From assembly GCF_001402915.1 (NCBI RefSeq), contig NZ_CP012945.1:940001-1004000 (forward strand): a stretch of 64,000 nucleotides of DNA. Reading direction: 5' to 3'. Origin of the DNA: Devosia sp. A16. GTDB lineage: Bacteria; Pseudomonadota; Alphaproteobacteria; Rhizobiales; Devosiaceae. A program made the position numbers and the translations under genes. The notes under the pieces are model-generated. The model was not told the origin of the DNA and ran no database searches. It was given only the letters and a program-made list of their open reading frames with translations. Positions 1 through 64,000 of the stretch are shown here, piece by piece. The stretch's first letter is position 1, and each line of letters begins with the position of its first letter.

Positions 1-118
1 CCCGCCAGGGGGAGGGAGACGATAGCCTCGATATCGGTGTGAGGGTCTCCCTCCCCCTTGCGGGGGAGGGGACAGGGGTGGGGTCCACAGCCACCGGCTT
101 CGCAGCACTCGCCCCCAC
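1..118. repeat. Intergenic palindromic repeat, family B
   Basis: Two facing arms of G-rich and C-rich tracts (GGGAGGGAGAC and GTCTCCCTCCC) with the tail ggggacaggggtgggg. The same element recurs near 32021, 37616 and 39252. It lies beyond the 3' end of the minus-strand IclR gene. No gene is seen in this stretch. Confidence 0.7.
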
Positions 119-122
119 AGCC

Positions 123-905
123 TCAGGTATTCCCACCCAGCCGATGGCTGAGCTTGTCGGCCAGCGCCCGCACCGCGTGGCTGACCTGCGCCCGCGAAGT
201 GTCGTTGACCTCGCCGCGCAGCAGCCCGATGGCGATGCCGGCCACCGCATGGTCGTCGCTGGCGTTGAACACCGGGGCGCCGAAGCACACCATGGCGTCG
301 CGCAGCTGTCCGTCGTCGATCGAATAGCCGCGCTGACGCGTCTCCTCGAGCTCGCGCATCAGCGTCTTGAGATCGGGCACGCTCTGCTTGGTCCAGGGCT
401 CCGGCCACTCGTCGCCGAACAGCGCTTCGACTTCCTCGGGGCGCATCGTCGACATCATCGCTTTGCCGGTGGCGGTGAACGGCGCCGGCAGGCGCACGCC
501 GGGCCGGAAGCTGACGCCGAGCGGATCGGTGCCGCGCCGGCAGGCGACATACATCACCTCGCGGCCGGTGAGGATCGAGAGGTTGATCGCCTGCTCCGAG
601 ATCAGGTCGGTCGCCTCCGCGATGCGCATGAATTCCTGCGTCAGGTCGCTCTGGCCCTCGAAGGCGTTGGCCCAGCTCAGGACGTGCGGCCCCACCGCGA
701 ACTGCGACGGCCCCACCCGCATCATCAGGCCGAGATCGACGAGCGTGTGACAAAGCCCGTGCACCGTGCTCTTGGGCAGATCCAGCATCCGCGCCAGCTC
801 CGACACGCCCTTGGGCTTGCCGCCGGTACTGAGCGCATCGAGAATCTTCTTGGTCCGGACCAGCGCGGGGACGGCCTTGCCCCGCTGCTCGGTGTCTTCG
901 ATCAT
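123..905 (-). CDS. IclR family transcriptional regulator
   Basis: A 260-residue one-component regulator. The N-terminal winged HTH (about residues 15-75, with VSELARMLDLPKSTVHGLCH as recognition region) is followed by an IclR effector domain (about 85-255) with the usual GKAMMS and RGYSIDDGQ landmarks. Length is normal for the family. It is the last gene of a long minus-strand cluster that starts with a sugar-binding protein at 11662 and probably controls that cluster. The effector is unknown; a sugar acid or lactone would fit the neighbouring enzymes. A palindromic IclR-like site lies upstream of the first gene at 11774-11808. Confidence 0.9.
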   Translation of the reverse strand: MIEDTEQRGKAVPALVRTKKILDALSTGGKPKGVSELARMLDLPKSTVHGLCHTLVDLGLMMRVGPSQFAVGPHVLSWANAFEGQSDLTQEFMRIAEATDLISEQAINLSILTGREVMYVACRRGTDPLGVSFRPGVRLPAPFTATGKAMMSTMRPEEVEALFGDEWPEPWTKQSVPDLKTLMRELEETRQRGYSIDDGQLRDAMVCFGAPVFNASDDHAVAGIAIGLLRGEVNDTSRAQVSHAVRALADKLSHRLGGNT

Positions 906-984
906 CGGCTATCCATTCTCCATGCCCCGAGTTTAGGCATTAGCGAGCCGGGGGACCAGCGTGCAAGTGCACCGGTCTCTCCGG

Positions 985-1027
985 GATCCTCCCCCGCCCC
1001 GCGGGGGAGGATTGCCGCACCGCCGGT
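985..1027. repeat. Short intergenic palindrome, family A type
   Basis: A hairpin of cctcccccgc and gcgggggagg arms with a very short loop, between the IclR start and the LLM gene stop. It could act as a transcript terminator or processing site within the minus-strand cluster. Confidence 0.5.
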
Positions 1028-1034
1028 GCACGTC

Positions 1035-2099
1035 TCACCGAAACCCCGGCGCGACCTCCTCCATGAAATACGCCATCCCATCCGTCTCCGGGGCATCCAT
1101 GAACCACAGCATCAGGTGGTCGACTCCTTGCCCCCGCAACTCGACGATCCGTGCCTTCGCCTCTTCGGCGGTGCCGATGATCCACGGTCCGGTCATCGCC
1201 TCGGGCAACCGGTCCACCCTGCCCGCGACGAAATCGGTCACTTCCGGCTGCGGCTCGCCCGATTTGGTCTCCACCATGCGCTCGACCAGCGACGCTACCT
1301 TGCGGCGCAGCGAGGTCAGATCGGGCGCCACCAGGATCTGCGTTTCGAAGCTGATCTCCACCTCGGCGCGCGAACGCCCGGCCCTCGCCAGCGACGCATC
1401 GAGCAGCGCCAGCCGGCGGGCCAGTTCGGTCAGCGTCACCGGGGTACTGTTCCAGCCATCGGCGATACGGCCGCTGAGTTCGATCACCGGGTCGAACGCT
1501 TCGCCCAGCCATACCGGGATGTGCGCCTGTTGCGGCTTGGGCGCCAGTTGCGCCTGCCTGAGCCGATAGAACTTGCCGTCGAAATCGATCGGCCTGTCGG
1601 CGGCGTAGAGCGCCTTGATCAGGGTTATTGCCTCTTCGAGCCGCTCGACCCGCGCGTCGTGGTTGTCGTCCCAGTCGAGGCCATAGGCCACCTGTTCGGG
1701 GCGACCCATGCCGGCTTCGAAGAAATGGATGAAGCGCCCGCCGGAGAGGTGGTCGAGCGTAGACATCATCTTGGCGGCAATCTGCGGCGCGCGGAACAGG
1801 TTCGCCTGGTGGATCAGCCCCAGCTGCGCCCGGCTGGTGGCGCCGGCGATCATCGCCAGCGTGGTCCAGCCCTCCAGCACCGCCTGCTCGCGCCCCAGCA
1901 TCAGGTGGTCGCAGACCCACAGCGAGTCGAAGCCCAGCCGCTCAGCCTCGCGGGCATTGCCGAGCACATCGACATCCTCGATGCGCGCCACATTGGGCAC
2001 CCGAAACAGCCCCGGGCTCGGCATGGCAAAGGCCGGCACGCAGTAGCCCATCTTGAGCGTCCCCGCCTGACGGCGGGCAGCGAGGTCGGCCGCGATCAT
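1035..2099 (-). CDS. LLM class flavin-dependent oxidoreductase (luciferase-like)
   Basis: A 354-residue bacterial luciferase-like monooxygenase, a TIM-barrel fold using FMN or F420. The sequence has the typical AREAERLGFDSLWVCDHLMLG start of the barrel, a TLDHLSGGR-like segment and a C-terminal GTAEEAKARI stretch. The start at 2099 overlaps the stop of the upstream dehydrogenase by four bases (ATGA), which argues for translational coupling. A much longer open frame extends upstream but only reads antisense-like sequence. Substrate cannot be told; in this catabolic cluster it may oxidise a downstream intermediate or a ketone/aldehyde side product. Confidence 0.85.
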   Translation of the reverse strand: MIAADLAARRQAGTLKMGYCVPAFAMPSPGLFRVPNVARIEDVDVLGNAREAERLGFDSLWVCDHLMLGREQAVLEGWTTLAMIAGATSRAQLGLIHQANLFRAPQIAAKMMSTLDHLSGGRFIHFFEAGMGRPEQVAYGLDWDDNHDARVERLEEAITLIKALYAADRPIDFDGKFYRLRQAQLAPKPQQAHIPVWLGEAFDPVIELSGRIADGWNSTPVTLTELARRLALLDASLARAGRSRAEVEISFETQILVAPDLTSLRRKVASLVERMVETKSGEPQPEVTDFVAGRVDRLPEAMTGPWIIGTAEEAKARIVELRGQGVDHLMLWFMDAPETDGMAYFMEEVAPGFR

Positions 2100-3169
2100 G
2101 GTTTCACTCCGGCGCGCGGCACCAGGTCGTGCCGGGTGCGGTGCCCGGCGAACTTGCGGGCGATCTCGTCGGCGGCGAGCGTCAGGAAGCGCGGGCCACA
2201 GGGTGCCGTGACCCCGGCGATATGCGGGGTGAGGAACACGTTGTGCATGGTCCTGAGCGGCGAATCCGCCTCCAGCGGTTCGGGGTCGAACACGTCGAGC
2301 GAGGCCACCACGTCGCCGCGCTCGAGCCGCCGGATCAGTGCAGCCTGGTCGACCACCGCGCCGCGCGACACGTTGACGAACACCGAGCGCGGCCGCAGCA
2401 GGTTCAGTTCCTTCTCGCCGATCATCCCCTTGGTCTCGGGCGTCAACGGCACCAGCGAGATCACCACGTCGCAGTCCATCACCTGCTCCAGCGAAGTCAG
2501 CGTGATGTCGTAAATGTCGGCGAGGACGCGCGGTGCGTAAGGGTCGAAGGCGTAGATATCGGCCTGGAACGGCTGCAGCAGCTCGATCAGCCGGCGGCCG
2601 ATATAGCCGGCGCCGATCAGCCCGACGCTGCGGCCGGTGAGCTCGCCGTTGAAGCCGGGATCGGCAACGCGCTCTTCCCACTTCTGGAACAGCACCTCGC
2701 CCCCGATCATCCGGCGGAACAGCGCCCCGGCGTTGCGCAGCCCAATCATTGCCATGGCCAGCGCCCATTCGGCCACCGGGTAGGACGAGCCATTGGTGGT
2801 GTCGACCACGGTGACGCCGCGCTCGGCTGCGGCGTTGACGTCGATGCGCTGGCTGAAACGATCGCCCTCGACCTCGGCGATGAACTTGAGGTTCGGCAGC
2901 CGATCGAGGATAGCGCCGGTCAGCCGCGGCGAGCCGTGGCAGACCAGCAGCGCATCGAGCTTCTCCGCGAACGCCACCAGCTTGTCGATGGCCTCGGAGT
3001 TTTCGGGCGGCGCCTCGTCCCAGCTCGAGGGTTCGTCGCACAGGTGATGTTCGAAGCTGCCGAGGCTCTGCAGCGCCTCGATCGCTTCGGCATCGGCCAT
3101 CCGCTTGAACGTATCGGCGTTGCAGGCAAAGCCGACGCGCAGCGGTCTCGGCAGGTTGTAGATCGTCAT
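2096..3169 (-). CDS. D-2-hydroxyacid dehydrogenase family, NAD(P)-dependent
   Basis: 357 residues. The NAD-binding Rossmann core has VGLIGAGYIGRRLIELLQPF (GxGxxG), followed by the family signature region NVSRGAVVDQAALIRRL and FDPEPLEADSPL, with PHIAG near the C-terminus carrying the catalytic His. The Arg of the SRG stretch and the Glu of PEPLE complete the usual Arg-Glu-His set. It probably interconverts a 2-keto acid and a D-2-hydroxy acid from the pathway encoded by this operon. The next gene downstream overlaps by four bases; an aldehyde dehydrogenase lies 12 bases upstream. Confidence 0.88.
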   Translation of the reverse strand: MTIYNLPRPLRVGFACNADTFKRMADAEAIEALQSLGSFEHHLCDEPSSWDEAPPENSEAIDKLVAFAEKLDALLVCHGSPRLTGAILDRLPNLKFIAEVEGDRFSQRIDVNAAAERGVTVVDTTNGSSYPVAEWALAMAMIGLRNAGALFRRMIGGEVLFQKWEERVADPGFNGELTGRSVGLIGAGYIGRRLIELLQPFQADIYAFDPYAPRVLADIYDITLTSLEQVMDCDVVISLVPLTPETKGMIGEKELNLLRPRSVFVNVSRGAVVDQAALIRRLERGDVVASLDVFDPEPLEADSPLRTMHNVFLTPHIAGVTAPCGPRFLTLAADEIARKFAGHRTRHDLVPRAGVKP

Positions 3170-3181
3170 TCTTGTGCCTCG

Positions 3182-4570
3182 TCAGCCAATCCACACGGTC
3201 TTGGCGTTGGTGAATTCGGTGATGCCGACCTTGCCGAGCTCGCGGCCATAGCCGGAGGACTTGATGCCGCCGAACGAGATATGGGCGTCCGAGCGCACCA
3301 TGTCGTTGATGAACACGGCGCCGGCTTCGACGCTCTGCTCCATCCGCCGTGCCCGCTCCTCGTCGCGCGTCCACACCGCCGCGGCCAGCCCGAACTCGGT
3401 GCCGTTGGCGATGCGCAGCGCCTCGGCCTCATCGGCAAACGGCAGGATCGGCGCCACCGGCCCGAACAGCTCCTCGCACGCCGCGACATTGTCGTCGGCG
3501 ACGTTGGTCAGGACGGTCGGGGCGAAGAAGAAGCCCGGTCCATCGACCGTGCCGCCGGCCAGCGCCACCCGCGCCCCCCCGGCAATGCTGCGCTCGAGCT
3601 GATCCTGCAGTCCGGCGCGGAGGTCGGCGCGAGCCAGCGGCCCGAGTCCGTGCCTCTCGTCCAGCGGGTCGCCATAGCTGAGCTTGCGCGTCGCTTCGAC
3701 GAAGGCCTCGGTGAAATCGGCGACGATCGATTGCTCGACCAGGAAGCGCTTGGCGCAGACGCAGCTCTGCCCCGAGTTGTTGTGTCGCGCCGCCACCGCC
3801 ATTTTCACCGCCGCGTTGAAATCGGCATCGGCGAAGACGATGAACGGGTCGGAGCCGCCAAGCTCCAGTACGGCTTTCTTCCCCGCCGCGCCGGCGAGCC
3901 CGGCGATGGTCCGCCCGGCCCGCACGCTGCCGGTAACGGTGACGCTGCGGATGCGGCTGTCGGCGATGAGCTTCCCCACCGTCGGATGGTCGACGCGGAG
4001 GTTCACCAGCACGCCGTCCGGCATCCCCGCTTCGGCGAACACCTGCTCCAGCGCCTCGGCGGAAGCCGGCACGTTCTCGGCGTGCTTGACCACCGTGGTG
4101 TTGCCGGCGAGGAAGGCCGGCGCGAAGAAGCGGATCACCTGCCAGAACGGAAAATTCCACGGCATGATCGCAAGGATCGGCCCCAGCCCCTCGTAGCGCA
4201 CCCGGCTGCCGCGCGCCGGGCTCTGCACGTCGAGCGGCTCCAGCCAGCCCGGCCCGAGTTCGGCGGTCGTGCGGCAGGTTGCAGCGCATTTCCTGATCTC
4301 GCCGCGCGCCTCGTTGATGGGCTTGCCCATCTCCAGCGTCATCAGCCGCGCGAACGCTTCGAGATTGGCCTCGAGTCGATCGGCCAAGGCCAGCAGCAGC
4401 TGAGCGCGCTTCTCGATCCCCGCAGCACGGATGCTGCCCCAGGCGGCAAAGCTGCGTTCGAGCGCCGCTTCCACTTCCGCGCCGTCATGCAGGCGATAGC
4501 TGCCGAATTGCTCGCCGGTGGCCGGGTTGAGCGAACGGAACATGGTCTCGGGGCGCGCGGGCGCGTTCAT
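3182..4570 (-). CDS. NAD(P)-dependent aldehyde dehydrogenase
   Basis: 462 residues, typical of ALDH superfamily enzymes of the succinate-semialdehyde/lactaldehyde type. Visible landmarks are MPWNFPFWQVIRFFAPA (cofactor site), the catalytic Glu in LELGGSDPF and the catalytic Cys in NNSGQSCVCAKRF, with the ELFGPVAPI motif near the C-terminus. The start is placed at the ATG coding MNAPARPETMF, because it overlaps the amidohydrolase stop (TGATG). It likely oxidises a semialdehyde or lactaldehyde released late in the sugar-acid pathway. The exact substrate is inferred only. Confidence 0.9.
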   Translation of the reverse strand: MNAPARPETMFRSLNPATGEQFGSYRLHDGAEVEAALERSFAAWGSIRAAGIEKRAQLLLALADRLEANLEAFARLMTLEMGKPINEARGEIRKCAATCRTTAELGPGWLEPLDVQSPARGSRVRYEGLGPILAIMPWNFPFWQVIRFFAPAFLAGNTTVVKHAENVPASAEALEQVFAEAGMPDGVLVNLRVDHPTVGKLIADSRIRSVTVTGSVRAGRTIAGLAGAAGKKAVLELGGSDPFIVFADADFNAAVKMAVAARHNNSGQSCVCAKRFLVEQSIVADFTEAFVEATRKLSYGDPLDERHGLGPLARADLRAGLQDQLERSIAGGARVALAGGTVDGPGFFFAPTVLTNVADDNVAACEELFGPVAPILPFADEAEALRIANGTEFGLAAAVWTRDEERARRMEQSVEAGAVFINDMVRSDAHISFGGIKSSGYGRELGKVGITEFTNAKTVWIG

Positions 4571-5424
4571 CAGCTGGTCCTCGTTGGCGCGGCTTGATCG
4601 AGCAGCCGCTTGAGTGTGCCGCCCAGGACCGGCGCGAGATCGCCCGCCCCCAGGAACCGGCAATGTACGCGCACGATTTCGAGCGCCTGTTTGTAGGTCA
4701 TGGCGCGGCTGAGCGCCGGAAAGTCAGACCCCCAGCAGAGCCGCTCGGCGCCGAAGGCGGCATGGAGTCCCTCGGCGATCCACATGGCGCCCGGGTGCGG
4801 ATAGTCCCAGCCATTCTCCAGCCCCACCGCATAGTGGAAGCCCGAAAGCTTGATGTGGACATTGGGATACCTGGCGAGCGTCGCGATCGCTTCGAGGTCG
4901 GAGCGCGGCGCCGTCGCACCGATGCCGCCCATATGGTGCAGCAACACCACCAGGTCGGGGTTCTCTATGCAGATCGCCCCGAGATCCGCGGCCCAGGCCG
5001 GCCCCATTGCGATCGAGGCGATGAGCTTGCGCTCCGCCGCCAGCCGGAAGAAGGCCCTGCCCTCGTCTGAGCGGAACCAGCCATCGTTCTCGCCCACATA
5101 GTGGGTGAAGCCCTTGATGGGCAGCGTCTCCGCCGCCACCTGCAGCCGCTCCACCGCCCCCGGCGTGTGATATTCCGGCGACCAGGCGCAATCGACATCG
5201 GCGAACTGATGCAGCCGGGTGGGATAGCGGCGCACTGCCGCCGCCCCATAGGCATTGTTGTCCGGGTTCTTCTCGATCCGCGCCGAAACGATCACCGCCT
5301 CGGCGACGCCGTTCTGATCCATCTCGTGGATCAGGTGCTCGACCGACCCCTTGGTCGCCTCGTCGGGGACCTCAGGCTCGTACGGCCAGCGCGCCCAGGC
5401 ATGAGTGTGGCTGTCGACGATCAC
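4570..5424 (-). CDS. Amidohydrolase family protein (metal-dependent TIM barrel)
   Basis: 284 residues of the amidohydrolase-2 group, which contains sugar-acid lactonases and ACMSD-type decarboxylases. The N-terminal metal motif DSHTHAW (HxH), the central LLHHMGG and the C-terminal WGSDFP supply the expected metal ligands and catalytic Asp. No signal peptide, so cytoplasmic. Next to a sugar dehydrogenase (Gfo/Idh) and an acid-sugar dehydratase, a lactonase role is the simplest reading, but a decarboxylase or hydrolase activity cannot be excluded. Confidence 0.8.
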   Translation of the reverse strand: MIVDSHTHAWARWPYEPEVPDEATKGSVEHLIHEMDQNGVAEAVIVSARIEKNPDNNAYGAAAVRRYPTRLHQFADVDCAWSPEYHTPGAVERLQVAAETLPIKGFTHYVGENDGWFRSDEGRAFFRLAAERKLIASIAMGPAWAADLGAICIENPDLVVLLHHMGGIGATAPRSDLEAIATLARYPNVHIKLSGFHYAVGLENGWDYPHPGAMWIAEGLHAAFGAERLCWGSDFPALSRAMTYKQALEIVRVHCRFLGAGDLAPVLGGTLKRLLDQAAPTRTS

Positions 5425-5430
5425 GGGCGG

Positions 5431-6555
5431 CTACCGGAAGGCCACCGAGCCGTCGGTCTTCAGCGAGGTCGGCGGCACCTTGCTGATGACGGGGATGGTC
5501 TTCAGCCCCTCGTGATCGAGCTCGACGCCGAGCCCCGGCGTCTCGTTGGGCAGCCAGTGGCCGTCGATGACGGGAACGATCGCCTTCACCGCCCTGGTCC
5601 AGGGCGCGCGATCCTGCAGCATGTGCTCGGTCACTTCCCAGTTCGGCACGGCAAAGCCGAGCTGCACCTGCGCCGCCGTCGCCACCGGGCCCGAAGGCAC
5701 GGCGTGCGGGATAATGCCCTGGTGATGCGCCTCGGCCAGCGCGCAGATCTTGCGGGTGCCGGTGATGCCGCCGGCAATGCCGACATCGGGCCGGATATGG
5801 TGCACCCCGCCATGTTCGACATACTCGCGGAACTCCCAGATCGAGGTGTTGCGCTCGCCTGCCGCCATCGGCACCCGCGACTTCTGCGACACTTCGCCGA
5901 AGCTCAGCACGCTGTCGGGCGGAATCGGGTCTTCGACGAAGAGCGGCCGGAACTGCTCGAACTCCCGCACCGCGGCGATGGATTCGCCCAGCGCCATGTT
6001 GCGGTGCAGTTCGATGCCGATCTCGACATCCCAGCCCACCACCTCGCGGATCAGCGCCAGGCGCTCGACCATGTCCTTCACCTTGGCGCCGAACGCCATC
6101 AGGTGGTGCTCGGGCTGGTAGACCATCACCTTGAGTGCGGTATAGCCGTCTTCCACTGCCGCCTTGCAGCTTGCCGCCACTTCCTCGGCCGTGCCGTAGG
6201 GGATCACCAGCATGGCGCGCACCTTGTCGCGCACCCGGCCGCCGAGCAGGTCCCACACCGGCGCCTGGTAGTGCTTGCCCTTGATGTCCCACAGCGCCTG
6301 GTCGATCGCCGAGATGGCGCCGCCAATGGCCATGCCGCGCATCGAGTAGGCGCGGTAGAGGCTGAGGTTGTGGTACTCGATACGGAACGGGTCCTCACCG
6401 ATCAGCCGCTCGCCAAAGCCCTTGGCCACCGACGCCGTCGCCTCGGGGAAGCCGAAGAAGGTGGATTCGCCGACGCCTTTCAGTCCGGTATCCGTCGTCA
6501 CTTCGACGAACATCCAGTTATGCGCGACGTAGGTATCGATACGCTCGATCTTCAC
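5431..6555 (-). CDS. Enolase-superfamily acid-sugar dehydratase (MR/GalD-like)
   Basis: 374 residues. It has the mandelate racemase/muconate lactonising N-terminal capping domain and a C-terminal modified TIM barrel. Probable Mg ligands sit in GIELHRN, FVEDPIPP and AAGERN; the His of ELHRN and the His of IIPHAVPSGPVATAA match the general acid/base pair of galactonate/mannonate-type dehydratases. The start is GTG at 6555: it overlaps the preceding stop in a GTGA junction and begins VKIERIDTYV, typical of the family. Expected reaction is dehydration of an aldonate to a 2-keto-3-deoxy acid; the particular sugar acid is not determined. Confidence 0.85.
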   Translation of the reverse strand: MKIERIDTYVAHNWMFVEVTTDTGLKGVGESTFFGFPEATASVAKGFGERLIGEDPFRIEYHNLSLYRAYSMRGMAIGGAISAIDQALWDIKGKHYQAPVWDLLGGRVRDKVRAMLVIPYGTAEEVAASCKAAVEDGYTALKVMVYQPEHHLMAFGAKVKDMVERLALIREVVGWDVEIGIELHRNMALGESIAAVREFEQFRPLFVEDPIPPDSVLSFGEVSQKSRVPMAAGERNTSIWEFREYVEHGGVHHIRPDVGIAGGITGTRKICALAEAHHQGIIPHAVPSGPVATAAQVQLGFAVPNWEVTEHMLQDRAPWTRAVKAIVPVIDGHWLPNETPGLGVELDHEGLKTIPVISKVPPTSLKTDGSVAFR

Positions 6556-7085
6556 TTTGCTTCCTCGGGATAGACGAATAGCGGTGTCCGGCGGGTCGCC
6601 GGTGGACTGATCAGCTCGAGCACGAGGCCGTTGAGCTTGGGTGAGGTGAAATAGACGAAGGCGCCGCTGCCATCGCCGCCGAAGCCGCGGGCAGATTGCA
6701 GGCGAGTAAAGCCGGCGGCTTCGAGCTCGGCCACCGCCTCGGCATGGTTCTCCATCACGTGGATGCCGATATGGTTGAGGCCCTCGCCGGAGCTCTGGAG
6801 CTGGTCGGCAAAGAAGGACGGGCCGGTGGTGGGCTCGACCAGTTCGAACTGCACTCCATCCTTCCAGGCGAGGGCGTGCTTCAGGCCGAACTGGGCGGGC
6901 GCACCCTTGTAGGTCATGTCCTTCAGGATCTCGGGCGTATACTCCCACGCCGTCCAGGGGCCGATGCGGAGGAGGTCCCACCATTGCCTGGTCGCGGCCT
7001 CGAGATCGCGCACCACGAAGGCGATCTGCTTGGGGCCGAGCTTCTGGACGATCAGCGGCAGGGCAGCGAAAGCGGCATCGGTCAT
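6552..7085 (-). CDS. VOC (glyoxalase/dioxygenase fold) family protein
   Basis: 177 residues with paired beta-alpha-beta-beta-beta modules: KQIAFVVRDLEAATRQWWD begins the first, LNHIGIHVMENHAEAVAELEAAGF the second. Conserved His and Glu positions suggest a metal site, as in methylmalonyl-CoA epimerase or glyoxalase. It lies 11 bases after the Gfo/Idh gene and overlaps the dehydratase by four bases, so it is part of the same catabolic transcript. Epimerase, isomerase or lyase activity on a pathway intermediate are all possible; no specific function is claimed. Confidence 0.82.
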   Translation of the reverse strand: MTDAAFAALPLIVQKLGPKQIAFVVRDLEAATRQWWDLLRIGPWTAWEYTPEILKDMTYKGAPAQFGLKHALAWKDGVQFELVEPTTGPSFFADQLQSSGEGLNHIGIHVMENHAEAVAELEAAGFTRLQSARGFGGDGSGAFVYFTSPKLNGLVLELISPPATRRTPLFVYPEEAK

Positions 7086-7096
7086 CTTGTCCTCCG

Positions 7097-8353
7097 TCAG
7101 GCGGCGTTCGACTTGGGCAACAGCCCGAGATCGGCGTCGATCTCGTCCTGATAGGTCGAAACCTGGCTCGACAGCACCTCGTCCATGCTCACGGCGCGGC
7201 CGGCAATGCCGCTCTCATAGGCAGCAAGCACCGAGGCGACGGCAGTGAGACCGCCCTCGCCGTCCACCTCCGGCGACCGGCCTTCCATGATGGCGGCGGC
7301 GAAATCGTGGATCTCGATGGCGAGGAGGCCGGAATCCGTCTCGGCCCAGTCCAACTCGTACGATACCCCGCCATAGAGCTTCTGGGTCAGCTCATCGAGT
7401 TTGAAACCGACCTTGTCGGCCAGCGCCTGCCCCGTGAGGTCGCCCTCGGCGGTATGAAGGATCGGCGCCTTGCCGGTACGGTCGTTGAAGATTTCGAGCG
7501 AGCCCTGCTGCCCGTGCACAGTGCGCTGGTTGTAACCCTTGCCCGGGCCCGAGGCGACGAAGGCCATCTGCACCATCAGGCCCGACTGCATGGTGAAGGT
7601 CGCGGCGAACGAGTCCTCGCCGGTCGCGGTAATCTGCTCCGGGATTTCGAGGAAGCGCTTCAGGTACGCCTCGGTCTGCATCTCCGGCTTTTCCTGCCGG
7701 CGGCGGATCGGCTCGGCGATGAAGCCCTTGCCGAATGCCGCCTGGAACGGCCCGAAATAGTATTGCACGATGTCGGTCAGATGCGCGCCCATGTCGAGCC
7801 CGATGGCGCCCTTGTCCTTGAAATGCCGCCACGGCGTGATGATGATCCGGTCATTGCCGCCGATCATCGTCTGCACCATCAGGTGGATCGGCCCCAAGAC
7901 GCCGGAATCGATCACTGCCTTGGCGAGCCGATTGGTCGGGTCGCGCCGGTAGTTCTCGGCCGTCGCCAGCACCGCTCCGCCGGCCTTGGCCGCATCGATC
8001 AGCGCCTGGCAGGAGCGCACCGTGAGCGCCAGCGGCTTCTCGCACAGCACGTGCTTGCCGGCGCGCAGGGCCGGCAACACCACCGACAGGTGGCTGAATG
8101 CCTCGGTCACCACGTCGAAGGCCGCGATCTCCGGATCGGCGACCGCGTCGTCGATCGAAAGATGGATCTTCGGCCGGTAGCCGAGCAGCTTTTCGGCCTC
8201 GCCGGCCACCCGCTCGGCATTGTCCTGCCGCACGTCGCACACCGCGACGAGCCGGACATTGCTCAGGCCCGAGCGCTGCAGCCGGGCGAAGCCCTGCACA
8301 TGCCGGCTCCCCATGCCGCCGCAGCCGACGAGGCAGACTGGTACTGTAGTCAC
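7097..8353 (-). CDS. Gfo/Idh/MocA family oxidoreductase
   Basis: 418 residues. N-terminal NAD(P) Rossmann fold starting VCLVGCGGMGSRHVQGF, with the family catalytic Lys in LCEKPLAL, followed by the alpha/beta substrate domain containing GAIGLDMGAHLTDIVQYYFG. Members oxidise sugars or inositols to lactones or ketones. It is the first enzyme after the transporter genes, consistent with initial oxidation of the imported sugar. The 27-base gap to the permease gene indicates the same operon. Confidence 0.9.
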   Translation of the reverse strand: MTTVPVCLVGCGGMGSRHVQGFARLQRSGLSNVRLVAVCDVRQDNAERVAGEAEKLLGYRPKIHLSIDDAVADPEIAAFDVVTEAFSHLSVVLPALRAGKHVLCEKPLALTVRSCQALIDAAKAGGAVLATAENYRRDPTNRLAKAVIDSGVLGPIHLMVQTMIGGNDRIIITPWRHFKDKGAIGLDMGAHLTDIVQYYFGPFQAAFGKGFIAEPIRRRQEKPEMQTEAYLKRFLEIPEQITATGEDSFAATFTMQSGLMVQMAFVASGPGKGYNQRTVHGQQGSLEIFNDRTGKAPILHTAEGDLTGQALADKVGFKLDELTQKLYGGVSYELDWAETDSGLLAIEIHDFAAAIMEGRSPEVDGEGGLTAVASVLAAYESGIAGRAVSMDEVLSSQVSTYQDEIDADLGLLPKSNAA

Positions 8354-8380
8354 GTTACGCTCCAGCTAGTTCGGTGACAG

Positions 8381-9208
8381 CTATTCCTTCAACGAGCCGC
8401 CGAGGCCGTTGATGAAGTAGCGTTGGCAGAGAATAAAGAAGATGATGATCGGCAGCGTCGAGAGGAGCACCGCCATCATGGCGATGTTGGGCGGCGTCTG
8501 CGAGAACGATTGGCCGAGCCCGGCCAGCGCCAGCGGCAGCACCCGCATGTCCTTTTCTGTCGTCGAGATCAGCGGCCAGGCATACATGTTCCAGGCGGTC
8601 AGCACCGTCACTGCGGTATAGGCGGCGATCGGCGGGCCGGAGAGCGGCAGCACGATCCTGACGAACACCTGGCCCCAGTTGGCGCCGTCGATCTTGGCCG
8701 CATCGAGAATCTCGTTCGGCATCGAGACGTAGAACTGCCGGAAGATGAACACGCCGAAACTGGTCTGCGCGATGATCGGGATGCACAGGCCCATGAAGGT
8801 ATCGAGCCAGTTGAGGTTGCGCACCAGGATGAAGGTGGGAATGGTCGCCACCTGCCCCGGCACGAACAGCGTCAGGATGAACAGCCCGAGCAGCGCCCCG
8901 CGGCCGAGGAACTGCATCTTGGCCAGCGCGAAGCCGGTCATCACCACCAGGGTCAGCTGGCAGATGGTGATCACCGCGGTGAAGATCACCGAGTTCACGA
9001 TCGCGGTGGTGTCGAGAAAGGCGAGCGCCGCGAAGACGTTCTCGAAATGCCACTCGGTCGGCCACCAGGTCGGTGGGTAGGCCACCACCTCGCGGCTCGA
9101 TTTGAACGAGTTGATGATCATCCAGTAGAACGGCGCCGCCATTAAGAGGCCGAAAAAGATCACCGTCGAGATGTGGAAGCGGCGACGCCAGTGGTGTCCT
9201 GCACTCAT
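8381..9208 (-). CDS. Carbohydrate ABC transporter permease (MalG-like)
   Basis: 275 residues with about six membrane segments, starting HISTVIFFGLLMAAPFYWMIINSFK. The cytoplasmic EAA loop reads EILDAAKIDGANWGQVFVRIVLPL, which contacts the ATPase. It is the second permease of a CUT1-type importer together with the gene upstream. The ATG overlaps the upstream stop (ATGA). No ATP-binding subunit is encoded in this cluster, so a shared MsmK/UgpC-type ATPase elsewhere is probably used (inference). Confidence 0.92.
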   Translation of the reverse strand: MSAGHHWRRRFHISTVIFFGLLMAAPFYWMIINSFKSSREVVAYPPTWWPTEWHFENVFAALAFLDTTAIVNSVIFTAVITICQLTLVVMTGFALAKMQFLGRGALLGLFILTLFVPGQVATIPTFILVRNLNWLDTFMGLCIPIIAQTSFGVFIFRQFYVSMPNEILDAAKIDGANWGQVFVRIVLPLSGPPIAAYTAVTVLTAWNMYAWPLISTTEKDMRVLPLALAGLGQSFSQTPPNIAMMAVLLSTLPIIIFFILCQRYFINGLGGSLKE

Positions 9209-10155
9209 ACCGGATCTCCATTGGTGGGGCGCCGGCGCGGCGGGTTGAAGATCAGCGCGAGGATCGTGACGATGACGAACAGCACCGTCGAAAGCGCCGA
9301 GGCATAGCCGAGCCGCAACTGCGCGAACGCCAGGTCGTAGATGTAGACGGCAAGGATGTCGGTCGAGTTGAGCGGACCGCCCTTGGTCATCACGAAGGCG
9401 ATATCGAAGCTGTCGAAGATGATGCCGCGCAGCGTCAGCACGAGGATCAGCAGCGTCACCGGCATGACGTTGGGCCAGATGATGTGCCGCAGCTTGGCCC
9501 ACGGACCGGCGCCATCGATCTCGGCCGCTTCCAGCAGCTGCGGGTTAATCTGCTGCAGCGCCGCGAGGTAGAGGATGATGCCGAGCGGCAGTCGCAGCCA
9601 GACGATCACCAGCGACAAGGCCGGCATCGCCCAGGTGGTATCCTGCAGCCAGTTGGGCCCGGAAATGCCGAAGAAGCTCAGCAATTGCGCGATCGGGCCG
9701 ACACGCGGATCGTACATGAACTTCCACAGCACCGCGGACGCCACCAGCGAGATGACGATCGGCAACAGGTACATCGTGCGGAACACGCTGTAGCCGGGGA
9801 AGTTGGTGTTGATCAGCACCGCGAGGACGAACGACAGGAACACTGTCGGCACCACGCCGAGGACCAGCAAATAGACGGTCTTCGACACCGAGTTGATGGC
9901 GCGTGCGTCGTTCAAGAGCGCGACGTAATTGTCGAAGCCGACGAAGCGCGGCTCGTAGATCAGGTTCCAGTCGAACAGGCTGAGCGCCAGGCCCCAGACG
10001 ATGGGGATGACCATGAACACGGTGAACAGGATCACGTTGGGCCCGACGAACAGGGCGGCCCAGAACGGGGAATCGGCGCGGCGCGATCTGCGACGCGGCG
10101 CGGGCCGCGACACTGCGGATATGCCGGCCTCGTCGGCGGTGTCGGTCTTGCTCAA
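9205..10155 (-). CDS. Carbohydrate ABC transporter permease (MalF-like)
   Basis: 316 residues. A short charged N-terminus is followed by about six membrane helices (first near AALFVGPNVILFTVFMVIPI). The EAA loop reads LLEAAEIDGAGPWAKLRHIIWP. This is the CUT1 partner of the MalG-like permease and receives substrate from the binding protein at 10313-11662. A 157-base gap containing three stem-loops separates it from the binding-protein gene, a common arrangement that lets the binding protein be made in excess. Confidence 0.92.
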   Translation of the reverse strand: MSKTDTADEAGISAVSRPAPRRRSRRADSPFWAALFVGPNVILFTVFMVIPIVWGLALSLFDWNLIYEPRFVGFDNYVALLNDARAINSVSKTVYLLVLGVVPTVFLSFVLAVLINTNFPGYSVFRTMYLLPIVISLVASAVLWKFMYDPRVGPIAQLLSFFGISGPNWLQDTTWAMPALSLVIVWLRLPLGIILYLAALQQINPQLLEAAEIDGAGPWAKLRHIIWPNVMPVTLLILVLTLRGIIFDSFDIAFVMTKGGPLNSTDILAVYIYDLAFAQLRLGYASALSTVLFVIVTILALIFNPPRRRPTNGDPV

Positions 10156-10182
10156 AGGGGTCGATCCCGTTGCAGAAAGGAG

Positions 10183-10300
10183 AACCGGCTGCGGGAGGGG
10201 GCAGCCGGTTCCGAAAGCGAGATCGGGAAAGCCGTGGGACTTTCCGTTTCGATCTCGCGGCAGAACACCAGCTGCCGCCGCTGAAGGAGCGCGGCGGCAG
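10183..10300 (-). other. Three tandem intercistronic stem-loops
   Basis: Between the binding-protein stop and the MalF-like start lie three hairpins. 10183-10210 has perfect 10-bp arms aaccggctgc/gcagccggtt. About 10217-10258 has longer arms with a bulge (gcgagatcgggaaag facing ctttccgtttcgatctcgc). 10272-10300 has perfect 10-bp arms ctgccgccgc/gcggcggcag. Such structures commonly stabilise upstream binding-protein mRNA or partly terminate transcription before permease genes; that role is inferred. Confidence 0.7.
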
Positions 10301-10312
10301 GCCTTGCTCTGA

Positions 10313-11662
10313 TCAGCCGCCGGCCGCCATGACGCGGGCCATCGCCTCGTTGATCACCGCCTCGGCGGCCTTGAGTGCATCGGCCACCGGCACGTTGTTC
10401 AGCACCACGGCTTCTTCGGCCTTGGCGAGTTCGGTATCGACCACCACCTGCACGTCGGCGGGGATCGAGGTCGGGTTCATCGCGCCGTACTGGATCGACT
10501 CGGCGAACACGCGGTTGTCGTATGGAGGTCCGGGCAGCTCGGTCCAGATCGGGCTGTTGTAGAGCGCCTCGACCGGCGGCACCGTGCCGTAGCCGGCGGC
10601 CAGGATCTTCATGCCGCCATCCTCGGAGTAGAACCAGTTGAGATAGTCGTAGGCGAGCTCCTGGTTGTTCGCCATGCCCTGCGGGGTGATCGCTTGGGCG
10701 ATCGACCCCATGCCGGTCTTGCGCACGCCGTTGATCTTGGGCTCGAGCGCCACGTCCCAGTCGTCGGTAGTGACGGAGCGGATGAGCGGGGTCAGCGCCC
10801 GCACCGACTGCAGCATCGACACGGTGCCGGCGCCGAACGCTTGGTAGCCGCCGCCGAGCTGGTTCTGCTGTGGGGTCGAGGCGAGGACGCCCGCCTTCAC
10901 CTGGTCCCAGTACATGGTGAAGACCTTGATCGCCGCTTCGGTCTGCAGCTTGTACATGTTCTTGTCGTCGAGCAGCGTATCGCCGAAGGCTTCGATGCCC
11001 GGGACGTACGTCGCGTGCCACGGCACCGAGGCGGCAAGGCCGTAGCGGGTGGTGACGTTGCCGTTCTTCTGAGTCAGCTGGGTCGCGACCTCGATCTGCT
11101 TTTCGAACGTCCAGTCGTCGTTCGGATAGGGGATGCCGGCGTCGTCGAAGTGCTTCTTGTTGTAGTAGAGCACCACGGTATCGGCGCCGATCGGCAGGCC
11201 GAAAATGCCGTCCTTGTTCGGACCGGAAGTGACCAGGTACTGGTCGAGGAAGGGCTTGGCCAGCGAGGTCATGGTGACCGGGCCGCCCGAGGTCAGGAAC
11301 GGCCGCATGTCGGCCGTGACCTGCGCATTGGCGAACTGCGTCGCGAAGATGTCGGCAAGGTAGGTGATATCGGGGAGCTTGTTGGCGAGGCGGCGCGACA
11401 GCAGCGTCTGGCGCAACCCGTTGCCATCGCCCGGCAGGATCGAATAGTCGATCTTGACGCCAGGACGGGCCGCTTCATAGGCAGCAAACACCGGCTTGAT
11501 GCCGGTTTCGGCCCAGTCGAGGATGCCGATCGACAGCGTGCCGCTGGTCGGCTGCGCCAGGGCGAAATGGCTGCCTGCGGCCAGCGCGAACGGCGAGGCC
11601 GCAAGGCCTGCGAGAACGGCACGCCGGCTGGGCGAAAATTGCGTTAGGGTGGTCTTGGACAC
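10313..11662 (-). CDS. Extracellular sugar-binding protein of ABC transporter (family 1)
   Basis: 449 residues. The leader contains a twin-arginine pattern, SPSRRAVLAGLAAS, followed by a hydrophobic stretch ending in ALAQ, so Tat export to the periplasm is likely. The mature part has the layout of CUT1 binding proteins, for example KIDYSILPGDG near the N-terminus and GLPIGADTVVLYYNKKHFDDAGI centrally. It is the promoter-proximal gene of the 123-11662 cluster and delivers substrate to the two downstream permeases. Confidence 0.93.
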   Translation of the reverse strand: MSKTTLTQFSPSRRAVLAGLAASPFALAAGSHFALAQPTSGTLSIGILDWAETGIKPVFAAYEAARPGVKIDYSILPGDGNGLRQTLLSRRLANKLPDITYLADIFATQFANAQVTADMRPFLTSGGPVTMTSLAKPFLDQYLVTSGPNKDGIFGLPIGADTVVLYYNKKHFDDAGIPYPNDDWTFEKQIEVATQLTQKNGNVTTRYGLAASVPWHATYVPGIEAFGDTLLDDKNMYKLQTEAAIKVFTMYWDQVKAGVLASTPQQNQLGGGYQAFGAGTVSMLQSVRALTPLIRSVTTDDWDVALEPKINGVRKTGMGSIAQAITPQGMANNQELAYDYLNWFYSEDGGMKILAAGYGTVPPVEALYNSPIWTELPGPPYDNRVFAESIQYGAMNPTSIPADVQVVVDTELAKAEEAVVLNNVPVADALKAAEAVINEAMARVMAAGG

Positions 11663-12049
11663 GTTGCTTTCCTCCCAAGGAACACGAGCGGCTCATCGCC
11701 TCCCGGGCATCGGGAGGCGTGATGATCGGTCGGGGACGGGCGAGGCTTCGTGCCGGCGATTGGCGCGCCTGTCGTTCACTATGCTGAACGCCTATCCATA
11801 GGTTGAACGATGACACGGGTAGCGATCCGTGGTCAAGCGGCTGCTGCACGCATCCGCTTGCTCAAAAAGTCGTAGGGAAATGGGAACCGACGGTCGGTCG
11901 GTTTGGTGGGGCTATGGGCTCGAGCCGGCGCGCTTGCGCCCCTCACCCCGCGGTGAGGGCTAGCCAAGCACCCCAGGGGCAGCAATCTTGCAGCACCAGT
12001 GACCTGCTGTTCGCCAACGCCGAACGTTACACCGACCGGAGCCCCGCCT
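11663..12049. other. Intergenic region, 387 bases
   Basis: Divergent spacer between the sugar-binding-protein gene (minus) and an NTF2-like gene (plus). It holds the candidate IclR-type site at 11774-11808 and a GC-rich 8-bp hairpin ccctcacc/ggtgaggg at about 11940-11959. Nothing else in it looks coding. Confidence 0.7.
11774..11808 (-). promoter_or_regulatory. Candidate IclR-type operator upstream of the first sugar operon
   Basis: Palindrome GTTCA-N6-TGAAC at 11774-11789, followed by CCTATCCATAGG (11791-11802) and a further half-site TTGAAC (11803-11808). It lies 112 bases upstream of the binding-protein start. A closely similar arrangement (gttcactat followed by GAACG) occurs at 53619 upstream of another IclR gene. 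Binding is inferred from symmetry and context only. Confidence 0.5.
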
Positions 12050-12370
12050 ATGAGTACCACGCCGTCCGCCATCCAGCGCTTCATCGAGACGACCAATGCC
12101 GGCGACACCGCTGGCTTCCTCGACGCCTTCACCGAGGACGCCTTCCTCAGCGACTGGGGCCGCGACTTCACCGGCCGCGCCGGCATCGCCAACTGGAACG
12201 AGACCGACAATATCGGGGTGCAGTCGAAGTTTCGGCTCATTGAGGTCGAGCCGAATGGCGCCGATGCCTACACGGCGCGGCTGGCGGTCAGCGGCAACGG
12301 CTATAATGGCGAGGGCACAATGGCGTTCACGCTGAGCGGCGGGCGGATTTCGCGGTTGGTGATCAGTTAG
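12050..12370 (+). CDS. NTF2/SnoaL-like nuclear-transport-factor fold protein
   Basis: 106 residues beginning MSTTPSAIQRFIETTNAGD. The pattern (helix, FLDAFTEDAFLSDWGRDFTGRAGI, then a curved sheet ending in GEGTMAFTLSGGRISRL) is that of small SnoaL-like proteins, cone-shaped folds that can be enzymes or ligand binders. GGAG eight bases before this ATG favours it over an in-frame start further upstream. Monocistronic: the next feature is an insertion element. Function unknown. Confidence 0.75.
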   Translation: MSTTPSAIQRFIETTNAGDTAGFLDAFTEDAFLSDWGRDFTGRAGIANWNETDNIGVQSKFRLIEVEPNGADAYTARLAVSGNGYNGEGTMAFTLSGGRISRLVIS

Positions 12371-12402
12371 TTACCACCCGAGTCCTCAGTCCCTTCTCCC
12401 CT

Positions 12403-12595
12403 TGTATGTTCCGTTTGTGGGTGGATAGTGATCAGATCTGACCCTGCAGGTTCTGGTGTTTTTCCGGGGCCTGTGGTCGGGGGGCGTGTGTCTCCCCTGA
12501 GCGTTCGAGCTCGTCCTTGAGCGTACGCCTCCGGCCCTTCGTGACGATCTCGAACGGTTGGTTGGGCTTTGGGCCCGCATACAAGGCAGAGCATC
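12403..12595 (+). ncRNA. Candidate IS110 bridge RNA region
   Basis: Non-coding left end, the location of the bridge RNA in IS621-like IS110 elements. Three short matches fit guide segments in the expected order. 12491-12501 (tctcccctgag) is an exact complement of the right target flank including the core (13550-13560). 12554-12560 (acggttg) equals the right element end just before the core (13543-13549). 12578-12585 (catacaag) is an exact complement of the core plus left element end (12401-12408). A left-target guide was not recognised. RNA boundaries are not determined. Confidence 0.65.
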
Positions 12596-13534
12596 ATGAT
12601 CGCTTCCCCCGACTATGTCAGCGTCGACGTATCCAAGCAGCACCTGGACCTGGCCATGGCCGAGACCCCGGTGCTTCGTATTCCCAATACCCAGGCAGGG
12701 GTTCGCCGCCTGATCGTGCGGCTCGGGACGCTGAGGCGGCCGCACGTGGTGTGTGAAGCCACTGGCAGCTATACCCGACTGATGGCTCGCGAACTGGCCG
12801 AACACGGCATTGCCCTGAGCAAGGTCAACCCACGCCGGGTGAGGGATCTGGCCCGTGCCGACGGGCAGATGGCCAAGACCGATGCGATTGACGCGCAGGC
12901 CATCCTGCGCTTCGCTCGCCTCATGCAGCCACAGCCCGATCCGCACGATCCCTATGCCCTGGAGCTGACCGACCTGGTACGTCGGCGTCGGCAGATGGTG
13001 GACATGCTGGCCATGGAGAAGCAGCGCAGCGAGCACCCCGAGGGCCAGACGATCAAGGCCAGCATCAAGGCCCATATCGACTTCCTGAGTACTCAGATCG
13101 CCGCCATCGACAAGCAGATCACCGAGCACATCGCGCAGCATGCCGGCCTGCACCGCCGGGCCGAACTGCTGGCCTCCATTCCCGGCATCGGCCGGGTCAC
13201 GGCAGCCGTACTCATCGCCGAGATGCCCGAGTTGGGCAGCATCGGTAACAAGCAGGCAGCAGCTCTGGCGGGGGTGGCGCCCTTCGTGCACGACAGCAGC
13301 CAGATGCGAGGCCAAGCTCATATCGCGGGCGGGCGATTGTCGGTGCGCTGCGCCCTCTACATGGCCACAATCTCAGCCATCCGCGCCAACCCACCCATCA
13401 AAACCTTCTATCAAAGGCTCCGCAGCCAAGGCAAACCAGCAAAGCTTGCCATCGTCGCCGCCATGCGAAAGCTGCTCACGACCGCAAACGCCATCCTCGC
13501 AAACGACGCACCTTGGATCCCAAGCCCAGCTTGA
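12596..13534 (+). CDS. IS110-family transposase/recombinase (DEDD)
   Basis: 312 residues. The N-terminal RuvC-like DEDD domain shows D11 in VDVSKQHLD, E54 in VCEATGSY and D96/D99 in KTDAIDA. The C-terminal Transposase_20 domain has ASIPGIGRVTAAVLIAEMPELG and GGRLSVRCALYMAT with the probable catalytic Ser at about residue 249. It appears full length and uninterrupted. The ATG at 12596 is chosen over an upstream TTG because it follows the predicted guide RNA and matches the usual N-terminus. Confidence 0.93.
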   Translation: MIASPDYVSVDVSKQHLDLAMAETPVLRIPNTQAGVRRLIVRLGTLRRPHVVCEATGSYTRLMARELAEHGIALSKVNPRRVRDLARADGQMAKTDAIDAQAILRFARLMQPQPDPHDPYALELTDLVRRRRQMVDMLAMEKQRSEHPEGQTIKASIKAHIDFLSTQIAAIDKQITEHIAQHAGLHRRAELLASIPGIGRVTAAVLIAEMPELGSIGNKQAAALAGVAPFVHDSSQMRGQAHIAGGRLSVRCALYMATISAIRANPPIKTFYQRLRSQGKPAKLAIVAAMRKLLTTANAILANDAPWIPSPA

Positions 13535-13551
13535 CTTCAAACACGGTTGCT

Positions 13552-13692
13552 CAGGGGAGAAGGTGGCCGAAGGCCGGTTGAGGGGTGAAGCGGCGCAACG
13601 AGCGCTCGCTGAGAAGCTGAACCCTCACCCGAGTTCCGCTACGGACCTCCGGTCCTAGCTGCACTACCCTCTCCTCTGAGGGGAGAGGGGCG
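13552..13692. repeat. Intergenic palindromic repeat, family D (split by IS110)
   Basis: Continues aggggagaaggtggccgaaggccgg, then a second palindrome ccctctcctctgaggggagagg at 13669-13688. The left part of the first palindrome is at 12393-12402 on the other side of the IS element. Related units occur at about 21590-21850 and 48990-49050. Confidence 0.65.
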
Positions 13693-13717
13693 ATTGGGCG
13701 GTGCTGGCGCACCGCCC

Positions 13718-14881
13718 CTACCGCACAATCTCATACAACCGCTTCAGCACGTGCCGCGACCGCAAATCTTCCGGGTCGCCGCGCATCTGGTTCATCGTGT
13801 AGCTGAACCCCACCTGCTCGGTCGGCCAGCCGCCATGGATTGAGCCGCCGGCCCCCGAATGCCCGAAGGCGTCGGGCGCAGGGCCGAACCGGCCCTGTGG
13901 CGTCTGCAGCGCCCAGCCGACGCCGAACGCCATGGCTTCAGCAATGTAGGGGTCCATGAACCGGCTCTGCTCGGCTCGACCGAGCGCCACCGTCTCGGGC
14001 TTCAGGATCGTCACTCCGTCGATGCTGCCACCCAGCGCCATGCAGCCGTAATAGCGCGCCATCGACCGCGCCGTGGCGATACCGCCGGCCCCGCCGATTT
14101 CAGCCGCGTGGTAGGCGCGGGTGTTCCAGGCGAGGTCCTCTGGAAACAGCGGCGGGTTGCCCCATATCGAATGAAACACCGGGTCGGCGCGCTGCTCTTC
14201 GCTGAAGGCCTCGTCATAGGGCAACATGCCGGGCCCCAGTTCGAGCCGCCCCACCCTGGGCTCCAGCGCCTCCGGAAGCCCGATATAGGCATCGAGCCCC
14301 AGCGGCTCGGCGATCTCCTCGGCGAAGAACCGGCCGAGCGTCCGCCCGTCGATCCGCCGTACCAGCGCGCCCACCAGCCAGCCGATGGTGACTGCGTGGT
14401 AGCAGTGGAAGGCATTCGGGTCGGAGGCCAGCGGCTGCGCCGCGAGCAGCTCTTCCATCCGCTCGTAGTCGGTGTAGTCGGCGGCGCCGAGCGGCGTCAC
14501 GATCCCCGGCAGGCCGGCCGAGTGCGAGGTGACGTGCCGCACCAGCACCCGGCCCTTGCCGTGCTGCGCAAACTCCGGCCAATACCGCGCCACCGGCGCA
14601 TTGAGGTCGAGTTGCCCCCGCTCCACCAGTTTCAGGACGCACCCGGCGAACAGCCCCTTGGTGCCCGAATAGATCACTTGCAGCGTATCGGCCTGCCACG
14701 GCCGGCCCGGCGCCGCCATGCCGCCCCAGAGGTCGACGACGAGCGCGCCTTTGTGCACCGCCGCGAACGCCGCCCCGACATCGCCGCGCACCGTGAAGTT
14801 CCGCGCGAACTCCTCAGCCACCGCCTCGAAGCCCGGCGCGACGTGCCCCTGCACCGGCGCCGATTGGGATTGATAGTTCAT
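13718..14881 (-). CDS. Serine hydrolase, beta-lactamase/EstB-like family
   Basis: 387 residues, a class C beta-lactamase-related esterase or peptidase fold. The catalytic SxxK motif is in IYSGTKGLFAGC; the GHSGAGG stretch near the C-terminus takes the place of the KTG box. No signal peptide is evident. The start is set at the ATG for MNYQSQSAPVQ, preceded by GGAG. It follows the RbsABC-type transporter genes on the same strand after a repeat-filled gap and may cleave an ester or amide on an imported compound; that link is conjecture. Confidence 0.82.
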   Translation of the reverse strand: MNYQSQSAPVQGHVAPGFEAVAEEFARNFTVRGDVGAAFAAVHKGALVVDLWGGMAAPGRPWQADTLQVIYSGTKGLFAGCVLKLVERGQLDLNAPVARYWPEFAQHGKGRVLVRHVTSHSAGLPGIVTPLGAADYTDYERMEELLAAQPLASDPNAFHCYHAVTIGWLVGALVRRIDGRTLGRFFAEEIAEPLGLDAYIGLPEALEPRVGRLELGPGMLPYDEAFSEEQRADPVFHSIWGNPPLFPEDLAWNTRAYHAAEIGGAGGIATARSMARYYGCMALGGSIDGVTILKPETVALGRAEQSRFMDPYIAEAMAFGVGWALQTPQGRFGPAPDAFGHSGAGGSIHGGWPTEQVGFSYTMNQMRGDPEDLRSRHVLKRLYEIVR

Positions 14882-14904
14882 TGCTCCGCCCATCGAATTT
14901 GCCT

Positions 14905-15050
14905 GCTCGAGACCAGCAGAGAGAGACGGCCCCCTCCCATCCTCCCCCATGAAGGGGGAGGTGCCCCGCTGGCGCATTTGGCACGATCGAAGACAGAGCC
15001 CCGACTCTTCACCTCCCCCATTATGGGGGAGGCCGGGAGGGGGCCGTCTC
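14905..15050. repeat. Intergenic G/C-tract palindrome, family D-like
   Basis: Facing tracts acggccccctcccatcctccccc and cctcccccattatgggggaggccgg separated by about 60 bases, between the hydrolase start and the ATPase stop. No coding signal. May terminate or process the transporter transcript. Confidence 0.55.
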
Positions 15051-15062
15051 TATCAGTATGCA

Positions 15063-15830
15063 TCAATCCCCATGCCCCATGGCATCGAACGCCTCGCCGC
15101 CCGCCATCAGGTTCAGCACTTCCTCGCGCGTCTTCTCGCCGCGCTTGAACTGGCTCGCCACCCGTCCCTGGATCAGCACCGTGAAGCGATCGCCGACCGA
15201 GAGCGCGTGGGTGGCGTTGTGAGTGATGAACACCAGCGCAATGCCCTGCTCGCGCGCCTGCTTGATCAGGTCGATGACGATCTTGCTTTCCTTCACCCCC
15301 AAGGCCGCGGTGGGCTCGTCGAGGATCAGGAGCTTCGCCCCGAAATACAGCGCCCGGGCGATGGCCAGCGCCTGCCGCTCGCCGCCCGACATGGTGCCCA
15401 CCAGCTGCTCGGCATCGGCGATGCGGCGGATGCCCATCTGCCGGATCTGCTCGAGCGCGATGCGGTTGGCGGTCTGGTGGTCGAGCCGCCGGAACGGCCC
15501 CCAGCCCTTGGTAGGCTCGTTCCCGAGAAAGAAGTTGCGTGCCACCGAGATCAGCGGGATCGAGCCCACATCCTGGTGCACCGTGCCGATGCCGTGTGCC
15601 TGCGCATCTCTGGGCGAGCGGAAGCTCACCGGCTTGCCGTCGAAGGTGAGCGTGCCGATGGTCGGCGGCGTCACTCCCGACATGATCTTGATCAACGTCG
15701 ACTTGCCGGCGCCGTTGTCGCCGAGCAGGCAATGCACCTCGCCTGGATGGGCTTCGAGGCTGACGTCATTGAGGGCGATATTGTTGCCGAAGGTCCGGGT
15801 GACGCCTTCGAGCGTCATGAGCGCAGCCAT
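15063..15830 (-). CDS. Sugar ABC transporter ATP-binding protein (RbsA/FrcA-like, single domain)
   Basis: 255 residues carrying one ATPase domain: Walker A GDNGAGKST, signature MSGGERQALAIARA, Walker B LLILDEPTAALG and H-loop ITHN. RbsA-type ATPases usually contain two such domains in about 500 residues; the half-size form resembles FrcA-type proteins of rhizobia and presumably works as a homodimer. The start at 15830 overlaps the permease stop (TGATG). Confidence 0.93.
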   Translation of the reverse strand: MAALMTLEGVTRTFGNNIALNDVSLEAHPGEVHCLLGDNGAGKSTLIKIMSGVTPPTIGTLTFDGKPVSFRSPRDAQAHGIGTVHQDVGSIPLISVARNFFLGNEPTKGWGPFRRLDHQTANRIALEQIRQMGIRRIADAEQLVGTMSGGERQALAIARALYFGAKLLILDEPTAALGVKESKIVIDLIKQAREQGIALVFITHNATHALSVGDRFTVLIQGRVASQFKRGEKTREEVLNLMAGGEAFDAMGHGD

Positions 15831-16873
15831 CAGAGTTTCTTCTTTCCCCGGTTCAGCGCCAGCTCGCGGATCAGGTTGTTGGTGAGCACGGCGATCACCA
15901 GCAGCCCGCCGATGAAGGTGGCGAGCCAGTCGGTCGGCCAGCCGGTGTAGAACAGGCCCAGGCTGACGATGCCGTAGATGAAGGTGCCGAGCACGATGCC
16001 GATCACCGAGCCGAAGCCGCCCGATAGCAGTACGCCGCCGATCACCGCCGCGATGGCGGTCTGGAACACGTAGCCCTGCCCCGAGGCAGCGTTGCCCTGG
16101 TTGTACATGACCGCCGACATGATGCCGACGAAGGCCGCCGACACCGCTGTCCAGATGAAGAGGATCAGCTTGACCCGCGCCACCGGCACGCCGGCCCGTC
16201 GCGCCGCATCGGGATTGCCTCCGGTGGCGAAGATCCAGTTGCCGAACCGGGTCTGCTTCAGCACCCAGGCGGCGAGGATGGCGGCGAGGAGGTACCAGAG
16301 CACGGAGACGTTGAACCCCATCCACTTGGAGCCGAGCACCGTTTCGGCCCAGCCGGCATCCTTCAGCGAGACGTTGGACGAACCCGAGATCAGTCGGCTC
16401 AGCCCCAGCGCCGTACCGGCAAGGATGAAGTTGGAGGCCAGCGTCACGATGAAGCTCGGCAGCTTCGTGGCATTGACCAGCAGCGCATTGAAGCAGCCGA
16501 CCCCGACGCCCATCGCCAGCGCCATGGCGATGGTGAGCTCCACCGGCAGGCCGTAGAACCCGGTGCCCAGCGCCACGATGATCGAGGCGGCGCCGACCAC
16601 CGAGCCGGTCGAGAGGTCGAACTCGCCAGAGATCATCAACAGCCCCACCGGCAGTGCGATGATCCCCAGCTCCGCCGCGGTATTGAGCCAGCCCGCCGTG
16701 CCGGCGATCGAGAAGAACCCCGAAGCGCCGCCGACGATGATGAAGAAGATGTAGATCACCAGCGCCGCAATCAGCGGCCCGATCCACACGACCCTGAGCA
16801 GGCGCTCGATGAAGCCGAAGCGGGTCGGTGGGTGAGGCGGATCGGCAATGGTGGTTTCCATGGCAGAGGTCAT
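15830..16873 (-). CDS. Sugar ABC transporter permease (RbsC/FrcC-like)
   Basis: 347 residues with 8-10 membrane segments in the CUT2 pattern (LGIIALPVGLLMISGEFDLSTGSVVG; INGEFD/ISGEFDLS-type motif near residue 80; PVARVKLILFIWTAVSAAFVGIM). It pairs with the single-domain ATPase downstream and the ribose-type binding protein upstream. The gap to the binding-protein gene (16874-17141) is filled by a family A repeat, which could lower permease expression relative to binding protein. Confidence 0.92.
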   Translation of the reverse strand: MTSAMETTIADPPHPPTRFGFIERLLRVVWIGPLIAALVIYIFFIIVGGASGFFSIAGTAGWLNTAAELGIIALPVGLLMISGEFDLSTGSVVGAASIIVALGTGFYGLPVELTIAMALAMGVGVGCFNALLVNATKLPSFIVTLASNFILAGTALGLSRLISGSSNVSLKDAGWAETVLGSKWMGFNVSVLWYLLAAILAAWVLKQTRFGNWIFATGGNPDAARRAGVPVARVKLILFIWTAVSAAFVGIMSAVMYNQGNAASGQGYVFQTAIAAVIGGVLLSGGFGSVIGIVLGTFIYGIVSLGLFYTGWPTDWLATFIGGLLVIAVLTNNLIRELALNRGKKKL

Positions 16874-16944
16874 TTCATCAGGTCCGTCGGAGTTCGAAGG
16901 CTAGCGTGGAGAGTGAGGGACTGGCGAGGGGCGGGCACCGGGCT

Positions 16945-17097
16945 CTCCATATCCTCCCCCGCGGGGCGGGGGAGGGGGACCAGCGAAGCTGGTGGAGGGG
17001 GAAGCTGAGCTATCCGATAGACACCATCCCCCCACCACCGCCTTCGGCGGTCCCCCTCCCCCGCCACGCGGGGGAGGATCACCGAGAGTCTTGTGGG
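16945..17097. repeat. Intergenic palindromic repeat, family A
   Basis: Long imperfect inverted repeat with outer arms atcctcccccgc/gcgggggaggat and inner arms ctccaccagcttcgctggtcc-like/ggaccgccgaaggcggtgg-like. Other copies lie at about 25565, 35213, 44255 and 59433. It is placed between the binding-protein and permease genes. Confidence 0.75.
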
Positions 17098-17141
17098 GGA
17101 GCTAAGGGTGAGGGCGCGTCCAACTCCCCCGCCCCTGCCCG

Positions 17142-18134
17142 TCAGTTCGCGCCACGCGAACCCGGGATCGATTTGTTGACCTCGAGCACGGCCGCTGCAT
17201 TTTCCTGCGTCACCATATACGGCCCGACGCTGATCACGCCCGACGGGGCCATCTTGTACTTGTTGTACATCAGCGGGATCATCACCCCGTAATAGCCCTG
17301 CAGGAACGGCTGCTGGTCGGAAGCAAAGCTCATTTCGCCGGCGGCCACGGCCTCGAGCACGGCATTGCCGAGATCCATGGTGCCGAGGTCGACGGCCCGA
17401 CCGGTGGCGCGCACCTGCTTGACCGATTCCAGCGCATCGACGCCCACCGCCACGCCCAGCGTCACGATGCCGTCGATGGTCTGGTCCTGCATCAGCATGG
17501 CGCTGACCGCGGCCTGCACCTTCTGGCTGTTGCCGATATCTTCGGAGGCGAGGATCACCATCTTGGCCTTGCCGCCGGCTTCGGTGACCGCGTCGATATA
17601 GCCCTGGCAGCGCTGCTCCAGCACCGGATTGGCGGCGATCTGGTTGATGCAGAGACCGTTCTTGACGCCCTTGCCGACGGCGATTTTGCCACCCTGGTAG
17701 CCCATCTGGTAGCTGTCTTCGCCGATGAAGCCGATGGCGCCGAGCTCCTTGTACTTGGCGCCGCCCGAATTGATGATGATGACAGGGATGCCTTCCGCGG
17801 CAGCCTGCTTGATCAGCGGCTCGGTCGGCTCGGGAAAGAAGTTGCCCACCGCGATGGCCGCGGGTTTGCGGGCGATCGCCGCCTCGAACATCTTGGTGTA
17901 GACGGGGACGATGTCGTTGAAATCGGCCGGCGCGGTCCACTGCGTCTTGACGCCGTAATCCTTGGTCGCCTGGTCGAAGCCCTGCTGCACGGCGCCCCAG
18001 AACGGATCCGAGCTCGGCCCGCCCAGCATGATGATCACGTCTTCCTGCGCCACGGCAGCGACCGGCGCCGCGGCAGCCAGGCCAATGCCAACTATGGCGG
18101 CGAGCGCCAGCGCGCCCAGTTTCTTCAACTTCAT
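17142..18134 (-). CDS. Sugar-binding periplasmic protein (ribose/autoinducer family)
   Basis: 330 residues with a Sec signal peptide, MKLKKLGALALAAIVGIGLA followed by a site near AVAQ. The mature chain is a Peripla_BP_4-type two-lobe binding protein (VIIMLGGPSSDPFWGAVQQGFDQA; PVIIINSGG; DQQPFLQGYYGV). GAGGAC just before the ATG supports the start; an earlier in-frame ATG is less likely. First gene of a CUT2 transporter operon. The ligand is unknown; a pentose or related polyol is plausible. Confidence 0.92.
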   Translation of the reverse strand: MKLKKLGALALAAIVGIGLAAAAPVAAVAQEDVIIMLGGPSSDPFWGAVQQGFDQATKDYGVKTQWTAPADFNDIVPVYTKMFEAAIARKPAAIAVGNFFPEPTEPLIKQAAAEGIPVIIINSGGAKYKELGAIGFIGEDSYQMGYQGGKIAVGKGVKNGLCINQIAANPVLEQRCQGYIDAVTEAGGKAKMVILASEDIGNSQKVQAAVSAMLMQDQTIDGIVTLGVAVGVDALESVKQVRATGRAVDLGTMDLGNAVLEAVAAGEMSFASDQQPFLQGYYGVMIPLMYNKYKMAPSGVISVGPYMVTQENAAAVLEVNKSIPGSRGAN

Positions 18135-18219
18135 GATGTCCTCCCCAATGGCGGCGGCCCGCATCCTCCCGACGCGCGCCTGCCGCGAGGCGCTCATATG
18201 CGCCTTCGCCATCACGACT

Positions 18220-18240
18220 ATTATGTATTATGTATTATGT
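18220..18240. repeat. Three tandem copies of a 7-bp unit (attatgt)
   Basis: Exact attatgt x3 in an AT-rich patch between the SGNH gene stop and the binding-protein start, in an otherwise GC-rich region. On the minus strand it reads as overlapping cataat hexamers, which could serve as -10 elements for the transporter operon. Confidence 0.55.
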
Positions 18241-18248
18241 AAAGTCGC

Positions 18249-18899
18249 TCAGCGCAGGTTTCGCATCGCGAGGATGGCGCGCACCTCGCCGGCCAGCGCC
18301 CTGCCGAGGATGTCGTGCGAGGCTTCATCCATATGAATGCCGTCTATGCCGGCGCGCACCACCTTGTTGGCGTCGAAATGGAAGCACCCGGTACGGTGGG
18401 CCACCTGCTCGAGATAGTGCGCATGGTCGCGGCAGCGCTGGTGGCCGATGCCCCACATTGCCGGCTCGGCATCTTCGGTGATCGCCGGGGGCGTCACCAC
18501 CAGCACTTCGGGCGGATGCTCCACCATGGCGAAGTGCCCCTTGATCATCTGGATCAGCGTCAGCATGCCGCGCGCCGAGTTGTAGGCGGTGATCGACAAC
18601 TGGTCCTTGAAGTCGTTGGTGCCCAGCATGACGATCAGCAGGTCCATCGGCGCGTGCGATTCGAGGATCGGGATCAGCGTGCGCGAGCCGTTCTTGTGCA
18701 CCCCCTCGATCGGATCGTCGAACACCGTGGTGCGGCCGCTGAGCCCCTCCTCGACGATCCAGGCGTCCGGCCCGAGTTCCCGCCCCATCACGTTGGCCCA
18801 GCGCCGCGCCGGCACGATCCGGTCCGGCGTCTGCGCGATGTTGGCGAAGGGCGGGCAGCCCCAGGTATTGGAGTCGCCGAAGCAGACGATGGTAGGCAT
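18249..18899 (-). CDS. SGNH/GDSL-type hydrolase (esterase)
   Basis: 216 residues. Block I is CFGDSNTWG with the nucleophile Ser, block III is MLGTNDFKD, and block V is DGIHMDEASHD with catalytic Asp and His. No signal peptide, so cytoplasmic. The family includes arylesterases and carbohydrate acetylesterases; next to a sugar transporter, removal of acetyl or acyl groups from an imported sugar is a reasonable guess. The gene sits between the transporter operon and a divergent FadR-type regulator. Confidence 0.88.
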   Translation of the reverse strand: MPTIVCFGDSNTWGCPPFANIAQTPDRIVPARRWANVMGRELGPDAWIVEEGLSGRTTVFDDPIEGVHKNGSRTLIPILESHAPMDLLIVMLGTNDFKDQLSITAYNSARGMLTLIQMIKGHFAMVEHPPEVLVVTPPAITEDAEPAMWGIGHQRCRDHAHYLEQVAHRTGCFHFDANKVVRAGIDGIHMDEASHDILGRALAGEVRAILAMRNLR

Positions 18900-18954
18900 G
18901 AAAACACTTCCCCAGGTCGGCGACGCGGCGGCATTGCCTTGGCGACGCAGCCTG

Positions 18955-18971
18955 AGGTATAAATCCTACCT
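18955..18971. promoter_or_regulatory. Candidate GntR/FadR-type operator
   Basis: Inverted repeat AGGTA-N7-TACCT in the 149-base divergent spacer between the SGNH hydrolase and the FadR-type regulator genes. Its position allows control of both directions, including autoregulation. Prediction from symmetry and location only. Confidence 0.45.
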
Positions 18972-19048
18972 AATCAGAATGACAACCGGGTGGATTCGCC
19001 AAGTCGGGCGGGCCGGCCCGGCGAAACGCCGTTGGAAAGACCGCTCGC

Positions 19049-19789
19049 GTGACCGTCTATCGCCGCCCGGATCCGATCCCCTTGCGCCACTCGGCCGTCT
19101 CCCCGGCCGGTGGGCTGGCGGCGGTCAAGCATGAGCCGGACGATCTCAACCGGCTGGTGGCGCGCCAGATCTTCCAGGCTATCGCCTCCGGCCATTTCCC
19201 GGTCGGCAGCATCCTTCCCAACGAGCACCAGCTCAGCGCCGAACTCGGTGTCAGCCGCACCGCGCTGCGCGAAGCGATCAAGGGGCTGGCGTCCAGGGGC
19301 CTCGTCGAAACCCGTCGCAAGCGCGGCACCCTGGTGCTCCATCGCAGCCGCTGGGACATGCTGAACGCCGAGGTGATCGCCTGGTCGCGCAAGCTCGGCT
19401 CGGCGCGGGTCAGCGAAGAGCTCTGGACGGCTATCGCCAGTACCCAGCCGGCCATGGCCGCCGAAGCCGCTGGCCGCCGCCATGCCGGACGCGTCGGGGA
19501 AGCGGTGCGCAGCCTCGCCGCCGCCGGCACGCCGGAAGCGCGGCGCAGCGGGTTCGCGGCGCTGCTGCTCGAAATCGCCAATGCCAGCGGCAACCGCTTC
19601 CTCACCTCATTCACCGCCGCCTGCGTCGGCAGCCTCCTCACCGACGACGCCGCCTTCCTCGATCGCCTCGTCGCGACCGTCGACATGACGGCGCTCGAGC
19701 GGCTGGCGCCCCTGCTCACCGCCGGCAATGGCGAAGCTGCCGCCGACCTGCTGCGCCGCGCACTGCTCCGCGAAACGATCTCGGCTTAG
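19049..19789 (+). CDS. FadR-subfamily GntR transcriptional regulator
   Basis: 246 residues, GTG start. Winged HTH at about residues 30-95 (QIFQAIASGHFPVGSILP; LSAELGVSRTALREAIKGLASRGLVETRRKRGT), then an all-helical FadR-type effector domain. Similar proteins regulate sugar-acid and galactonate use. It is transcribed away from the SGNH hydrolase and RbsABC-type genes, which it probably controls through the site at 18955-18971. Confidence 0.87.
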   Translation: MTVYRRPDPIPLRHSAVSPAGGLAAVKHEPDDLNRLVARQIFQAIASGHFPVGSILPNEHQLSAELGVSRTALREAIKGLASRGLVETRRKRGTLVLHRSRWDMLNAEVIAWSRKLGSARVSEELWTAIASTQPAMAAEAAGRRHAGRVGEAVRSLAAAGTPEARRSGFAALLLEIANASGNRFLTSFTAACVGSLLTDDAAFLDRLVATVDMTALERLAPLLTAGNGEAAADLLRRALLRETISA

Positions 19790-19852
19790 AGCCACAGGTA
19801 ATAGGATTGCGCCGCCGTTTTGGCTGAGCCCGGCCCCTGCCCACCCACCGGC

Positions 19853-19931
19853 TGTCATCCCAGCGAAAGCTGGGACCCAACTATCGGCTGGCGCGAGCGG
19901 TGAAATGGGTCCCGGCTTTCGCCGGGATGAC
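19853..19931. repeat. Intergenic palindromic repeat, family C
   Basis: Arms gtcatcccagcgaaagctggga and gtcccggctttcgccgggatgac enclose a short variable loop. Other copies lie at about 53868, 57295 and 59326. Located between the FadR-type regulator and xdhC. Confidence 0.75.
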
Positions 19932-20027
19932 ATCGCGGTTGGTTCGACCATCGGCGAAGAAGCCCAGGGGCAGTGCGCTTCACTCGCAGATGTTCTACTC
20001 TCCCACGAAACCCTTCCGGAGGAGCGC

Positions 20028-21017
20028 ATGCTGGCCAAAGCCGAGCAGGTCGACGATCTGGCGCCCGCCGCCTTTGCGGGTCTGGATCGCGAACTTGCGC
20101 CCTTCGTCTTCCTCGCTCGTGCGCAGGCCCTCGGCATTCCCGGTGCCCTCGTCACGTTGTCGGCGATCGATGGCGGCGCGCCCAAGGCGCTCGGCACCCA
20201 TATGGCGGTGCTCGCCGATGGCCGGCATCTCGGCCATGTCTCGGGCGGCTGCGTCGAGCCGGCGATTGCCGCCGAGTTCGCGCCGCTGATTGCGAGCGGC
20301 GAGGACCAGACCTTCCGCTTCGGCCGCGGCTCGCGCTTCATCGATATCCGCTTTCCCTGCGGCGGCGGCGTCGACCTGATGCTGCACGCGCAACCGAAGG
20401 CCGCGTTGCTCGCCGAAGCCATCGCCCGCTTCGAGCGGCGCGCGGCCTTCGCCATCGCCTTCGACCCTGCACGCTCCACCGCCGCGATCACCGACAGCCC
20501 GGCCGCCACTGGCTGGGACGACGGCGTATTCGTCCGCCGCTACCAGCCTCGCACCCGACTGCTGCTGATCGGCCGTGGCCCCGAATTCGAGGTGATGGCC
20601 CGGGTCAGCGCCGCCGCCGAGTTCGACCTGCGGCTCGCCACCCCCGACGAGAGCTCTGCCCAGGCCCTCGCGGCGCTGAACGTGCCGATCGAAATCCTCA
20701 CCACCCCAGCCCAACCGTTCGAGCTGCCGATCGACCCCTGGACGGCGACCGTGCTGCTGTTCCACGAACACGAGTGGGAAAACGCCATCCTCGCCCGCGC
20801 CGCGGTGGCGGATGGCTTTTACGTCGGGGCGCTCGGCAGCGTCAAAACCCACGGCCTGCGCCGCGCCCGCCTCGCCGCCATGGGCCTGCCGCAAGCCGCC
20901 ATCGACCGCATCCACGGCCCGATCGGCTTGATCGACCGGGCTCGCGACCCCGGCATTCTGGCGCTCTCCGTCCTCGCCCAGATCTCGGCCAGCCGCGCCC
21001 AGCTCGACCGTGCCTGA
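20028..21017 (+). CDS. XdhC/CoxI family molybdenum-enzyme maturation factor
   Basis: 329 residues. N-terminal XdhC/CoxI domain (ALVTLSAIDGGAPKALGTHMAV; VSGGCVEPAIAAEF with the conserved Cys) and C-terminal Rossmann-type domain (FYVGALGSVKTHGLRRARL; IHGPIGLIDRARDPGILALSVLAQI). Family members insert sulfurated molybdenum cofactor into xanthine dehydrogenase-type enzymes. GGAGGAGC directly before the ATG fixes the start. It faces the molybdenum hydroxylase genes at 21889-25495 and overlaps the MobA-like gene by eight bases. Confidence 0.9.
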   Translation: MLAKAEQVDDLAPAAFAGLDRELAPFVFLARAQALGIPGALVTLSAIDGGAPKALGTHMAVLADGRHLGHVSGGCVEPAIAAEFAPLIASGEDQTFRFGRGSRFIDIRFPCGGGVDLMLHAQPKAALLAEAIARFERRAAFAIAFDPARSTAAITDSPAATGWDDGVFVRRYQPRTRLLLIGRGPEFEVMARVSAAAEFDLRLATPDESSAQALAALNVPIEILTTPAQPFELPIDPWTATVLLFHEHEWENAILARAAVADGFYVGALGSVKTHGLRRARLAAMGLPQAAIDRIHGPIGLIDRARDPGILALSVLAQISASRAQLDRA

Positions 21018-21573
21018 CCGCACCGCCGCCCTCGTCCTCGCGGCTGGCCTCTCGACCCGCTTCGGCGGCGACAAGCTGCTGCACCCCTATGCGGGCAAAC
21101 CGCTGGCCGCGTATGTCGCCGATACGCTCGCGCCCATGCCGTTCGGCTGGCGCATCGCCATCGTGCCGCCGGCGCCGTCGCCACGAAGGGCGCTGTTCGC
21201 CGAACGCGGCTTCGAGCTGGTCACCAATTCCGAACCGCGGGAAGGCATGGGGTCGTCCCTGGCGCTCGGCGCGCAACATGCGATGGAGCTGGGTGCCACC
21301 GCGCTGCTGGTCTGCCTCGCCGACATGCCCAACGTTACCGGCGCGCACCTGACGGCGTTGCTTGCCGCCTGCGGTGATGGCGACGCGGTGGCCACCGGTT
21401 TCGAAGGTTCACGCGGACCGCCAGTGGTGTTCAGCAGTCGGCTGTTCCCCGAGCTCGCGGCAATCTCCGGCGACCGTGGCGCGAAGCACCTGCTCGCCGG
21501 CGCCACACTCATTGAGGCGCCACCTGGTCTGCCGCGGGATTTCGACACGCGCGGGGATTTCGACGAGCAATGA
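21010..21573 (+). CDS. MobA/MocA-like molybdenum cofactor nucleotidyltransferase
   Basis: 187 residues, GTG start overlapping the XdhC gene. The NTP-transferase signature LVLAAGLSTRFGGDKLL is at the N-terminus, with EGMGSSLALGAQ, CLADMPNV and SRGPPVVFS following, as in CTP:molybdopterin cytidylyltransferases. The product probably forms molybdopterin cytosine dinucleotide, the cofactor form used by PaoABC- and CO dehydrogenase-type enzymes, and hands it to XdhC for the enzyme encoded opposite. Confidence 0.88.
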   Translation: MPDRTAALVLAAGLSTRFGGDKLLHPYAGKPLAAYVADTLAPMPFGWRIAIVPPAPSPRRALFAERGFELVTNSEPREGMGSSLALGAQHAMELGATALLVCLADMPNVTGAHLTALLAACGDGDAVATGFEGSRGPPVVFSSRLFPELAAISGDRGAKHLLAGATLIEAPPGLPRDFDTRGDFDEQ

Positions 21574-21888
21574 GGCACCGGTGCGCTTGGCGCCCCTCAC
21601 CCCGCGGCAAGGCTTCCGGCCTTGCCGCCGCCCTTTCCCCAGAGGGGCGAGGGGACGCACCTTGCACCGGCAGTGCCACAACGCCCCTCGCCCCTTTGGG
21701 GAGAGGGCTGGGGTGAGGGGCGCCAAGCGCACAGACCCTTCGCTCCCCTCCCCCTTGAGGGGAGGGGTGGGGGGTGGGGGTGGTGAGGCGGGCATAGTGC
21801 TGACTGCACCACCCCCTCCCTCGGTCCCTCCCCTCAAGGGGGAGGGAAGCGATCGCATCGAGCATCGCGGCCCCTGCAAGTGCCGCCC
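21574..21888. repeat. Repeat-filled convergent intergenic region, family D/B units
   Basis: 315 bases between two convergent genes made of nested inverted repeats: gcgcttggcgcccctcacccc at the left faces ggggtgaggggcgccaagcgc at about 21712-21733, and a second unit runs from about 21748 to 21846. Probably serves as a bidirectional terminator. No coding sequence seen. Confidence 0.7.
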
Positions 21889-24024
21889 CTACCCCGGCAA
21901 CCCCGGCAACAGCTTCGCCAGCGTGATCGGAAAATCCCGTACCCGCACCCCTGTGGCATTGTACACCGCGTTGGCCACCGATCCCCCGGTGCCGCCGGCC
22001 CCCAGTTCGCCGATCCCCTTCACCCCAAGGTGGTTGGCCTTGTCGTCGAAATCCTCGAGCATGATGGCGTCGATCGCGGGGATATCGGCGTGGGTCGGGA
22101 TCAGGTACTCGGCGAAGTCCCCATTCACCCAATGACCATGGCGGGGATCGAGCGCGCCCGCTTCCTGCAGCGCGGCGCTGACGCCCCAGATCATCCCGCC
22201 GATCAGCTGCGACCGCGCCGTCTTGGCGTTGAGGATCCGTCCGGCGGCGAACACCCCGAGCATGCGCCTCAATCGCACTTCGCCGGTATCGACATCCACC
22301 CCGACCTCGGCGAACGAGGCGCCATAGGTGTATTGCGCGTGGGTGCGGTAGTTCGGGTCCTCGGAATTATCCAGCGTCTTGCCGGTTTCCTCGATCCCCT
22401 CGGGGAAATGCCGGCGCACTTCGGCGAAGATGTCGTTGTATCCCGTCCCCGCCACGAGGGCGATTCGCGCCCGCAGTGCGGCGCAGGCCCGGTCGGCGGC
22501 GACGGTGGTGTTCGCCGCGCCCCACGAGCCACCGGCGCCGTTGCCCTTGGGGTGTTTGGTGTGGGCCAGCTCCACCTTGATCTGACTCATCGGCACGCCC
22601 AGCGCTTCGGCCACCACCTGCGCCACGATCGTGTAGGTGCCGGTGCCGATATCGGTCATGTCGGAGCGGACGATCACCAATCCATCCGGATCGATCCGCA
22701 CCAGTACTTCGGCCGACGTCTGGTAGTGCCCGCGCATCGACGAGGCGACGCCATAGCCGACGAGCCAGCGGCCGTCCCGACGGCTTGCCGGTTTCGTCGG
22801 CCGGTCGCGCCAGCCGAACTGCTCGGCCCCTTCGCGCAGGCAATCGGCCAGCCGTCGCCCGCTCAGCGGCAGCCGCTTGTCCGGATCGATATAGGTGTCG
22901 TTGCGGAGCCGCAGCTCGACCGGGTCGATGCCGAGCTTGTCGGCCAGCTCGTCCATCGCCGATTCCAGCACCATCAGCCCGGGCAACTCGCCCGGACCGC
23001 GCACCGGCTCGCCCGGCTGCACATCGAGCGCCTGGTGCGCCTGCCGGGTCAGCCGGTTGGGGGCGGCATAGAGGGCTTTGCCCACCGCCGAGACGCCTTC
23101 GTCCCAGGCGTCGTCTGTGCGCACCTGGATCAGCGCATCATGGCCGAGGGCGGTCAGCCGCCCGTCCGGCGTCGCGGCGAGCCGCACCCGGCTGATCGAA
23201 GCCGGCCGGTGCCCGACGAGCGTGAAAACCTGCCGCCGGGTCAGCATCAGCTTCACCGGCTGCTTGAGCGCCATCGTCGCCATCGAGGCCAGCACCGCTT
23301 CGCAATGCAGCACGATCTTCGAGCCGAAGCCGCCGCCGACATAGGCGCTGTCGATGCTGATCAGGCTCGGATCGATGCGGAGCGTCTTGCCCAGCCCGGT
23401 GGCCAGCTGGTTGACCATCTGCGCCGTCAGGAAGAGATGCAGGCTCCCGTCCCGCCAGTCGGCGATACAGGCGTGCAACTCCATCGGCTGCGAGAAATGG
23501 TAAGGCGTGCTGTAGGTCTCCTCGACCGTCACCGGCCCCTCTCGCATCGCCGCGTCGATATCGCCTGCCCGCGAGGGCCGCCGCCAGTCGAGATCCGGTC
23601 CGAACCCGCCGAGCGCAAACGCCCCGGGTTCGACCTCGTACTCGACGTCGATCAGCCCGGCCGCCGCCCGCGCCTCTTCAAAGCTCTCCGCCACCACCAG
23701 GGCGATCGGCTTGCCGTAATAGTCGATGCGGTCGCTGGCGAGTTCGGGCCGGGTCCGGTCCATCATGTCGCCTTCGATGCCCTCGGCCGGCCCCTGCTCG
23801 GGCGCATTCTCATGCGTCCACACCAGTCGCACCCCCGGCGCCGCCTGTGCGGCGGCGATATCGATCCGCGCCACCCGACCCTTGCCGATGCCGGCGCCGA
23901 GGATGAAGCCATGGAGCGTCGGCCCGGCCTCCTGCCGTTCGGCCGAATAGGCGGCAAGTCCGGTGACCTTGATCGGCCCGTCGGTGCGGCTGATCGGTTG
24001 GCCGATAACCCCCTGCCCGATCAT
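21889..24024 (-). CDS. Molybdopterin-binding subunit of PaoABC/xanthine dehydrogenase family
   Basis: 711 residues, the large subunit of a molybdenum hydroxylase. Visible landmarks are [14 protein letters not shown] at the start, [39 protein letters not shown] and the active-site Glu region [20 protein letters not shown] at the C-terminus. It oxidises aldehydes or N-heterocycles with water as oxygen donor. Overlaps the FAD-subunit gene by four bases. Typical length for PaoC-type subunits (about 730). Substrate unknown. Confidence 0.92.
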
Positions 24025-24974
24025 CGCGCCGCCTCCGTCGCCTGCGCCAGCGTCGCCTTCAGCGTCCGCCGCGCCAGCGGCAGCTTGTAGGCATTGTCTT
24101 GGGTTGGCGTCGCACCTGCCAGCGCCAGGTCCGCGGCATGGTCGGCGTCCGCTCCCCCTTCCGCCGCCGTGACCCGCCAGGGCTTTGGCGCCAGCCCGCC
24201 AAAGGCCAGCCGCACGATCTGCCCCTCACGCGCCACCAGCGCCACCGTGACATTGGCGAAGGCATAGGAGGCCCGCTCGCGCACCTTGCGGTAGAGCTGC
24301 ACCCCGCCGACCGGCGCGGGCAGCGTTATCGCGGTGATCAATTCACCCGGTTCGAGCGCCGTCTCGACATCCGGCATGTCCCCCGGCAGCCGATGAAACT
24401 CGGCAATCGGAATCGACCGTGACCGCCCGCCCTTACCGACTGTCTCGACCGTTGCGTCGAGCGCCCGAAGCGCCACGCACATGTCCGAGGGGTGGCTGGC
24501 GATGCAGGCATTGCTCACCCCGAGCACCGCGAGGTTGTGCGAGAGGCCGCCAATGGCCGCGCAGCCCGAGCCCGGGCGCCGCTTATTGCAGGGCATGTCG
24601 GTATTGTAGAAATACGGGCACCGCGTGCGCTGCATCAGGTTGCCCGCCGTGGTCGCCTTGTTGCGCAGCTGCCCCGACGCGCCCGAGACCAGCGCCCGCG
24701 CCAGCACCGCGTAGTCGCGCCGCACCCGCCGGTCCGCCGCCAGGTCGGCATTGCGCACCAGGGCGCCGATCCGCAGGCCGCCCTCCGCCGTCGGCTCGAT
24801 CGTATCGAGCCCGAGCCGGTTGACGTCGATCAGATGCTCAGGCGCTTCGATTCCGAGCTTCATCAGGTCGAGGAGATTGGTGCCGCCGGCAATGAACCGT
24901 GCTCCCGGCCTTGCTGCCGCGGCCTCCACCGCCTCGGCCGCGCTCGCCACCCGCTGGTAGCTGAACGGCTTCAT
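24021..24974 (-). CDS. FAD-binding subunit, PaoB-like, with extra Fe-S cysteines
   Basis: 317 residues of the xanthine dehydrogenase medium-subunit family: [13 protein letters not shown] (FAD pyrophosphate site) and [19 protein letters not shown]. Immediately after comes a Cys-rich insert, [27 protein letters not shown], which in PaoB-type subunits binds an additional [4Fe-4S] cluster. This separates the enzyme from ordinary xanthine dehydrogenase or CO dehydrogenase. Start at 24974 overlaps the 2Fe-2S subunit stop (ATGA). Confidence 0.9.
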
Positions 24975-25495
24975 GCGCCCTCTCCCAGATAGTCGCGGAT
25001 CGCGGCGATGATGTTGGGATAGGCGGCGCAGCGGCAGAGATTGCCGCTCATCCGCTCGCGAATTTCTGCGTCGCTCAGCGGGATCGGCGCGTCGAGATCG
25101 CCGGTGACATGGCTCGGCACCCCGGCCCCGATTTCTTCGATCACCGCCAGCGACGAGAGGATCTGCCCCGGCGTGCAATAGCCGCACTGGAAGCCGTCAT
25201 GTTCGACAAACGCCGCCTGCATCGGATGCAGCGCCTCGGGCGTCCCCAGCCCTTCGATGGTCGAAATGGCGTCGCCCTCATGCATCACCGCGAGGCTCAG
25301 GCAGCTGTTGATGCGCCGCCCGTTCACCAGCACCGTACAGGCCCCACACTGCCCCTGGTCGCAGCCCTTCTTGGTGCCGGTGAGCGTGAGGTGCTCGCGC
25401 AACGCATCGAGCAGGGTGACCCGCGGATCGAGCATAAGCGTATGGGTTTCGCCGTTGACGCTCAGCGTCACCGGCAAGCGAGGCGTTGCAGACAT
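24971..25495 (-). CDS. (2Fe-2S)-binding subunit, PaoA-like
   Basis: 174 residues. The plant-type ferredoxin domain has [22 protein letters not shown]; the second cluster domain has [12 protein letters not shown] and [14 protein letters not shown]. The order of genes (2Fe-2S, FAD, Mo) matches paoABC. The chosen start, [12 protein letters not shown], leaves no Tat leader, unlike Escherichia coli PaoA, so the complex is probably cytoplasmic. Sequence upstream is a family A repeat, not a leader. Confidence 0.9.
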
Positions 25496-25564
25496 GGATT
25501 TCCCCCTCGAGAAAAGTGGGATGAAGGTAGAGCGGTTTTGGGAAAAAGCCAGTGGCAAGCACCG

Positions 25565-25712
25565 GCCTCTCAGTAATCCTCCCCCGCGTGGCGGGGGAGG
25601 GGGACCGCCGAAGGCGGTGGAGGGGGCGGCAAGACTCTCAGGCCTGGGCTCCCCCCTCCACCAGCTTCGCTGGTCCCCCTCCCCCGCCACGCGGGGGAGG
25701 ATCACCGCACCG
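25565..25712. repeat. Intergenic palindromic repeat, family A
   Basis: Arms taatcctcccccgcgtggcggggg and ccccgccacgcgggggaggatcac with inner arms ccgccgaaggcggtggaggggg and cccctccaccagcttcgctgg. Near-identical to the copy at 35213-35349, including the 'ggcaagactct' loop. Confidence 0.78.
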
Positions 25713-25725
25713 CCGGCGCACACGA

Positions 25726-25760
25726 TGTAGTTTCACAAACATCGATGTTGCAAAACTACA
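25726..25760 (+). promoter_or_regulatory. Candidate RpiR-type operator upstream of the amino-sugar operon
   Basis: Outer 8-bp perfect arms TGTAGTTT (25726-25733) and AAACTACA (25753-25760) surround a perfect 12-bp palindrome AACATCGATGTT (25738-25749). It lies 46 bases upstream of the DUF5107 start. TGTA...TACA dyads resemble sites of RpiR-family proteins such as HexR, and an RpiR-type HTH protein is encoded in the downstream operon. Not tested. Confidence 0.55.
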
Positions 25761-25805
25761 GGCGCCGTGTACTTTCGCCGCGCTTGCACGACCGGGGAGG
25801 CGCCA

Positions 25806-27803
25806 ATGACCAAGACCAAGATCACCAGAACGTGGCGCCATTTGCCGATGTCGCACCTGGGCGGGCCGAGCACCCTGCCGCGCTTCCGCTGGCAGCAGCC
25901 GACCATCGACAAGAACACCCCGCCAAATCGCGGCCTCACCGACGAGGAAAACGCCCACGGCTTCAACTGGGGCAAGGATTCGATCCTGCCCTATCGCGTC
26001 TACGACGATTACGACCGCTCGCAGGAGCCTGGCGAAATGCCGCTGGTGACGCTGGAAAACAGCCGGCTGCGCGTTGCCGTAGCGCCGCAATATGGCGGCC
26101 GCCTGATGGAGCTGCACGACAAGCGGCTCGGGCGCGATCTGGTGTTCACCAATCCGGTATTCCAGCCGGCCAATCTCGCGGCGCTCAACGCCTGGTTCTC
26201 CGGCGGTATCGAGTGGAACGGCCTGATCCCCGGCCACACCCCGTTCACCACCGCCCAGGTGTTTGCCGGCAGCATCGAGACCGAACGCGGCCCGGTGCTC
26301 AGGCTTTACGAGTTCGACCGCATCGTCGAAGCCACCTGGCAGATCGACCTGTTCCTCAACGATGACGACGACCGGCTCTATGTGCATGGCCGCATCGTCA
26401 ACAGCACCGATGCGGTGAAACTCGCCTATTGGTGGACCAATGTCGCCGCGCCGATGAGCAAGGGGATGCGTGTCCTCGCTCCCGCCGATTACTCGATCGA
26501 GCACGTGCTGCCCAATAACGAGCTGGCGCGTTTCCCCTTCCCCGATCCCGACCGCTTCGACGGCTCCTATCCGGACAAATGGCGCGATTCCACCTCGGTG
26601 TTTTTCCGCAAGCCCGATGCGGAGCGGCTGTTCATTGCCGGGCTCGATGCCGATGGCGTCGGCCTCGCGCAGACCGCCACCTCGGCGCTCAAGGGCCGAA
26701 AGTTCTTCTATTTCGGCACCGGCGCCGGCGGCCAGCAGTGGATGGATTACCTGGCCCGGCCGGGTGAGGGCGACTACATAGAGATTCAGAGCGGCATCGC
26801 TCCGACGCAGAACCAGCGCTTCGAACTCGCGCCCAACAGCGAAGTGCACTGGACCGAGGTCTATGGTGCGTTGAGCGTCGACCCCAAGGATGTCCATGCC
26901 GACTACCAGCACGCCGTCGGCGCGGCCGGCAAAGCCATCGACGCCCGCTTCCCTGCCGCCGAACTCGCCGATATCGATGCCTTCCTTACGACGGTGTCAC
27001 GCCAGCCGTTGACCGAGCGCCTTAGCGACGGTTCGCCCTGGGGTGCGCGCCAGGAAAAGCTCACCGGCAAGCCGCTCGCCCAGGGCCTCGATTTCGCCGT
27101 GCCGCACCCGACCGATTGCTGGGATGAGCTCGCGACCGCCGGCCGCTTCTCGGACGCCAGCCTCAAGCGCGTTCCGGCCGATTTCGCCGTCTCGCCCATC
27201 TGGGTGGCGGCGCTCGAACGGAGCCGCGACAAGCAGGGCGAGACCTGGCTTCATGCCCTGCTGCTCGGCATCGCCACGCTCGACAATGGAGATCGCGACG
27301 CGGCGCGCGCCCTGTTCGAACGCTCCATCGCGCAAAAACCCACCTGGCTCGGCCGTCGCCAGCGGGCGCTGGTCACCAGCGACCCCGATGCCGCCGACCG
27401 CGACTATCTCGCCGCCTGGGCCAGCGGCGACGCGCCGCCGGCGCTCGCCGCAGAGATCGTCAGCCTCCTGGTCAAGCACGGCCGGCTCGAGCGGCTCCGC
27501 GCCTTTGCCTCGGGCCTCCCCGCCTCGGCGCTCACCGACGAGCGCGTGCATCTCGGCCGCGCCATGGTGGCGGCATCGGAGGGGGATTTCGACCTGCTCG
27601 AACGGCTGCTCGATCGCCACTTCGCCACGGTGCGCGAAGGCGAGACCCTGCTCGATGAGCTGTGGGTGGCGCTGCAACGCGGCCGCCTGCATCAGGCGCT
27701 GAAGCGCGCCCCCTCGCCGGCCGAGCTGGCCGAGCGGCTCAAGCAGCACCCGGTGCCGGCGCATCTCAACTTCCGCATGCGGGCCGTCGACGAGGTGAAG
27801 TGA
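25806..27803 (+). CDS. DUF5107 domain protein with C-terminal TPR-like region
   Basis: 665 residues, no signal peptide. The N-terminal part (about 1-380) is the DUF5107 region, related to the galactose mutarotase-like beta-sandwich (GGRLMELHDKRLGRDLVFTNPVFQPANL; GGIEWNGLIPGHTPF; QNQRFELAPNSEVHWTEVYG). The remainder is helical with repeat character, like TPR-containing members. Such proteins occur in sugar-use operons and may bind or mutarotate a carbohydrate; activity is not established. Start chosen at the ATG after GGGGAGGC. The stop overlaps the next start (TGATG). Confidence 0.82.
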   Translation: MTKTKITRTWRHLPMSHLGGPSTLPRFRWQQPTIDKNTPPNRGLTDEENAHGFNWGKDSILPYRVYDDYDRSQEPGEMPLVTLENSRLRVAVAPQYGGRLMELHDKRLGRDLVFTNPVFQPANLAALNAWFSGGIEWNGLIPGHTPFTTAQVFAGSIETERGPVLRLYEFDRIVEATWQIDLFLNDDDDRLYVHGRIVNSTDAVKLAYWWTNVAAPMSKGMRVLAPADYSIEHVLPNNELARFPFPDPDRFDGSYPDKWRDSTSVFFRKPDAERLFIAGLDADGVGLAQTATSALKGRKFFYFGTGAGGQQWMDYLARPGEGDYIEIQSGIAPTQNQRFELAPNSEVHWTEVYGALSVDPKDVHADYQHAVGAAGKAIDARFPAAELADIDAFLTTVSRQPLTERLSDGSPWGARQEKLTGKPLAQGLDFAVPHPTDCWDELATAGRFSDASLKRVPADFAVSPIWVAALERSRDKQGETWLHALLLGIATLDNGDRDAARALFERSIAQKPTWLGRRQRALVTSDPDAADRDYLAAWASGDAPPALAAEIVSLLVKHGRLERLRAFASGLPASALTDERVHLGRAMVAASEGDFDLLERLLDRHFATVREGETLLDELWVALQRGRLHQALKRAPSPAELAERLKQHPVPAHLNFRMRAVDEVK

Positions 27804-28660
27804 TGGCGGCTGGCGAGACCGCCCCGACGCTGATCCAGTCGATTTCGCTGGGGCTCGGCGGCTACAACAAGGCGTTCCAGCTGGTGGGCACGTATCTGCT
27901 CGCCTCGCCCGAGGCCTTCATCCGCGAGCCGCTGCAGGAGATCGCCCGCGCCGCCGGGGTGAGCGAACCCACCGTGCTGCGTTTCTGCCGCCAGTTCGGC
28001 TTCAGGGGCCTGCCGGATTTCCGCATCGCCCTCGCCATGTCGCTGGCCCGCGAGGCGCAAGGCGCATTCATCGATCCCGGCGTCAGCGATAAGGCCGTGG
28101 TGAACCTTGCCGCCAAACGCGCCATTGCCCGCTTCGCCCTGTCGCTGGTCGGCGACGACCGCTCGATCATCATCGATTCCGGCTCGACCACCCAGCTCTT
28201 CGCCGAGAACCTGAGGGCTGCCAACCCGCTGGTGATCATGACCACCGGGCTGAACATCGCCGAGGCGTTTCGCGGCGCCAGCCAGCACACTGTCATGCTG
28301 CCGGGCGGCACGGTACGCTTCGAGTCCAACTCGCTTTCGGGCCGCATGGTCGAGAGCACGCTGGGCGGCATGCGCTTCGACACCATTTACCTCGGCGCCG
28401 ACGCCATCGACCCGGTGCTGGGCCTCTCGACCTTCAACGAGGCCGAGGCGCACCAGAACGCCGCCATGGTGGCGGTGAGCCAGCGGGTGATCGTCCTCGC
28501 CGATTCCACCAAGTTCCGCGCGCCGGCCCTGCACCGGATCTGCGCCGCCGACCGTATCCACGCCGTGATCACTGACACTGGCCTTGCCGATGACACCGCC
28601 GCCCTGCTCGAGCAGCATGGCGTCGCCGTTCACCGGGTCGAGCCGGAAGGAAGCAACTGA
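27803..28660 (+). CDS. Hybrid regulator: RpiR-type HTH with DeoR-type sensor domain
   Basis: 285 residues. The N-terminus (about 1-90) is an HTH_6 domain of the RpiR family: REPLQEIARAAGVSEPTVLRFCRQFGFRGLPDFRIALA. Instead of the SIS domain normally fused to it, the C-terminal part is a DeoR effector domain: IIIDSGSTTQLFAENL, MLPGGTVRFESNSLSG, FDTIYLGADAIDP, ADSTKF and the terminal DRIHAVITDTG. DeoR sensors bind sugar phosphates. It probably represses its own operon (25806-31994) through the dyad at 25726-25760. Both borders overlap neighbours by one or more bases. Confidence 0.88.
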   Translation: MAAGETAPTLIQSISLGLGGYNKAFQLVGTYLLASPEAFIREPLQEIARAAGVSEPTVLRFCRQFGFRGLPDFRIALAMSLAREAQGAFIDPGVSDKAVVNLAAKRAIARFALSLVGDDRSIIIDSGSTTQLFAENLRAANPLVIMTTGLNIAEAFRGASQHTVMLPGGTVRFESNSLSGRMVESTLGGMRFDTIYLGADAIDPVLGLSTFNEAEAHQNAAMVAVSQRVIVLADSTKFRAPALHRICAADRIHAVITDTGLADDTAALLEQHGVAVHRVEPEGSN

Positions 28661-30705
28661 TGACCGACGCCCTGTTCCCCCCGACTGATCTCGACCGCTG
28701 GGCCACCACCCGCGAGATCCGGCGCCAGCCGGCGATCTGGCGCAACTTCGGCCCACGCCTTGCGGGCATCGCCGCCGAGATCAAGGCCTGGATCGCCGAG
28801 CGCCGGCCGGACGAGATCTGGTTCTGCGGCGCCGGCACCTCGGCCTTTATCGGTGAAACGCTGGCGAGCTATCTCAATACCGCGCCCGGCCCGATCCGCT
28901 TCCGCGCCATTCCCTCGACCGACCTCATCGCCGCGCCGCGCAACTACCTGCGCCCCGGCGTAAAGCTCCTCGTGGTGTCGTTCGGTCGCAGCGGCAACAG
29001 TTCCGAGACCATCGGCACGCTCGACCTGCTCGCCGCGCACGCGCCGGAAGCCGATCGCCTGCACATCACCTGCAATGCCCGGAGCGCGCTGGCCCGCACC
29101 GACAATGTCGGACCGGGGGAACTCCGCACCATCGTCCTGCCGCCCGAAACCGACGACAGCGGCTTTGCCATGACGTCGAGCTACACCACCATGCTGCTGA
29201 CGGCGCTCGCCGTATTCGACCCCGCCCCGCCGGCGGCGGTTGCCGAGCTCATGGCCCGGCTGGCCGATGGCGCCGAGGCGCTGCTCGCAGGGCAGCTGGA
29301 TCGGCTGATCGCCTTGCCCCGGCCGGAACGCGCCGTGTTCCTGGGCTCCGGCCCGCTCACCGGCTCGTCGCGCGAAAGCGCGCTGAAGGTGCTGGAACTG
29401 GCAGCCGGCCAGATCCCCACCTCGTGGGATTCGACCCTCGGGTTCCGCCATGGCCCCAAGGCCATCACCAACGCGAAGACCCGGGTCTTCGTGCTGCTCT
29501 CCTCCGATCCCCACACCCGTCGCTACGATACCGATCTCGCCACCGAGGTGGCGGCGCAGTTCGGCCCCGATGTGGTGTTGCGGCTCGGCGACCCAGCCGC
29601 CGGCGCCGATATTCCGGTGCCCTCGGTCGGCAATGACGCCTGGTCGTCGGCGCTCTACGTCATGGTGGCGCAGCTCTTGTCGGTGATCTGGTCGCACAAG
29701 CTCGGGCTGACCGTCGACAACCCCTTCGCCTCGGGCAACCTCACCCGCGTCGTCGCCGGGGTGAAGCTCTATCCGCTGCCGGAGAGCGGACCTCAGGTGT
29801 TCGGCGCCCTCGATGTCGGCGGCACCAAGATCGAGGCGCGGCTGTTCGACAGCCGGCTCGACGTGCTTCAGCGTCAGCGCTTCCCCACCGCCAAGGGCAG
29901 TTACGAAGAACTGCTGCAGGCGCTGCAGGGCGCCGTCGGCTGGCTCGACCAGGCGGCCGGCAGCAAGGTGGCGCTCGGCGTCGGCCTCCCCGGGCTGATC
30001 GATCCGGCCACCGGCATCTCGATGACCTCGAACGCGCCGGCCACCGGCCATACCCTCAGCACCGACCTCTCGGCCCGCATCGGCCGCACCATCCCGGTCG
30101 AGAACGACTGCAAGTGTTTCGCCCTCTCCGAAGCCAATGGCGGCGCCGGCGCCGGCTATCGCACGGTGTTCGGTCTGATCCTCGGCACCGGGGTCGGCGG
30201 CGGCGTCACCGTCGACGGCAAGCTGGTCGTCGGCCACAATGGCCTGCCGGGTGAAGTCGGCCATTTCGGCCTGCCGGCCGAGCTGGTGCAGCGGCACAAC
30301 CTGCCGGTGCTGGCTTGCGGCTGCGGCCGCACCGGCTGCTACGAGACGCTGCTCTCCGGCCCCGGCATGGGCCGCATCGCCAGACACCTCGCCGGCGAAG
30401 ACGCCGACTCCGCCGCCATCGTCGCCCGCGCCGCGTCCGGCGACACGGCGATGCGGCAGGTGCTCGAGGTCTGGTTCGATATTCTCGGCGAGCTGATCCA
30501 CACCATCCAGCTCACCATCGACGCCGATTGCGTAGTGATCGGCGGCGGCCTCTCCAACATCGAAGGCCTCGCTACCGAGCTGTCGCGGGTCTTCGCCCCG
30601 AAGATGCTGCCGGGGGTGCGCCAGCCGGCCTTCGCCACCGCCCGCTTCGGCGATGCCAGCGGGGTCCGCGGCGCCGCCATGCTGGTGGCGGGAGCGCGCA
30701 AATGA
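28660..30705 (+). CDS. Fusion of AgaS-type SIS isomerase/deaminase and ROK sugar kinase
   Basis: 681 residues. Residues 1 to about 375 form an AgaS-like double-SIS protein (FCGAGTSAFIGE; SFGRSGNSSETIGTLDL; PTSWDSTLGFRHGPKA). From about 383 on is a complete ROK kinase: FGALDVGGTKIEARL (ATP site), VENDCKCFALSEA (catalytic Asp), GTGVGGGVTVDGKL, GEVGHFGL and the zinc motif CGCGRTGCYE. The product could phosphorylate an amino sugar and deaminate or isomerise the phosphate in one polypeptide, e.g. toward tagatose 6-phosphate. Overlaps both neighbours. Substrate inferred from family only. Confidence 0.88.
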   Translation: MTDALFPPTDLDRWATTREIRRQPAIWRNFGPRLAGIAAEIKAWIAERRPDEIWFCGAGTSAFIGETLASYLNTAPGPIRFRAIPSTDLIAAPRNYLRPGVKLLVVSFGRSGNSSETIGTLDLLAAHAPEADRLHITCNARSALARTDNVGPGELRTIVLPPETDDSGFAMTSSYTTMLLTALAVFDPAPPAAVAELMARLADGAEALLAGQLDRLIALPRPERAVFLGSGPLTGSSRESALKVLELAAGQIPTSWDSTLGFRHGPKAITNAKTRVFVLLSSDPHTRRYDTDLATEVAAQFGPDVVLRLGDPAAGADIPVPSVGNDAWSSALYVMVAQLLSVIWSHKLGLTVDNPFASGNLTRVVAGVKLYPLPESGPQVFGALDVGGTKIEARLFDSRLDVLQRQRFPTAKGSYEELLQALQGAVGWLDQAAGSKVALGVGLPGLIDPATGISMTSNAPATGHTLSTDLSARIGRTIPVENDCKCFALSEANGGAGAGYRTVFGLILGTGVGGGVTVDGKLVVGHNGLPGEVGHFGLPAELVQRHNLPVLACGCGRTGCYETLLSGPGMGRIARHLAGEDADSAAIVARAASGDTAMRQVLEVWFDILGELIHTIQLTIDADCVVIGGGLSNIEGLATELSRVFAPKMLPGVRQPAFATARFGDASGVRGAAMLVAGARK

Positions 30706-31994
30706 GGGAGCTCCGCGATCTCATCGCCCGCAACCGCAAGGGCTCGGGCGAAGCCCTGCCCTCGGTCTGCTCCGCCCATCCGGATGTGCTCGCCGCCTCG
30801 CTGCTGCTCGCCGACGAGTGGGACGTGCCGCTCCTGATCGAGGCCACCAGTAACCAGGTGAACCAGTTCGGCGGCTATACCGGGATGACCCCGCCGGACT
30901 TCATCGCCTTCGTCCGCGACATCGCCGAGCGCAGCGGCGTCGATGCCGGCCGCGTGCTGTTCGGCGGCGATCACCTCGGGCCCCAGGCCTGGCGCGACCA
31001 GCCTGCCGAAATCGCCATGGCCAATGCCCGCGACCTCGTCGCCGCCTATGTCAAAGCCGGCTTCACCAAGATCCACCTCGATTGCTCCGAGGGCTGCGCC
31101 GGCGAGCCGGCCGCCGTCGGCGATGCGGTGAGCGCCGCACGCGCCGCCGACCTCGCCGCCGTTTGCGAAGCCGCGACCACCGATCCCTCGTCGCTGAGCT
31201 ACATGTTCGGCACCGAAGTCCCGCCTCCCGGCGGCGCTCGGGCAGAAGAGGGCCCGGTCGGTATCGCCCCGACCGAGCCGGCCAATGCCCGCGCCACCAT
31301 CAGGGCGCATCATGACGCCTTTGCCGCGCTCGGGCTGGAACAGTCCGCCTGGCAGCGCGCCGTCGGCCTCGTGGTACAACCGGGCCTCGAATTCGCCCCC
31401 GACCACATCCACCGCTTCGATATCGGCTCGCCGGACCTGCTGTCGCCGGTGCTCGATGGCCATGACGGGCTGAGCTTCGAGGCGCACTCCACCGACTACC
31501 AGTACCCGGACGTGTTCCCGGCCCTGGCGCAGCGCCACTTCGCCGTGCTGAAGGTCGGTCCCGCCCTCACCTTCGCCTATCGCCAGGCGATCTATGCGCT
31601 CGACGGCGTCGCAAGCTGGATGGCCCCCGATGCCGACCGCCAAGCCATCGCCCCGGTGATGGAAGCGCTGATGCAGGAGAACCCGAAGAACTGGGCCAAG
31701 CACTATGCCGGCGACGCCGCGACGCTGAAACTGCTCCGCCACTTCAGCTACGCCGACCGCATCCGCTACTACTGGGCCCAGCCGCAGGCGGTGGCGGCGG
31801 TCGAACAATTGCTGGCGGCGCTGGGCCCGAACAAGCCGGCGGCCCCGCTGCTGGAGCAATACTTCGCGCCGGAGGTGATTGCGCGAGCCGAGCGCCTCGA
31901 GCCCCGGTCGCCGGATTGGGCAAGGGCGCTGATCTACGCTGAGGTGCAGACGGCGCTGGTGCCGTATTTCGCGTGTGTCGGGGTGGCGACTTAG
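30702..31994 (+). CDS. GatZ/KbaZ family protein (tagatose-bisphosphate aldolase non-catalytic subunit)
   Basis: 430 residues; recognisable by LPSVCSAHPDVLAASL, EATSNQVNQFGGYTGM, GGDHLGPQAW, KIHLDCSEGC and VLKVGPALTFAYRQA. In enteric bacteria GatZ/KbaZ stabilises the class II tagatose-1,6-bisphosphate aldolase; in some other bacteria homologues (AgaZ) have been proposed as tagatose 6-phosphate kinases. No catalytic GatY/KbaY partner is present in the window, which keeps the second role open. Four-base overlap with the fusion enzyme gene upstream. Confidence 0.9.
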   Translation: MRELRDLIARNRKGSGEALPSVCSAHPDVLAASLLLADEWDVPLLIEATSNQVNQFGGYTGMTPPDFIAFVRDIAERSGVDAGRVLFGGDHLGPQAWRDQPAEIAMANARDLVAAYVKAGFTKIHLDCSEGCAGEPAAVGDAVSAARAADLAAVCEAATTDPSSLSYMFGTEVPPPGGARAEEGPVGIAPTEPANARATIRAHHDAFAALGLEQSAWQRAVGLVVQPGLEFAPDHIHRFDIGSPDLLSPVLDGHDGLSFEAHSTDYQYPDVFPALAQRHFAVLKVGPALTFAYRQAIYALDGVASWMAPDADRQAIAPVMEALMQENPKNWAKHYAGDAATLKLLRHFSYADRIRYYWAQPQAVAAVEQLLAALGPNKPAAPLLEQYFAPEVIARAERLEPRSPDWARALIYAEVQTALVPYFACVGVAT

Positions 31995-32006
31995 CCCAAC
32001 GCTACG

Positions 32007-32137
32007 CCGGCGCGGGCTGCCCCCCACCCCTGTCCCCTCCCCACAAGGGGGAGGGAGACGCAGACTGAAATGCCGGTGTGAGGGTCTCCCTCCCCCCTGC
32101 GGGGAGGGGACAGGGGTGGGGGTCAGCCCGCACCGGC
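32007..32137. repeat. Intergenic palindromic repeat, family B
   Basis: Left arm gccggcgcgggctgccccccacccctg, right arm caggggtgggggtcagcccgcaccggc, with inner ctcccc/ggggag tracts. Sits between two convergent operons and probably terminates both. Confidence 0.75.
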
Positions 32138-32153
32138 GTGCCAGTAGCACCCG

Positions 32154-33092
32154 CTAAGCCACCCCCTCCGGCCCAGCCCCGCACACCAGCGCGCCGACCG
32201 AGACCCCGGCCGCATAACTCACCCGCCCGGTCATCAGCGCCGCCACCGCCGCGGCGCCGCTCAGATCCGCCGCGATGCCCAGTTCGAACCACAGCCAGCG
32301 GCTGGCTTCCAGCATGTCGTCGTCGCTGAGCAGCACCACGTCATCGACCACCGAGCGCACCACGTCGAACACGGCTGGGTCGGTCTCGGCGCAGCTCATC
32401 GTCGCGATACGGCTCGTCACCTCCTTGAGCCGCACCACGTGCCCCGCATCGAGCGAGGCTTTGAGCGTCGGCGAGCCCTCGGGCTCGATACCGATGATCT
32501 TCACCGATGGCTTCAGCGCCTTGATGGCGACGCCCATGCCCGACACCAGCCCGCCGCCGCCGATGGCGACCAACACCACGTCGAGGTCGGGCACATCGGC
32601 AAGCAGTTCCAGCGCTGCGGTCCCCTGCCCGGCCACCACCGCCGCATCGGCGAAGGGATGGAAATAGGCTGCCCCATGCTTTTCGGCGAAAGCCAGGGCA
32701 TGGAGGTTGGTCTCGTTCCAGACCTTGCCGACGATCTCGACTGTGGCGCCCCAGCGCTTCAGCTTTTCGACTTTCGCCGCCGTGATGTTCTCGGGCACGT
32801 AGATCGTCGCCCTGACCCCGGCGAGCTTTGCCGCCCGCGCCACGGCGAGCCCGTGATTGCCGCCCGAGGCGGTGACGATGCCGCGCTGCAGCGCCTCGGC
32901 CGGCAGCGACAGCAGCTTGTTGGTGGCGCCGCGCGCCTTGAACGAACCGGTGGCCTGCAGGTTCTCGAGCTTCAGCGACAGCTTCGCGTCGGTGATCGGT
33001 TGGGAAAGGGCCCGCACCTCGATGGTCGGGGTGCGCCGGACATGGGGAGCGATGCGGGTGGCAGCGGTGTTGATGTCGGAGAGGGTAATCAT
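32154..33092 (-). CDS. Threonine dehydratase-like PLP enzyme (EutB-like)
   Basis: 312 residues of the fold-type II PLP family without an ACT domain. The PLP Lys is in ATGSFKARGA, the phosphate-binding loop region in TASGGNHGLAVA and AIGGGGLVSGMG. Catabolic threonine/serine dehydratase activity is possible. The adjacent DoeB-like deacylase suggests the ectoine/hydroxyectoine gene pair eutB/doeB instead, in which a threonine dehydratase homologue acts on a hydroxyectoine-derived amino acid. The rest of that pathway is not in the window, so the assignment stays open. Confidence 0.85.
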   Translation of the reverse strand: MITLSDINTAATRIAPHVRRTPTIEVRALSQPITDAKLSLKLENLQATGSFKARGATNKLLSLPAEALQRGIVTASGGNHGLAVARAAKLAGVRATIYVPENITAAKVEKLKRWGATVEIVGKVWNETNLHALAFAEKHGAAYFHPFADAAVVAGQGTAALELLADVPDLDVVLVAIGGGGLVSGMGVAIKALKPSVKIIGIEPEGSPTLKASLDAGHVVRLKEVTSRIATMSCAETDPAVFDVVRSVVDDVVLLSDDDMLEASRWLWFELGIAADLSGAAAVAALMTGRVSYAAGVSVGALVCGAGPEGVA

Positions 33093-34108
33093 GCCGATAC
33101 CCTATAGGGCGAAGCGACGACGAAACAGCAGTTGCCCGGCCGCACCCGGCCCGGCTGGCGCCGGCCATAAAGGATGCCGCTGGCCCGGTAGTGCAACTCC
33201 ACCGGCGCCCGGCCCGGATTGGCAAGGAAGTGGATGCGGCCGGCCAGCTGCCCGGCTTCGACTGCCGTGCCGAGCTTGTGCAGCGGCTCATAGACCCCAT
33301 CGTCCTCGGCGATCACATGCGCCCTGGGGCCCAGGTCATATAGCTTCGGATCGGCCGTGACCGGGCTCGCATAGCGCGCCGGCAGCACGCCCAGATGCAC
33401 CAGCACGTTCCGCACGCCGCGCCGGCAGAGCGCCAGCGCATCCACCGACACCGTGCCGCCGCCGGCCATCTCGGTGCCGATCACCGTCATCCCCTGCAAC
33501 GCCGCCGAAGCGGTGGCAGTGCGCGGGTCGCCGCGATTGTCGATCACCACGGCGATCTCGGTTCCGAACGCCTTGGCCGCCGCGACGTTCGCCGCATGCT
33601 GCTCCGGCGTGGCGCCGGGCTCGATCACCGAGCTCGGGATGATGTCGAGCGACGAGCCGCCCGAATGGAGGTCGATGAACACATCCCCCATCGGGAAGAT
33701 CACGTCGTTTACATAGGCCGCGATCTGCCGCGTCGTGGTGCCCAGCGGATCGCCCGGGAAAGTCCGGTTCATGTTGATCTCGTCGATCGGCGAGGTGCGC
33801 CGCGCCGCGTTCACCGCCGGCAGGTTGATCGCCGGAATGAAGATCAGCCGCCCCGAGACATCCGCGGGGTCGAGGTCGCGGATCAGTTCCCCCAGCGTGA
33901 TCGGCCCCTCATACTCATCGCCATGGTTGCCGCCTTCGAGGATCACCGTCGGGCCCTCCCCGTTCTTGATCACCGCCACCGGCACCGGGACCACGCCCCA
34001 GGCATCGTCATGCACCGACAGCGGGATGTGGAAGAATCCGACTTGCTTCCCCGGCTTCTCGAAGTCCACCGTGGCGGTGGCCAGCTTCTGTGAAATGTTG
34101 CGATCCAT
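33089..34108 (-). CDS. Succinylglutamate desuccinylase/aspartoacylase family (DoeB-like)
   Basis: 339 residues, zinc carboxypeptidase-like fold. Zinc ligands are visible in LEGGNHGDEYEG (HxxE) and FIDLHSGG (His). The overall layout resembles N-alpha-acetyl-diaminobutyrate deacetylase (DoeB/EutE) of ectoine degradation. Start is set at MDRNISQKLA; the next gene overlaps its stop (ATGA). It faces an IclR regulator across a 177-base promoter region carrying two gtgatag repeats. Confidence 0.82.
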   Translation of the reverse strand: MDRNISQKLATATVDFEKPGKQVGFFHIPLSVHDDAWGVVPVPVAVIKNGEGPTVILEGGNHGDEYEGPITLGELIRDLDPADVSGRLIFIPAINLPAVNAARRTSPIDEINMNRTFPGDPLGTTTRQIAAYVNDVIFPMGDVFIDLHSGGSSLDIIPSSVIEPGATPEQHAANVAAAKAFGTEIAVVIDNRGDPRTATASAALQGMTVIGTEMAGGGTVSVDALALCRRGVRNVLVHLGVLPARYASPVTADPKLYDLGPRAHVIAEDDGVYEPLHKLGTAVEAGQLAGRIHFLANPGRAPVELHYRASGILYGRRQPGRVRPGNCCFVVASPYRVSA

Positions 34109-34173
34109 TTTCTGCTCTTGGTCGTGATTCCAGGGGTTCCCCACAGCCGCACCGGCCGCTGGGAAATTTTACA

Positions 34174-34201
34174 GGTGATAGTCTACATTCTCTTGTGATA
34201 G
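34174..34201. promoter_or_regulatory. Direct repeat gtgatag spaced 20 bp, candidate operator
   Basis: gtgatag at 34175-34181 and again at 34195-34201, start-to-start 20 bp (about two helical turns). The same spacing and core (gcgatag/ttgatag) occurs at 40557-40583. It is in the divergent promoter between the DoeB-like gene and an IclR regulator, so the IclR protein is the likely ligand. Inference from pattern sharing. Confidence 0.5.
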
Positions 34202-34285
34202 CTGATGCCCGACGCTGCGAGCCGCTCCGGCTCTTGCGCTGCAGCATCGGCTCTGCCACTCAGAATGCCGAGGGAGACTGATCGA

Positions 34286-35194
34286 ATGGCCAAAACCGGA
34301 CGCGCGGCCGCCACCGCGACGACGCCCGAAAAGCCCGCCAAGCCGGCGCGGAAGAAGAGCGCCGACGGCGAAGCCGGCGACAAGCTCGCCTACGGCGTGC
34401 CGGCGCTGGAAAAGGGGCTCGACGTGATCGAGCTCCTGGCCCAGCAGTCCAAGGGCATCACCCAGAGCGAGATCGCGCAGCTGCTCGGCCGGTCGCTGCA
34501 GGAGGTCTACCGCGTGGTGATGGCGCTCGAGCGCCGCGGCTATATCCAGCGGCGGCCGGGCGAGGATGGCTTCTTCCTTTCCAACCATCTGCACGTACTG
34601 GCCAACCAGTATCCGCCAATGCGCCGGCTGCTCGATGCGGCCCTGCCGATCATGTACTCGACCTCGATCGCCGCCTACCAGGCGCTGCACATCGCCATTC
34701 TCGATCGCCTCGCCATCCGCGTCGTGGCGCAGGTCGATAGCCCCGCCCCGCTCGGCTTTCGCCTCCGCGTCGGCACCCAGAACCCCGCCGCCTCCACCGC
34801 CTCCGGCCGCCTGCTGCTCGCCTTCCAGCCGCCGGCGATCAAGGATTGGGTGCTGGCGGAGATCGAGCGGACCGCGCCCGAAACCGACATGGTGGCGCTG
34901 AAGCGCCGGGTCGAAACGCTGCATCGCACCGGCTACGAGATCATCGCCGGCGAGGGCCTCCAGGGCATCACCGACGTGAGCTTTCCCATCCTCGACGCCA
35001 ATGGCTACGCACTGGCCGTGCTGACCATGCCGTACCTGCCCTCGAGCAAGGAGCGCGTATCGCTGGAAGCGGCGAGCCGCGCCCAGTTCGAAGCCGCCAG
35101 GGCCATCACCCAGCTGTTCGACGGCACGCTGATCGAACCGAAATTCCCGCTGGCCCCGATCCGCGAAAAGCGCCCGCCGGCGCGACCGACCTGA
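34286..35194 (+). CDS. IclR family transcriptional regulator
   Basis: 302 residues. An Ala/Lys/Pro-rich tail of about 35 residues precedes the HTH (KGLDVIELLAQQSKGITQSEIAQLLGRSLQEVYRVVMALERRGYIQRR), then the IclR effector domain (TASGRLLLAFQPP; HRTGYEI). AGGGAGA upstream of the ATG supports the start. Probably regulates the DoeB-like operon and, through the shared repeat at 40557-40583, the sugar genes further on. Confidence 0.9.
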   Translation: MAKTGRAAATATTPEKPAKPARKKSADGEAGDKLAYGVPALEKGLDVIELLAQQSKGITQSEIAQLLGRSLQEVYRVVMALERRGYIQRRPGEDGFFLSNHLHVLANQYPPMRRLLDAALPIMYSTSIAAYQALHIAILDRLAIRVVAQVDSPAPLGFRLRVGTQNPAASTASGRLLLAFQPPAIKDWVLAEIERTAPETDMVALKRRVETLHRTGYEIIAGEGLQGITDVSFPILDANGYALAVLTMPYLPSSKERVSLEAASRAQFEAARAITQLFDGTLIEPKFPLAPIREKRPPARPT

Positions 35195-35212
35195 GGTAAG
35201 CCACTGGCCTCT

Positions 35213-35349
35213 CCGTGATCCTCCCCCGCGTGGCGGGGGAGGGGGACCGCCGAAGGCGGTGGAGGGGGCGGCAAGACTCTCCGGCTTGGGCTCCCCCCTC
35301 CACCAGCTTCGCTGGTCCCCCTCCCCCGCCCCGCGGGGGAGGATCACTG
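35213..35349. repeat. Intergenic palindromic repeat, family A
   Basis: Same outer and inner arms as the copy at 25565-25712, including the ggcaagactct loop. Lies between convergent IclR and mutarotase genes, so it may be a bidirectional terminator. Confidence 0.78.
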
Positions 35350-35364
35350 AGAACTCGTTGCCCC

Positions 35365-35721
35365 TCACCGCGTCGACTCCCCGACCCGATGCGCGAACAC
35401 CTCGTCGAGCCATAGCGGCTCGCCCTGGGCATCGCCAATCGAGAGGAAGATCTCCGCCATCGACGCGGTCCAGGCGCGCTGCACCTCCGACGCGGCCGTC
35501 GCTGCCGATGCAGCCCGAAATCCCGCCGTCGCCCGCATCCGGCAGACCACGATCTCCTCGTGCCGCCAGATCTGGTAGTCGTAGATCCCCGCCGCATCGA
35601 TCAGCGCCAGGATTTCCGGCCACACCGCGCGGTGCTTTTCGTCATAGGCCGGGCCCATGCCGGGCTTCAGCCGGTAGATGTAGAGGAACGCCTCACCTGG
35701 CGCCGTATCGCGAGCCGTCAT
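35365..35721 (-). CDS. L-rhamnose mutarotase family protein
   Basis: 118 residues of the RhaM-type dimeric alpha/beta barrel: YIYRLKPGMGPAYDEKHRAVWPEILALIDAAGIYDYQIWRHEE, containing the conserved Tyr-Arg, the KH pair and the WPE segment. Such proteins interconvert anomers of L-rhamnose or L-fucose. Last gene of the transporter operon, overlapping the permease stop by four bases. C-terminal part is less conserved, so substrate may differ from rhamnose. Confidence 0.87.
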   Translation of the reverse strand: MTARDTAPGEAFLYIYRLKPGMGPAYDEKHRAVWPEILALIDAAGIYDYQIWRHEEIVVCRMRATAGFRAASAATAASEVQRAWTASMAEIFLSIGDAQGEPLWLDEVFAHRVGESTR

Positions 35722-36599
35722 TTCACCGCCCCCGCCAGCGCACCTGAGAGGATCTGCCGCTGGAACAGCAAATAGACGATCATCACCGGCAACAGCGCAA
35801 CGATCAAACCGGCGCTGATCAACGGAATCGACACGTCATACTGGCCCGAGAGCAGCGCCACCCCGACCATCAGGGTGGTCTTGTCCGAACCGCCCATGAT
35901 CACCAGCGGCAAGAGCAGATCGTTCCACATCCAGACGAAGTTGAGGATCGAGAGCGCCGCGATCGCCGGGGTCGAGATCGGCAGCATCATCTGGAACAGG
36001 ATGCGCAACTCCCCTGCCCCGTCGATGCGGGCGGCCTCGATCAACTCGTCGGGAATGGCGCGGAAAAACGCCGCCAGCATATAGGTGCTGATCGGCAGCC
36101 CGAACGCCGCATAGGAAAAGATCAGCCCCTGGTAGGTGCCGCCCAGCCCCAGGTCGAGAATGGTCTCATAGAGCGGGTAGATCACCACCTGGCTGGGGAT
36201 CACCAGCATGGCGATGATGAACAAAAAGATCAGGTTGCCGCCCTTGATCCGGAGCTTGGTCACCGCATAGGCGATAAACAGCGCCGCCACCGTCGAGAGC
36301 AGCAGCCCGCCGCCGGTGGTGATGATGCTGTTGAGCAAGAGCCGCGGCACGTCCATGCGCACGAACGTCTCGACATAGTTCTCGAAGCTGATGTCGACCG
36401 GCAGCCCGAGCGGGTTCTGCGCGTAGCCGGTGCGGGTCTTCAGCGAATTGAGGACTGTGAACACCAGCGGGTAGAGCGCCACCACCGCCACCACCACGAG
36501 GACGAAGCTCACCAGCCATTTGACGATGGTACGGAGCAACGGGTTGCTGCCCGGCGCCACCTCGTCGGGCACGGTCTCGGAAACGCTGGCGAGGCTCAT
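35718..36599 (-). CDS. Carbohydrate ABC transporter permease (MalG-like)
   Basis: 293 residues with about six membrane helices (first WLVSFVLVVVAVVALYPLVFT). EAA loop: ELIEAARIDGAGELRILFQMMLPIS. Second permease of a CUT1 importer. Overlaps both the preceding permease and the following mutarotase gene by four bases. Confidence 0.93.
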   Translation of the reverse strand: MSLASVSETVPDEVAPGSNPLLRTIVKWLVSFVLVVVAVVALYPLVFTVLNSLKTRTGYAQNPLGLPVDISFENYVETFVRMDVPRLLLNSIITTGGGLLLSTVAALFIAYAVTKLRIKGGNLIFLFIIAMLVIPSQVVIYPLYETILDLGLGGTYQGLIFSYAAFGLPISTYMLAAFFRAIPDELIEAARIDGAGELRILFQMMLPISTPAIAALSILNFVWMWNDLLLPLVIMGGSDKTTLMVGVALLSGQYDVSIPLISAGLIVALLPVMIVYLLFQRQILSGALAGAVK

Positions 36600-37522
36600 T
36601 TGCTGGCCTTTCCTTCGGCATACATGCGCCGGACCACGAAGGCCGAGACGATGGCGGCGAACACGAACAGCGCCATGCCGATGGCCGCGCCCTTGCCGCG
36701 ATTGAGGAATTCGAAGGTGGTGGTGAACACCAGGTACTCGGGCAGCATGGTGGCGCTACCCGGCCCGCCGCGCGTCAGCGCATAGATCAGCGGGAACATC
36801 CAGATCAGCATCGACGAGGTGCAGAGCACCGTCCAGTAGCCGATCACCGGCTTCAGCAGCGGCGTGACGATCTCGATCAAGAGCCGCCAGAAGCCGGCAC
36901 CATCGAGCCGCGCCGCCTCGATCACCTCGTCGGGCACCGTCGAAAGGCCCGAGAGATAGGTGAGGACGCCGAGCCCGAAAAAGCTCCACAGCGCCACCGA
37001 GGTCAGCGAGAACAGCGCGCTGGTCGCCCCGTTCAGCCATTCGATAGCCAAGGGCGCGAGGCCGATGAAGATCAGGAAGGCGTTGAGCGGCCCATCGGGC
37101 GCAAGGATCTGCCGGAACATGATGCCGACGACGATCGGCGCGATCATGTAGGGCAGGAAATAGATGGCACGGAACGCCTTCCAGCCGGGCGAACGCTGGA
37201 AGATCAGCAGCGCCAGCACCAGCGGCAGGAAAATCCATACCGGCAACGTCACGAACACCAGAGCGGCGTTCTTGAACGAGGTCGCGAACACCGGGTCCTT
37301 GAACATCGAAACATAGTTCGCGAACCAGGCGAACTTCGGCTCCTCGAAGCCGCGCGTCTGGTAGAGGCTGAGGATGAAAGCGCGGACCAGCGGCACCAGC
37401 TTGAAGACGATGGCCAGCGCGATGCCCGGCACCACCAGCGCGATGCCGAGGATCAGCTCAGGCCGCATCCGGCGTTTCCTGCGGCTCAGGCCACTGCTCG
37501 ATGACTGGGCGATCTGGGTCAT
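36596..37522 (-). CDS. Carbohydrate ABC transporter permease (MalF-like)
   Basis: 308 residues, start at MTQIAQSSSSGLSRRKRRMRPE, a basic N-terminus before the first helix (LILGIALVVPGIALAIVFK). EAA loop: EVIEAARLDGAGFWRLLIEIVTPL. Works with the MalG-like partner. The gap to the binding-protein gene contains a family B repeat. No ATPase gene accompanies this transporter. Confidence 0.93.
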   Translation of the reverse strand: MTQIAQSSSSGLSRRKRRMRPELILGIALVVPGIALAIVFKLVPLVRAFILSLYQTRGFEEPKFAWFANYVSMFKDPVFATSFKNAALVFVTLPVWIFLPLVLALLIFQRSPGWKAFRAIYFLPYMIAPIVVGIMFRQILAPDGPLNAFLIFIGLAPLAIEWLNGATSALFSLTSVALWSFFGLGVLTYLSGLSTVPDEVIEAARLDGAGFWRLLIEIVTPLLKPVIGYWTVLCTSSMLIWMFPLIYALTRGGPGSATMLPEYLVFTTTFEFLNRGKGAAIGMALFVFAAIVSAFVVRRMYAEGKASK

Positions 37523-37615
37523 GCTTTTTCCGAAGGCCTGGAAGAACGGAGCCGGTGAGCCGGCTCCGGACGGTCGATGGCGACACCGCAGCTGACGAGC
37601 CGGTGCGGGAAGAGT

Positions 37616-37722
37616 ACCCCCACCCCTGTCCCCTCCCCGCAAGGGGGAGGGAGACGCTCACACCGGCGTCAGTGTTTTGGTCTCCTCCCCCCTTGCGGGG
37701 GAGGGACAGGGTGGGGGGTGCT
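37616..37722. repeat. Intergenic palindromic repeat, family B
   Basis: Arms cccccacccctgtcccctccccgcaaggggg and cccccttgcgggggagggacagggtgggggg around a short loop, between the binding-protein and permease genes of one operon. Likely reduces permease expression relative to binding protein. Confidence 0.75.
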
Positions 37723-37745
37723 CTTTCCGAGCCGAACCGCCCCCT

Positions 37746-39032
37746 TTACTGCGCCTTGCTCGGGCTCTCTTCGAGCGCGGTCTGCATCTGCGCCGTCCAG
37801 TCGGCGACGGTGATCGTCCCCAGCGTCACTTCCTGCCAGCCGCGCGCCAGGGCGTCGGCTTCCTGGCCGGAGAGCAGCACGCCGACATGCAGGGTCGGCG
37901 TCTTGATGATCTCCTGGATCTGCGCCAGCGCCTGCGACTTGGGCAGCGCGTTCGGATCGACGTTCTTGTTGAGCGAGATGCCGCCGGCGACGCTGGCGAG
38001 GAGGTTGGCATTCTCGACCCCGGCGACGAACTTGACGAACTTGAACGCCGCTTCCTGCTTGGTGCTCCACGGCGTCACGCCGAACACCGAGCTCTCGGTG
38101 CCGCTGAAGCTGTGTGCCAGCGGCGCATCGGCCACCAGTACCGGCCAGCGCATCGCACCGACATTCTCATCGCCCAAGGCCGCACCGAACGCCGCCCAGT
38201 TCACCGCGTCGGCGATGATGGTAGAGGCGAAGGCAGCATTGCCGCTTTGGAAGATATCGGCGCCGTCGGGCAGCATCGAGATCGAGGGCGAGCTCGAGTT
38301 GATCCAGCCGCGCGTCGTGCCGATCGAGGCCATGGCTTCGAGGATCGACACCATCTTGGGGTCGGTCCACGGCAGCTTGCCCGCCATGATGGCGCGCATG
38401 TCGTCTTCGGTGAGGAAGTTGCGGGCGACTTCCGGGAAATTCCAGTAGGCCGGGAACACCCCGGTCATGCCATGCGCGAGGCAGGTCTTGCCGATGGCCT
38501 TCACCGCCGTGCAGGCGGCGTCCATTTCGTCCCAGGTCTTGGGCGGGTTGGCGGCATCGAGCCCGGCTTCGGTGAGCACTGCCTTGTTGTAGTACATCAC
38601 GTTGCCCTGGTAGCCGAACGGCAACCCGTAGCAGGGCTGGGTGGTGTCGTAGTTGAGGCAACCACCCGAATAGGTGATGAGGTCGCTCGCCGCGGCCAGC
38701 ACGTCCTCGGGCAGCTGCACATAGGCGCTGCGCCGGTCGAACAGCTCGAGGCCGGCATTGTTCTCCATCACGTCGGGGCCGCTCTTGGTCGCGATGTAAG
38801 GGCCCTGGACGCTCGGATAGCGATCGAACGGCACGGTCTCGAGCTCGACCTTCACATCCGGATTGGCCTTTTCGAACGCTGCCACCAGCTGCGTCCAGTA
38901 CTCCGGCCCACCCGGCTGCCAGTTGAGCACGCGAATGGTGGTGACGTCCTGCGCCAATGCCGGCGCCAGCATCGCGGTGAGCGCCACGGCGCGGGCCGCA
39001 ATACGCCGAGCCTGTCTCGAAACGATGGTCAT
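37746..39032 (-). CDS. Extracellular sugar-binding protein of ABC transporter (family 1)
   Basis: 428 residues. Signal peptide MTIVSRQARRIAARAVALTA ending near ALAQ. The mature chain resembles CUT1 binding proteins (TTIRVLNWQPGGPEYWTQLVAAFEKANPDVKVELE; YGLPFGYQGNVMYYNKAVLTEAGL). First gene of the operon running to the mutarotase at 35365. Context suggests a deoxysugar or its glycoside as ligand. Confidence 0.92.
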   Translation of the reverse strand: MTIVSRQARRIAARAVALTAMLAPALAQDVTTIRVLNWQPGGPEYWTQLVAAFEKANPDVKVELETVPFDRYPSVQGPYIATKSGPDVMENNAGLELFDRRSAYVQLPEDVLAAASDLITYSGGCLNYDTTQPCYGLPFGYQGNVMYYNKAVLTEAGLDAANPPKTWDEMDAACTAVKAIGKTCLAHGMTGVFPAYWNFPEVARNFLTEDDMRAIMAGKLPWTDPKMVSILEAMASIGTTRGWINSSSPSISMLPDGADIFQSGNAAFASTIIADAVNWAAFGAALGDENVGAMRWPVLVADAPLAHSFSGTESSVFGVTPWSTKQEAAFKFVKFVAGVENANLLASVAGGISLNKNVDPNALPKSQALAQIQEIIKTPTLHVGVLLSGQEADALARGWQEVTLGTITVADWTAQMQTALEESPSKAQ

Positions 39033-39396
39033 CTGAAATATCCCTTCCTCTGATGCCGGCGCCGGCTGAAGCCCCTCGCGCCGTTGTCCCCTATGGGCGC
39101 CGGGAAAGCGCCCCGCTTCCCCGATCACCCCATCGACACACCCCTCGGACGCGCATCTTCACGCCCCGTGTCAGTGCCGTGACGCTAGCACGACAAGTTT
39201 CCAATATGAAAGTGTAATTTCTTATACAAAAGTCTGGCGGACTGCCGTTGGGCCGGTGCGGGCTGACCCCCACCCCTGTCCCCTCCCCCTAAGAATGGGG
39301 AGGGAGACCCTCGCAGGGAAATCGAGGCTATCGTCTCCCTCCCCCTGTTTAAGGGGGAGGGGACAGGGGTGGGGGTCAGCCCGCACCGGCGTCGCG
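39033..39396. other. Intergenic region, 364 bases: promoter patch and family B repeat
   Basis: Contains an AT-rich patch at about 39200-39235 (likely promoter for the minus-strand binding-protein gene) and the long family B inverted repeat at 39252-39390. No gene seen. Confidence 0.65.
39252..39390. terminator. Family B repeat with 39-bp perfect stem; probable terminator
   Basis: The arms 39252-39290 and 39352-39390 are perfect reverse complements over 39 bp (beginning gccggtgcgggctgac and ending gtcagcccgcaccggc), loop about 61 bases with its own partial symmetry. It follows the Gfo/Idh stop by six bases. Terminator activity is inferred. Confidence 0.7.
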
Positions 39397-40488
39397 TCAG
39401 ATAACCTCCGGCACCACCCCACCCTGCCGGCTCGATTTCAGCGCCGCGTCGACCAGCGCCATGGTCCTGATGGAATCGCGCACATCGGTGTCGAGCACCG
39501 GGTCCTCCCCGGCAACGAAGCGCTGCAGGTTGGCCATGACGAAGCCGAAGGCGTCGGGCACGCGCTCGCCGCCGACCAGCGGCACTTTCGTCCACGGCAC
39601 GCCCGCGATGGTCATTTCCAGCGTCTCGGGCACCGGCTTCACGTAGTCGATCAGGTAGCCGACCGTCAGGTGTGCGCAGCCTGCCGTGCCCTCGACGCGG
39701 ATCGTCGCCTCGATATGCTCGGGGCCGTAATTGTAGGTGTGATTTAGCGACAATGCGCAGCGCACCCGGTCGCCATAGTCGAGAATGATCGAGGAGCGCG
39801 CATCGGCCAGGCTCGGGTAGCGCGGATGCTTCACCGCCTTGGCGTAGACGCTCTCGGGCTCGCCGAGCAGCGAGCGGATCCAGTCGAGATAGTGGATCGA
39901 GTGCAGCGGGATCTCCACTGCATCGAGATGCGGAATGAAGCTCCACAATTCCCACGGCATGTAGACCGCGAGCCGCACCTCGACCTCGACGATCTCGCCG
40001 AGCAGGCCCTTGCGCGCCGCATCGCGGATCGCCAGCATCGAGGGGGTGTAGCGCAGCTGGAAATTGGTGGCAGCCGTGATCGAACGCTGGTCGATCGCCG
40101 CCACGATCTTGCGGGCCGTGGCGAGGTCCGGGCCCACCGGCTTCTGCAGCAGCGCCGCGCTCTTGGCCGGCAGTCGTTCTACCGTCCCGAGCAACACCGC
40201 CGGCGGCAACGCCAGGTCGAAAATGCCATCGGTGCCGCAGGCAGCGATCGCGTCCTCGAGCGTCGGGTGCACCGCCTCGACGCCGAAATCCGCAGCCAGG
40301 GCCTTGGCGGTCTTCTGGTTCACGTCGAAAATCCCGGCCACCGGCAGGCCCATCTTGCGGTAGGCCGGCAGGTGCCCGTCGCGGACGATGCCACCGGCAC
40401 CGATGATGGTGATCGGCCGTGGCCGGCTCGGCATCGGCCAGACCTGCTGCAGGTTGGCGAGGGGCGCGGGAAGGCTCGTCGAGGTCAT
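39397..40488 (-). CDS. Gfo/Idh/MocA family oxidoreductase
   Basis: 363 residues. Rossmann start RPITIIGAGGIVRDGHLPAYRKMG; the catalytic Lys is in LLQKPVGPD (usual EKP replaced by QKP); substrate domain includes PHLDAVEIPLHSIHYLDWIRSLLGEP. Likely oxidises a sugar or sugar derivative to a lactone or keto form. It is transcribed divergently from the glycosidase-like gene across a spacer with the 20-bp-spaced gatag repeat. Confidence 0.88.
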   Translation of the reverse strand: MTSTSLPAPLANLQQVWPMPSRPRPITIIGAGGIVRDGHLPAYRKMGLPVAGIFDVNQKTAKALAADFGVEAVHPTLEDAIAACGTDGIFDLALPPAVLLGTVERLPAKSAALLQKPVGPDLATARKIVAAIDQRSITAATNFQLRYTPSMLAIRDAARKGLLGEIVEVEVRLAVYMPWELWSFIPHLDAVEIPLHSIHYLDWIRSLLGEPESVYAKAVKHPRYPSLADARSSIILDYGDRVRCALSLNHTYNYGPEHIEATIRVEGTAGCAHLTVGYLIDYVKPVPETLEMTIAGVPWTKVPLVGGERVPDAFGFVMANLQRFVAGEDPVLDTDVRDSIRTMALVDAALKSSRQGGVVPEVI

Positions 40489-40556
40489 GAGGTCTCCATC
40501 ACGCGGTCGCTGCAGCGCCCCGACGGGGCAAGGTTCGAACGCGTCAATTATCACTG

Positions 40557-40583
40557 GCGATAGTTGATGTTGATATTTGATAG
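40557..40583. promoter_or_regulatory. Direct repeat gatag spaced 20 bp, candidate operator
   Basis: gcgatag at 40557-40563 and ttgatag at 40577-40583, matching core and spacing of the 34174-34201 repeat. In addition ttatcactggcgata forms a TATC-N6-GATA palindrome at about 40549-40562. Placed in the divergent promoter of the Gfo/Idh and glycosidase-like genes. Confidence 0.5.
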
Positions 40584-40660
40584 GAGCGCTGCTTAACTCT
40601 GTCAAGGATCGCCGGCGTGCCGACGCTCCGCAGCGACCACCAGAGGGAGGACATCCGGCA

Positions 40661-42250
40661 ATGGCCATCGACGGCGACACCAATCACCCACATGCGGCGC
40701 GGCGCCTGCGCGAAAACTTCGGCGACCAGTTGCCGAAGCTGCGCCTGCAGCTCGATCCGGCGCTGGCCGAGGGGGAGTTCGCCATCGTGGCCGTGGGCGA
40801 CACGCTCGAGGTGCGTGGCGGCCCGTTCTCCGGCGTCATCTATGGCGTCGAGGAGATCATCCAGCGCTCCGGCGGCAAGCTCGATCTGGCCGCCTGGACC
40901 AGCCCGGTCACCGGCAAGCCCGGCCTAGCCTATCGCACCTTCTGGACCTGGGACCACTCGACCAACTGGGAGCTGTCGCAGATCGGCCAGCAGGAGATCG
41001 GCGTCTTCAATCCGTTCCAGAAGCCGCCAGGCGGCTTTCTCGCCGACTACAAGCGGCTGGTGGATTTCTGCTCGATCAACCGCATCGGCGGCATCACCGT
41101 CTACGGGTTCCTCCGCGACAGCCATGGCGGCATCGAAGCGGCCAAGGAGCTCTGCCGCTACGGCAACGAGCGCGGCGTCCGCATCATCCCCGGCATCGCC
41201 ATTGGCGCCTATGGCGGTGTCTATTGGGAGGGCAAGCACAAGTACAACCTCGCCACCTGGCTGAAAGCCAACCCGCAGCATGCGGCGAGGATGGAGAAGG
41301 ATGTCGGCTTCCAGATCGCCGACCTCGCCTTCCCGCTCAACTTCCCGCATTCCGACTACACGGTCAGCGCCTGCCCGAGCGCCCCCGAGGTGATCGACTG
41401 GATGGAAGAGGCCGTTGCCTGGCTGGCCGAAACCTTCGAGATCGGCGGCATCAATATCGAGAGCGGCGACTATGGCGTCTGCGGCTGCGAGCGCTGCGTC
41501 GCCCGCCGCGCCAACGATGCCGAGGCGGCGCGCCGCAAGGATGATCACGGCGATTCCTGGTCGCATACCGACATGGCCGAAAACTTCCCGCGGCTCTATC
41601 GCGCCGCCAAGGCCAGGCGCCCCGACCTCTGGATCTATTGCGAAATGCAGTGGGACAACCTGCTCGATCCGGTGGCGACCGAAGCGCAGCACCGGCTGCC
41701 GAAAGGCGCCATCTACCAGCACACTGCCAATCGCAGCTTCTGGAAACGGCTCCGCACCGAGCTGGCGCCCGACTATGTGGCAAACCTGCCCACGCAGCCC
41801 AACGTGCTGCGCTGCCAGTTCGCCTGCCAGTGGAACGGCGACGAGCGCACCGAGCGCTATGCCTTCAACGCGAAGACCTTCGCCGACATGTCGGTGCGTG
41901 GTCGCGAGCTCGGCATGGAAGGGCTGACCGTCTGGGGCGAGCCGTCGGACTACACTGCCACGGTCGAGCTCAGCTACCTCGCCTTCTCGCGCTTCGGCTG
42001 GAATCCGAGGCTTAGCTGGGATGCCTTCGTCGCCGACGAGCTGGCGCCACGGCTCGGCGGCCAGCAGCGGGCCGAGCGCTTCATCGCCATTGCCGAGGAA
42101 GTCGATGCCAACCAGACCCTGCCGGTGGCGCGGCTGCAGGAATTGCAGGGCGAAGCGCTGAAGATCATGGCATTGCTGGAGGGTGAGCCGGCCCGCCGCT
42201 GGCTGACGCTGGGCGAGCAGATCAGCCGCCGCCGCTATATGGGACGCTGA
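40661..42250 (+). CDS. Putative TIM-barrel glycoside hydrolase with GH20b/GH67N-like N-domain
   Basis: 529 residues, no signal peptide. The N-terminal 100 residues (LPKLRLQLD; EFAIVAVGDTLEVRGGPFSGVIYGVEEIIQR) resemble the small domain preceding the barrel in GH20 and GH67 enzymes. The rest looks like a TIM barrel (GITVYGFLRDSHGGIEAAKELCRYGNERGVRIIPGI). A CGCERC motif follows GGINIESGDYGV. No known family is assigned with certainty; the cytoplasmic location suggests action on imported glycosides or oligosaccharides. Start follows AGGGAGG. A nearby lactonase-like gene starts eight bases after the stop. Confidence 0.65.
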   Translation: MAIDGDTNHPHAARRLRENFGDQLPKLRLQLDPALAEGEFAIVAVGDTLEVRGGPFSGVIYGVEEIIQRSGGKLDLAAWTSPVTGKPGLAYRTFWTWDHSTNWELSQIGQQEIGVFNPFQKPPGGFLADYKRLVDFCSINRIGGITVYGFLRDSHGGIEAAKELCRYGNERGVRIIPGIAIGAYGGVYWEGKHKYNLATWLKANPQHAARMEKDVGFQIADLAFPLNFPHSDYTVSACPSAPEVIDWMEEAVAWLAETFEIGGINIESGDYGVCGCERCVARRANDAEAARRKDDHGDSWSHTDMAENFPRLYRAAKARRPDLWIYCEMQWDNLLDPVATEAQHRLPKGAIYQHTANRSFWKRLRTELAPDYVANLPTQPNVLRCQFACQWNGDERTERYAFNAKTFADMSVRGRELGMEGLTVWGEPSDYTATVELSYLAFSRFGWNPRLSWDAFVADELAPRLGGQQRAERFIAIAEEVDANQTLPVARLQELQGEALKIMALLEGEPARRWLTLGEQISRRRYMGR

Positions 42251-42258
42251 CGACCACG

Positions 42259-43155
42259 ATGCGCGACGCCAACGGGCTTTACACCGGGCCGATCATCGAC
42301 CCACACCACCATCTGTTCGACCGCTCGCTCGACAAGCACCCGTGGCTACGCGGCGCCACCGGCGTGCTGGCTGAAAGCTGCCTGCCGGCCGACTACCTCC
42401 GCGACACCGCCGGATACGACATCGTCGGCACCGTGCATGTCGAAGCCGGCTGGCAGCCGGGCGAGCCCTTTGCCGAACTGGCCTGGCTCGATGCGCTGGA
42501 AAAGCCCGATTGGATGGCGCGCCGCTATGTCGGCAACGCCGCCCTCGATGCGCCGGAGACCCCAGCGATCCTCGAGCGCTACTCCGCGCACGGCAAGGTC
42601 GTCGGCATCCGCGACATTCTCAGCTGGCACCCCGACCCGGCCCGCTCCTTCTCTCGCGAGCGTCACCGGATGAGCAGCCCGGCCTGGCAGGCGGGGCTCA
42701 GGCATCTCGATGCGCTCGGGCTGTCGTTCGATCTGATGATCTCGCCCTGGCAGGCGGCCGAGGCGCTGCAGCTGGCGCGCGCCTTCCCGAACCTCAGTTT
42801 CATCGTCAATCACTGCGGCTCGCCCTTCGATCGGACCGACGAGGGCATGGCGCATTGGCGGGCCGGGCTCACTGCCCTCGCCGCCGCGCCGAACGTCGCG
42901 ATCAAGGTCTCCGACCTCGTCGCCTACGATCCGCACTGGACAATCGACAGCCTCCGCCCGGTGGTGCTCGACTGCCTCGCGGCCTTCGGCAGCGAGCGCA
43001 CCATGCTGGCGAGCGATCATCCGGTGCTCGGCCTCGCCGCCACGTTCGAGCAGGCCTACGGCGCCTTCAAGCTCATCCTCAAGGGGCTTTCCGACGCCGA
43101 ATCCGAGGCGGTGTTCTGGAAGAATGCCAACCGGCTCTATCGCCTTGGGATGTAA
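42259..43155 (+). CDS. Amidohydrolase family protein, sugar lactonase-like
   Basis: 298 residues. Metal motif IIDPHHHLFD (HxH), central HVEAGWQP, IVNHCGSPFD and C-terminal LASDHPV. Pattern is that of L-fuconolactonase/L-rhamnono-lactonase-type amidohydrolases. Together with the divergent Gfo/Idh enzyme it can form an oxidation-plus-lactone-hydrolysis pair. The stop codon lies within the first of two tgtaacg half-sites upstream of the LacI gene. Confidence 0.83.
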   Translation: MRDANGLYTGPIIDPHHHLFDRSLDKHPWLRGATGVLAESCLPADYLRDTAGYDIVGTVHVEAGWQPGEPFAELAWLDALEKPDWMARRYVGNAALDAPETPAILERYSAHGKVVGIRDILSWHPDPARSFSRERHRMSSPAWQAGLRHLDALGLSFDLMISPWQAAEALQLARAFPNLSFIVNHCGSPFDRTDEGMAHWRAGLTALAAAPNVAIKVSDLVAYDPHWTIDSLRPVVLDCLAAFGSERTMLASDHPVLGLAATFEQAYGAFKLILKGLSDAESEAVFWKNANRLYRLGM

Positions 43156-43180
43156 CGATATATGTATGTAACGAGCATTT
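43150..43180 (+). promoter_or_regulatory. Candidate LacI autoregulatory half-sites
   Basis: atgtaacg occurs twice, at 43150-43157 and 43166-43173, with AT-rich sequence between. The same octamer appears on the reverse strand within the palindrome at 44397-44414 upstream of the dehydratase operon. Suggests that the LacI protein binds both places. Confidence 0.45.
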
Positions 43181-43200
43181 CGATGAGGTGAGTTCCAGCT

Positions 43201-44238
43201 ATGAGCGGTGACGAGCGGCGGCCGCGGGCGACGATCAAGGATGTGGCGAAAGCCGCCGAGGTTTCGCCGATGACCGTCTCCAACGTCATCAATGGCCGCA
43301 TGCAGTTCGTCAGCGCCGCCACCAAGAAGCGGGTGGAGCGCGAGATCGAACGGCTGGGCTACCGCCGCTCCTCCAACGCCCGCAACCTGCGCGTTTCCGA
43401 GCAGCGCTCGATCGGCATGGTGATCGTGGACGAATCTCCCGCCTTCCTCGCCGATTTCTTCACCTGCCAGGTGGTGGCCGGGCTCGCCAACGTGCTGAAC
43501 CATGCCGACTATACCCTCACCATTCAGGGCATGCCCGGGGCCGAGCTGGCGCAGTCGATGATCATGCGCAATTTCGAGGTCGCCGGCTTCTGCGCCATGA
43601 TCTCGGGCCCGAAACCCGAACGTCTTGCCGCCATCGCGCGGCTGGCCGATCTCAACCAGCCGGTGGTGGTGTTCCAGCAGGAGCTGCCGGGGGCCGGCCC
43701 CGAGATCTGCACGGTGCGCCAGGACGACCGCGGCGGCGGGCGGCTGATCGGCGATCACCTGCTCGCCCGCCGGGTCGCCGAGATCCTGGTGGTGATCCCG
43801 CACCAGCCCTGGCCGGCAGTGGAGAACCGCATTGCCGGCATCCGCGACAGCATCGCCGCAGCCGGCAGCACCGCCGAGGTGACGGTGATCGAAGCCATGA
43901 GCGAGTCCTTCGCCGATGTGCAGGCGGCCTTTGCCGCCTATCTCGACAGCCACCCCCTGCCCGGCGCCGTGGTCGGCGCCAACGACCCGGTGGCGACCGC
44001 CGCCATGCTGCTGCTCACCGATCGCGGCGTGCGCGTCCCCGAGGATGTGAGGGTCGTCGGCTTCAACGGCTTCGAAGCACACCGATATGCGCGCCCGCAC
44101 ATGACCACGGTCCTTTCTCCCGCCTACGCCGTCGGCGAACGTGCCGGCGAAGCCATGCTGGCCCGGCTCAAATCCGGCCGCTTCGAGCAGCCGGACCATG
44201 TGCTGCCGGTGGTATTCGACCCGGGGTTCACGACCTGA
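43201..44238 (+). CDS. LacI family transcriptional regulator
   Basis: 345 residues. N-terminal LacI HTH: ATIKDVAKAAEVSPMTVSNVINGRMQFVSAATKKRVEREIERLGYRRS, then a periplasmic-binding-protein-like sensor (QRSIGMVIVDESPAFLADFF to the C-terminus). GAGGTGAG upstream of the ATG. Adjacent to and likely controlling the dehydratase/ABC/oxygenase operon at 44465-53454 through the operator at 44397-44414. Confidence 0.93.
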   Translation: MSGDERRPRATIKDVAKAAEVSPMTVSNVINGRMQFVSAATKKRVEREIERLGYRRSSNARNLRVSEQRSIGMVIVDESPAFLADFFTCQVVAGLANVLNHADYTLTIQGMPGAELAQSMIMRNFEVAGFCAMISGPKPERLAAIARLADLNQPVVVFQQELPGAGPEICTVRQDDRGGGRLIGDHLLARRVAEILVVIPHQPWPAVENRIAGIRDSIAAAGSTAEVTVIEAMSESFADVQAAFAAYLDSHPLPGAVVGANDPVATAAMLLLTDRGVRVPEDVRVVGFNGFEAHRYARPHMTTVLSPAYAVGERAGEAMLARLKSGRFEQPDHVLPVVFDPGFTT

Positions 44239-44254
44239 AGACTGGACCTCTCCC

Positions 44255-44345
44255 TATCCTCCCCCGCGGGGCGGGGGAGGGGGACCAGCGAAGCTGGTGG
44301 AGGGGGGAGCCCAGGCCTGCGACTCTTGCCGCCCCCCCACCGCCC
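44255..44345. repeat. Intergenic palindromic repeat, family A (partial)
   Basis: tcctcccccgcggggcgggggaggg, then ccagcgaagctggtggagggg, ending in a truncated right arm. Sits after the LacI gene; may terminate it. Confidence 0.7.
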
Positions 44346-44382
44346 CTGAAACCCCACACCTCATCCACCTTCAAAAACCGTC

Positions 44383-44414
44383 TTGACTCCGCAATTACAT
44401 TTAACGTTACATGT
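44383..44414 (+). promoter_or_regulatory. Promoter and LacI-type operator of the dehydratase operon
   Basis: A -35-like TTGACT at 44383-44388 is followed, about one promoter spacer later, by an 18-bp imperfect palindrome at 44397-44414 (acatttaacgttacatgt; 16 of 18 positions symmetric, central CG) typical of LacI-family operators. The operator would cover the -10 region, fitting repression. It overlaps the ATG at 44411, which argues against that ATG as translation start. Confidence 0.6.
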
Positions 44415-44464
44415 CTCAACGCTGCACCAATGAGGGGGCCGCAGCGGTCAGCGAGACAAAACAG

Positions 44465-46213
44465 ATGAGCCACGCCTCCGACGACAGCACGGGAAAGCCC
44501 GCAACCGCCTTCCGCAGTTCGGAATGGTTCGCCCGCGCCGGCAAATACGGCTTCATTCCGCGCAGTTGGATGAAGAGCCAGGGGTTCGTGCCGGAAATGC
44601 TCGATGGCCGGCCGGTGATCGGAATCTGCAACACCTGGTCGGAACTGACCAACTGCAACCGGCACCTGCGCGATCTCGCCGAGCATGTGAAGCGCGGCGT
44701 GCTGATGGCCGGCGGCTTCCCACTCGAATTCCCGGTAACGAGCCTCGGCGAGCCGCTGATGCGGCCGACCACCATGATGTTCCGCAACCTCGTCGCCATG
44801 GATGTCGAGGAGACCATTCGCGCCAACCCGATCGATGGAGTGGTGCTGCTTGCCGGCTGCGACAAGACCACCCCTGCCCTGCTGATGGGCGCCGCCAGTT
44901 GCGACATCCCCACTATCCTCGTCTCGGGCGGCCCGATGCTCAACGGTCGCTTCAAGGGGCGCACCCTCGGTTCGGGCACCGACATGTTCAAGCTCGACGA
45001 GGAATACCGCACCGGCAGGATCTCCAAGGCCGAGCTCGATGCGGCGGAAGCCGCGATGAGCCGCTCGGCCGGTTCCTGCATGACCATGGGCACCGCCTCG
45101 ACCATGGCCTCGCTGGCCGAAGCCATGGGCATCGGCCTGCCGATGAACGGCTCGACCCCGGCCGTCGACAGCCGCCGCGCCGTGCTGTCGGAACAGGCCG
45201 GTATCCGCATCGTCGAGCTGGTGAAGCAGGGCATCACCATTTCCCAGATCCTGACGCGCGAGGCCTTCGAGAACGGCGTCAAGGTCAACGGCGCTATCGG
45301 CGGGTCCACCAATGCTGTGGTGCATCTGCTCGCTCTGGCCGGACGGCTCGGCGTGCCGTTCAATCTCGAGGATTGGGACCGGCTCGGTCGCGATATCCCC
45401 ACCCTCGTCGATCTCAAGCCCTCCGGCCGCTTCCTGATGGAAGAGTTCTTCAACGCCGGCGGCCTGCCGGCGGTGATGGAGCGGCTGCGTGATCGCCTCA
45501 AGCTGGATGCCCCGGTGGTCGAGGGCGGCACCATCGGCGAACGCATCGCCGGGGCTGAGAGCTGGGACGACGAAGTGATCCGCCCGCTCGACAACCCGCT
45601 GACGCCGAAGGGGGGCATGATGGTGCTCAAGGGCAACCTCGCGCCCGATGGCGCCATCATCAAGCCGTCGGCCGCCTCGCCTCGCCTGATGCAGCATCGC
45701 GGCCGGGCGGTGGTGTTCGAAACGGCCGAGGATTTCCGCGCCCGCATCGACGATCCCGATCTCGATGTCGATGCCGACAGCGTGCTGGTGCTGAAGAATG
45801 CCGGGCCGCGCGGCTATCCCGGCATGCCCGAGGTCGGCAGCATGGCGCTGCCCAGAAAGCTGCTCGAACAGGGCGTCACCGACATGGTGCGCGTCTCCGA
45901 TGCGCGCATGAGCGGCACCGCCTTCGGCACCGTGGTGCTGCATGTCGCGCCGGAATCGGCGATCGGCGGCCCTCTGGCGCTTGTCCGCACCGGCGACATC
46001 ATCGTGCTCGACACGGCCGCGCGAAAACTCGAGCTCGAAGTGGACGAGGCCGAACTGGCCCGCCGCCGCGCCGCGTTCGTGCCGCCCCAGCCGGCCTTCG
46101 AGCGGGGCTACGGCAAGCTTTTCATCGATCACGTGCAGCAGGCCGACAAGGGCGTCGATTTCGATTTCCTCGTCGGCGCCAGCGGCACTCCTCCCTCCAA
46201 GGTTTCCTTCTAG
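44465..46213 (+). CDS. IlvD/Edd family sugar-acid dehydratase (arabinonate dehydratase-like)
   Basis: 582 residues. Iron-sulfur dehydratase family: Fe-S ligand Cys in VIGICNTWSELTNCN, LLAGCDKTTPALLMGA and RSAGSCMTMGTAST; C-terminal MSGTAFGTVVLH with the catalytic-region Ser/Thr. Overall closest in form to L-arabinonate/xylonate/fuconate-type dehydratases rather than IlvD. It would convert an aldonate to a 2-keto-3-deoxy acid. The ATG at 44465 is preferred to 44411 because the latter lies in the promoter/operator; the resulting length is normal for the group. Confidence 0.9.
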   Translation: MSHASDDSTGKPATAFRSSEWFARAGKYGFIPRSWMKSQGFVPEMLDGRPVIGICNTWSELTNCNRHLRDLAEHVKRGVLMAGGFPLEFPVTSLGEPLMRPTTMMFRNLVAMDVEETIRANPIDGVVLLAGCDKTTPALLMGAASCDIPTILVSGGPMLNGRFKGRTLGSGTDMFKLDEEYRTGRISKAELDAAEAAMSRSAGSCMTMGTASTMASLAEAMGIGLPMNGSTPAVDSRRAVLSEQAGIRIVELVKQGITISQILTREAFENGVKVNGAIGGSTNAVVHLLALAGRLGVPFNLEDWDRLGRDIPTLVDLKPSGRFLMEEFFNAGGLPAVMERLRDRLKLDAPVVEGGTIGERIAGAESWDDEVIRPLDNPLTPKGGMMVLKGNLAPDGAIIKPSAASPRLMQHRGRAVVFETAEDFRARIDDPDLDVDADSVLVLKNAGPRGYPGMPEVGSMALPRKLLEQGVTDMVRVSDARMSGTAFGTVVLHVAPESAIGGPLALVRTGDIIVLDTAARKLELEVDEAELARRRAAFVPPQPAFERGYGKLFIDHVQQADKGVDFDFLVGASGTPPSKVSF

Positions 46214-46229
46214 AAAGGGCGTTACCCCC

Positions 46230-46910
46230 GTGACCTCCGTGTTTATCCCGCGCCAGAACCCGCCGCTGCCGGAGGGCTGGCAACAGCTCTACTCCGCCGT
46301 GCTGAGCGATGCGCTCGACGCGATCGGCATCTGGAACCAGGCGATGTCGCCGAAGATCCGCCCGCTCGACGAGAGCCTGAAGCTCTGCGGCCGGGCCCGC
46401 ACGGGTCAGTACATGGAGGTGCCGTTCGTCGCCGAGGGCAGCAACCCCTATGAGCTCGAGATCGCCATCGTCGACGATCTGAAGCCGGGCGACGTCGCGG
46501 TGTTCTCCTGCGGCGGCTCTTCGCGCATTGCGCCCTGGGGGAGTCTCCTCTCCACCGCCACCCATGCCCGTGGCGCCGCCGGCTGTATCACCGACGGCTT
46601 CGTGCGCGACATCCTCGGCATCCGCGAGCTCGCGCTGCCGGTGTTCCATGCCGGCATTGCGCCGCTCGATTCCAAAGGTCGCGGCCAGATCCAGGCCGTC
46701 GATGTGCCGGTGATCGTCGATGGCGTCCGCATCGAGCCAGGCGACCTGGTGTTCGGTGATGCCGACGGCGTCGTCGTCGTGCCGCAGGCGGTCGAGGCCG
46801 AAGTGCTGCAGCGCGCCTTCGACAAGGTCAATGGCGAGCACCATTCGATGAACGAGCTGCGCGCCGGCGGTTTCCTGCGCGACGTTTACGCCAAGTACGG
46901 GGTGCTCTGA
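46230..46910 (+). CDS. RraA-like/HMG aldolase family protein
   Basis: 226 residues, GTG start after AAAGGGCG (a second GTG three codons later is possible). The RraA fold is recognisable from SAVLSDALDAIG, GDVAVFSCGGSSRIAPWGSLLSTATHARGAAGCITDGFVRD (the G-x-x-x-D/R metal-pyruvate site) and PGDLVFGDADGVVVVPQ. Several members are class II pyruvate aldolases acting on 2-keto-3-deoxy acids or 4-hydroxy-4-methyl-2-oxoglutarate. Position directly after a sugar-acid dehydratase fits an aldolase role. Confidence 0.87.
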   Translation: MTSVFIPRQNPPLPEGWQQLYSAVLSDALDAIGIWNQAMSPKIRPLDESLKLCGRARTGQYMEVPFVAEGSNPYELEIAIVDDLKPGDVAVFSCGGSSRIAPWGSLLSTATHARGAAGCITDGFVRDILGIRELALPVFHAGIAPLDSKGRGQIQAVDVPVIVDGVRIEPGDLVFGDADGVVVVPQAVEAEVLQRAFDKVNGEHHSMNELRAGGFLRDVYAKYGVL

Positions 46911-47941
46911 TGTCGGCCGGGGGGAACGTCACGCAAGCACGCACCAACCCGGTGGCGAGCTTCTTCAAGATCGAAGGCACCGCCACCGCCCTCGTATTCC
47001 TGGTGCTGATCGTCGTGTTCATGATCACCGCACCGCGCGCCTTTCTCGGCTACCGCGTCTATATGAGCTTCATGGCATCGGTGCCGCCGCCGCTGATCAT
47101 CGCGCTCGGCCTGACCCTGGTGGCGACCGCCGGCGAGATGGATTTGAGTTTCCCCTCCGTCGTCGCCTTCGCCAGCTACGTCTTCGCCTTCCTGTTCCAG
47201 CAATACGACATGACCTGGCTGGCGCTGATCGCGGCGCTCGCTACCGGCACGGTCATGGGCTTCGTCAACGGCCTCGTGGTCACCAAGCTCGGCATCCCCT
47301 CGATGATCGCCACCCTGGCCATGATGTTCCTGTGGGGCGGGCTGGTCACCGTGGTGTCGAACGGCGTCACTGTCGCCATTCCGCAGATCGATGGCACGCT
47401 GATCCAGGCCATCATGGTGGGCCGCATCGGCGGCATCGTGCCGGCGCAGATGCTGTGGGCGATCGCGCTCTCGATCTTCGTCTGGCATCTGCTCAACCGT
47501 CACCGGTTCGGTGAGAACATCCTGTTCATCGGCGACAGCATGAAGGTGGCCAAGGTCGTCGGCATCCAGATCGATCGCGAGAAGATCAAGCTGTTCACCC
47601 TGATGGGGCTGCTCTCGGCGCTGGCCGGCGTCTTCCTCACCGTCGAGACCACCACCTACTTCAACCAGCAAGGCCAGGGCTACCTGCTCACCGTGATCGC
47701 CGCCGTGTTCATCGGCGGAACCTCGATCTTCGGCGGCTCCGGCAAGATCGTCGGCACGGTCTTCGCCTCGCTCATCGTCGCCGTCATCGAAGCCGGCCTC
47801 GTCGCCAGCGGCGTGCAGGGCTTCTGGACGCGCGTCTTCATCGGTCTCGTCTTCATCATCTCCGTGGTGATGAACACCGCCATCGAGGACCCCGACAAGG
47901 TGCCTCTGATCAAGTCCGTGCGCTCGCGCCTGCGGCAGTGA
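46910..47941 (+). CDS. Sugar ABC transporter permease (RbsC-like)
   Basis: 343 residues with 8-10 membrane segments in CUT2 order (PPLIIALGLTLVATAGEMDLSFPSVVAFASY carries the family GE-DLS motif; GGTSIFGGSGKIVGTVFASLIVAVIEAGL near the C-terminus). Start overlaps the aldolase stop (TGATG). Partner of the binding protein and ATPase that follow. Confidence 0.93.
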   Translation: MSAGGNVTQARTNPVASFFKIEGTATALVFLVLIVVFMITAPRAFLGYRVYMSFMASVPPPLIIALGLTLVATAGEMDLSFPSVVAFASYVFAFLFQQYDMTWLALIAALATGTVMGFVNGLVVTKLGIPSMIATLAMMFLWGGLVTVVSNGVTVAIPQIDGTLIQAIMVGRIGGIVPAQMLWAIALSIFVWHLLNRHRFGENILFIGDSMKVAKVVGIQIDREKIKLFTLMGLLSALAGVFLTVETTTYFNQQGQGYLLTVIAAVFIGGTSIFGGSGKIVGTVFASLIVAVIEAGLVASGVQGFWTRVFIGLVFIISVVMNTAIEDPDKVPLIKSVRSRLRQ

Positions 47942-47947
47942 AAACCG

Positions 47948-47981
47948 CCCGACCGGGGCGGGGGTTTTAGCTCCGGTCGGG
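47948..47981 (+). other. Intercistronic stem-loop before binding-protein gene
   Basis: Perfect 9-bp arms cccgaccgg (47948-47956) and ccggtcggg (47973-47981), 16-base loop, between the permease and binding-protein genes. Could protect the downstream binding-protein mRNA from 5' decay after processing, or attenuate. Role inferred. Confidence 0.6.
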
Positions 47982-48007
47982 ACCACGAAATAGGGAAAGG
48001 AACAATC

Positions 48008-48988
48008 ATGAAGTCAATTCTCAGGGGCCTCGCCGGCCTCGCCATGGGTGCCGCGATGGTGGCGGCCCCGCTCGTTGCCACCGCCCAGGAAGCGGTCGAC
48101 AGCGGCATGACCATCTACTTCCAGCTCGGCGGCAATCCGGGCGACAGCGCCACCCTCGCCCGCGAGCTCGGCGCCCGCGATGCGGCTCGCATCCTCAAGG
48201 TCAACCTGATGGAGCAGCATGCCGGCTGGGACCCGCAGAAGATGCTGGTGCAGGCCAACGAAGCGCTGGCCGCCGCACCCGACGCCATCGTGGTGATGGG
48301 CCACCCCGGCACCGACGCAATGACCTCGTTCATCAACAAAGCGAAGGAAGCCGGCATTGTCGTGGTGGTGAACAACAATGCGCTCCCCGGCACCTCGCTG
48401 AGCTATTTCGGCCTCGACAATTTCGGCGCCGGCAAGAACCTCGCCAACCTCACCATCGAAAAGGGCGGGCTCAAGGAAGGCGACAAGGTCGTGGTCTATG
48501 GCGCCTTCATCGAAGGCGCTCCCGGCAATGACGTCGCCAAGGGCACCGTCGAGGTGCTGACCGAAAAGAAGATCGCCTTCGACGAGCTGCAGTGGTCGAA
48601 CGAGGCGGTGGCCGATCCCTCGCTCTCGGTGCCGGTGCTGGTCGCCTATCTCGAAGCCAATCCGGACACCAAGGCGATCATCGTCCCCGGCCACAGCGGC
48701 ATCACCGCCGTGCTCGGCAAGGTCCTCGCCGACGCCGGCAAGCAGCCCGGCGAAGTCGTCGCCTCGGGCTTCGACATCTCCGCGGGCGCCATCCAGGGGT
48801 TGAAGGACGGCTACATCACCGTGGTGCTCGACCAGCAGCCGTACCTCCAGGGCTTCATGCCGGTGGTCGCTGCCGTGCTCGAAAAGAAGTACGGCCTCGC
48901 CGGCCTCAACCTCAACACTGGCGGAGGTTCGGTGACCAAGGACAATGTCGAGGCGCTGGAAGCCCTGGTGAAAACCGGCATCCGGTAA
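48008..48988 (+). CDS. Sugar-binding periplasmic protein (ribose family)
   Basis: 326 residues. Sec signal peptide MKSILRGLAGLAMGAAMVAA ending near ATAQ. Mature Peripla_BP_4-type chain with KILKV-like first lobe, GWDPQKMLVQANEALAAAPDAIVVMGHPGTDAM and VVLDQQPYLQGFMPVVAA. Ligand unknown; in view of the downstream oxygenase, a methylated or otherwise modified sugar or inositol is a candidate. AGGGAAAGGA precedes the ATG. Confidence 0.92.
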   Translation: MKSILRGLAGLAMGAAMVAAPLVATAQEAVDSGMTIYFQLGGNPGDSATLARELGARDAARILKVNLMEQHAGWDPQKMLVQANEALAAAPDAIVVMGHPGTDAMTSFINKAKEAGIVVVVNNNALPGTSLSYFGLDNFGAGKNLANLTIEKGGLKEGDKVVVYGAFIEGAPGNDVAKGTVEVLTEKKIAFDELQWSNEAVADPSLSVPVLVAYLEANPDTKAIIVPGHSGITAVLGKVLADAGKQPGEVVASGFDISAGAIQGLKDGYITVVLDQQPYLQGFMPVVAAVLEKKYGLAGLNLNTGGGSVTKDNVEALEALVKTGIR

Positions 48989-48989
48989 C

Positions 48990-49055
48990 CTCTCCACCTC
49001 TCCCCCTGGGGAAGAGGTCGGATCGCGCAGCGCTCCGGGTGAGGGGGCCTTCTGC
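48990..49055. repeat. Short intergenic repeat, family D type
   Basis: ctctccccctggggaagagg palindrome followed by cgctccgggtgaggggg, between the binding-protein and ATPase genes. No coding content. Confidence 0.55.
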
Positions 49056-49113
49056 CGTCGCGGGCGGCGGTCCCCTCGTCCGACAACTCTTCCTGAAACA
49101 CAGGACCAACAAG

Positions 49114-49890
49114 ATGACATCCACCCCGATCGTCCGGCTCGAGAACGTTCGCAAGCAATACGGCAAGGTCGTTAGCCTCAAGAACGTCACGCTCGAGATC
49201 GGCGCCAACGAGATCGTCGGTCTGATCGGCGACAACGGCGCCGGCAAATCGACCCTGATCAAGGTGCTGACCGGCGTGGAGCAGCCTTCGAGCGGCACCA
49301 TCTATGTGCGCGGCCAGAAGATCGATGCGGCGAGCTACTCGGTGAAAGAGGCGCACAAGCTCAAGATCGAGACCGTCTACCAGGACTCCTCGCTGGGCGA
49401 GAAGCAGCCGCTGTGGCGCAACTTCTTCGTCGGCCGGCCGCTGACCAACCGCTTCGGCTTCATCGACGTGAAGGCCGAAAAGCGCATCGCCAACGAGATC
49501 ATGCGCTCGACCATCGGCTTTCGCGGCGTCGGCATCGATGTCGATACCCCGGTGAGCCGGCTGTCGGGCGGCGAGCGCCAGGGCGTCGCCATTGGCCGCG
49601 CCATGCATTTCGACAGCGACCTGATCGTGCTCGACGAGCCGACCGTGGCGCTGGCTTTGAAGGAAGTGAACAAGGTGCTGGACTTCATCCGCTCGATCAA
49701 GGCGGGTGGCCGCAGCTGCATCTACATCGAACACAACATCCACCACGTGCACGAGGTGTGCGACCGGCTGGTGGTGCTCGACCGCGGCGAGATCGCGCTC
49801 GACGCACCGACCTCGTCGATGACCTACACCGAACTCACCGATTTCCTGATGTCGCTGCACAAGCCGCGCGTGGCGGGGGCCGTGCCATGA
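49114..49890 (+). CDS. Sugar ABC transporter ATP-binding protein (single domain)
   Basis: 258 residues. Walker A GDNGAGKST, Q-loop VYQDSSLG, signature LSGGERQGVAIGRA, Walker B LIVLDEPTVALA, H-loop IEHN. As with the protein at 15063, it is half the size of RbsA. The last 47 coding bases recur, decayed and with a one-base deletion, at 52518-52563 beyond the reductase gene. The stop overlaps the desaturase-like gene (ATGA). Confidence 0.93.
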   Translation: MTSTPIVRLENVRKQYGKVVSLKNVTLEIGANEIVGLIGDNGAGKSTLIKVLTGVEQPSSGTIYVRGQKIDAASYSVKEAHKLKIETVYQDSSLGEKQPLWRNFFVGRPLTNRFGFIDVKAEKRIANEIMRSTIGFRGVGIDVDTPVSRLSGGERQGVAIGRAMHFDSDLIVLDEPTVALALKEVNKVLDFIRSIKAGGRSCIYIEHNIHHVHEVCDRLVVLDRGEIALDAPTSSMTYTELTDFLMSLHKPRVAGAVP

Positions 49891-50978
49891 AGATGACCTC
49901 GTTGCTGCGCTTTGCAACCAACCGCGACTACTCGCTCGTCGGGCCCGAAGCCGCCAAAGCGATCGAGACGGGGCTCGCCAATGGCGAGTGGTACAAATCG
50001 CCCATACCGCGCAAGCGGCTGAAGGAGTTGATGGCGCGATCGGATGGGCCGGCGCTGCGCGATACGGCAATCTGGCTCGGGCTGATCCTCGCCTTTGGCG
50101 GCCTCGGCATCTGGCTCTGGGGAACCTGGTGGGCGGTGCCGGTCTTTGCCGTCTACGGCGTGCTCTATGCCTCGGCGGCCGATTCCCGCTGGCACGAATG
50201 CGGACACCGCACGGCGTTCCGCACCGTCTGGATCAACGATGCCGTCTATGCGCTGGCCTCGTTCCTGCTGTTGCGCAGCCCCACTGCTTGGCGGTGGAGC
50301 CACACGCGGCACCACACCGACACGATCATCGTCGGGCGTGACCCCGAGATCGCCGGTATGCGGCCGCCGCAGTTGATCATCATGGTGCTCAACATCTTCG
50401 GCTTGGTGAATGTGCCGCAGTCGCTGGCGACGCTGGCTCGCTACAGCGTGGGCCGGCTCAACGCCGAGGAGCTGGACTACGTCCCTCAGATGGAGCGCTG
50501 GCGGGTGCAGGTCGAGGCAATCGTCATCCTCGCAATACACCTCGGGGCGCTGGCCGTGGCCGTCGCGACCTCGAGCCTCTTGCCGGTGGTGCTGATCGGC
50601 GGGCCCAACATCTACGGCATCTGGTTCCTGTGGTGGGTGGGGAACACCCAGCACCTGGGGCTGGCGGAGGATGTACTGGATCACCGGCTCGATGCGCGCA
50701 CGGTCTACATGAACCCGGTGTTCCGCTTCCTCTACTGGAACATGAACTACCATGTGGAGCACCATATGTACCCGATGGTCCCCTATCACGCCCTCAAGGC
50801 GCTGCATGAGGAGGTGAAGGCCGACTGTCCACCCGCGACGCCGAGCGTCATGGCGGCCTGGCGAGAGATCCTGCCAACCATTCTGAGGCAGTTGAACGAC
50901 CCGACGCATTTTATCCGCAAGCAGTTGCCGGCGGGCGCGGGACAACTGGCCGAGCGCGCGGGGGCACACCATGGCTGA
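49887..50978 (+). CDS. Membrane di-iron oxygenase of fatty acid desaturase fold (MocD-like)
   Basis: 363 residues. Three histidine boxes characteristic of membrane desaturases/hydroxylases: HECGH (103-107), HTRHH (139-143) and HVEHH (289-293), plus an extra NTQH at 253-256. Membrane segments at about 60-95, 115-130, 165-180 and 215-250. With a Rieske ferredoxin and a flavin reductase immediately downstream it forms a complete electron chain. The same trio, MocD-MocE-MocF, acts in Sinorhizobium meliloti rhizopine use, where it removes an O-methyl group. A lipid desaturase role is less likely in this sugar operon. Confidence 0.85.
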   Translation: MKMTSLLRFATNRDYSLVGPEAAKAIETGLANGEWYKSPIPRKRLKELMARSDGPALRDTAIWLGLILAFGGLGIWLWGTWWAVPVFAVYGVLYASAADSRWHECGHRTAFRTVWINDAVYALASFLLLRSPTAWRWSHTRHHTDTIIVGRDPEIAGMRPPQLIIMVLNIFGLVNVPQSLATLARYSVGRLNAEELDYVPQMERWRVQVEAIVILAIHLGALAVAVATSSLLPVVLIGGPNIYGIWFLWWVGNTQHLGLAEDVLDHRLDARTVYMNPVFRFLYWNMNYHVEHHMYPMVPYHALKALHEEVKADCPPATPSVMAAWREILPTILRQLNDPTHFIRKQLPAGAGQLAERAGAHHG

Positions 50979-51288
50979 GTGGATCCGGGCCTGCGGCGTC
51001 GACGACATCGACACCGAGGATGTCGTTCGCTTTGACCACGCTGGGCGGACCTTCGCCATCTACCGCAGCCCTGACGACAGGTTCTACGCAACCGACGGGC
51101 TCTGCACGCATGAGCTGGCACATCTCGCCGATGGCTTCGTGATGGATTCGATCATCGAGTGCCCCAAGCACAATGGTCGGTTCGACTATCGCACCGGCGC
51201 GGCCAAGGGTGCGCCGGTCTGCGTCAACCTCAAGACCTATCCGGTCCGGGTCGACGGCGATCAGGTTCTGATCGAGGTCAGCCCCTGA
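50971..51288 (+). CDS. Rieske [2Fe-2S] ferredoxin, MocE-like
   Basis: 105 residues. Rieske ligands are Cys45-x-His47 in LCTHELAHLADG and Cys64-x2-His67 in ECPKHNGRFD. Small soluble Rieske ferredoxins of this size pass electrons from a flavoprotein reductase to an oxygenase. Overlaps the oxygenase gene by eight bases and lies two bases before the reductase gene, so the three are translationally coupled. Confidence 0.92.
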   Translation: MAEWIRACGVDDIDTEDVVRFDHAGRTFAIYRSPDDRFYATDGLCTHELAHLADGFVMDSIIECPKHNGRFDYRTGAAKGAPVCVNLKTYPVRVDGDQVLIEVSP

Positions 51289-51290
51289 CC

Positions 51291-52505
51291 ATGGCATCTC
51301 AGGCAGCGGTCATCATCGGTGCCGGATTCGCCGGCGTGTCGGCGGCCTTCGCGCTTCGCGAGACGGGCCATCTCGGCCCGATAACGATCGTCGGCGACGA
51401 GGGCCACCTGCCCTACGAGCGCCCACCGCTCTCCAAGGGCCTCCTGAATGGGAGCCAATCCGGCCTGGTGCCGATCCGGCCGGCACCGGACTATGCCGCC
51501 GCCGGCATCGAGCTCCTGACGGGCGCCGCCGCGCTCGGCATCGATCGGAAACGATGGCGGGTGGAACTTTCGACCGGGCCCGCCCTGCCCTATGACCAAT
51601 TGCTGCTCGCGACCGGGGCCGCTCCGCGCCGCCTCGATCTGCCGGGCAGTGATGCGGTGGCCATCCACACGCTGCGCGACGCACGCGACCTCGAACGCCT
51701 GCAGCCGGCATTTGTCAGCGCGCGGCGGCTGGCAATTGTCGGCGGGGGATTGATCGGCCTGGAACTGGCCGCGGCCGCCCGCCAGCGAGGCATTGAGACG
51801 ACGGTGATTGAAGCGGGCCCCCGTATCCTCGGCCGCGGCGTCCCGCACGCTTTGGCTGCGGTGCTGGCCGACAAGCATCGCAGCAACGGCGTGACGATTC
51901 TTACCGACGCGACCCCGGTCTCGGTATCGCCGGCCGGTGTGACGCTGAGCGACGGCCGGACCATCGAGGCCGACACCATCATCGTCGCCATCGGTGTCTC
52001 GCCCAGGACATCCCTGGCCGAAACGAGCGGGCTCGCTGTTGCCGGCGGCATCGTCACCGACAGCATACTCCAGGTGATCGATGGGATTTTCGCGGCCGGC
52101 GACTGCGCCGTCACCGCGCATCCGCTCTTCGGCAATGCTGCGGTGCGCCTCGAAAGCTGGCAGAGCGCCGGCGACCATGGCGCGGTGGCTGGACGCAACA
52201 TGGCGGGGCGGGCCGAGCCGATCGGGATCGTGCCGTGGATGTGGAGCGATCAGTACGATCTGGGCCTCTACATGGCGGGGCTGCCGGCGATCGCCGCGAC
52301 GATGGTGGACCGGGTCGAAGATGGCCTCATTACGCAGTTTCAGCTTGATCCATCGGGGCGGCTCGTCGGCGCCGCATCGCTGGGCGTCGGCACGTCGGCA
52401 TCGCGCGGCATCAAGATCGCCAGCCGGCTGATCGCTGGTCGCGCCGTGATCGACACCAGCTATCTGGCCGATCCATCCCGTCCGTTGAAGGCCCTGCTGT
52501 CGTGA
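51291..52505 (+). CDS. FAD-dependent NAD(P)H:ferredoxin reductase, MocF-like
   Basis: 404 residues. FAD-binding GAGFAG (residues 10-15), YERPPLSKGLL, NAD-binding VGGGLIGLELAAAARQRG and the FAD-contact IFAAGDCAVT, followed by the reductase C-terminal domain. Closest in form to reductases of Rieske oxygenases, cytochrome P450s and rhizopine MocF. It would supply electrons through the Rieske ferredoxin to the membrane oxygenase. Confidence 0.92.
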   Translation: MASQAAVIIGAGFAGVSAAFALRETGHLGPITIVGDEGHLPYERPPLSKGLLNGSQSGLVPIRPAPDYAAAGIELLTGAAALGIDRKRWRVELSTGPALPYDQLLLATGAAPRRLDLPGSDAVAIHTLRDARDLERLQPAFVSARRLAIVGGGLIGLELAAAARQRGIETTVIEAGPRILGRGVPHALAAVLADKHRSNGVTILTDATPVSVSPAGVTLSDGRTIEADTIIVAIGVSPRTSLAETSGLAVAGGIVTDSILQVIDGIFAAGDCAVTAHPLFGNAAVRLESWQSAGDHGAVAGRNMAGRAEPIGIVPWMWSDQYDLGLYMAGLPAIAATMVDRVEDGLITQFQLDPSGRLVGAASLGVGTSASRGIKIASRLIAGRAVIDTSYLADPSRPLKALLS

Positions 52506-52517
52506 GGGCTGGCAAGC

Positions 52518-52563
52518 GAACTCGCCGATTTCCTGACGTCCTGCACAAGCCGCACGTCGCCGC
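52518..52563 (+). pseudogene. Decayed copy of the 3' end of the ABC ATPase gene
   Basis: Aligns with 49831-49877 (the last codons of the ATPase gene, from gaactc through aagccgcgcgtggcg) with about six substitutions and a one-base deletion after gacgtc. It lies between the reductase stop and the amidohydrolase start. Best explained as the old end of the ATPase gene left behind, or duplicated, when the oxygenase-ferredoxin-reductase genes entered the operon. Confidence 0.75.
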
Positions 52564-52584
52564 AACAACCTGATCGGAGCCGCC

Positions 52585-53454
52585 ATGACCGCCCGCGCCT
52601 ATTGTGATTGCCACGTCAATATCTACAACGAAGAGCACATCCTGCCGCTCTACTGGACGCTGCACGGCCGGGTGCGGAAGGGCGAACTGGCGCATCAATC
52701 CGATGCGGATTCGCTCTACAAGGCGATGGCCGAGGTGGAAAAGGCCATCATCTTCACCCTGCGCTATGCCGACGCCATCGGCGTCGAGGGCGACGACGAA
52801 ACCACCGCCGCGGCGGTCAGGAAATACCCCGACAAGTTCGTCGGCTTCGCTTATGTCGATCCCCGCCGTGCCGACTACATGGATATGCTGGTGCACGGCA
52901 TCGAGGACCTGGGGCTCAAGGGCGTGAAGTTCGGGCCGATCTACAACGGCGTGCATCTCTCCGACCCGCGTCTCGAGCCGGTCTACGAGTACCTGCAGAA
53001 GCGCAACCTGCCGCTGACCATGCATATGGGCACCACCTATGCCCGCAACGCCCCGGTGGAGCTGGGGCGGGCCATCCATGTCGAGCCGGTGGCGATGAAA
53101 TACCCCGACCTGACCATGGTCCTCGCCCATATGGGCCACCCCTGGTACGACGAGGCGATCGTCGTGGCGCGCAAGCAACCCAATGTCTGGCTGGAACAGT
53201 CGGCGCTCTTCTACCGGCCCTGGCAGTACTACAACATGCTGGTGCTGGCAGAGGAATACCGCACCGCCGACAAGATCTTCTTCGGCACCGACTTCCCCTT
53301 CGCCGGGGTGGCGGAATCGGCCGACGGGCTGATCAACATCAACAAGCAGCTCGAAGGCACCAACCTGCCACGCGTCAGCGAGGAGACCATCCAGTCGATC
53401 CTCTGGTCGAACCCGTTCAAGACCTGGTGGAAGGGCGACAACCCGCTGGGGTGA
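52585..53454 (+). CDS. Amidohydrolase family protein (ACMSD/lactonase superfamily)
   Basis: 289 residues. The N-terminal metal motif reads CDCHVNIY, so the usual HxH is HxN; other landmarks are VKFGPIYNGVHLSD, LPLTMHMGTTYAR, LAHMGHPWYDEA and FFGTDFPFAG with the catalytic Asp. Probably a lactonase or decarboxylase in the same pathway. Last gene of the LacI-controlled operon; before insertion of the oxygenase genes it would have followed the ATPase gene directly. Confidence 0.8.
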   Translation: MTARAYCDCHVNIYNEEHILPLYWTLHGRVRKGELAHQSDADSLYKAMAEVEKAIIFTLRYADAIGVEGDDETTAAAVRKYPDKFVGFAYVDPRRADYMDMLVHGIEDLGLKGVKFGPIYNGVHLSDPRLEPVYEYLQKRNLPLTMHMGTTYARNAPVELGRAIHVEPVAMKYPDLTMVLAHMGHPWYDEAIVVARKQPNVWLEQSALFYRPWQYYNMLVLAEEYRTADKIFFGTDFPFAGVAESADGLININKQLEGTNLPRVSEETIQSILWSNPFKTWWKGDNPLG

Positions 53455-53618
53455 GGGGCGGCCCGCTGCGACCGACAGCACCTCGCTGGTGGGATGCGTT
53501 CCACATCGCCGAACGCGCCCCATCAGGCATCGCGAATAATACAATAAGAACATAATCTTAAGTCGCGACCCGACCTAAGTTGTAGCCTCAGGTCGATTGA
53601 CTCATCTCAGACGAAGGC

Positions 53619-53654
53619 GTTCACTATTGGAACGTCGCATTCCACCTATGGAAC
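53619..53654 (+). promoter_or_regulatory. Candidate IclR-type operator
   Basis: gttcactattggaac (53619-53633) overlaps GGAA-N7-TTCC (53629-53643) and then TTCCA-CCTA-TGGAA (53640-53653), giving several interlocked half-sites as often found for IclR tetramers. Upstream of the IclR gene at 54027 by about 370 bases. The left part matches the site at 11774 closely. Confidence 0.5.
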
Positions 53655-53867
53655 AAGAAACCGGGGAATGCGGCTCTGAGGAGAGGGAGGCCGGTCAAGC
53701 GGCAAGCCGTGCGGTTGGACACGCACCTGCGCCCGCAGGAGCGTGAACGCCGAAGGTTTGCCCAGCAGCCGGTTAGTGTGAGCGTGAGCACGCTGCTGTT
53801 CGAGCAATGGATTGACGATGGCGCTGCAGGAGCGTGGGGGGATGCCCCATGTCCTCCACCCACTCGG

Positions 53868-53947
53868 TGTCATCCCCGCGGAAGCGGGGATCCATCTCGC
53901 AGCCCGAGCCGAACGGCGAGTTGGGTCCCAGCTTTCGCTGGGATGAC
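53868..53947. repeat. Intergenic palindromic repeat, family C
   Basis: gtcatccccgcggaagcggggatcc faces gggtcccagctttcgctgggatgacac. Located between the IclR-type site and the IclR gene. Confidence 0.75.
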
Positions 53948-54026
53948 ACCCGGTGTGGAAGGCCGGCCCACGGGCCGTTCCGTTCAACATGCTGCGGCCA
54001 GCAAGCGCCGGAGCGGCGGGCAATAA

Positions 54027-54818
54027 ATGTCCAGCATCCGGCGCGCCATTCAGGTTCTCGACCTGCTCGCCCGCAAGGGTGGGCTGGGCGCGCGCGCCGT
54101 GGCCCAGCAATTGAGCCTGCCCGTGGGCTCGGTGCACCGGCTGCTGATCGACCTCGCCGACGAGGGCGTGGTGGAGCGCGACGCCGACGGTGGCTGGCAG
54201 CTGTCGTACCGGCTGCTGGCGATCACCGACCTGCAGCTCGACGGCGTCGCCTTCCCCCGGCTGGCCCGGCCGTTCTGCGAAGCCATCGCCGAAAAGACCC
54301 GCGAGACGGTGAACGTCAACGTCCTGAGCGGCGAGGGGTGCGTGTGCATCGACAAGGTGCGCGGCAACCAGAACATGCAGCTCGACTGGCGCATCGGCGC
54401 GCGCGGGCCGCTCTATTGCGGCGGCAGCGCCAAGGCCATCCTCGCCTTTCTTGGCGAGGCCGAGCAGCAGCGCGTGTTCGACCAGCCGATGACCACCTTC
54501 ACCCGCTACACCATCACCGACCCCACCGAGCTCCGCGCCGAGCTCGCGCGGATCCGGAAGCGCGGCTACGCCATCGACAACCAGGAAGTCGTGGTGGGTG
54601 TGTTCTGCGTCGGCGTGCCGATCGTCGACCGGCTCGGCCGGCCGGTCGGCGCCATTTCCATTTCCGGGCCCACTCCCAAGGCGCCCGGCGCGGCGATCCA
54701 GCCGCAGGTGGAGCTGCTCAACGAAGCCGCGAGCAGCGTGAGCCGGCGGCTTGGCTACAACGGCCAGTGGCCGCCGCCGCAGGCCGGCGAGCGGGCCCTC
54801 GCCACATCAACAACCTGA
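54027..54818 (+). CDS. IclR family transcriptional regulator
   Basis: 263 residues. HTH: SIRRAIQVLDLLARKGGLGARAVAQQLSLPVGSVHRLLIDLADEGVVER, then the effector domain (GGSAKAILAFLGE; RGYAIDNQEVVVGVFCVGVPIVD). First gene of the rhamnose-type operon and probably its regulator. The stop lies 17 bases before the mutarotase start. The last residues overlap a 14-base string shared with 52563-52576. Confidence 0.9.
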   Translation: MSSIRRAIQVLDLLARKGGLGARAVAQQLSLPVGSVHRLLIDLADEGVVERDADGGWQLSYRLLAITDLQLDGVAFPRLARPFCEAIAEKTRETVNVNVLSGEGCVCIDKVRGNQNMQLDWRIGARGPLYCGGSAKAILAFLGEAEQQRVFDQPMTTFTRYTITDPTELRAELARIRKRGYAIDNQEVVVGVFCVGVPIVDRLGRPVGAISISGPTPKAPGAAIQPQVELLNEAASSVSRRLGYNGQWPPPQAGERALATSTT

Positions 54819-54835
54819 TCGAGGATTTTGAGACG

Positions 54836-55141
54836 ATGCGCTCTGCATGGGTAATGAAGCTGAAGCCCGGCCAGGAAGCCGAGTACAAGCGCAAGCACGA
54901 CGAGATCTGGCCCGAGATGGTGGCGCTGCTGAAAAGCCAGGGCGTCTCCAACTACACCATCTACCGCTACGATCTGCTGCTCTTTGCCTACCTCGAAAAG
55001 CCCGACAACGCGCCCAGCCAGACCGAGGGCGTCGACCCGGTGGTGCTCAAGTGGTGGAAGTGGATGGAACCCCACATGGAAACGCACGAGGACGCCCGGC
55101 CCAAGGCCTGGCCGGTCGAAGAAATGTTCCGGCTGGATTGA
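54836..55141 (+). CDS. rhaM: L-rhamnose mutarotase
   Basis: 101 residues: MRSAWVMKLKPGQEAEYKRKHDEIWPEMVALLKSQGVSNYTIY, with the conserved KP, KHDEIWPE and the C-terminal WWKWMEPHMETHEDARPKAWPVEEMFRLD. This is the canonical RhaM length and pattern. It equilibrates the anomers of L-rhamnose (or L-fucose) before oxidation. Followed seven bases later by a lactonase gene. Confidence 0.92.
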   Translation: MRSAWVMKLKPGQEAEYKRKHDEIWPEMVALLKSQGVSNYTIYRYDLLLFAYLEKPDNAPSQTEGVDPVVLKWWKWMEPHMETHEDARPKAWPVEEMFRLD

Positions 55142-55148
55142 GGGCATC

Positions 55149-56030
55149 ATGCTGAAGGTCGTCGATCCGCATATCCACCTGTGGGACCTGTGGACCCGCA
55201 TCTACCCGCATTTCGAAAAGCCGGGCAAAGGCGGCGCCAATGCCGCGATCTCGCGCAGCTACCTGCTCGAGGAATATCTCGAGGAAGCCGGCGACGAGAT
55301 CGAGATCGTCGGCGCGGTGCATGTCGAGGCCTTCCCCACCGATCCGGTCAAGGAGTCCGAGACGCTACAGGCGGTGGCCGACCGCAGCCCGATACCGATC
55401 GTCCTGGTGGCGCATGGCGACCTCGCCGCGCCCGACTTCGGCGCCCTGCTCGACCGGCACGCGCAGTTCCCGATCATGCGCGGCATCCGCCAGGTGGTGA
55501 ACCGCCACCCCGATCCCAAGCTCAACTACATCACTCGCGACCTGATGGATGAGCCTGGCTGGATCGGCGGGCTCAAGGAACTCGGCCGCCGCGGCCTGAG
55601 CTTCGACCTCCAGCTCTACCCGCACCAGATGGCCCAGGCGGCGAAGCTCGCAGGCGCGGCGTCGCAGACGCAGATCATCCTCAACCATGCCGGCATGTGG
55701 GCCGACCGCGATCTCGCGGGCTGGAAGGCCTGGAAATCGGGCATGCGCGAACTCGCGGCGCGTCCGAACATCGCGGTCAAGATCAGCGGCCTCGGCATGC
55801 TCGACCGGACCTGGACCACCGAAAGCTTCCGCCCGCTGGTGCTGGAAACGCTCGAAATCTTCGGGCCGGAGCGGGCGATGTTCGCCTCGAACTTCCCGGT
55901 CGACAAACTGACCAGCACCTTCCCGACGCTGTGGCAGGCCTTCGCCAAAATCACCGAAGGCGCCTCGGAAGCGGAGAAGGCCGCCTTGTTCCAGGGCAAC
56001 GCGCGAAAATTCTACCGCATCCCAAGCTGA
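55149..56030 (+). CDS. Sugar lactonase of the amidohydrolase family (rhamnono-/fuconolactonase-like)
   Basis: 293 residues. Metal motif VVDPHIHLWD, VGAVHVEAFPTDP, ILNHAGMWAD and FASNFPVDKL, the last typical of L-fuconolactonase-type enzymes where the usual SDFP is SNFP. Placed between a mutarotase and an L-rhamnonate dehydratase-like gene, so hydrolysis of L-rhamnono-lactone is the best reading. Confidence 0.88.
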   Translation: MLKVVDPHIHLWDLWTRIYPHFEKPGKGGANAAISRSYLLEEYLEEAGDEIEIVGAVHVEAFPTDPVKESETLQAVADRSPIPIVLVAHGDLAAPDFGALLDRHAQFPIMRGIRQVVNRHPDPKLNYITRDLMDEPGWIGGLKELGRRGLSFDLQLYPHQMAQAAKLAGAASQTQIILNHAGMWADRDLAGWKAWKSGMRELAARPNIAVKISGLGMLDRTWTTESFRPLVLETLEIFGPERAMFASNFPVDKLTSTFPTLWQAFAKITEGASEAEKAALFQGNARKFYRIPS

Positions 56031-56079
56031 CCTGCCGCCTTCGGCGCCCAACCGACATACGACTACCTGGAGATTTCTA

Positions 56080-57264
56080 GTGAAGATCAAGAACATCGAA
56101 GCCTTTGCCATCACCAACCCGATTGCCGGCGGCATTTACGACGAGGGCAAGGACAAGGTGACGGCGCGCCGCCCCCCCTGGACCAAGGATGCCGAAGTCG
56201 CCAACCCGATGTCGCGCTACCCGCGCTACAAGGCGCTGCGCTCGAGCTGGAATAACGCCTTTCCTGCGGTCGGCGTCATCGTCACCGCCGACGACGGCTC
56301 CTGGGGTTTTGGCGTCACTGGCTACGGCCAGCCCACCATCAGCCTGATCAACGACCATATCGGTCCGCTGCTGCACGAGGAGAACGCTCTCGCCACCGAG
56401 AAGCTGTGGGACATGATGATGCGCATCACGTCGCCCTACTCTTCCTCGGGCCTCGCCTCCTACGCCATCAGCGGCATCGATCTGGCGCTGTGGGACCTCA
56501 AGGGCAAGGTGCTGAAGCTGCCGGTCTATGAACTCGCCGGCGGCGCTGCCCGCGACAAGCAGTTCTGCTACGCCACCGGCAACGACACGGACTGGCACAT
56601 GGAGCTGGGCTTCAAGGCCACCAAGCTCGCCTGCCCCTACGGCACCGCCGATGGGCTCGAGGCGCTCGACAAGAACGAAGCCTTCGTCGGCAAGGCGCGC
56701 GAGCTGATCGGCCCGCATGTCGAGCTGATGCTCGATTGCTGGATGGCCTTCGACGTCGAATTCGCCGTGCGCCTCGCTCACCGGCTGAAGCCGTTCAACC
56801 TGAAATGGATGGAAGACTGCCTGATCCCGGAGGATCACACCTCGCACAAGGCGCTGCGCGAACGCCTGCCCTGGCAGACGCTGGCCACCGGCGAGCACTG
56901 GTACACCCCTTACACCTTCTTCGAGGCGGCCAAGGATCGAGTCGTCGATATCTTCCAACCCGACATCAACTGGGTCGGCGGCTTCACCGCGGTGCAGAAG
57001 ATCACTGCCATCGCCGACGCCTCGGGCCTCGAAGTGATCTGCCATGCCGGCATGAACACGCCCTATGGCCAGCACTTCAACTACTCGGCGCCCGACTCGC
57101 GCTGGGGTGAGTATTTCGTCGGCGGCGCCCCCGGCATCCCGTTGAAGCACACCAACAACTACCCCGGCATGGCGGTCCCCCAGGACGGCTACGTCGTGGT
57201 CAGCGACGAGCCCGGCTTCGGCCATGGGCTGTCGAAAGACGCCATCGAGAAGATGGCGCTCTGA
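56080..57264 (+). CDS. rhmD: L-rhamnonate dehydratase (enolase superfamily)
   Basis: 394 residues, GTG start after GGAG. The N-terminal DAEVANPMSRYPRYKALRSSW and the barrel landmarks LMLDCWMAFDVEFAVRLAHRL (Asp ligand), KWMEDCLIPEDH (Glu), ATGEHW (Glu) and VICHAGMNTPYGQHF (catalytic His) match the L-rhamnonate dehydratase subgroup. Product: 2-keto-3-deoxy-L-rhamnonate. Closely related acid sugars such as L-lyxonate or L-mannonate are alternative substrates. Confidence 0.88.
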   Translation: MKIKNIEAFAITNPIAGGIYDEGKDKVTARRPPWTKDAEVANPMSRYPRYKALRSSWNNAFPAVGVIVTADDGSWGFGVTGYGQPTISLINDHIGPLLHEENALATEKLWDMMMRITSPYSSSGLASYAISGIDLALWDLKGKVLKLPVYELAGGAARDKQFCYATGNDTDWHMELGFKATKLACPYGTADGLEALDKNEAFVGKARELIGPHVELMLDCWMAFDVEFAVRLAHRLKPFNLKWMEDCLIPEDHTSHKALRERLPWQTLATGEHWYTPYTFFEAAKDRVVDIFQPDINWVGGFTAVQKITAIADASGLEVICHAGMNTPYGQHFNYSAPDSRWGEYFVGGAPGIPLKHTNNYPGMAVPQDGYVVVSDEPGFGHGLSKDAIEKMAL

Positions 57265-57294
57265 ACATGAGCCCGGTGGGCGGGATCTCTCCCA

Positions 57295-57382
57295 CTCACC
57301 GGGTCCGGCGAAAGCGGGAACCCCTGTTTTCTCGCGAGACGGCACCATCGCAAACGGAGGTCCCCGCTTTCGCGGGGATGAC
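57295..57382. repeat. Intergenic palindromic repeat, family C
   Basis: caccgggtccggcgaaagcgggaacccc and ggaggtccccgctttcgcggggatgac. Between the dehydratase and the binding-protein gene. Confidence 0.7.
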
Positions 57383-57440
57383 GCCGAGCGAGGGGCAAAG
57401 AATTCAACGAGTGGCCGAAACCGGCCGGAGGAGGACCATC

Positions 57441-59222
57441 ATGAACCACAGATCCCTGAGGCAGCATCTGCTCGGCGGCGCCATCGCGCTGCTGGCGGCG
57501 CCGCTGCTGGCATCGACTGCCTTTGCCCAGGTGGCCGACATGCCGCGCAACGAAACCCTGGTGCTGACCCCGTGGGGCGACCAGCCGGCGCAGTTCGCCA
57601 ACACCGAGAACTGGCACCCCTACCTGACCTCGGTCACCCACCAGCGCGATGTGATGCAGATCACCGTCAACGAGGCGCTGTTCTACACCAACCTCAACGA
57701 CGGCAAGCTGATCCCGTGGCAGGCCGAAAGCTTCGAATATGCGCCCGACTTCATGAGCGCCTCGATCAAGCTGCGTGACGGGGTCGAGTGGTCGGACGGG
57801 CAGAAGTTCACTGCCGACGACGTGAAATTCACCCTCGAGGCCGTGCGCGATGCGCCGCCGGAAGTCGGCGGTTCGGCAGCGTTCAAGGAGTGGATCAAGG
57901 ACGTTACCGTCGTCGACCCGCTGAACGTCACCATCAACTTCAACAAGGCGGCGCCGCGCTTCGTCCGCGACTTCCTGGCGCTCGGACACGAGAACCACTA
58001 CCCGATCCTGCCCAAGCACATCTGGGAAGGTCAGGACATCGCGACCTTCACCAACTACGACCCGGCCAAGGGCTGGCCGGTCGGCACCGGCGCCTACAAG
58101 CTGGTCTCGAGCACCAACCAGCAGGAGATCTTCGATCGCCGCGACGACTGGTGGGGCGCCAAGGTCGGCTTCCAGGATCTGCCGGCGCCCAAGCGCATCA
58201 CGCTGGTGCCGGTGTCGAGCGATGACGCCATGGGCCAGCTCCATATCGCCAACCAGATCGATGGCGGCCGGCAGCTGCTGATCGGCACCTTCGAAGCCGC
58301 CCGCGCGCAGAACGACAAGCTGAGCTCGTGGAATGCCGAAGGCCCGAACTGGGGCGCTCCGGATGGCTGCGACTACTCCCTGGTCTTCAACATGATGAAG
58401 GAGCCATGGAACGATGTGAACCTGCGCTACGCCATCAACTATGCCATCGATCGGGAAGCCATTAACGACATCGGCTACGAAGGCGGCCAGAAGCCGGTGA
58501 CCTTCGCCTTCTCCAACTACATGGCCGGCACCTGGCTCACCGAAGGCAGCCCGCTCAAGGCGGTGCTCGACAAGTACGACCTCGACAATCCCGACCCGGC
58601 CAAGGTCGAGGAATACATGGCCAAGTCCGGCTACACCAAGGACGCGAACGGGCTATGGGGCAAGGACGGCAAGCCGCTGACCGTCACGGTGCGCACCCCG
58701 GCCTTCATCCAGCCGACGCTGGCCCCGCTGACCCAGCAGCTCAAGAATGCCGGCTTCGACGCGGTGCAGGCCCCGGTGGACGACACCTGGCTGCCCGACA
58801 TCCAGTCGGGCAACTTCGACACCATGGTTTTCGTCCATTGCGGTTCGCTCTCCGAACCGCTGGAGACCCTGCAGCACTACCATTCGAAGTTCGCCCGGCC
58901 GCTCGGCGAGAACATCCCGAACGCCGTCGCCGCCTCGCGTTACATGAACCCGGAATACGACAAGCTGATCGATGCCATGGATGCCGTCCCGGCCAGCACC
59001 GATCCCAATTCCGACTACATGAAGAATGCCGTGGCGGCCCTCGACATCGCGCTGCGCGACCTGCCGCAGATCGACATGCTCGAGGAATACCACGTGGTGA
59101 CCTTCAACAACACCTACTGGACCGGCTGGCCGTCGGCGACCGATCCCTACGTGGCCCCCTACACCCCGTGGGAAGCGTTCAACGTGGTGATCCACAACCT
59201 GAAGCCCACCGGCGCGCAGTAA
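57441..59222 (+). CDS. Peptide/oligosaccharide-binding protein of ABC transporter (family 5)
   Basis: 593 residues. Signal peptide MNHRSLRQHLLGGAIALLAA ending near AFAQ. SBP_bac_5 features: LYTNLNDGKLIPWQAESFEY, IKLRDGVEWSDGQKFTADDVKFTLEAV and the C-terminal half with LRYAINYAIDREAINDIGY. GGAGGAGG precedes the ATG. Family 5 proteins usually bind peptides but several bind oligosaccharides; here the neighbours argue for rhamnose-containing oligosaccharides or glycosides. Confidence 0.93.
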   Translation: MNHRSLRQHLLGGAIALLAAPLLASTAFAQVADMPRNETLVLTPWGDQPAQFANTENWHPYLTSVTHQRDVMQITVNEALFYTNLNDGKLIPWQAESFEYAPDFMSASIKLRDGVEWSDGQKFTADDVKFTLEAVRDAPPEVGGSAAFKEWIKDVTVVDPLNVTINFNKAAPRFVRDFLALGHENHYPILPKHIWEGQDIATFTNYDPAKGWPVGTGAYKLVSSTNQQEIFDRRDDWWGAKVGFQDLPAPKRITLVPVSSDDAMGQLHIANQIDGGRQLLIGTFEAARAQNDKLSSWNAEGPNWGAPDGCDYSLVFNMMKEPWNDVNLRYAINYAIDREAINDIGYEGGQKPVTFAFSNYMAGTWLTEGSPLKAVLDKYDLDNPDPAKVEEYMAKSGYTKDANGLWGKDGKPLTVTVRTPAFIQPTLAPLTQQLKNAGFDAVQAPVDDTWLPDIQSGNFDTMVFVHCGSLSEPLETLQHYHSKFARPLGENIPNAVAASRYMNPEYDKLIDAMDAVPASTDPNSDYMKNAVAALDIALRDLPQIDMLEEYHVVTFNNTYWTGWPSATDPYVAPYTPWEAFNVVIHNLKPTGAQ

Positions 59223-59635
59223 GCGCCGGGCAGTGATCGCGCGGATGGCGGCGTGTGCTGCCATCCGCAATTGACTGGCCGCAACGGCTCTTATGGAGAC
59301 TCAATAGTGCAACCCCCACCGGTGTCATCCCTGCGAAAGCAGGGACCCAACTCCCCGCCCACGCCAGCTGATGGTTGGGTCCCTGCTTTCGCAGGGATGA
59401 CATCGCAAATGTACAGCCACCAGTGGTGCAGTGCTCCTCCACCGCATAGCGGGGGAGGGGGACCAGCGAAGCTGGTGGAGGGGGCGGCCCCAAACACCGG
59501 CGCATCCTGCCGCCCCCTCCACCGCCTTCGGCGGTCCCCCCGCGGTGAGGGCCTCTGGCCCTCATCCGCCTCCCCCGTTTCACGGTGGAGGAGCACGGAG
59601 AGTCCCGTGCGTGTGCCACCCTGGGGAACCCCGCG
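59223..59635. repeat. Intergenic region, 413 bases, with family C and family A repeats
   Basis: A family C unit (about 59326-59403) is followed by a family A unit (about 59433-59590). Between the binding-protein and permease genes of one operon; likely modulates stoichiometry. No coding sequence seen. Confidence 0.72.
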
Positions 59636-60640
59636 ATGAGCCGCGAACTCGCCCGTTACCTCCTCACCCGCTTCGGCCAGCTGCTGCTGATCGTCTTCGT
59701 CGCGGTGAGCATCAACTTCATCATTCCGCGCCTGCTGCCCGGCGATCCGGTGCAGACGGCTTTGGCCCGGCTGCAGGCCACCGGCGGCGCGCAGAATGTC
59801 GATATCCAGGCGGTGTCGGCCGCCTATCGCGCCAAATACGGGCTCGATGCGCCGATCCTCGAGCAATACCTCAACTACTGGCTCGACCTGTTCCGGCTTG
59901 ACCTCGGCGTATCGTTCGCCAACTTCCCCGAGAAGGTCTCGACCATGATCGGCAACGCGCTGCCCTGGTCGGTAAGCCTGTTGGCAGTGGCGACGCTCAT
60001 CGCCTTCGCCACCGGCTCGCTGCTCGGCGCGCGGCTTGCTTGGCCGACGGCCGGGCGCGGCATCAAGGCCTTCGTGCCGCTGATGATGATCCTGACCTCG
60101 ATCCCGTTTTACCTCCTCGCCATCATCCTCATCTATTTCTTCGCCGTGGTGCTGAAGTGGTTCCCGCCCGCCGGCGGCGTCGACACCACCCGCATCATGC
60201 GCTTCGACTGGGCGACCACCGAGGATATCCTGAAGCACGCATTCCTGCCCTGCCTCGCGATCATCCTGGGCAATATCGGCTTCTGGGCGCTGGGCATGCG
60301 CAGCCAGATGGTCTCGGTATTGGGCGAGGACTACATCACCTTCGCCGAGGCCAAGGGCCTGCACCCCCGCCGCATCTTCGTCTGGTACGGCATGCGCAAC
60401 GCGCTGCTCGCCCAGGTCACCGCGCTCGCCCTGTCGCTCGGCTCGGTGGTCTCCGGCGCCGTGCTGGTCGAGGTGATCTTCAACTATCCGGGGCTCGGTT
60501 CGCTGCTTTACGTCGCCATCCGCGGCCAGGATTACTTCGTCATCCAGGGCGTGGTGCTGATGCTGATCGTCTCGCTCGCAGTGCTGCTGTTCCTCGTCGA
60601 CCTCATCTATCCACTGCTTGACCCGAGGATCCGGCGATGA
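59636..60640 (+). CDS. Dipeptide/oligosaccharide ABC transporter permease (DppB-like)
   Basis: 334 residues. Typical N-terminus LARYLLTRFGQLLLIVFVAVSINFIIPRLLPGDP, five or six membrane helices and the loop FAEAKGLHPRRIFVWYGMRNALLAQVTALAL contacting the ATPases. The start at 59636 gives the usual N-terminus. Overlaps the next gene by four bases. Confidence 0.93.
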   Translation: MSRELARYLLTRFGQLLLIVFVAVSINFIIPRLLPGDPVQTALARLQATGGAQNVDIQAVSAAYRAKYGLDAPILEQYLNYWLDLFRLDLGVSFANFPEKVSTMIGNALPWSVSLLAVATLIAFATGSLLGARLAWPTAGRGIKAFVPLMMILTSIPFYLLAIILIYFFAVVLKWFPPAGGVDTTRIMRFDWATTEDILKHAFLPCLAIILGNIGFWALGMRSQMVSVLGEDYITFAEAKGLHPRRIFVWYGMRNALLAQVTALALSLGSVVSGAVLVEVIFNYPGLGSLLYVAIRGQDYFVIQGVVLMLIVSLAVLLFLVDLIYPLLDPRIRR

Positions 60641-61497
60641 GCTTCGTGACTTCCTTTCGCCGCAACTACCAGCAGGGCCGGATCAGCGGCGTGCTGCTGC
60701 TCGGGCTCGGCATCCTCTTCGCCATCGTGCTGTTCAGCGCCATCGGGCCGATGTTCGTCGATGCCGTCAACGCCCAGGTGGGCGCCGTCCGGCCGCGCAA
60801 GCCCCCGGGGCCCGAATACTTCCTCGGCACGGATTCGCAGGGCCGCGACATGTGGACCCTGCTGATCTACGCCACCCCCAACACGCTGAAGATGGGGCTG
60901 ATCGCCGGTTTTATCGGCGTCGGCGTCGGCACCGCGCTGGGGCTGATCGCCGGCCATTTCGGCGGCATCATCGACGCCATCATCCGGGTGATCTCCGACG
61001 CGCTGCTGACCGTGCCGGCCATCGCCATCCTCGTCATCATCGCCGGCAATATCGACCGCATGAACACTGTGATCATGGCGCTGGTGGTGGCTTCGCTCGG
61101 CTGGATGTTCACCACCCGCACGGTGCGCGCCCAGGTCCTCACCATCCGCGAGAAGTCCTATGTCGAGGTGGCCCGGGTGAACGGCGAGAGCCAGTGGGAG
61201 ATCCTCTTCACCGAGATCATGCCCAACCTGATGCCCTATATCGTCGCGAGCTTCGTCGGCACCGTCTCGGGCTCAATCCTCGCGGTGATCGGCCTCGAGG
61301 CACTCGGCCTCGGCGCGCTCGACGAAATGACGCTCGGCAATACCATCTACTGGAGCCAGCAATCCTCGGCGGTGCTGCGCGGCTACTGGTGGTGGTGGGG
61401 TCCGCCCATCGTGGTGATCGCCCTGATCTTCATCGGTCTGTTCCTGACCTCGGTCGGCTTCGACCGCTTTGCCAACCCCAAGCTGGCGAGGCGCTGA
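60637..61497 (+). CDS. Dipeptide/oligosaccharide ABC transporter permease (DppC-like)
   Basis: 286 residues with the family pattern YFLGTDSQGRDMWTLLIYATPNTLKMGLIAGFIGV and the loop SYVEVARVNGESQWEILFTEIMPNLMPYI. Partner of the DppB-like permease. Its stop overlaps the ATPase start (TGATG). Confidence 0.93.
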   Translation: MSFVTSFRRNYQQGRISGVLLLGLGILFAIVLFSAIGPMFVDAVNAQVGAVRPRKPPGPEYFLGTDSQGRDMWTLLIYATPNTLKMGLIAGFIGVGVGTALGLIAGHFGGIIDAIIRVISDALLTVPAIAILVIIAGNIDRMNTVIMALVVASLGWMFTTRTVRAQVLTIREKSYVEVARVNGESQWEILFTEIMPNLMPYIVASFVGTVSGSILAVIGLEALGLGALDEMTLGNTIYWSQQSSAVLRGYWWWWGPPIVVIALIFIGLFLTSVGFDRFANPKLARR

Positions 61498-62531
61498 TGT
61501 CTGCGATTGAGCACACCAAACCCATCCTCGTGGTCGAGGATCTGAACGTCCACTACGATACCGGCAAGGGCCCGGCCAAGGCGGTGAACGACGTGTCGTT
61601 CTCCCTCCGGCCGGGCGAGCGGCTGGGCCTGATCGGCGAAAGCGGTTCGGGCAAGACCACCATGGCGACGGCGCTGATGCGTCTGACCCGGGCACCCGGC
61701 CGTATTGCCGGCGGCTCGGTGAAGCTCGATGGCCGCGACATCCTCAAGATGTCGCAGAAGGAGCTGCGCGAAACGCGGCTGCGCGATATCGCGCTGATCC
61801 CCCAAGGGGCGATGAGCTCGCTCAACCCGGTGATGCGGCTCGAGGAGCAGATGATCGATGCGATCGTCGCCCACAAGCCCGGGATGAAGCGCGCCGAGCT
61901 CGACGCGCGGGTGCAGGAGCTATTGAAGAATGTCGGCCTCGCTCCCGAAGTGGCGCGGCGCTACCCGCATGAGCTGTCGGGCGGCATGAAGCAGCGGGCC
62001 GCTATGGCCATCGCCACCTCGCTCGCGCCCAAGGTGATCGTCGCGGACGAACCCACCAGCGCGCTCGACGTGGTGGTGCAGCGCCAGGTGATGCAGACGC
62101 TGGGTCGCCTGCAGGATGGGCTCGGCGCCGCCGTCGTCCTCATCGGCCACGATATGGGGCTGATCGCCCAGTTCGCCGACACGGTGGGCGTGATGTATGC
62201 GGGGAGGCTGGTCGAGATCGGGCCGGTCCGCCAGATGATCGAGAGCCCCCGGCACCCCTACACGCGGCTCCTCGTCGACAGCCTCCCCGGGATCGAGGTG
62301 AAGCGCGAGCTGACCGGTATCCCCGGCCTGCCGCCGCCATTGGTCGACCTGCCGCCCGGCTGCAGCTTCAACCCGCGCTGCCCGCTCGCCTTCGAGCGCT
62401 GCCGGCGCGAGACACCGCTGCTGCAACAGGTGGCGCCGGGCCAGAACGCTGCCTGCCACCTCTATCCCGAGCACGCGGTGCTGCCGCCGCTGCCGCCGAT
62501 GACCCGTGCCCACCAGGAGCTCCGCCCGTGA
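61497..62531 (+). CDS. Dipeptide/oligosaccharide ABC transporter ATP-binding protein (DppD-like)
   Basis: 344 residues. Walker A GESGSGKTT, signature LSGGMKQRAAMA, Walker B VIVADEPTSALD, H-loop IGHD, and the C-terminal oligopeptide-transporter extension with CSFNPRCPLAFERC that may bind an Fe-S cluster. Forms a heterodimer with the following ATPase; a four-base overlap (GTGA) couples them. Confidence 0.94.
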   Translation: MSAIEHTKPILVVEDLNVHYDTGKGPAKAVNDVSFSLRPGERLGLIGESGSGKTTMATALMRLTRAPGRIAGGSVKLDGRDILKMSQKELRETRLRDIALIPQGAMSSLNPVMRLEEQMIDAIVAHKPGMKRAELDARVQELLKNVGLAPEVARRYPHELSGGMKQRAAMAIATSLAPKVIVADEPTSALDVVVQRQVMQTLGRLQDGLGAAVVLIGHDMGLIAQFADTVGVMYAGRLVEIGPVRQMIESPRHPYTRLLVDSLPGIEVKRELTGIPGLPPPLVDLPPGCSFNPRCPLAFERCRRETPLLQQVAPGQNAACHLYPEHAVLPPLPPMTRAHQELRP

Positions 62532-63574
62532 CCGCACTGATTGAAATGCGCGGTGTCACCAAGACCTACGGCGCCTTTACCGCGCTCAACGACGTCACCC
62601 TGTCGCTGTCGGACACCAGCCCGTCGATGACCGCGGTCGCCGGCGAAAGCGGCAGCGGCAAGACCACCCTGGCGCGGATGATGCTGGGCTTCATCAACCC
62701 CTCGCAGGGCGAGGTGCTGTACCAGGGCAAGGACGTGGCCAAGATGTCCGGCGCCGAGCAGCGGCAGTTCCGCCGCGAAGTGCAACCGGTGTTCCAGGAT
62801 CCGTTCGACGTGTTCAACCCGTTCTACCGGATCGACCACGTACTCGAGACCCCGGTCAGGCGCTACAAGCTGGCCGACAGCGAGGCCAAGGCCCGCGCCA
62901 TGATCGAGGACGCGCTGAAGCGCGTCGGGCTCCGTCCGCAGGATACGCTCGGCCGCTTTCCGCACGAGCTGTCGGGCGGCCAGCGCCAGCGCATCATGGT
63001 GGCGCGCGCCGTGCTGCTGAGGCCAAGGCTCATCGTCGCCGACGAGCCGGTATCGATGGTCGATGCGTCGCTGCGCGCCACCATCCTCGACGAGCTGAAA
63101 ACGCTCAACCGCGAGCTCGGCATCTCGATCGTCTACATTACGCACGACCTGACCACCGCCTTCCAGATCTGCGACAACATCCTGATCCTCTATCGCGGCA
63201 ACGTCTCGGAGGCCGGCGCGGTGGAGCGGGTGATCGGGGCGCCCAAGCATCCCTACTCGCAACTGCTGGTCTCCTCGATCCCGCTGCCGGACCTGTCGAA
63301 GGCCTGGGGCGGCGAGGAGATTCCCGTTTCGGAGGCCTCGGCCGCCCGGGCCAATCCCGGCTGCAAATTCGCGCCGCGCTGTCCGCATGTCATGGAGATG
63401 TGCTGGGACAACCTGCCGCCCAAATACGTCCCCGACAGCCAGCGGCTCGCCACCTGTTTCCTCTACCGCGACGCCCCGGTCTCGGCGAGCGACGACGTCG
63501 CCTCGGCGTTCCGGCCGCCCAACCACGGAGTGCTTTCAGGAAAAGTTGCAGACTTTTCCGGTTCGAAAGCGTGA
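62528..63574 (+). CDS. Dipeptide/oligosaccharide ABC transporter ATP-binding protein (DppF-like)
   Basis: 348 residues, GTG start. Walker A GESGSGKTT, Q-loop VFQDPFDVFNP, signature LSGGQRQRIMVARA, Walker B LIVADEPVSMVD, H-loop ITHD and C-terminal CKFAPRCPHVMEMC extension. Completes the Dpp/Opp-type importer of the rhamnose-type operon. Confidence 0.94.
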   Translation: MTALIEMRGVTKTYGAFTALNDVTLSLSDTSPSMTAVAGESGSGKTTLARMMLGFINPSQGEVLYQGKDVAKMSGAEQRQFRREVQPVFQDPFDVFNPFYRIDHVLETPVRRYKLADSEAKARAMIEDALKRVGLRPQDTLGRFPHELSGGQRQRIMVARAVLLRPRLIVADEPVSMVDASLRATILDELKTLNRELGISIVYITHDLTTAFQICDNILILYRGNVSEAGAVERVIGAPKHPYSQLLVSSIPLPDLSKAWGGEEIPVSEASAARANPGCKFAPRCPHVMEMCWDNLPPKYVPDSQRLATCFLYRDAPVSASDDVASAFRPPNHGVLSGKVADFSGSKA

Positions 63575-63631
63575 CCATCAAAGACACCTCACCGCCACGG
63601 CCCCCTAATTTTCGTCCCCAACCGATTGCCC

Positions 63632-64000
63632 ATGACCATGACCATCAAGCTCACCGACCGGCATCGCGTCGGCGCCACCAGCCTCGAACTGCCGCCCATG
63701 GGGTTCGGCGCCGCCCATCTGGGCGGCATGTACCACCGCGTTTCCGGCGAGACCGCGCACGCAACGCTCAAGGCCGCCTGGGATGGCGGCGTGCGCTATT
63801 TCGACACCGCGCCGTTCTACGGTCGCGGCCTCAGCGAGCACCGGGTCGGCGACTTCCTCATCGACCAGCCGCGCGACCAGTTCCTGCTCACCACCAAGGT
63901 CGGCCGCTACTTCCGCCGACCGGTCGACCCTAAAACTTTCGACCGCACGCCGTGGGGCGGCGGGCTCAACATGGAGATCGTCTGGGACTATTCCTATGAT
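63632..64000 (+). CDS. Aldo/keto reductase, 5' part (cut by window end)
   Basis: At least 123 residues. MTMTIKLTDRHRVGATSLEL, then the family pattern MGFGAAHLGG and YFDTAPFYGRGLSEHRVGDFL with catalytic Asp and Tyr; the Lys (TTKVGRYF) follows. The extended YFRRP... region and the context suggest the D-threo-aldose/L-fucose dehydrogenase group, which would perform the first oxidation of the deoxysugar. A second in-frame ATG is six bases downstream. The gene continues beyond 64000. Confidence 0.85.
   Translation, partial: MTMTIKLTDRHRVGATSLELPPMGFGAAHLGGMYHRVSGETAHATLKAAWDGGVRYFDTAPFYGRGLSEHRVGDFLIDQPRDQFLLTTKVGRYFRRPVDPKTFDRTPWGGGLNMEIVWDYSYD

Follow-up and report, generated by a model that had tools for sequence, protein, structure and literature searches.

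We analysed a window of 64,000 nucleotides from Devosia sp. A16 (contig NZ_CP012945.1). It contains a conserved operon that encodes a LacI regulator, an IlvD dehydratase, an RraA aldolase, a ribose-type ABC transporter and an amidohydrolase. Between the ATPase and amidohydrolase genes of this operon lies an extra cassette of three genes, encoding an oxygenase, a Rieske ferredoxin and a reductase. The features are listed below; the start of the reductase was placed at the ATG at 51291, inside a longer listed open reading frame (ORF) (51159-52505).

43201..44238, +, LacI-family regulator of the operon (ORF; Pfam LacI and Peripla_BP_3; kept in relatives)
44411..46213, +, IlvD/Edd-type sugar-acid dehydratase (PRK06131, 904.5 bits, cut-off 539)
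46251..46910, +, RraA-like aldolase (PF03737, 117.9 bits versus 24.5)
46910..47941, +, sugar ABC permease (ORF in conserved order; named by position and sequence character)
48008..48988, +, periplasmic sugar-binding protein (Peripla_BP_4)
49114..49890, +, ABC ATPase (final codons, VAGAVP, are cassette leader, in place of VAATN in relative G011)
49830..49874, +, first copy of the duplicated 45-base ATPase 3' end, in the functional gene (43/45 versus G011)
49868..49886, +, cassette leader including the oxygenase ribosome site (resembles the amidohydrolase-oxygenase spacer of relative G015)
49887..50978, +, membrane di-iron oxygenase, MocD type
50971..51288, +, Rieske [2Fe-2S] ferredoxin, MocE family (TIGR02377, 179.5 bits, cut-off 136.15)
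51291..52505, +, FAD/NAD ferredoxin reductase, MocF type (Pyr_redox_2, 229.2 bits; Reductase_C, 49.7 bits)
52517..52560, +, scar, in which the ATPase 3' end recurs in decayed form (one lost base breaks the frame)
52561..52584, +, old TGA stop of the ATPase, then the spacer carrying the amidohydrolase ribosome site (colinear with G011)
52585..53454, +, Amidohydro_2 protein, probable sugar lactonase (PF04909, 126 bits)

The dehydratase scored 851.2 bits with the L-arabinonate dehydratase model, below the cut-off of 882, and its nearest solved chains are 8ej0 and the L-arabinonate dehydratase 9evv. None of the NCBIfam models searched with the aldolase exceeded its own cut-off. The amidohydrolase matched no NCBIfam model, and its weak solved kin are 3irs and 5-carboxyvanillate decarboxylase. 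No sugar 1-dehydrogenase is present in the operon of the window. For the protein encoded upstream (40577-42250), neither Pfam nor NCBIfam gave a family match, and none of the solved chains matched it meaningfully. The 45-base repeat also appears in the repeat listing of the window (D5, D9), among chance families.

The ATG of the oxygenase overlaps the stop codon of the ATPase as ATGA, in agreement with the first-pass annotation, which had placed the start of the trio inside that codon. The annotation had also described a decayed repeat of the ATPase end behind the trio, with about six substitutions and one deleted base. The repeat and its deletion are real, but we found only 4 substitutions: 40 of the 45 columns are identical between 49830-49874 and 52517-52560. 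The alignment score was 63. No score rose above 34 when the target was resampled 20,000 times with a Markov model, and 1,587 further pieces of 100 bases from the window gave 27 or less; when the ATPase end was searched against its own genome, these two places alone were found at E <= 0.01. The closest relative, G011, lacks the trio, and its ATPase end, stop and spacer lead into the amidohydrolase. This junction is identical to positions 52517-52587 of the window in 63 of 72 columns, and a single alignment (944 columns, 94.7%) joins 52517-53459 to the ATPase end and amidohydrolase of G011. Since the scar matches the ATPase end, stop and spacer of G011, it is the original junction, and in the window the ATPase now ends in the cassette leader. 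The event duplicated 45 bases at the 3' end of the ATPase gene. This gene received a new tail, read from the leader, and the old stop and spacer, with the ribosome site, stayed with the amidohydrolase. The relic is out of frame and shows differences from G011 in 9 of 72 columns, compared with 2 of 45 for the working copy of the duplicated stretch.

Sampling covered 397 genomes of the order and 385 of the class, a part of each group. The operon was examined at 16 loci, and in all 10 relatives that have both genes the gap between ATPase and amidohydrolase is 15-50 bases. Together with the scar and the cassette-free G011, these gaps bear out the proposal of the first-pass annotation that the cassette entered an older ATPase-amidohydrolase junction by duplication of the ATPase 3' end; the alignment and synteny comparison it had suggested found both the ATPase similarity and a cassette-free relative. 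Most relatives with the operon have no oxygenase adjoining it. G015 carries the same trio directly after the amidohydrolase. In G086, which belongs to another family, a different oxygenase of the MocD type and a MocE-type ferredoxin lie behind a xylose-dehydrogenase-like short-chain dehydrogenase (SDR), a set that runs divergent from the LacI gene of the same operon with gaps of 73, 39 and 19 bases. In both genomes the operon-linked oxygenase is the sole homologue at E <= 1e-30. The SDR of the relatives is nearest to D-xylose 1-dehydrogenase (XylB model, 317-319 of 400 bits), and at 7 of the 10 loci its gene runs divergent from that of LacI; its best homologue in the Devosia sp. A16 genome (50%) lies far from the operon. 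In a tree of the G086-type and trio oxygenases, 0% of 200 bootstrap trees joined the two types, and a single origin of the two oxygenase-operon links was not rejected (p-AU 0.094). Two origins of recruitment fit this tree.

The route by which the trio reached its position can be read in several ways. The G+C content of the trio (0.63-0.69) is like that of its neighbours (0.63-0.68), so that there is no compositional sign of foreign origin. Between the window and G015, dS was 0.58, 0.80 and 0.72 for the trio and 0.34-0.70 for six backbone genes; a recent import from a G015-like donor, in its simple form, was rejected since the trio values are not below those of the backbone. As the synonymous divergence of the trio equals that of the operon, foreign import is not required and the trio may have moved within the operon. 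There is a substantial chance, somewhat short of even, that the trio was relocated from an ancestral position after the amidohydrolase, as in G015, with the same O-demethylase function. If the segment that runs from the ATPase 3' end through the trio was duplicated in tandem, and the first amidohydrolase and second trio were then lost, the order ATPase, trio, ATPase relic, amidohydrolase would result; the trio would have been lost in G011 and G001. The dS values are those expected of genes travelling together, and the amidohydrolase is tandemly duplicated at the same spot in G256 and G162. The cassette leader also matches the G015 amidohydrolase-oxygenase spacer: immediately upstream of the oxygenase ATG, 15 of 20 bases are shared, compared with 2-10 of 20 when the leaders of 12 further genes in the window were taken, and the blastn match covering the leader begins at 49868. 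Against relocation stand the need for two gene losses in the lineage of the window in addition to those in G011 and G001, the lack of any trio remnant at E <= 1e-5 in these two genomes (only a paralogue in G011), and the weak likeness to G015 of the 11 bases 3' of the reductase stop. Genomic islands integrate at gene ends, where they supply the gene with a new tail and push its old end aside. The new ATPase tail and the displaced 45-base end have this anatomy, yet the cassette consists of three tightly packed genes and 11 bases of filler without an integrase gene, and the 45 bases have no third copy in the genome; we regard the remnant of a site-specific element, placed at the ATPase 3' end by an integrase, as very improbable.

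The oxygenase belongs to Pfam FA_desaturase (128.8 bits) and has three histidine boxes, the histidines of which are invariant across 38 alignment rows. It shares 56% identity over 98% with a protein of the Sinorhizobium meliloti 1021 replicon pSymB, on which mocD-mocE-mocF are named in one source (PMC11387232); this protein is tied to mocD by the replicon and not by a match of locus tag and coordinates. The ferredoxin, above the MocE cut-off, carries the motif C-x-H-x17-C-x2-H at residue 45. The reductase reached 293.8 bits of the 450 required by the HcaD model, with both of its Pfam domains above their cut-offs. The likeness to MocD-MocE-MocF that had been noted earlier therefore stands as homology, and we infer that the cassette encodes a MocDEF-type O-demethylase. 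The name mocD is also used for a different gene, for mannopine (PMC6341043).

The operon is not a rhizopine (moc) operon, as its binding protein reached 82.8 bits with the rhizopine binding-protein (MocB-type) model, far below the cut-off of 420. The genome of the window has no match to the rhizopine binding protein at E <= 1e-90, and queries of the Gfo/Idh and sugar-isomerase kinds, taken from two plasmids as stand-ins for MocA and MocC, had no match in the window at E <= 1e-10. A rhizopine-type binding protein exceeded the cut-off in 14 of the 397 genomes of the order, and at none of these 14 loci, two of which ended early at contig ends, was the oxygenase nearby.

Within 6 kb of the oxygenase at 80 named related loci, 75 had a Rieske protein, 54 a reductase, 40 a PanB-like protein (the one tested scored below both PanB cut-offs) and 10 a PurU-like protein, whereas none had an IlvD, an RraA or an operon-type amidohydrolase. 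LacI regulators lie near many members of the family. Of seven annotated plasmid neighbourhoods, five hold a homologue of the oxygenase, with a desaturase, a MocE ferredoxin and an FAD oxidoreductase in the same order, and the other two list no MocE gene. In Agrobacterium HAMBI 105, the trio, PanB, PurU and FolD are side by side; PanB, PurU and FolD had no match at the window or G015 loci. The PanB- and PurU-like one-carbon genes near the relatives would agree with a release of formaldehyde.

On balance, we slightly favour a reading in which an oxidative O-demethylase module was recruited to a non-phosphorylative sugar pathway of the xylose/arabinose type, and the repeated link between oxygenase and operon (window, G015 and G086) is counted in its support. 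Counting against it are the missing PanB, PurU and FolD matches at the window and G015 loci, the PanB-like protein below both cut-offs, the operon of the window without a dehydrogenase gene, the 80 named loci without IlvD, RraA or the amidohydrolase, the rhizopine-type loci without the oxygenase and the many relatives whose operon has no oxygenase beside it. NADH electrons would pass through the reductase and the Rieske protein to the di-iron centre, which would hydroxylate the O-methyl group on a methyl sugar taken up by the cell, or on the acid of that sugar. The resulting hemiacetal would decay, with formaldehyde and the free sugar as products, and this sugar would enter the oxidative route, in which a xylose-dehydrogenase-like SDR, encoded beside the operon in relatives and elsewhere in the present genome, may catalyse the 1-dehydrogenase step, after which the amidohydrolase would open the lactone, IlvD dehydrate the acid and the RraA aldolase cleave the product. 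Demethylation and substrate are both predicted from the genes; O-methyl pentoses or deoxyhexoses from plant or bacterial glycans are our guess. More tentatively, and with less than an even chance, a membrane di-iron O-demethylase for such methylated sugars was plugged at least two times, from two oxygenase lineages and at three positions, into one conserved oxidative sugar operon. Membrane oxygenases of the di-iron type can hydroxylate C-H bonds of many kinds, so the enzyme might attack a ring carbon or side carbon of the sugar, an N-methyl group or another substituent in place of an O-methyl group; we consider such an attack unlikely, as the one-carbon genes in the family context favour the release of a one-carbon unit. 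Less likely still is a lipid or carotenoid hydroxylase or desaturase that shares the operon by accident. The Pfam family and the sole NCBIfam model touched (CrtR, 25.9 of 475 bits) point that way, but a MocD-type oxygenase adjoins the same sugar operon in two further arrangements, the ferredoxin exceeds the MocE cut-off and one-carbon genes adjoin many relatives.

O-methyl sugars are present in plant and bacterial glycans, and to our knowledge few enzymes are known that take the methyl group off them. If the O-demethylase reading is true, the trio insertion suggests that the bacterium gained the use of methyl-bearing sugars as food, a modular route outside rhizopine catabolism. It would also offer a named gene set and a predicted one-carbon product for finding a methyl-sugar demethylase, as well as natural comparisons (trio present in G000 and G015, absent from G011 and G001). 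The operon would have been caught gaining a peripheral step, with a scar dated by a relic more diverged than the working copy.

Our search of the open-licence literature, mostly narrow and thus a weak test of absence in print, found no paper with the gene set of the window. Non-phosphorylative xylose and arabinose pathways use a dehydrogenase, a lactonase, an IlvD dehydratase and an aldolase. The operon resembles them in its IlvD protein, which is near L-arabinonate dehydratase, in its aldolase and in the XylB-like SDR by the operons of relatives, and differs from the usual ones in the RraA type of this aldolase, the Amidohydro_2 lactonase and the added trio. MocDEF is known from rhizopine catabolism in S. 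meliloti, according to three sources (PMC10107442, PMC2593844, PMC3538637). The window shares with it, as compared through the pSymB protein of strain 1021, the order oxygenase, Rieske ferredoxin and reductase, a ferredoxin of the MocE family and LacI regulators near many family members. Unlike MocDEF, the trio is embedded in an IlvD-RraA-amidohydrolase sugar operon, where the queries used matched no neighbour of the mocA, mocB, mocC or mocR type, and the binding protein is far from the rhizopine model. In marine bacteria, a P450-ferredoxin-reductase system is reported to demethylate 6-O-methyl-D-galactose (PMC10033563). That system relies on a cytochrome P450, in a different pathway and phylum, and not on a membrane di-iron enzyme, but it has in common with what is proposed here from the genes the O-demethylation of a sugar, with release of formaldehyde, by an oxygenase and its redox partners.

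The end of the ATPase gene (49830-49874, 45 aligned bases) is repeated at 52517-52560, with 40 of 45 positions identical, four substitutions and one base lost. This alignment scored 63, as compared with a maximum of 34 in 20,000 resamplings and of 27 when 1,587 other window pieces were compared, and the genome contains only these two copies. The repeat proposed in the first-pass annotation is thus real, and the positions it had assigned to the oxygenase-Rieske-reductase trio and to the repeat were borne out.

Synteny analysis revealed a cassette-free site in the closest relative found, G011, in which the operon is present (proteins 96-99% identical to those of the window) and the trio is absent. 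Its ATPase ends in ...KPRVAATN-stop, and the amidohydrolase gene starts ~17 bases further on. Window positions 52517-52587 track this junction base by base, including the old stop codon and the amidohydrolase ribosome site (63/72), and 52517-53459 align in one piece with 94.7% identity over the whole length. The window ATPase gene matches that of G011 to about 49874 and diverges thereafter; past this point, its last codons resemble the spacer preceding the oxygenase in the relative G015. This spacer matches 15 of the 20 bases before the window oxygenase ATG, whereas 12 other window gene leaders gave 2-10 matches. Taken together, the G011 colinearity and the G015 spacer likeness indicate that the ATPase tail is new, derived from the cassette leader, and that the amidohydrolase gene kept the old junction. 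We examined 16 operon loci. An ATPase gene (>60% identical) directly preceded the amidohydrolase gene in 10 of them, and the gap between matched ends was 15-50 bases in all 10, so that adjacency is ancestral and the window arrangement derived. The proposed insertion of the cassette into an older junction is confirmed, the empty site being the best control.

The relic, which is no longer in frame, differs from G011 in 9 of 72 columns, whereas the working ATPase copy differs in 2 of 45. Synonymous differences between the window and G011 are 12-21%, so the relic seems to date from roughly the time of the separation from G011, although the numbers are small. In G256 and G162 (loci L200 and L201), the amidohydrolase gene is in tandem duplicate directly 3' of the ATPase gene, which indicates that this junction is prone to duplication.

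Among the 19 genomes sampled in the genus, the window-type oxygenase (91% identity) was limited to the own genome and G015, where the trio lies 3' of the amidohydrolase gene; the remaining matches, including a second own-genome gene at 5018845, were 54-57% identical. A search of 136 family genomes, in which matches at E <= 1e-110 were considered, gave no further match above 57%, and the best further match in 397 genomes of the order was 62%. G011 and G001 contained no trio remnant at E <= 1e-5, except for a paralogue in G011. The dS values between the window and G015 were 0.58 (oxygenase), 0.80 (Rieske) and 0.72 (reductase) for the trio, and 0.65 (IlvD), 0.70 (RraA), 0.44 (permease), 0.57 (binding protein), 0.34 (ATPase) and 0.56 (amidohydrolase) for the operon. 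Judged by these values, the trio is not younger than the operon. Relocation of an ancient trio within the operon, together with its loss from G011 and G001, would account for these findings as well as an outside source.

The order LacI, IlvD, RraA, permease, binding protein, ATPase, amidohydrolase is kept in G011, G001, G015 and G021, and outside the family in G086, G378, G256, G162, G132 and G309. Of the 10 loci that carry the ATPase-amidohydrolase pair, 7 have an SDR gene divergent from LacI, and the two SDRs tested reached 317-319 of 400 bits with the D-xylose 1-dehydrogenase model. Together with IlvD, which is nearest to L-arabinonate dehydratase, this suggests a pathway of dehydrogenase, lactonase, dehydratase and aldolase, with the amidohydrolase, which matched no NCBIfam model, as the inferred lactonase. 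The SDR is absent from the window locus; its best homologue in the own genome (50% identical) is located at 3362207.

The 11 full-operon genomes contained 10 oxygenase homologues (E <= 1e-30) in 9 genomes; excluding the two of the own genome, 2 of 8 adjoin the operon. As the G015 trio is shared with the window, G086 is the only separate case. There, an SDR, an oxygenase (48% identity with the window oxygenase) and a Rieske protein above the MocE-family cut-off (153.6 bits) lie in a row, divergent from LacI, with gaps of 39 and 19 bases. We estimate the probability of one such case by chance at about 5%, assuming 20 kb of flank plus operon, a genome of about 4 Mb and seven genomes; it is lower if the tight gene spacing is counted. 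The oxygenase tree placed G086 apart from the window and G015 (joined in 0/200 bootstrap trees), and an AU test did not reject a single origin (p 0.094), the G086 branch being long. IlvD, RraA or this amidohydrolase occurred within 6 kb of the oxygenase at none of the 80 named loci surrounding its relatives, nor did the oxygenase occur at any of nine class-level amidohydrolase loci, which counts against a wide recruitment pattern.

Downstream of the operon is a second sugar locus (54027-59222), one protein of which we take to be an L-rhamnose mutarotase; the locus also includes an IclR regulator, a fuconolactonase-like amidohydrolase (86.8 of 400 bits), a rhamnonate-dehydratase-like enolase (283.1 of 393 bits) and a family-5 binding protein. 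G011 has about 6.5 kb of extra DNA ahead of this locus, including another ABC system. Upstream of the operon, a 557-aa protein (40577-42250) that matched no Pfam or NCBIfam family adjoins a fuconolactonase-like amidohydrolase. Window stretches 53834-53960, 59283-59350 and similar ones align to intergenic DNA elsewhere in relatives (about 100 bases, 72-92%) and are probably a short dispersed repeat family.

A PanB-like gene is often found 3' of MocDEF-type trios (40 of the 80 named loci), sometimes together with PurU and FolD, for example:
L180, NZ_CP139999.1 8992-14296: MocDEF-type trio with C1-type neighbours (likewise L129, L179 and L181)
The PanB-like protein tested did not reach the cut-offs for PanB, and it may represent a separate enzyme of C1 metabolism. 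The second own-genome oxygenase (5018845-5019873; L045, L168) is 57% identical to the trio oxygenase and has orthologues in several species of the genus. Neither a Rieske match nor a reductase match lies within 10 kb of it.

Considering family membership and gene context, the best reading, held with moderate confidence, is that the trio would O-demethylate a methylated sugar and feed this pathway. The window system is a variant of the MocDEF kind.
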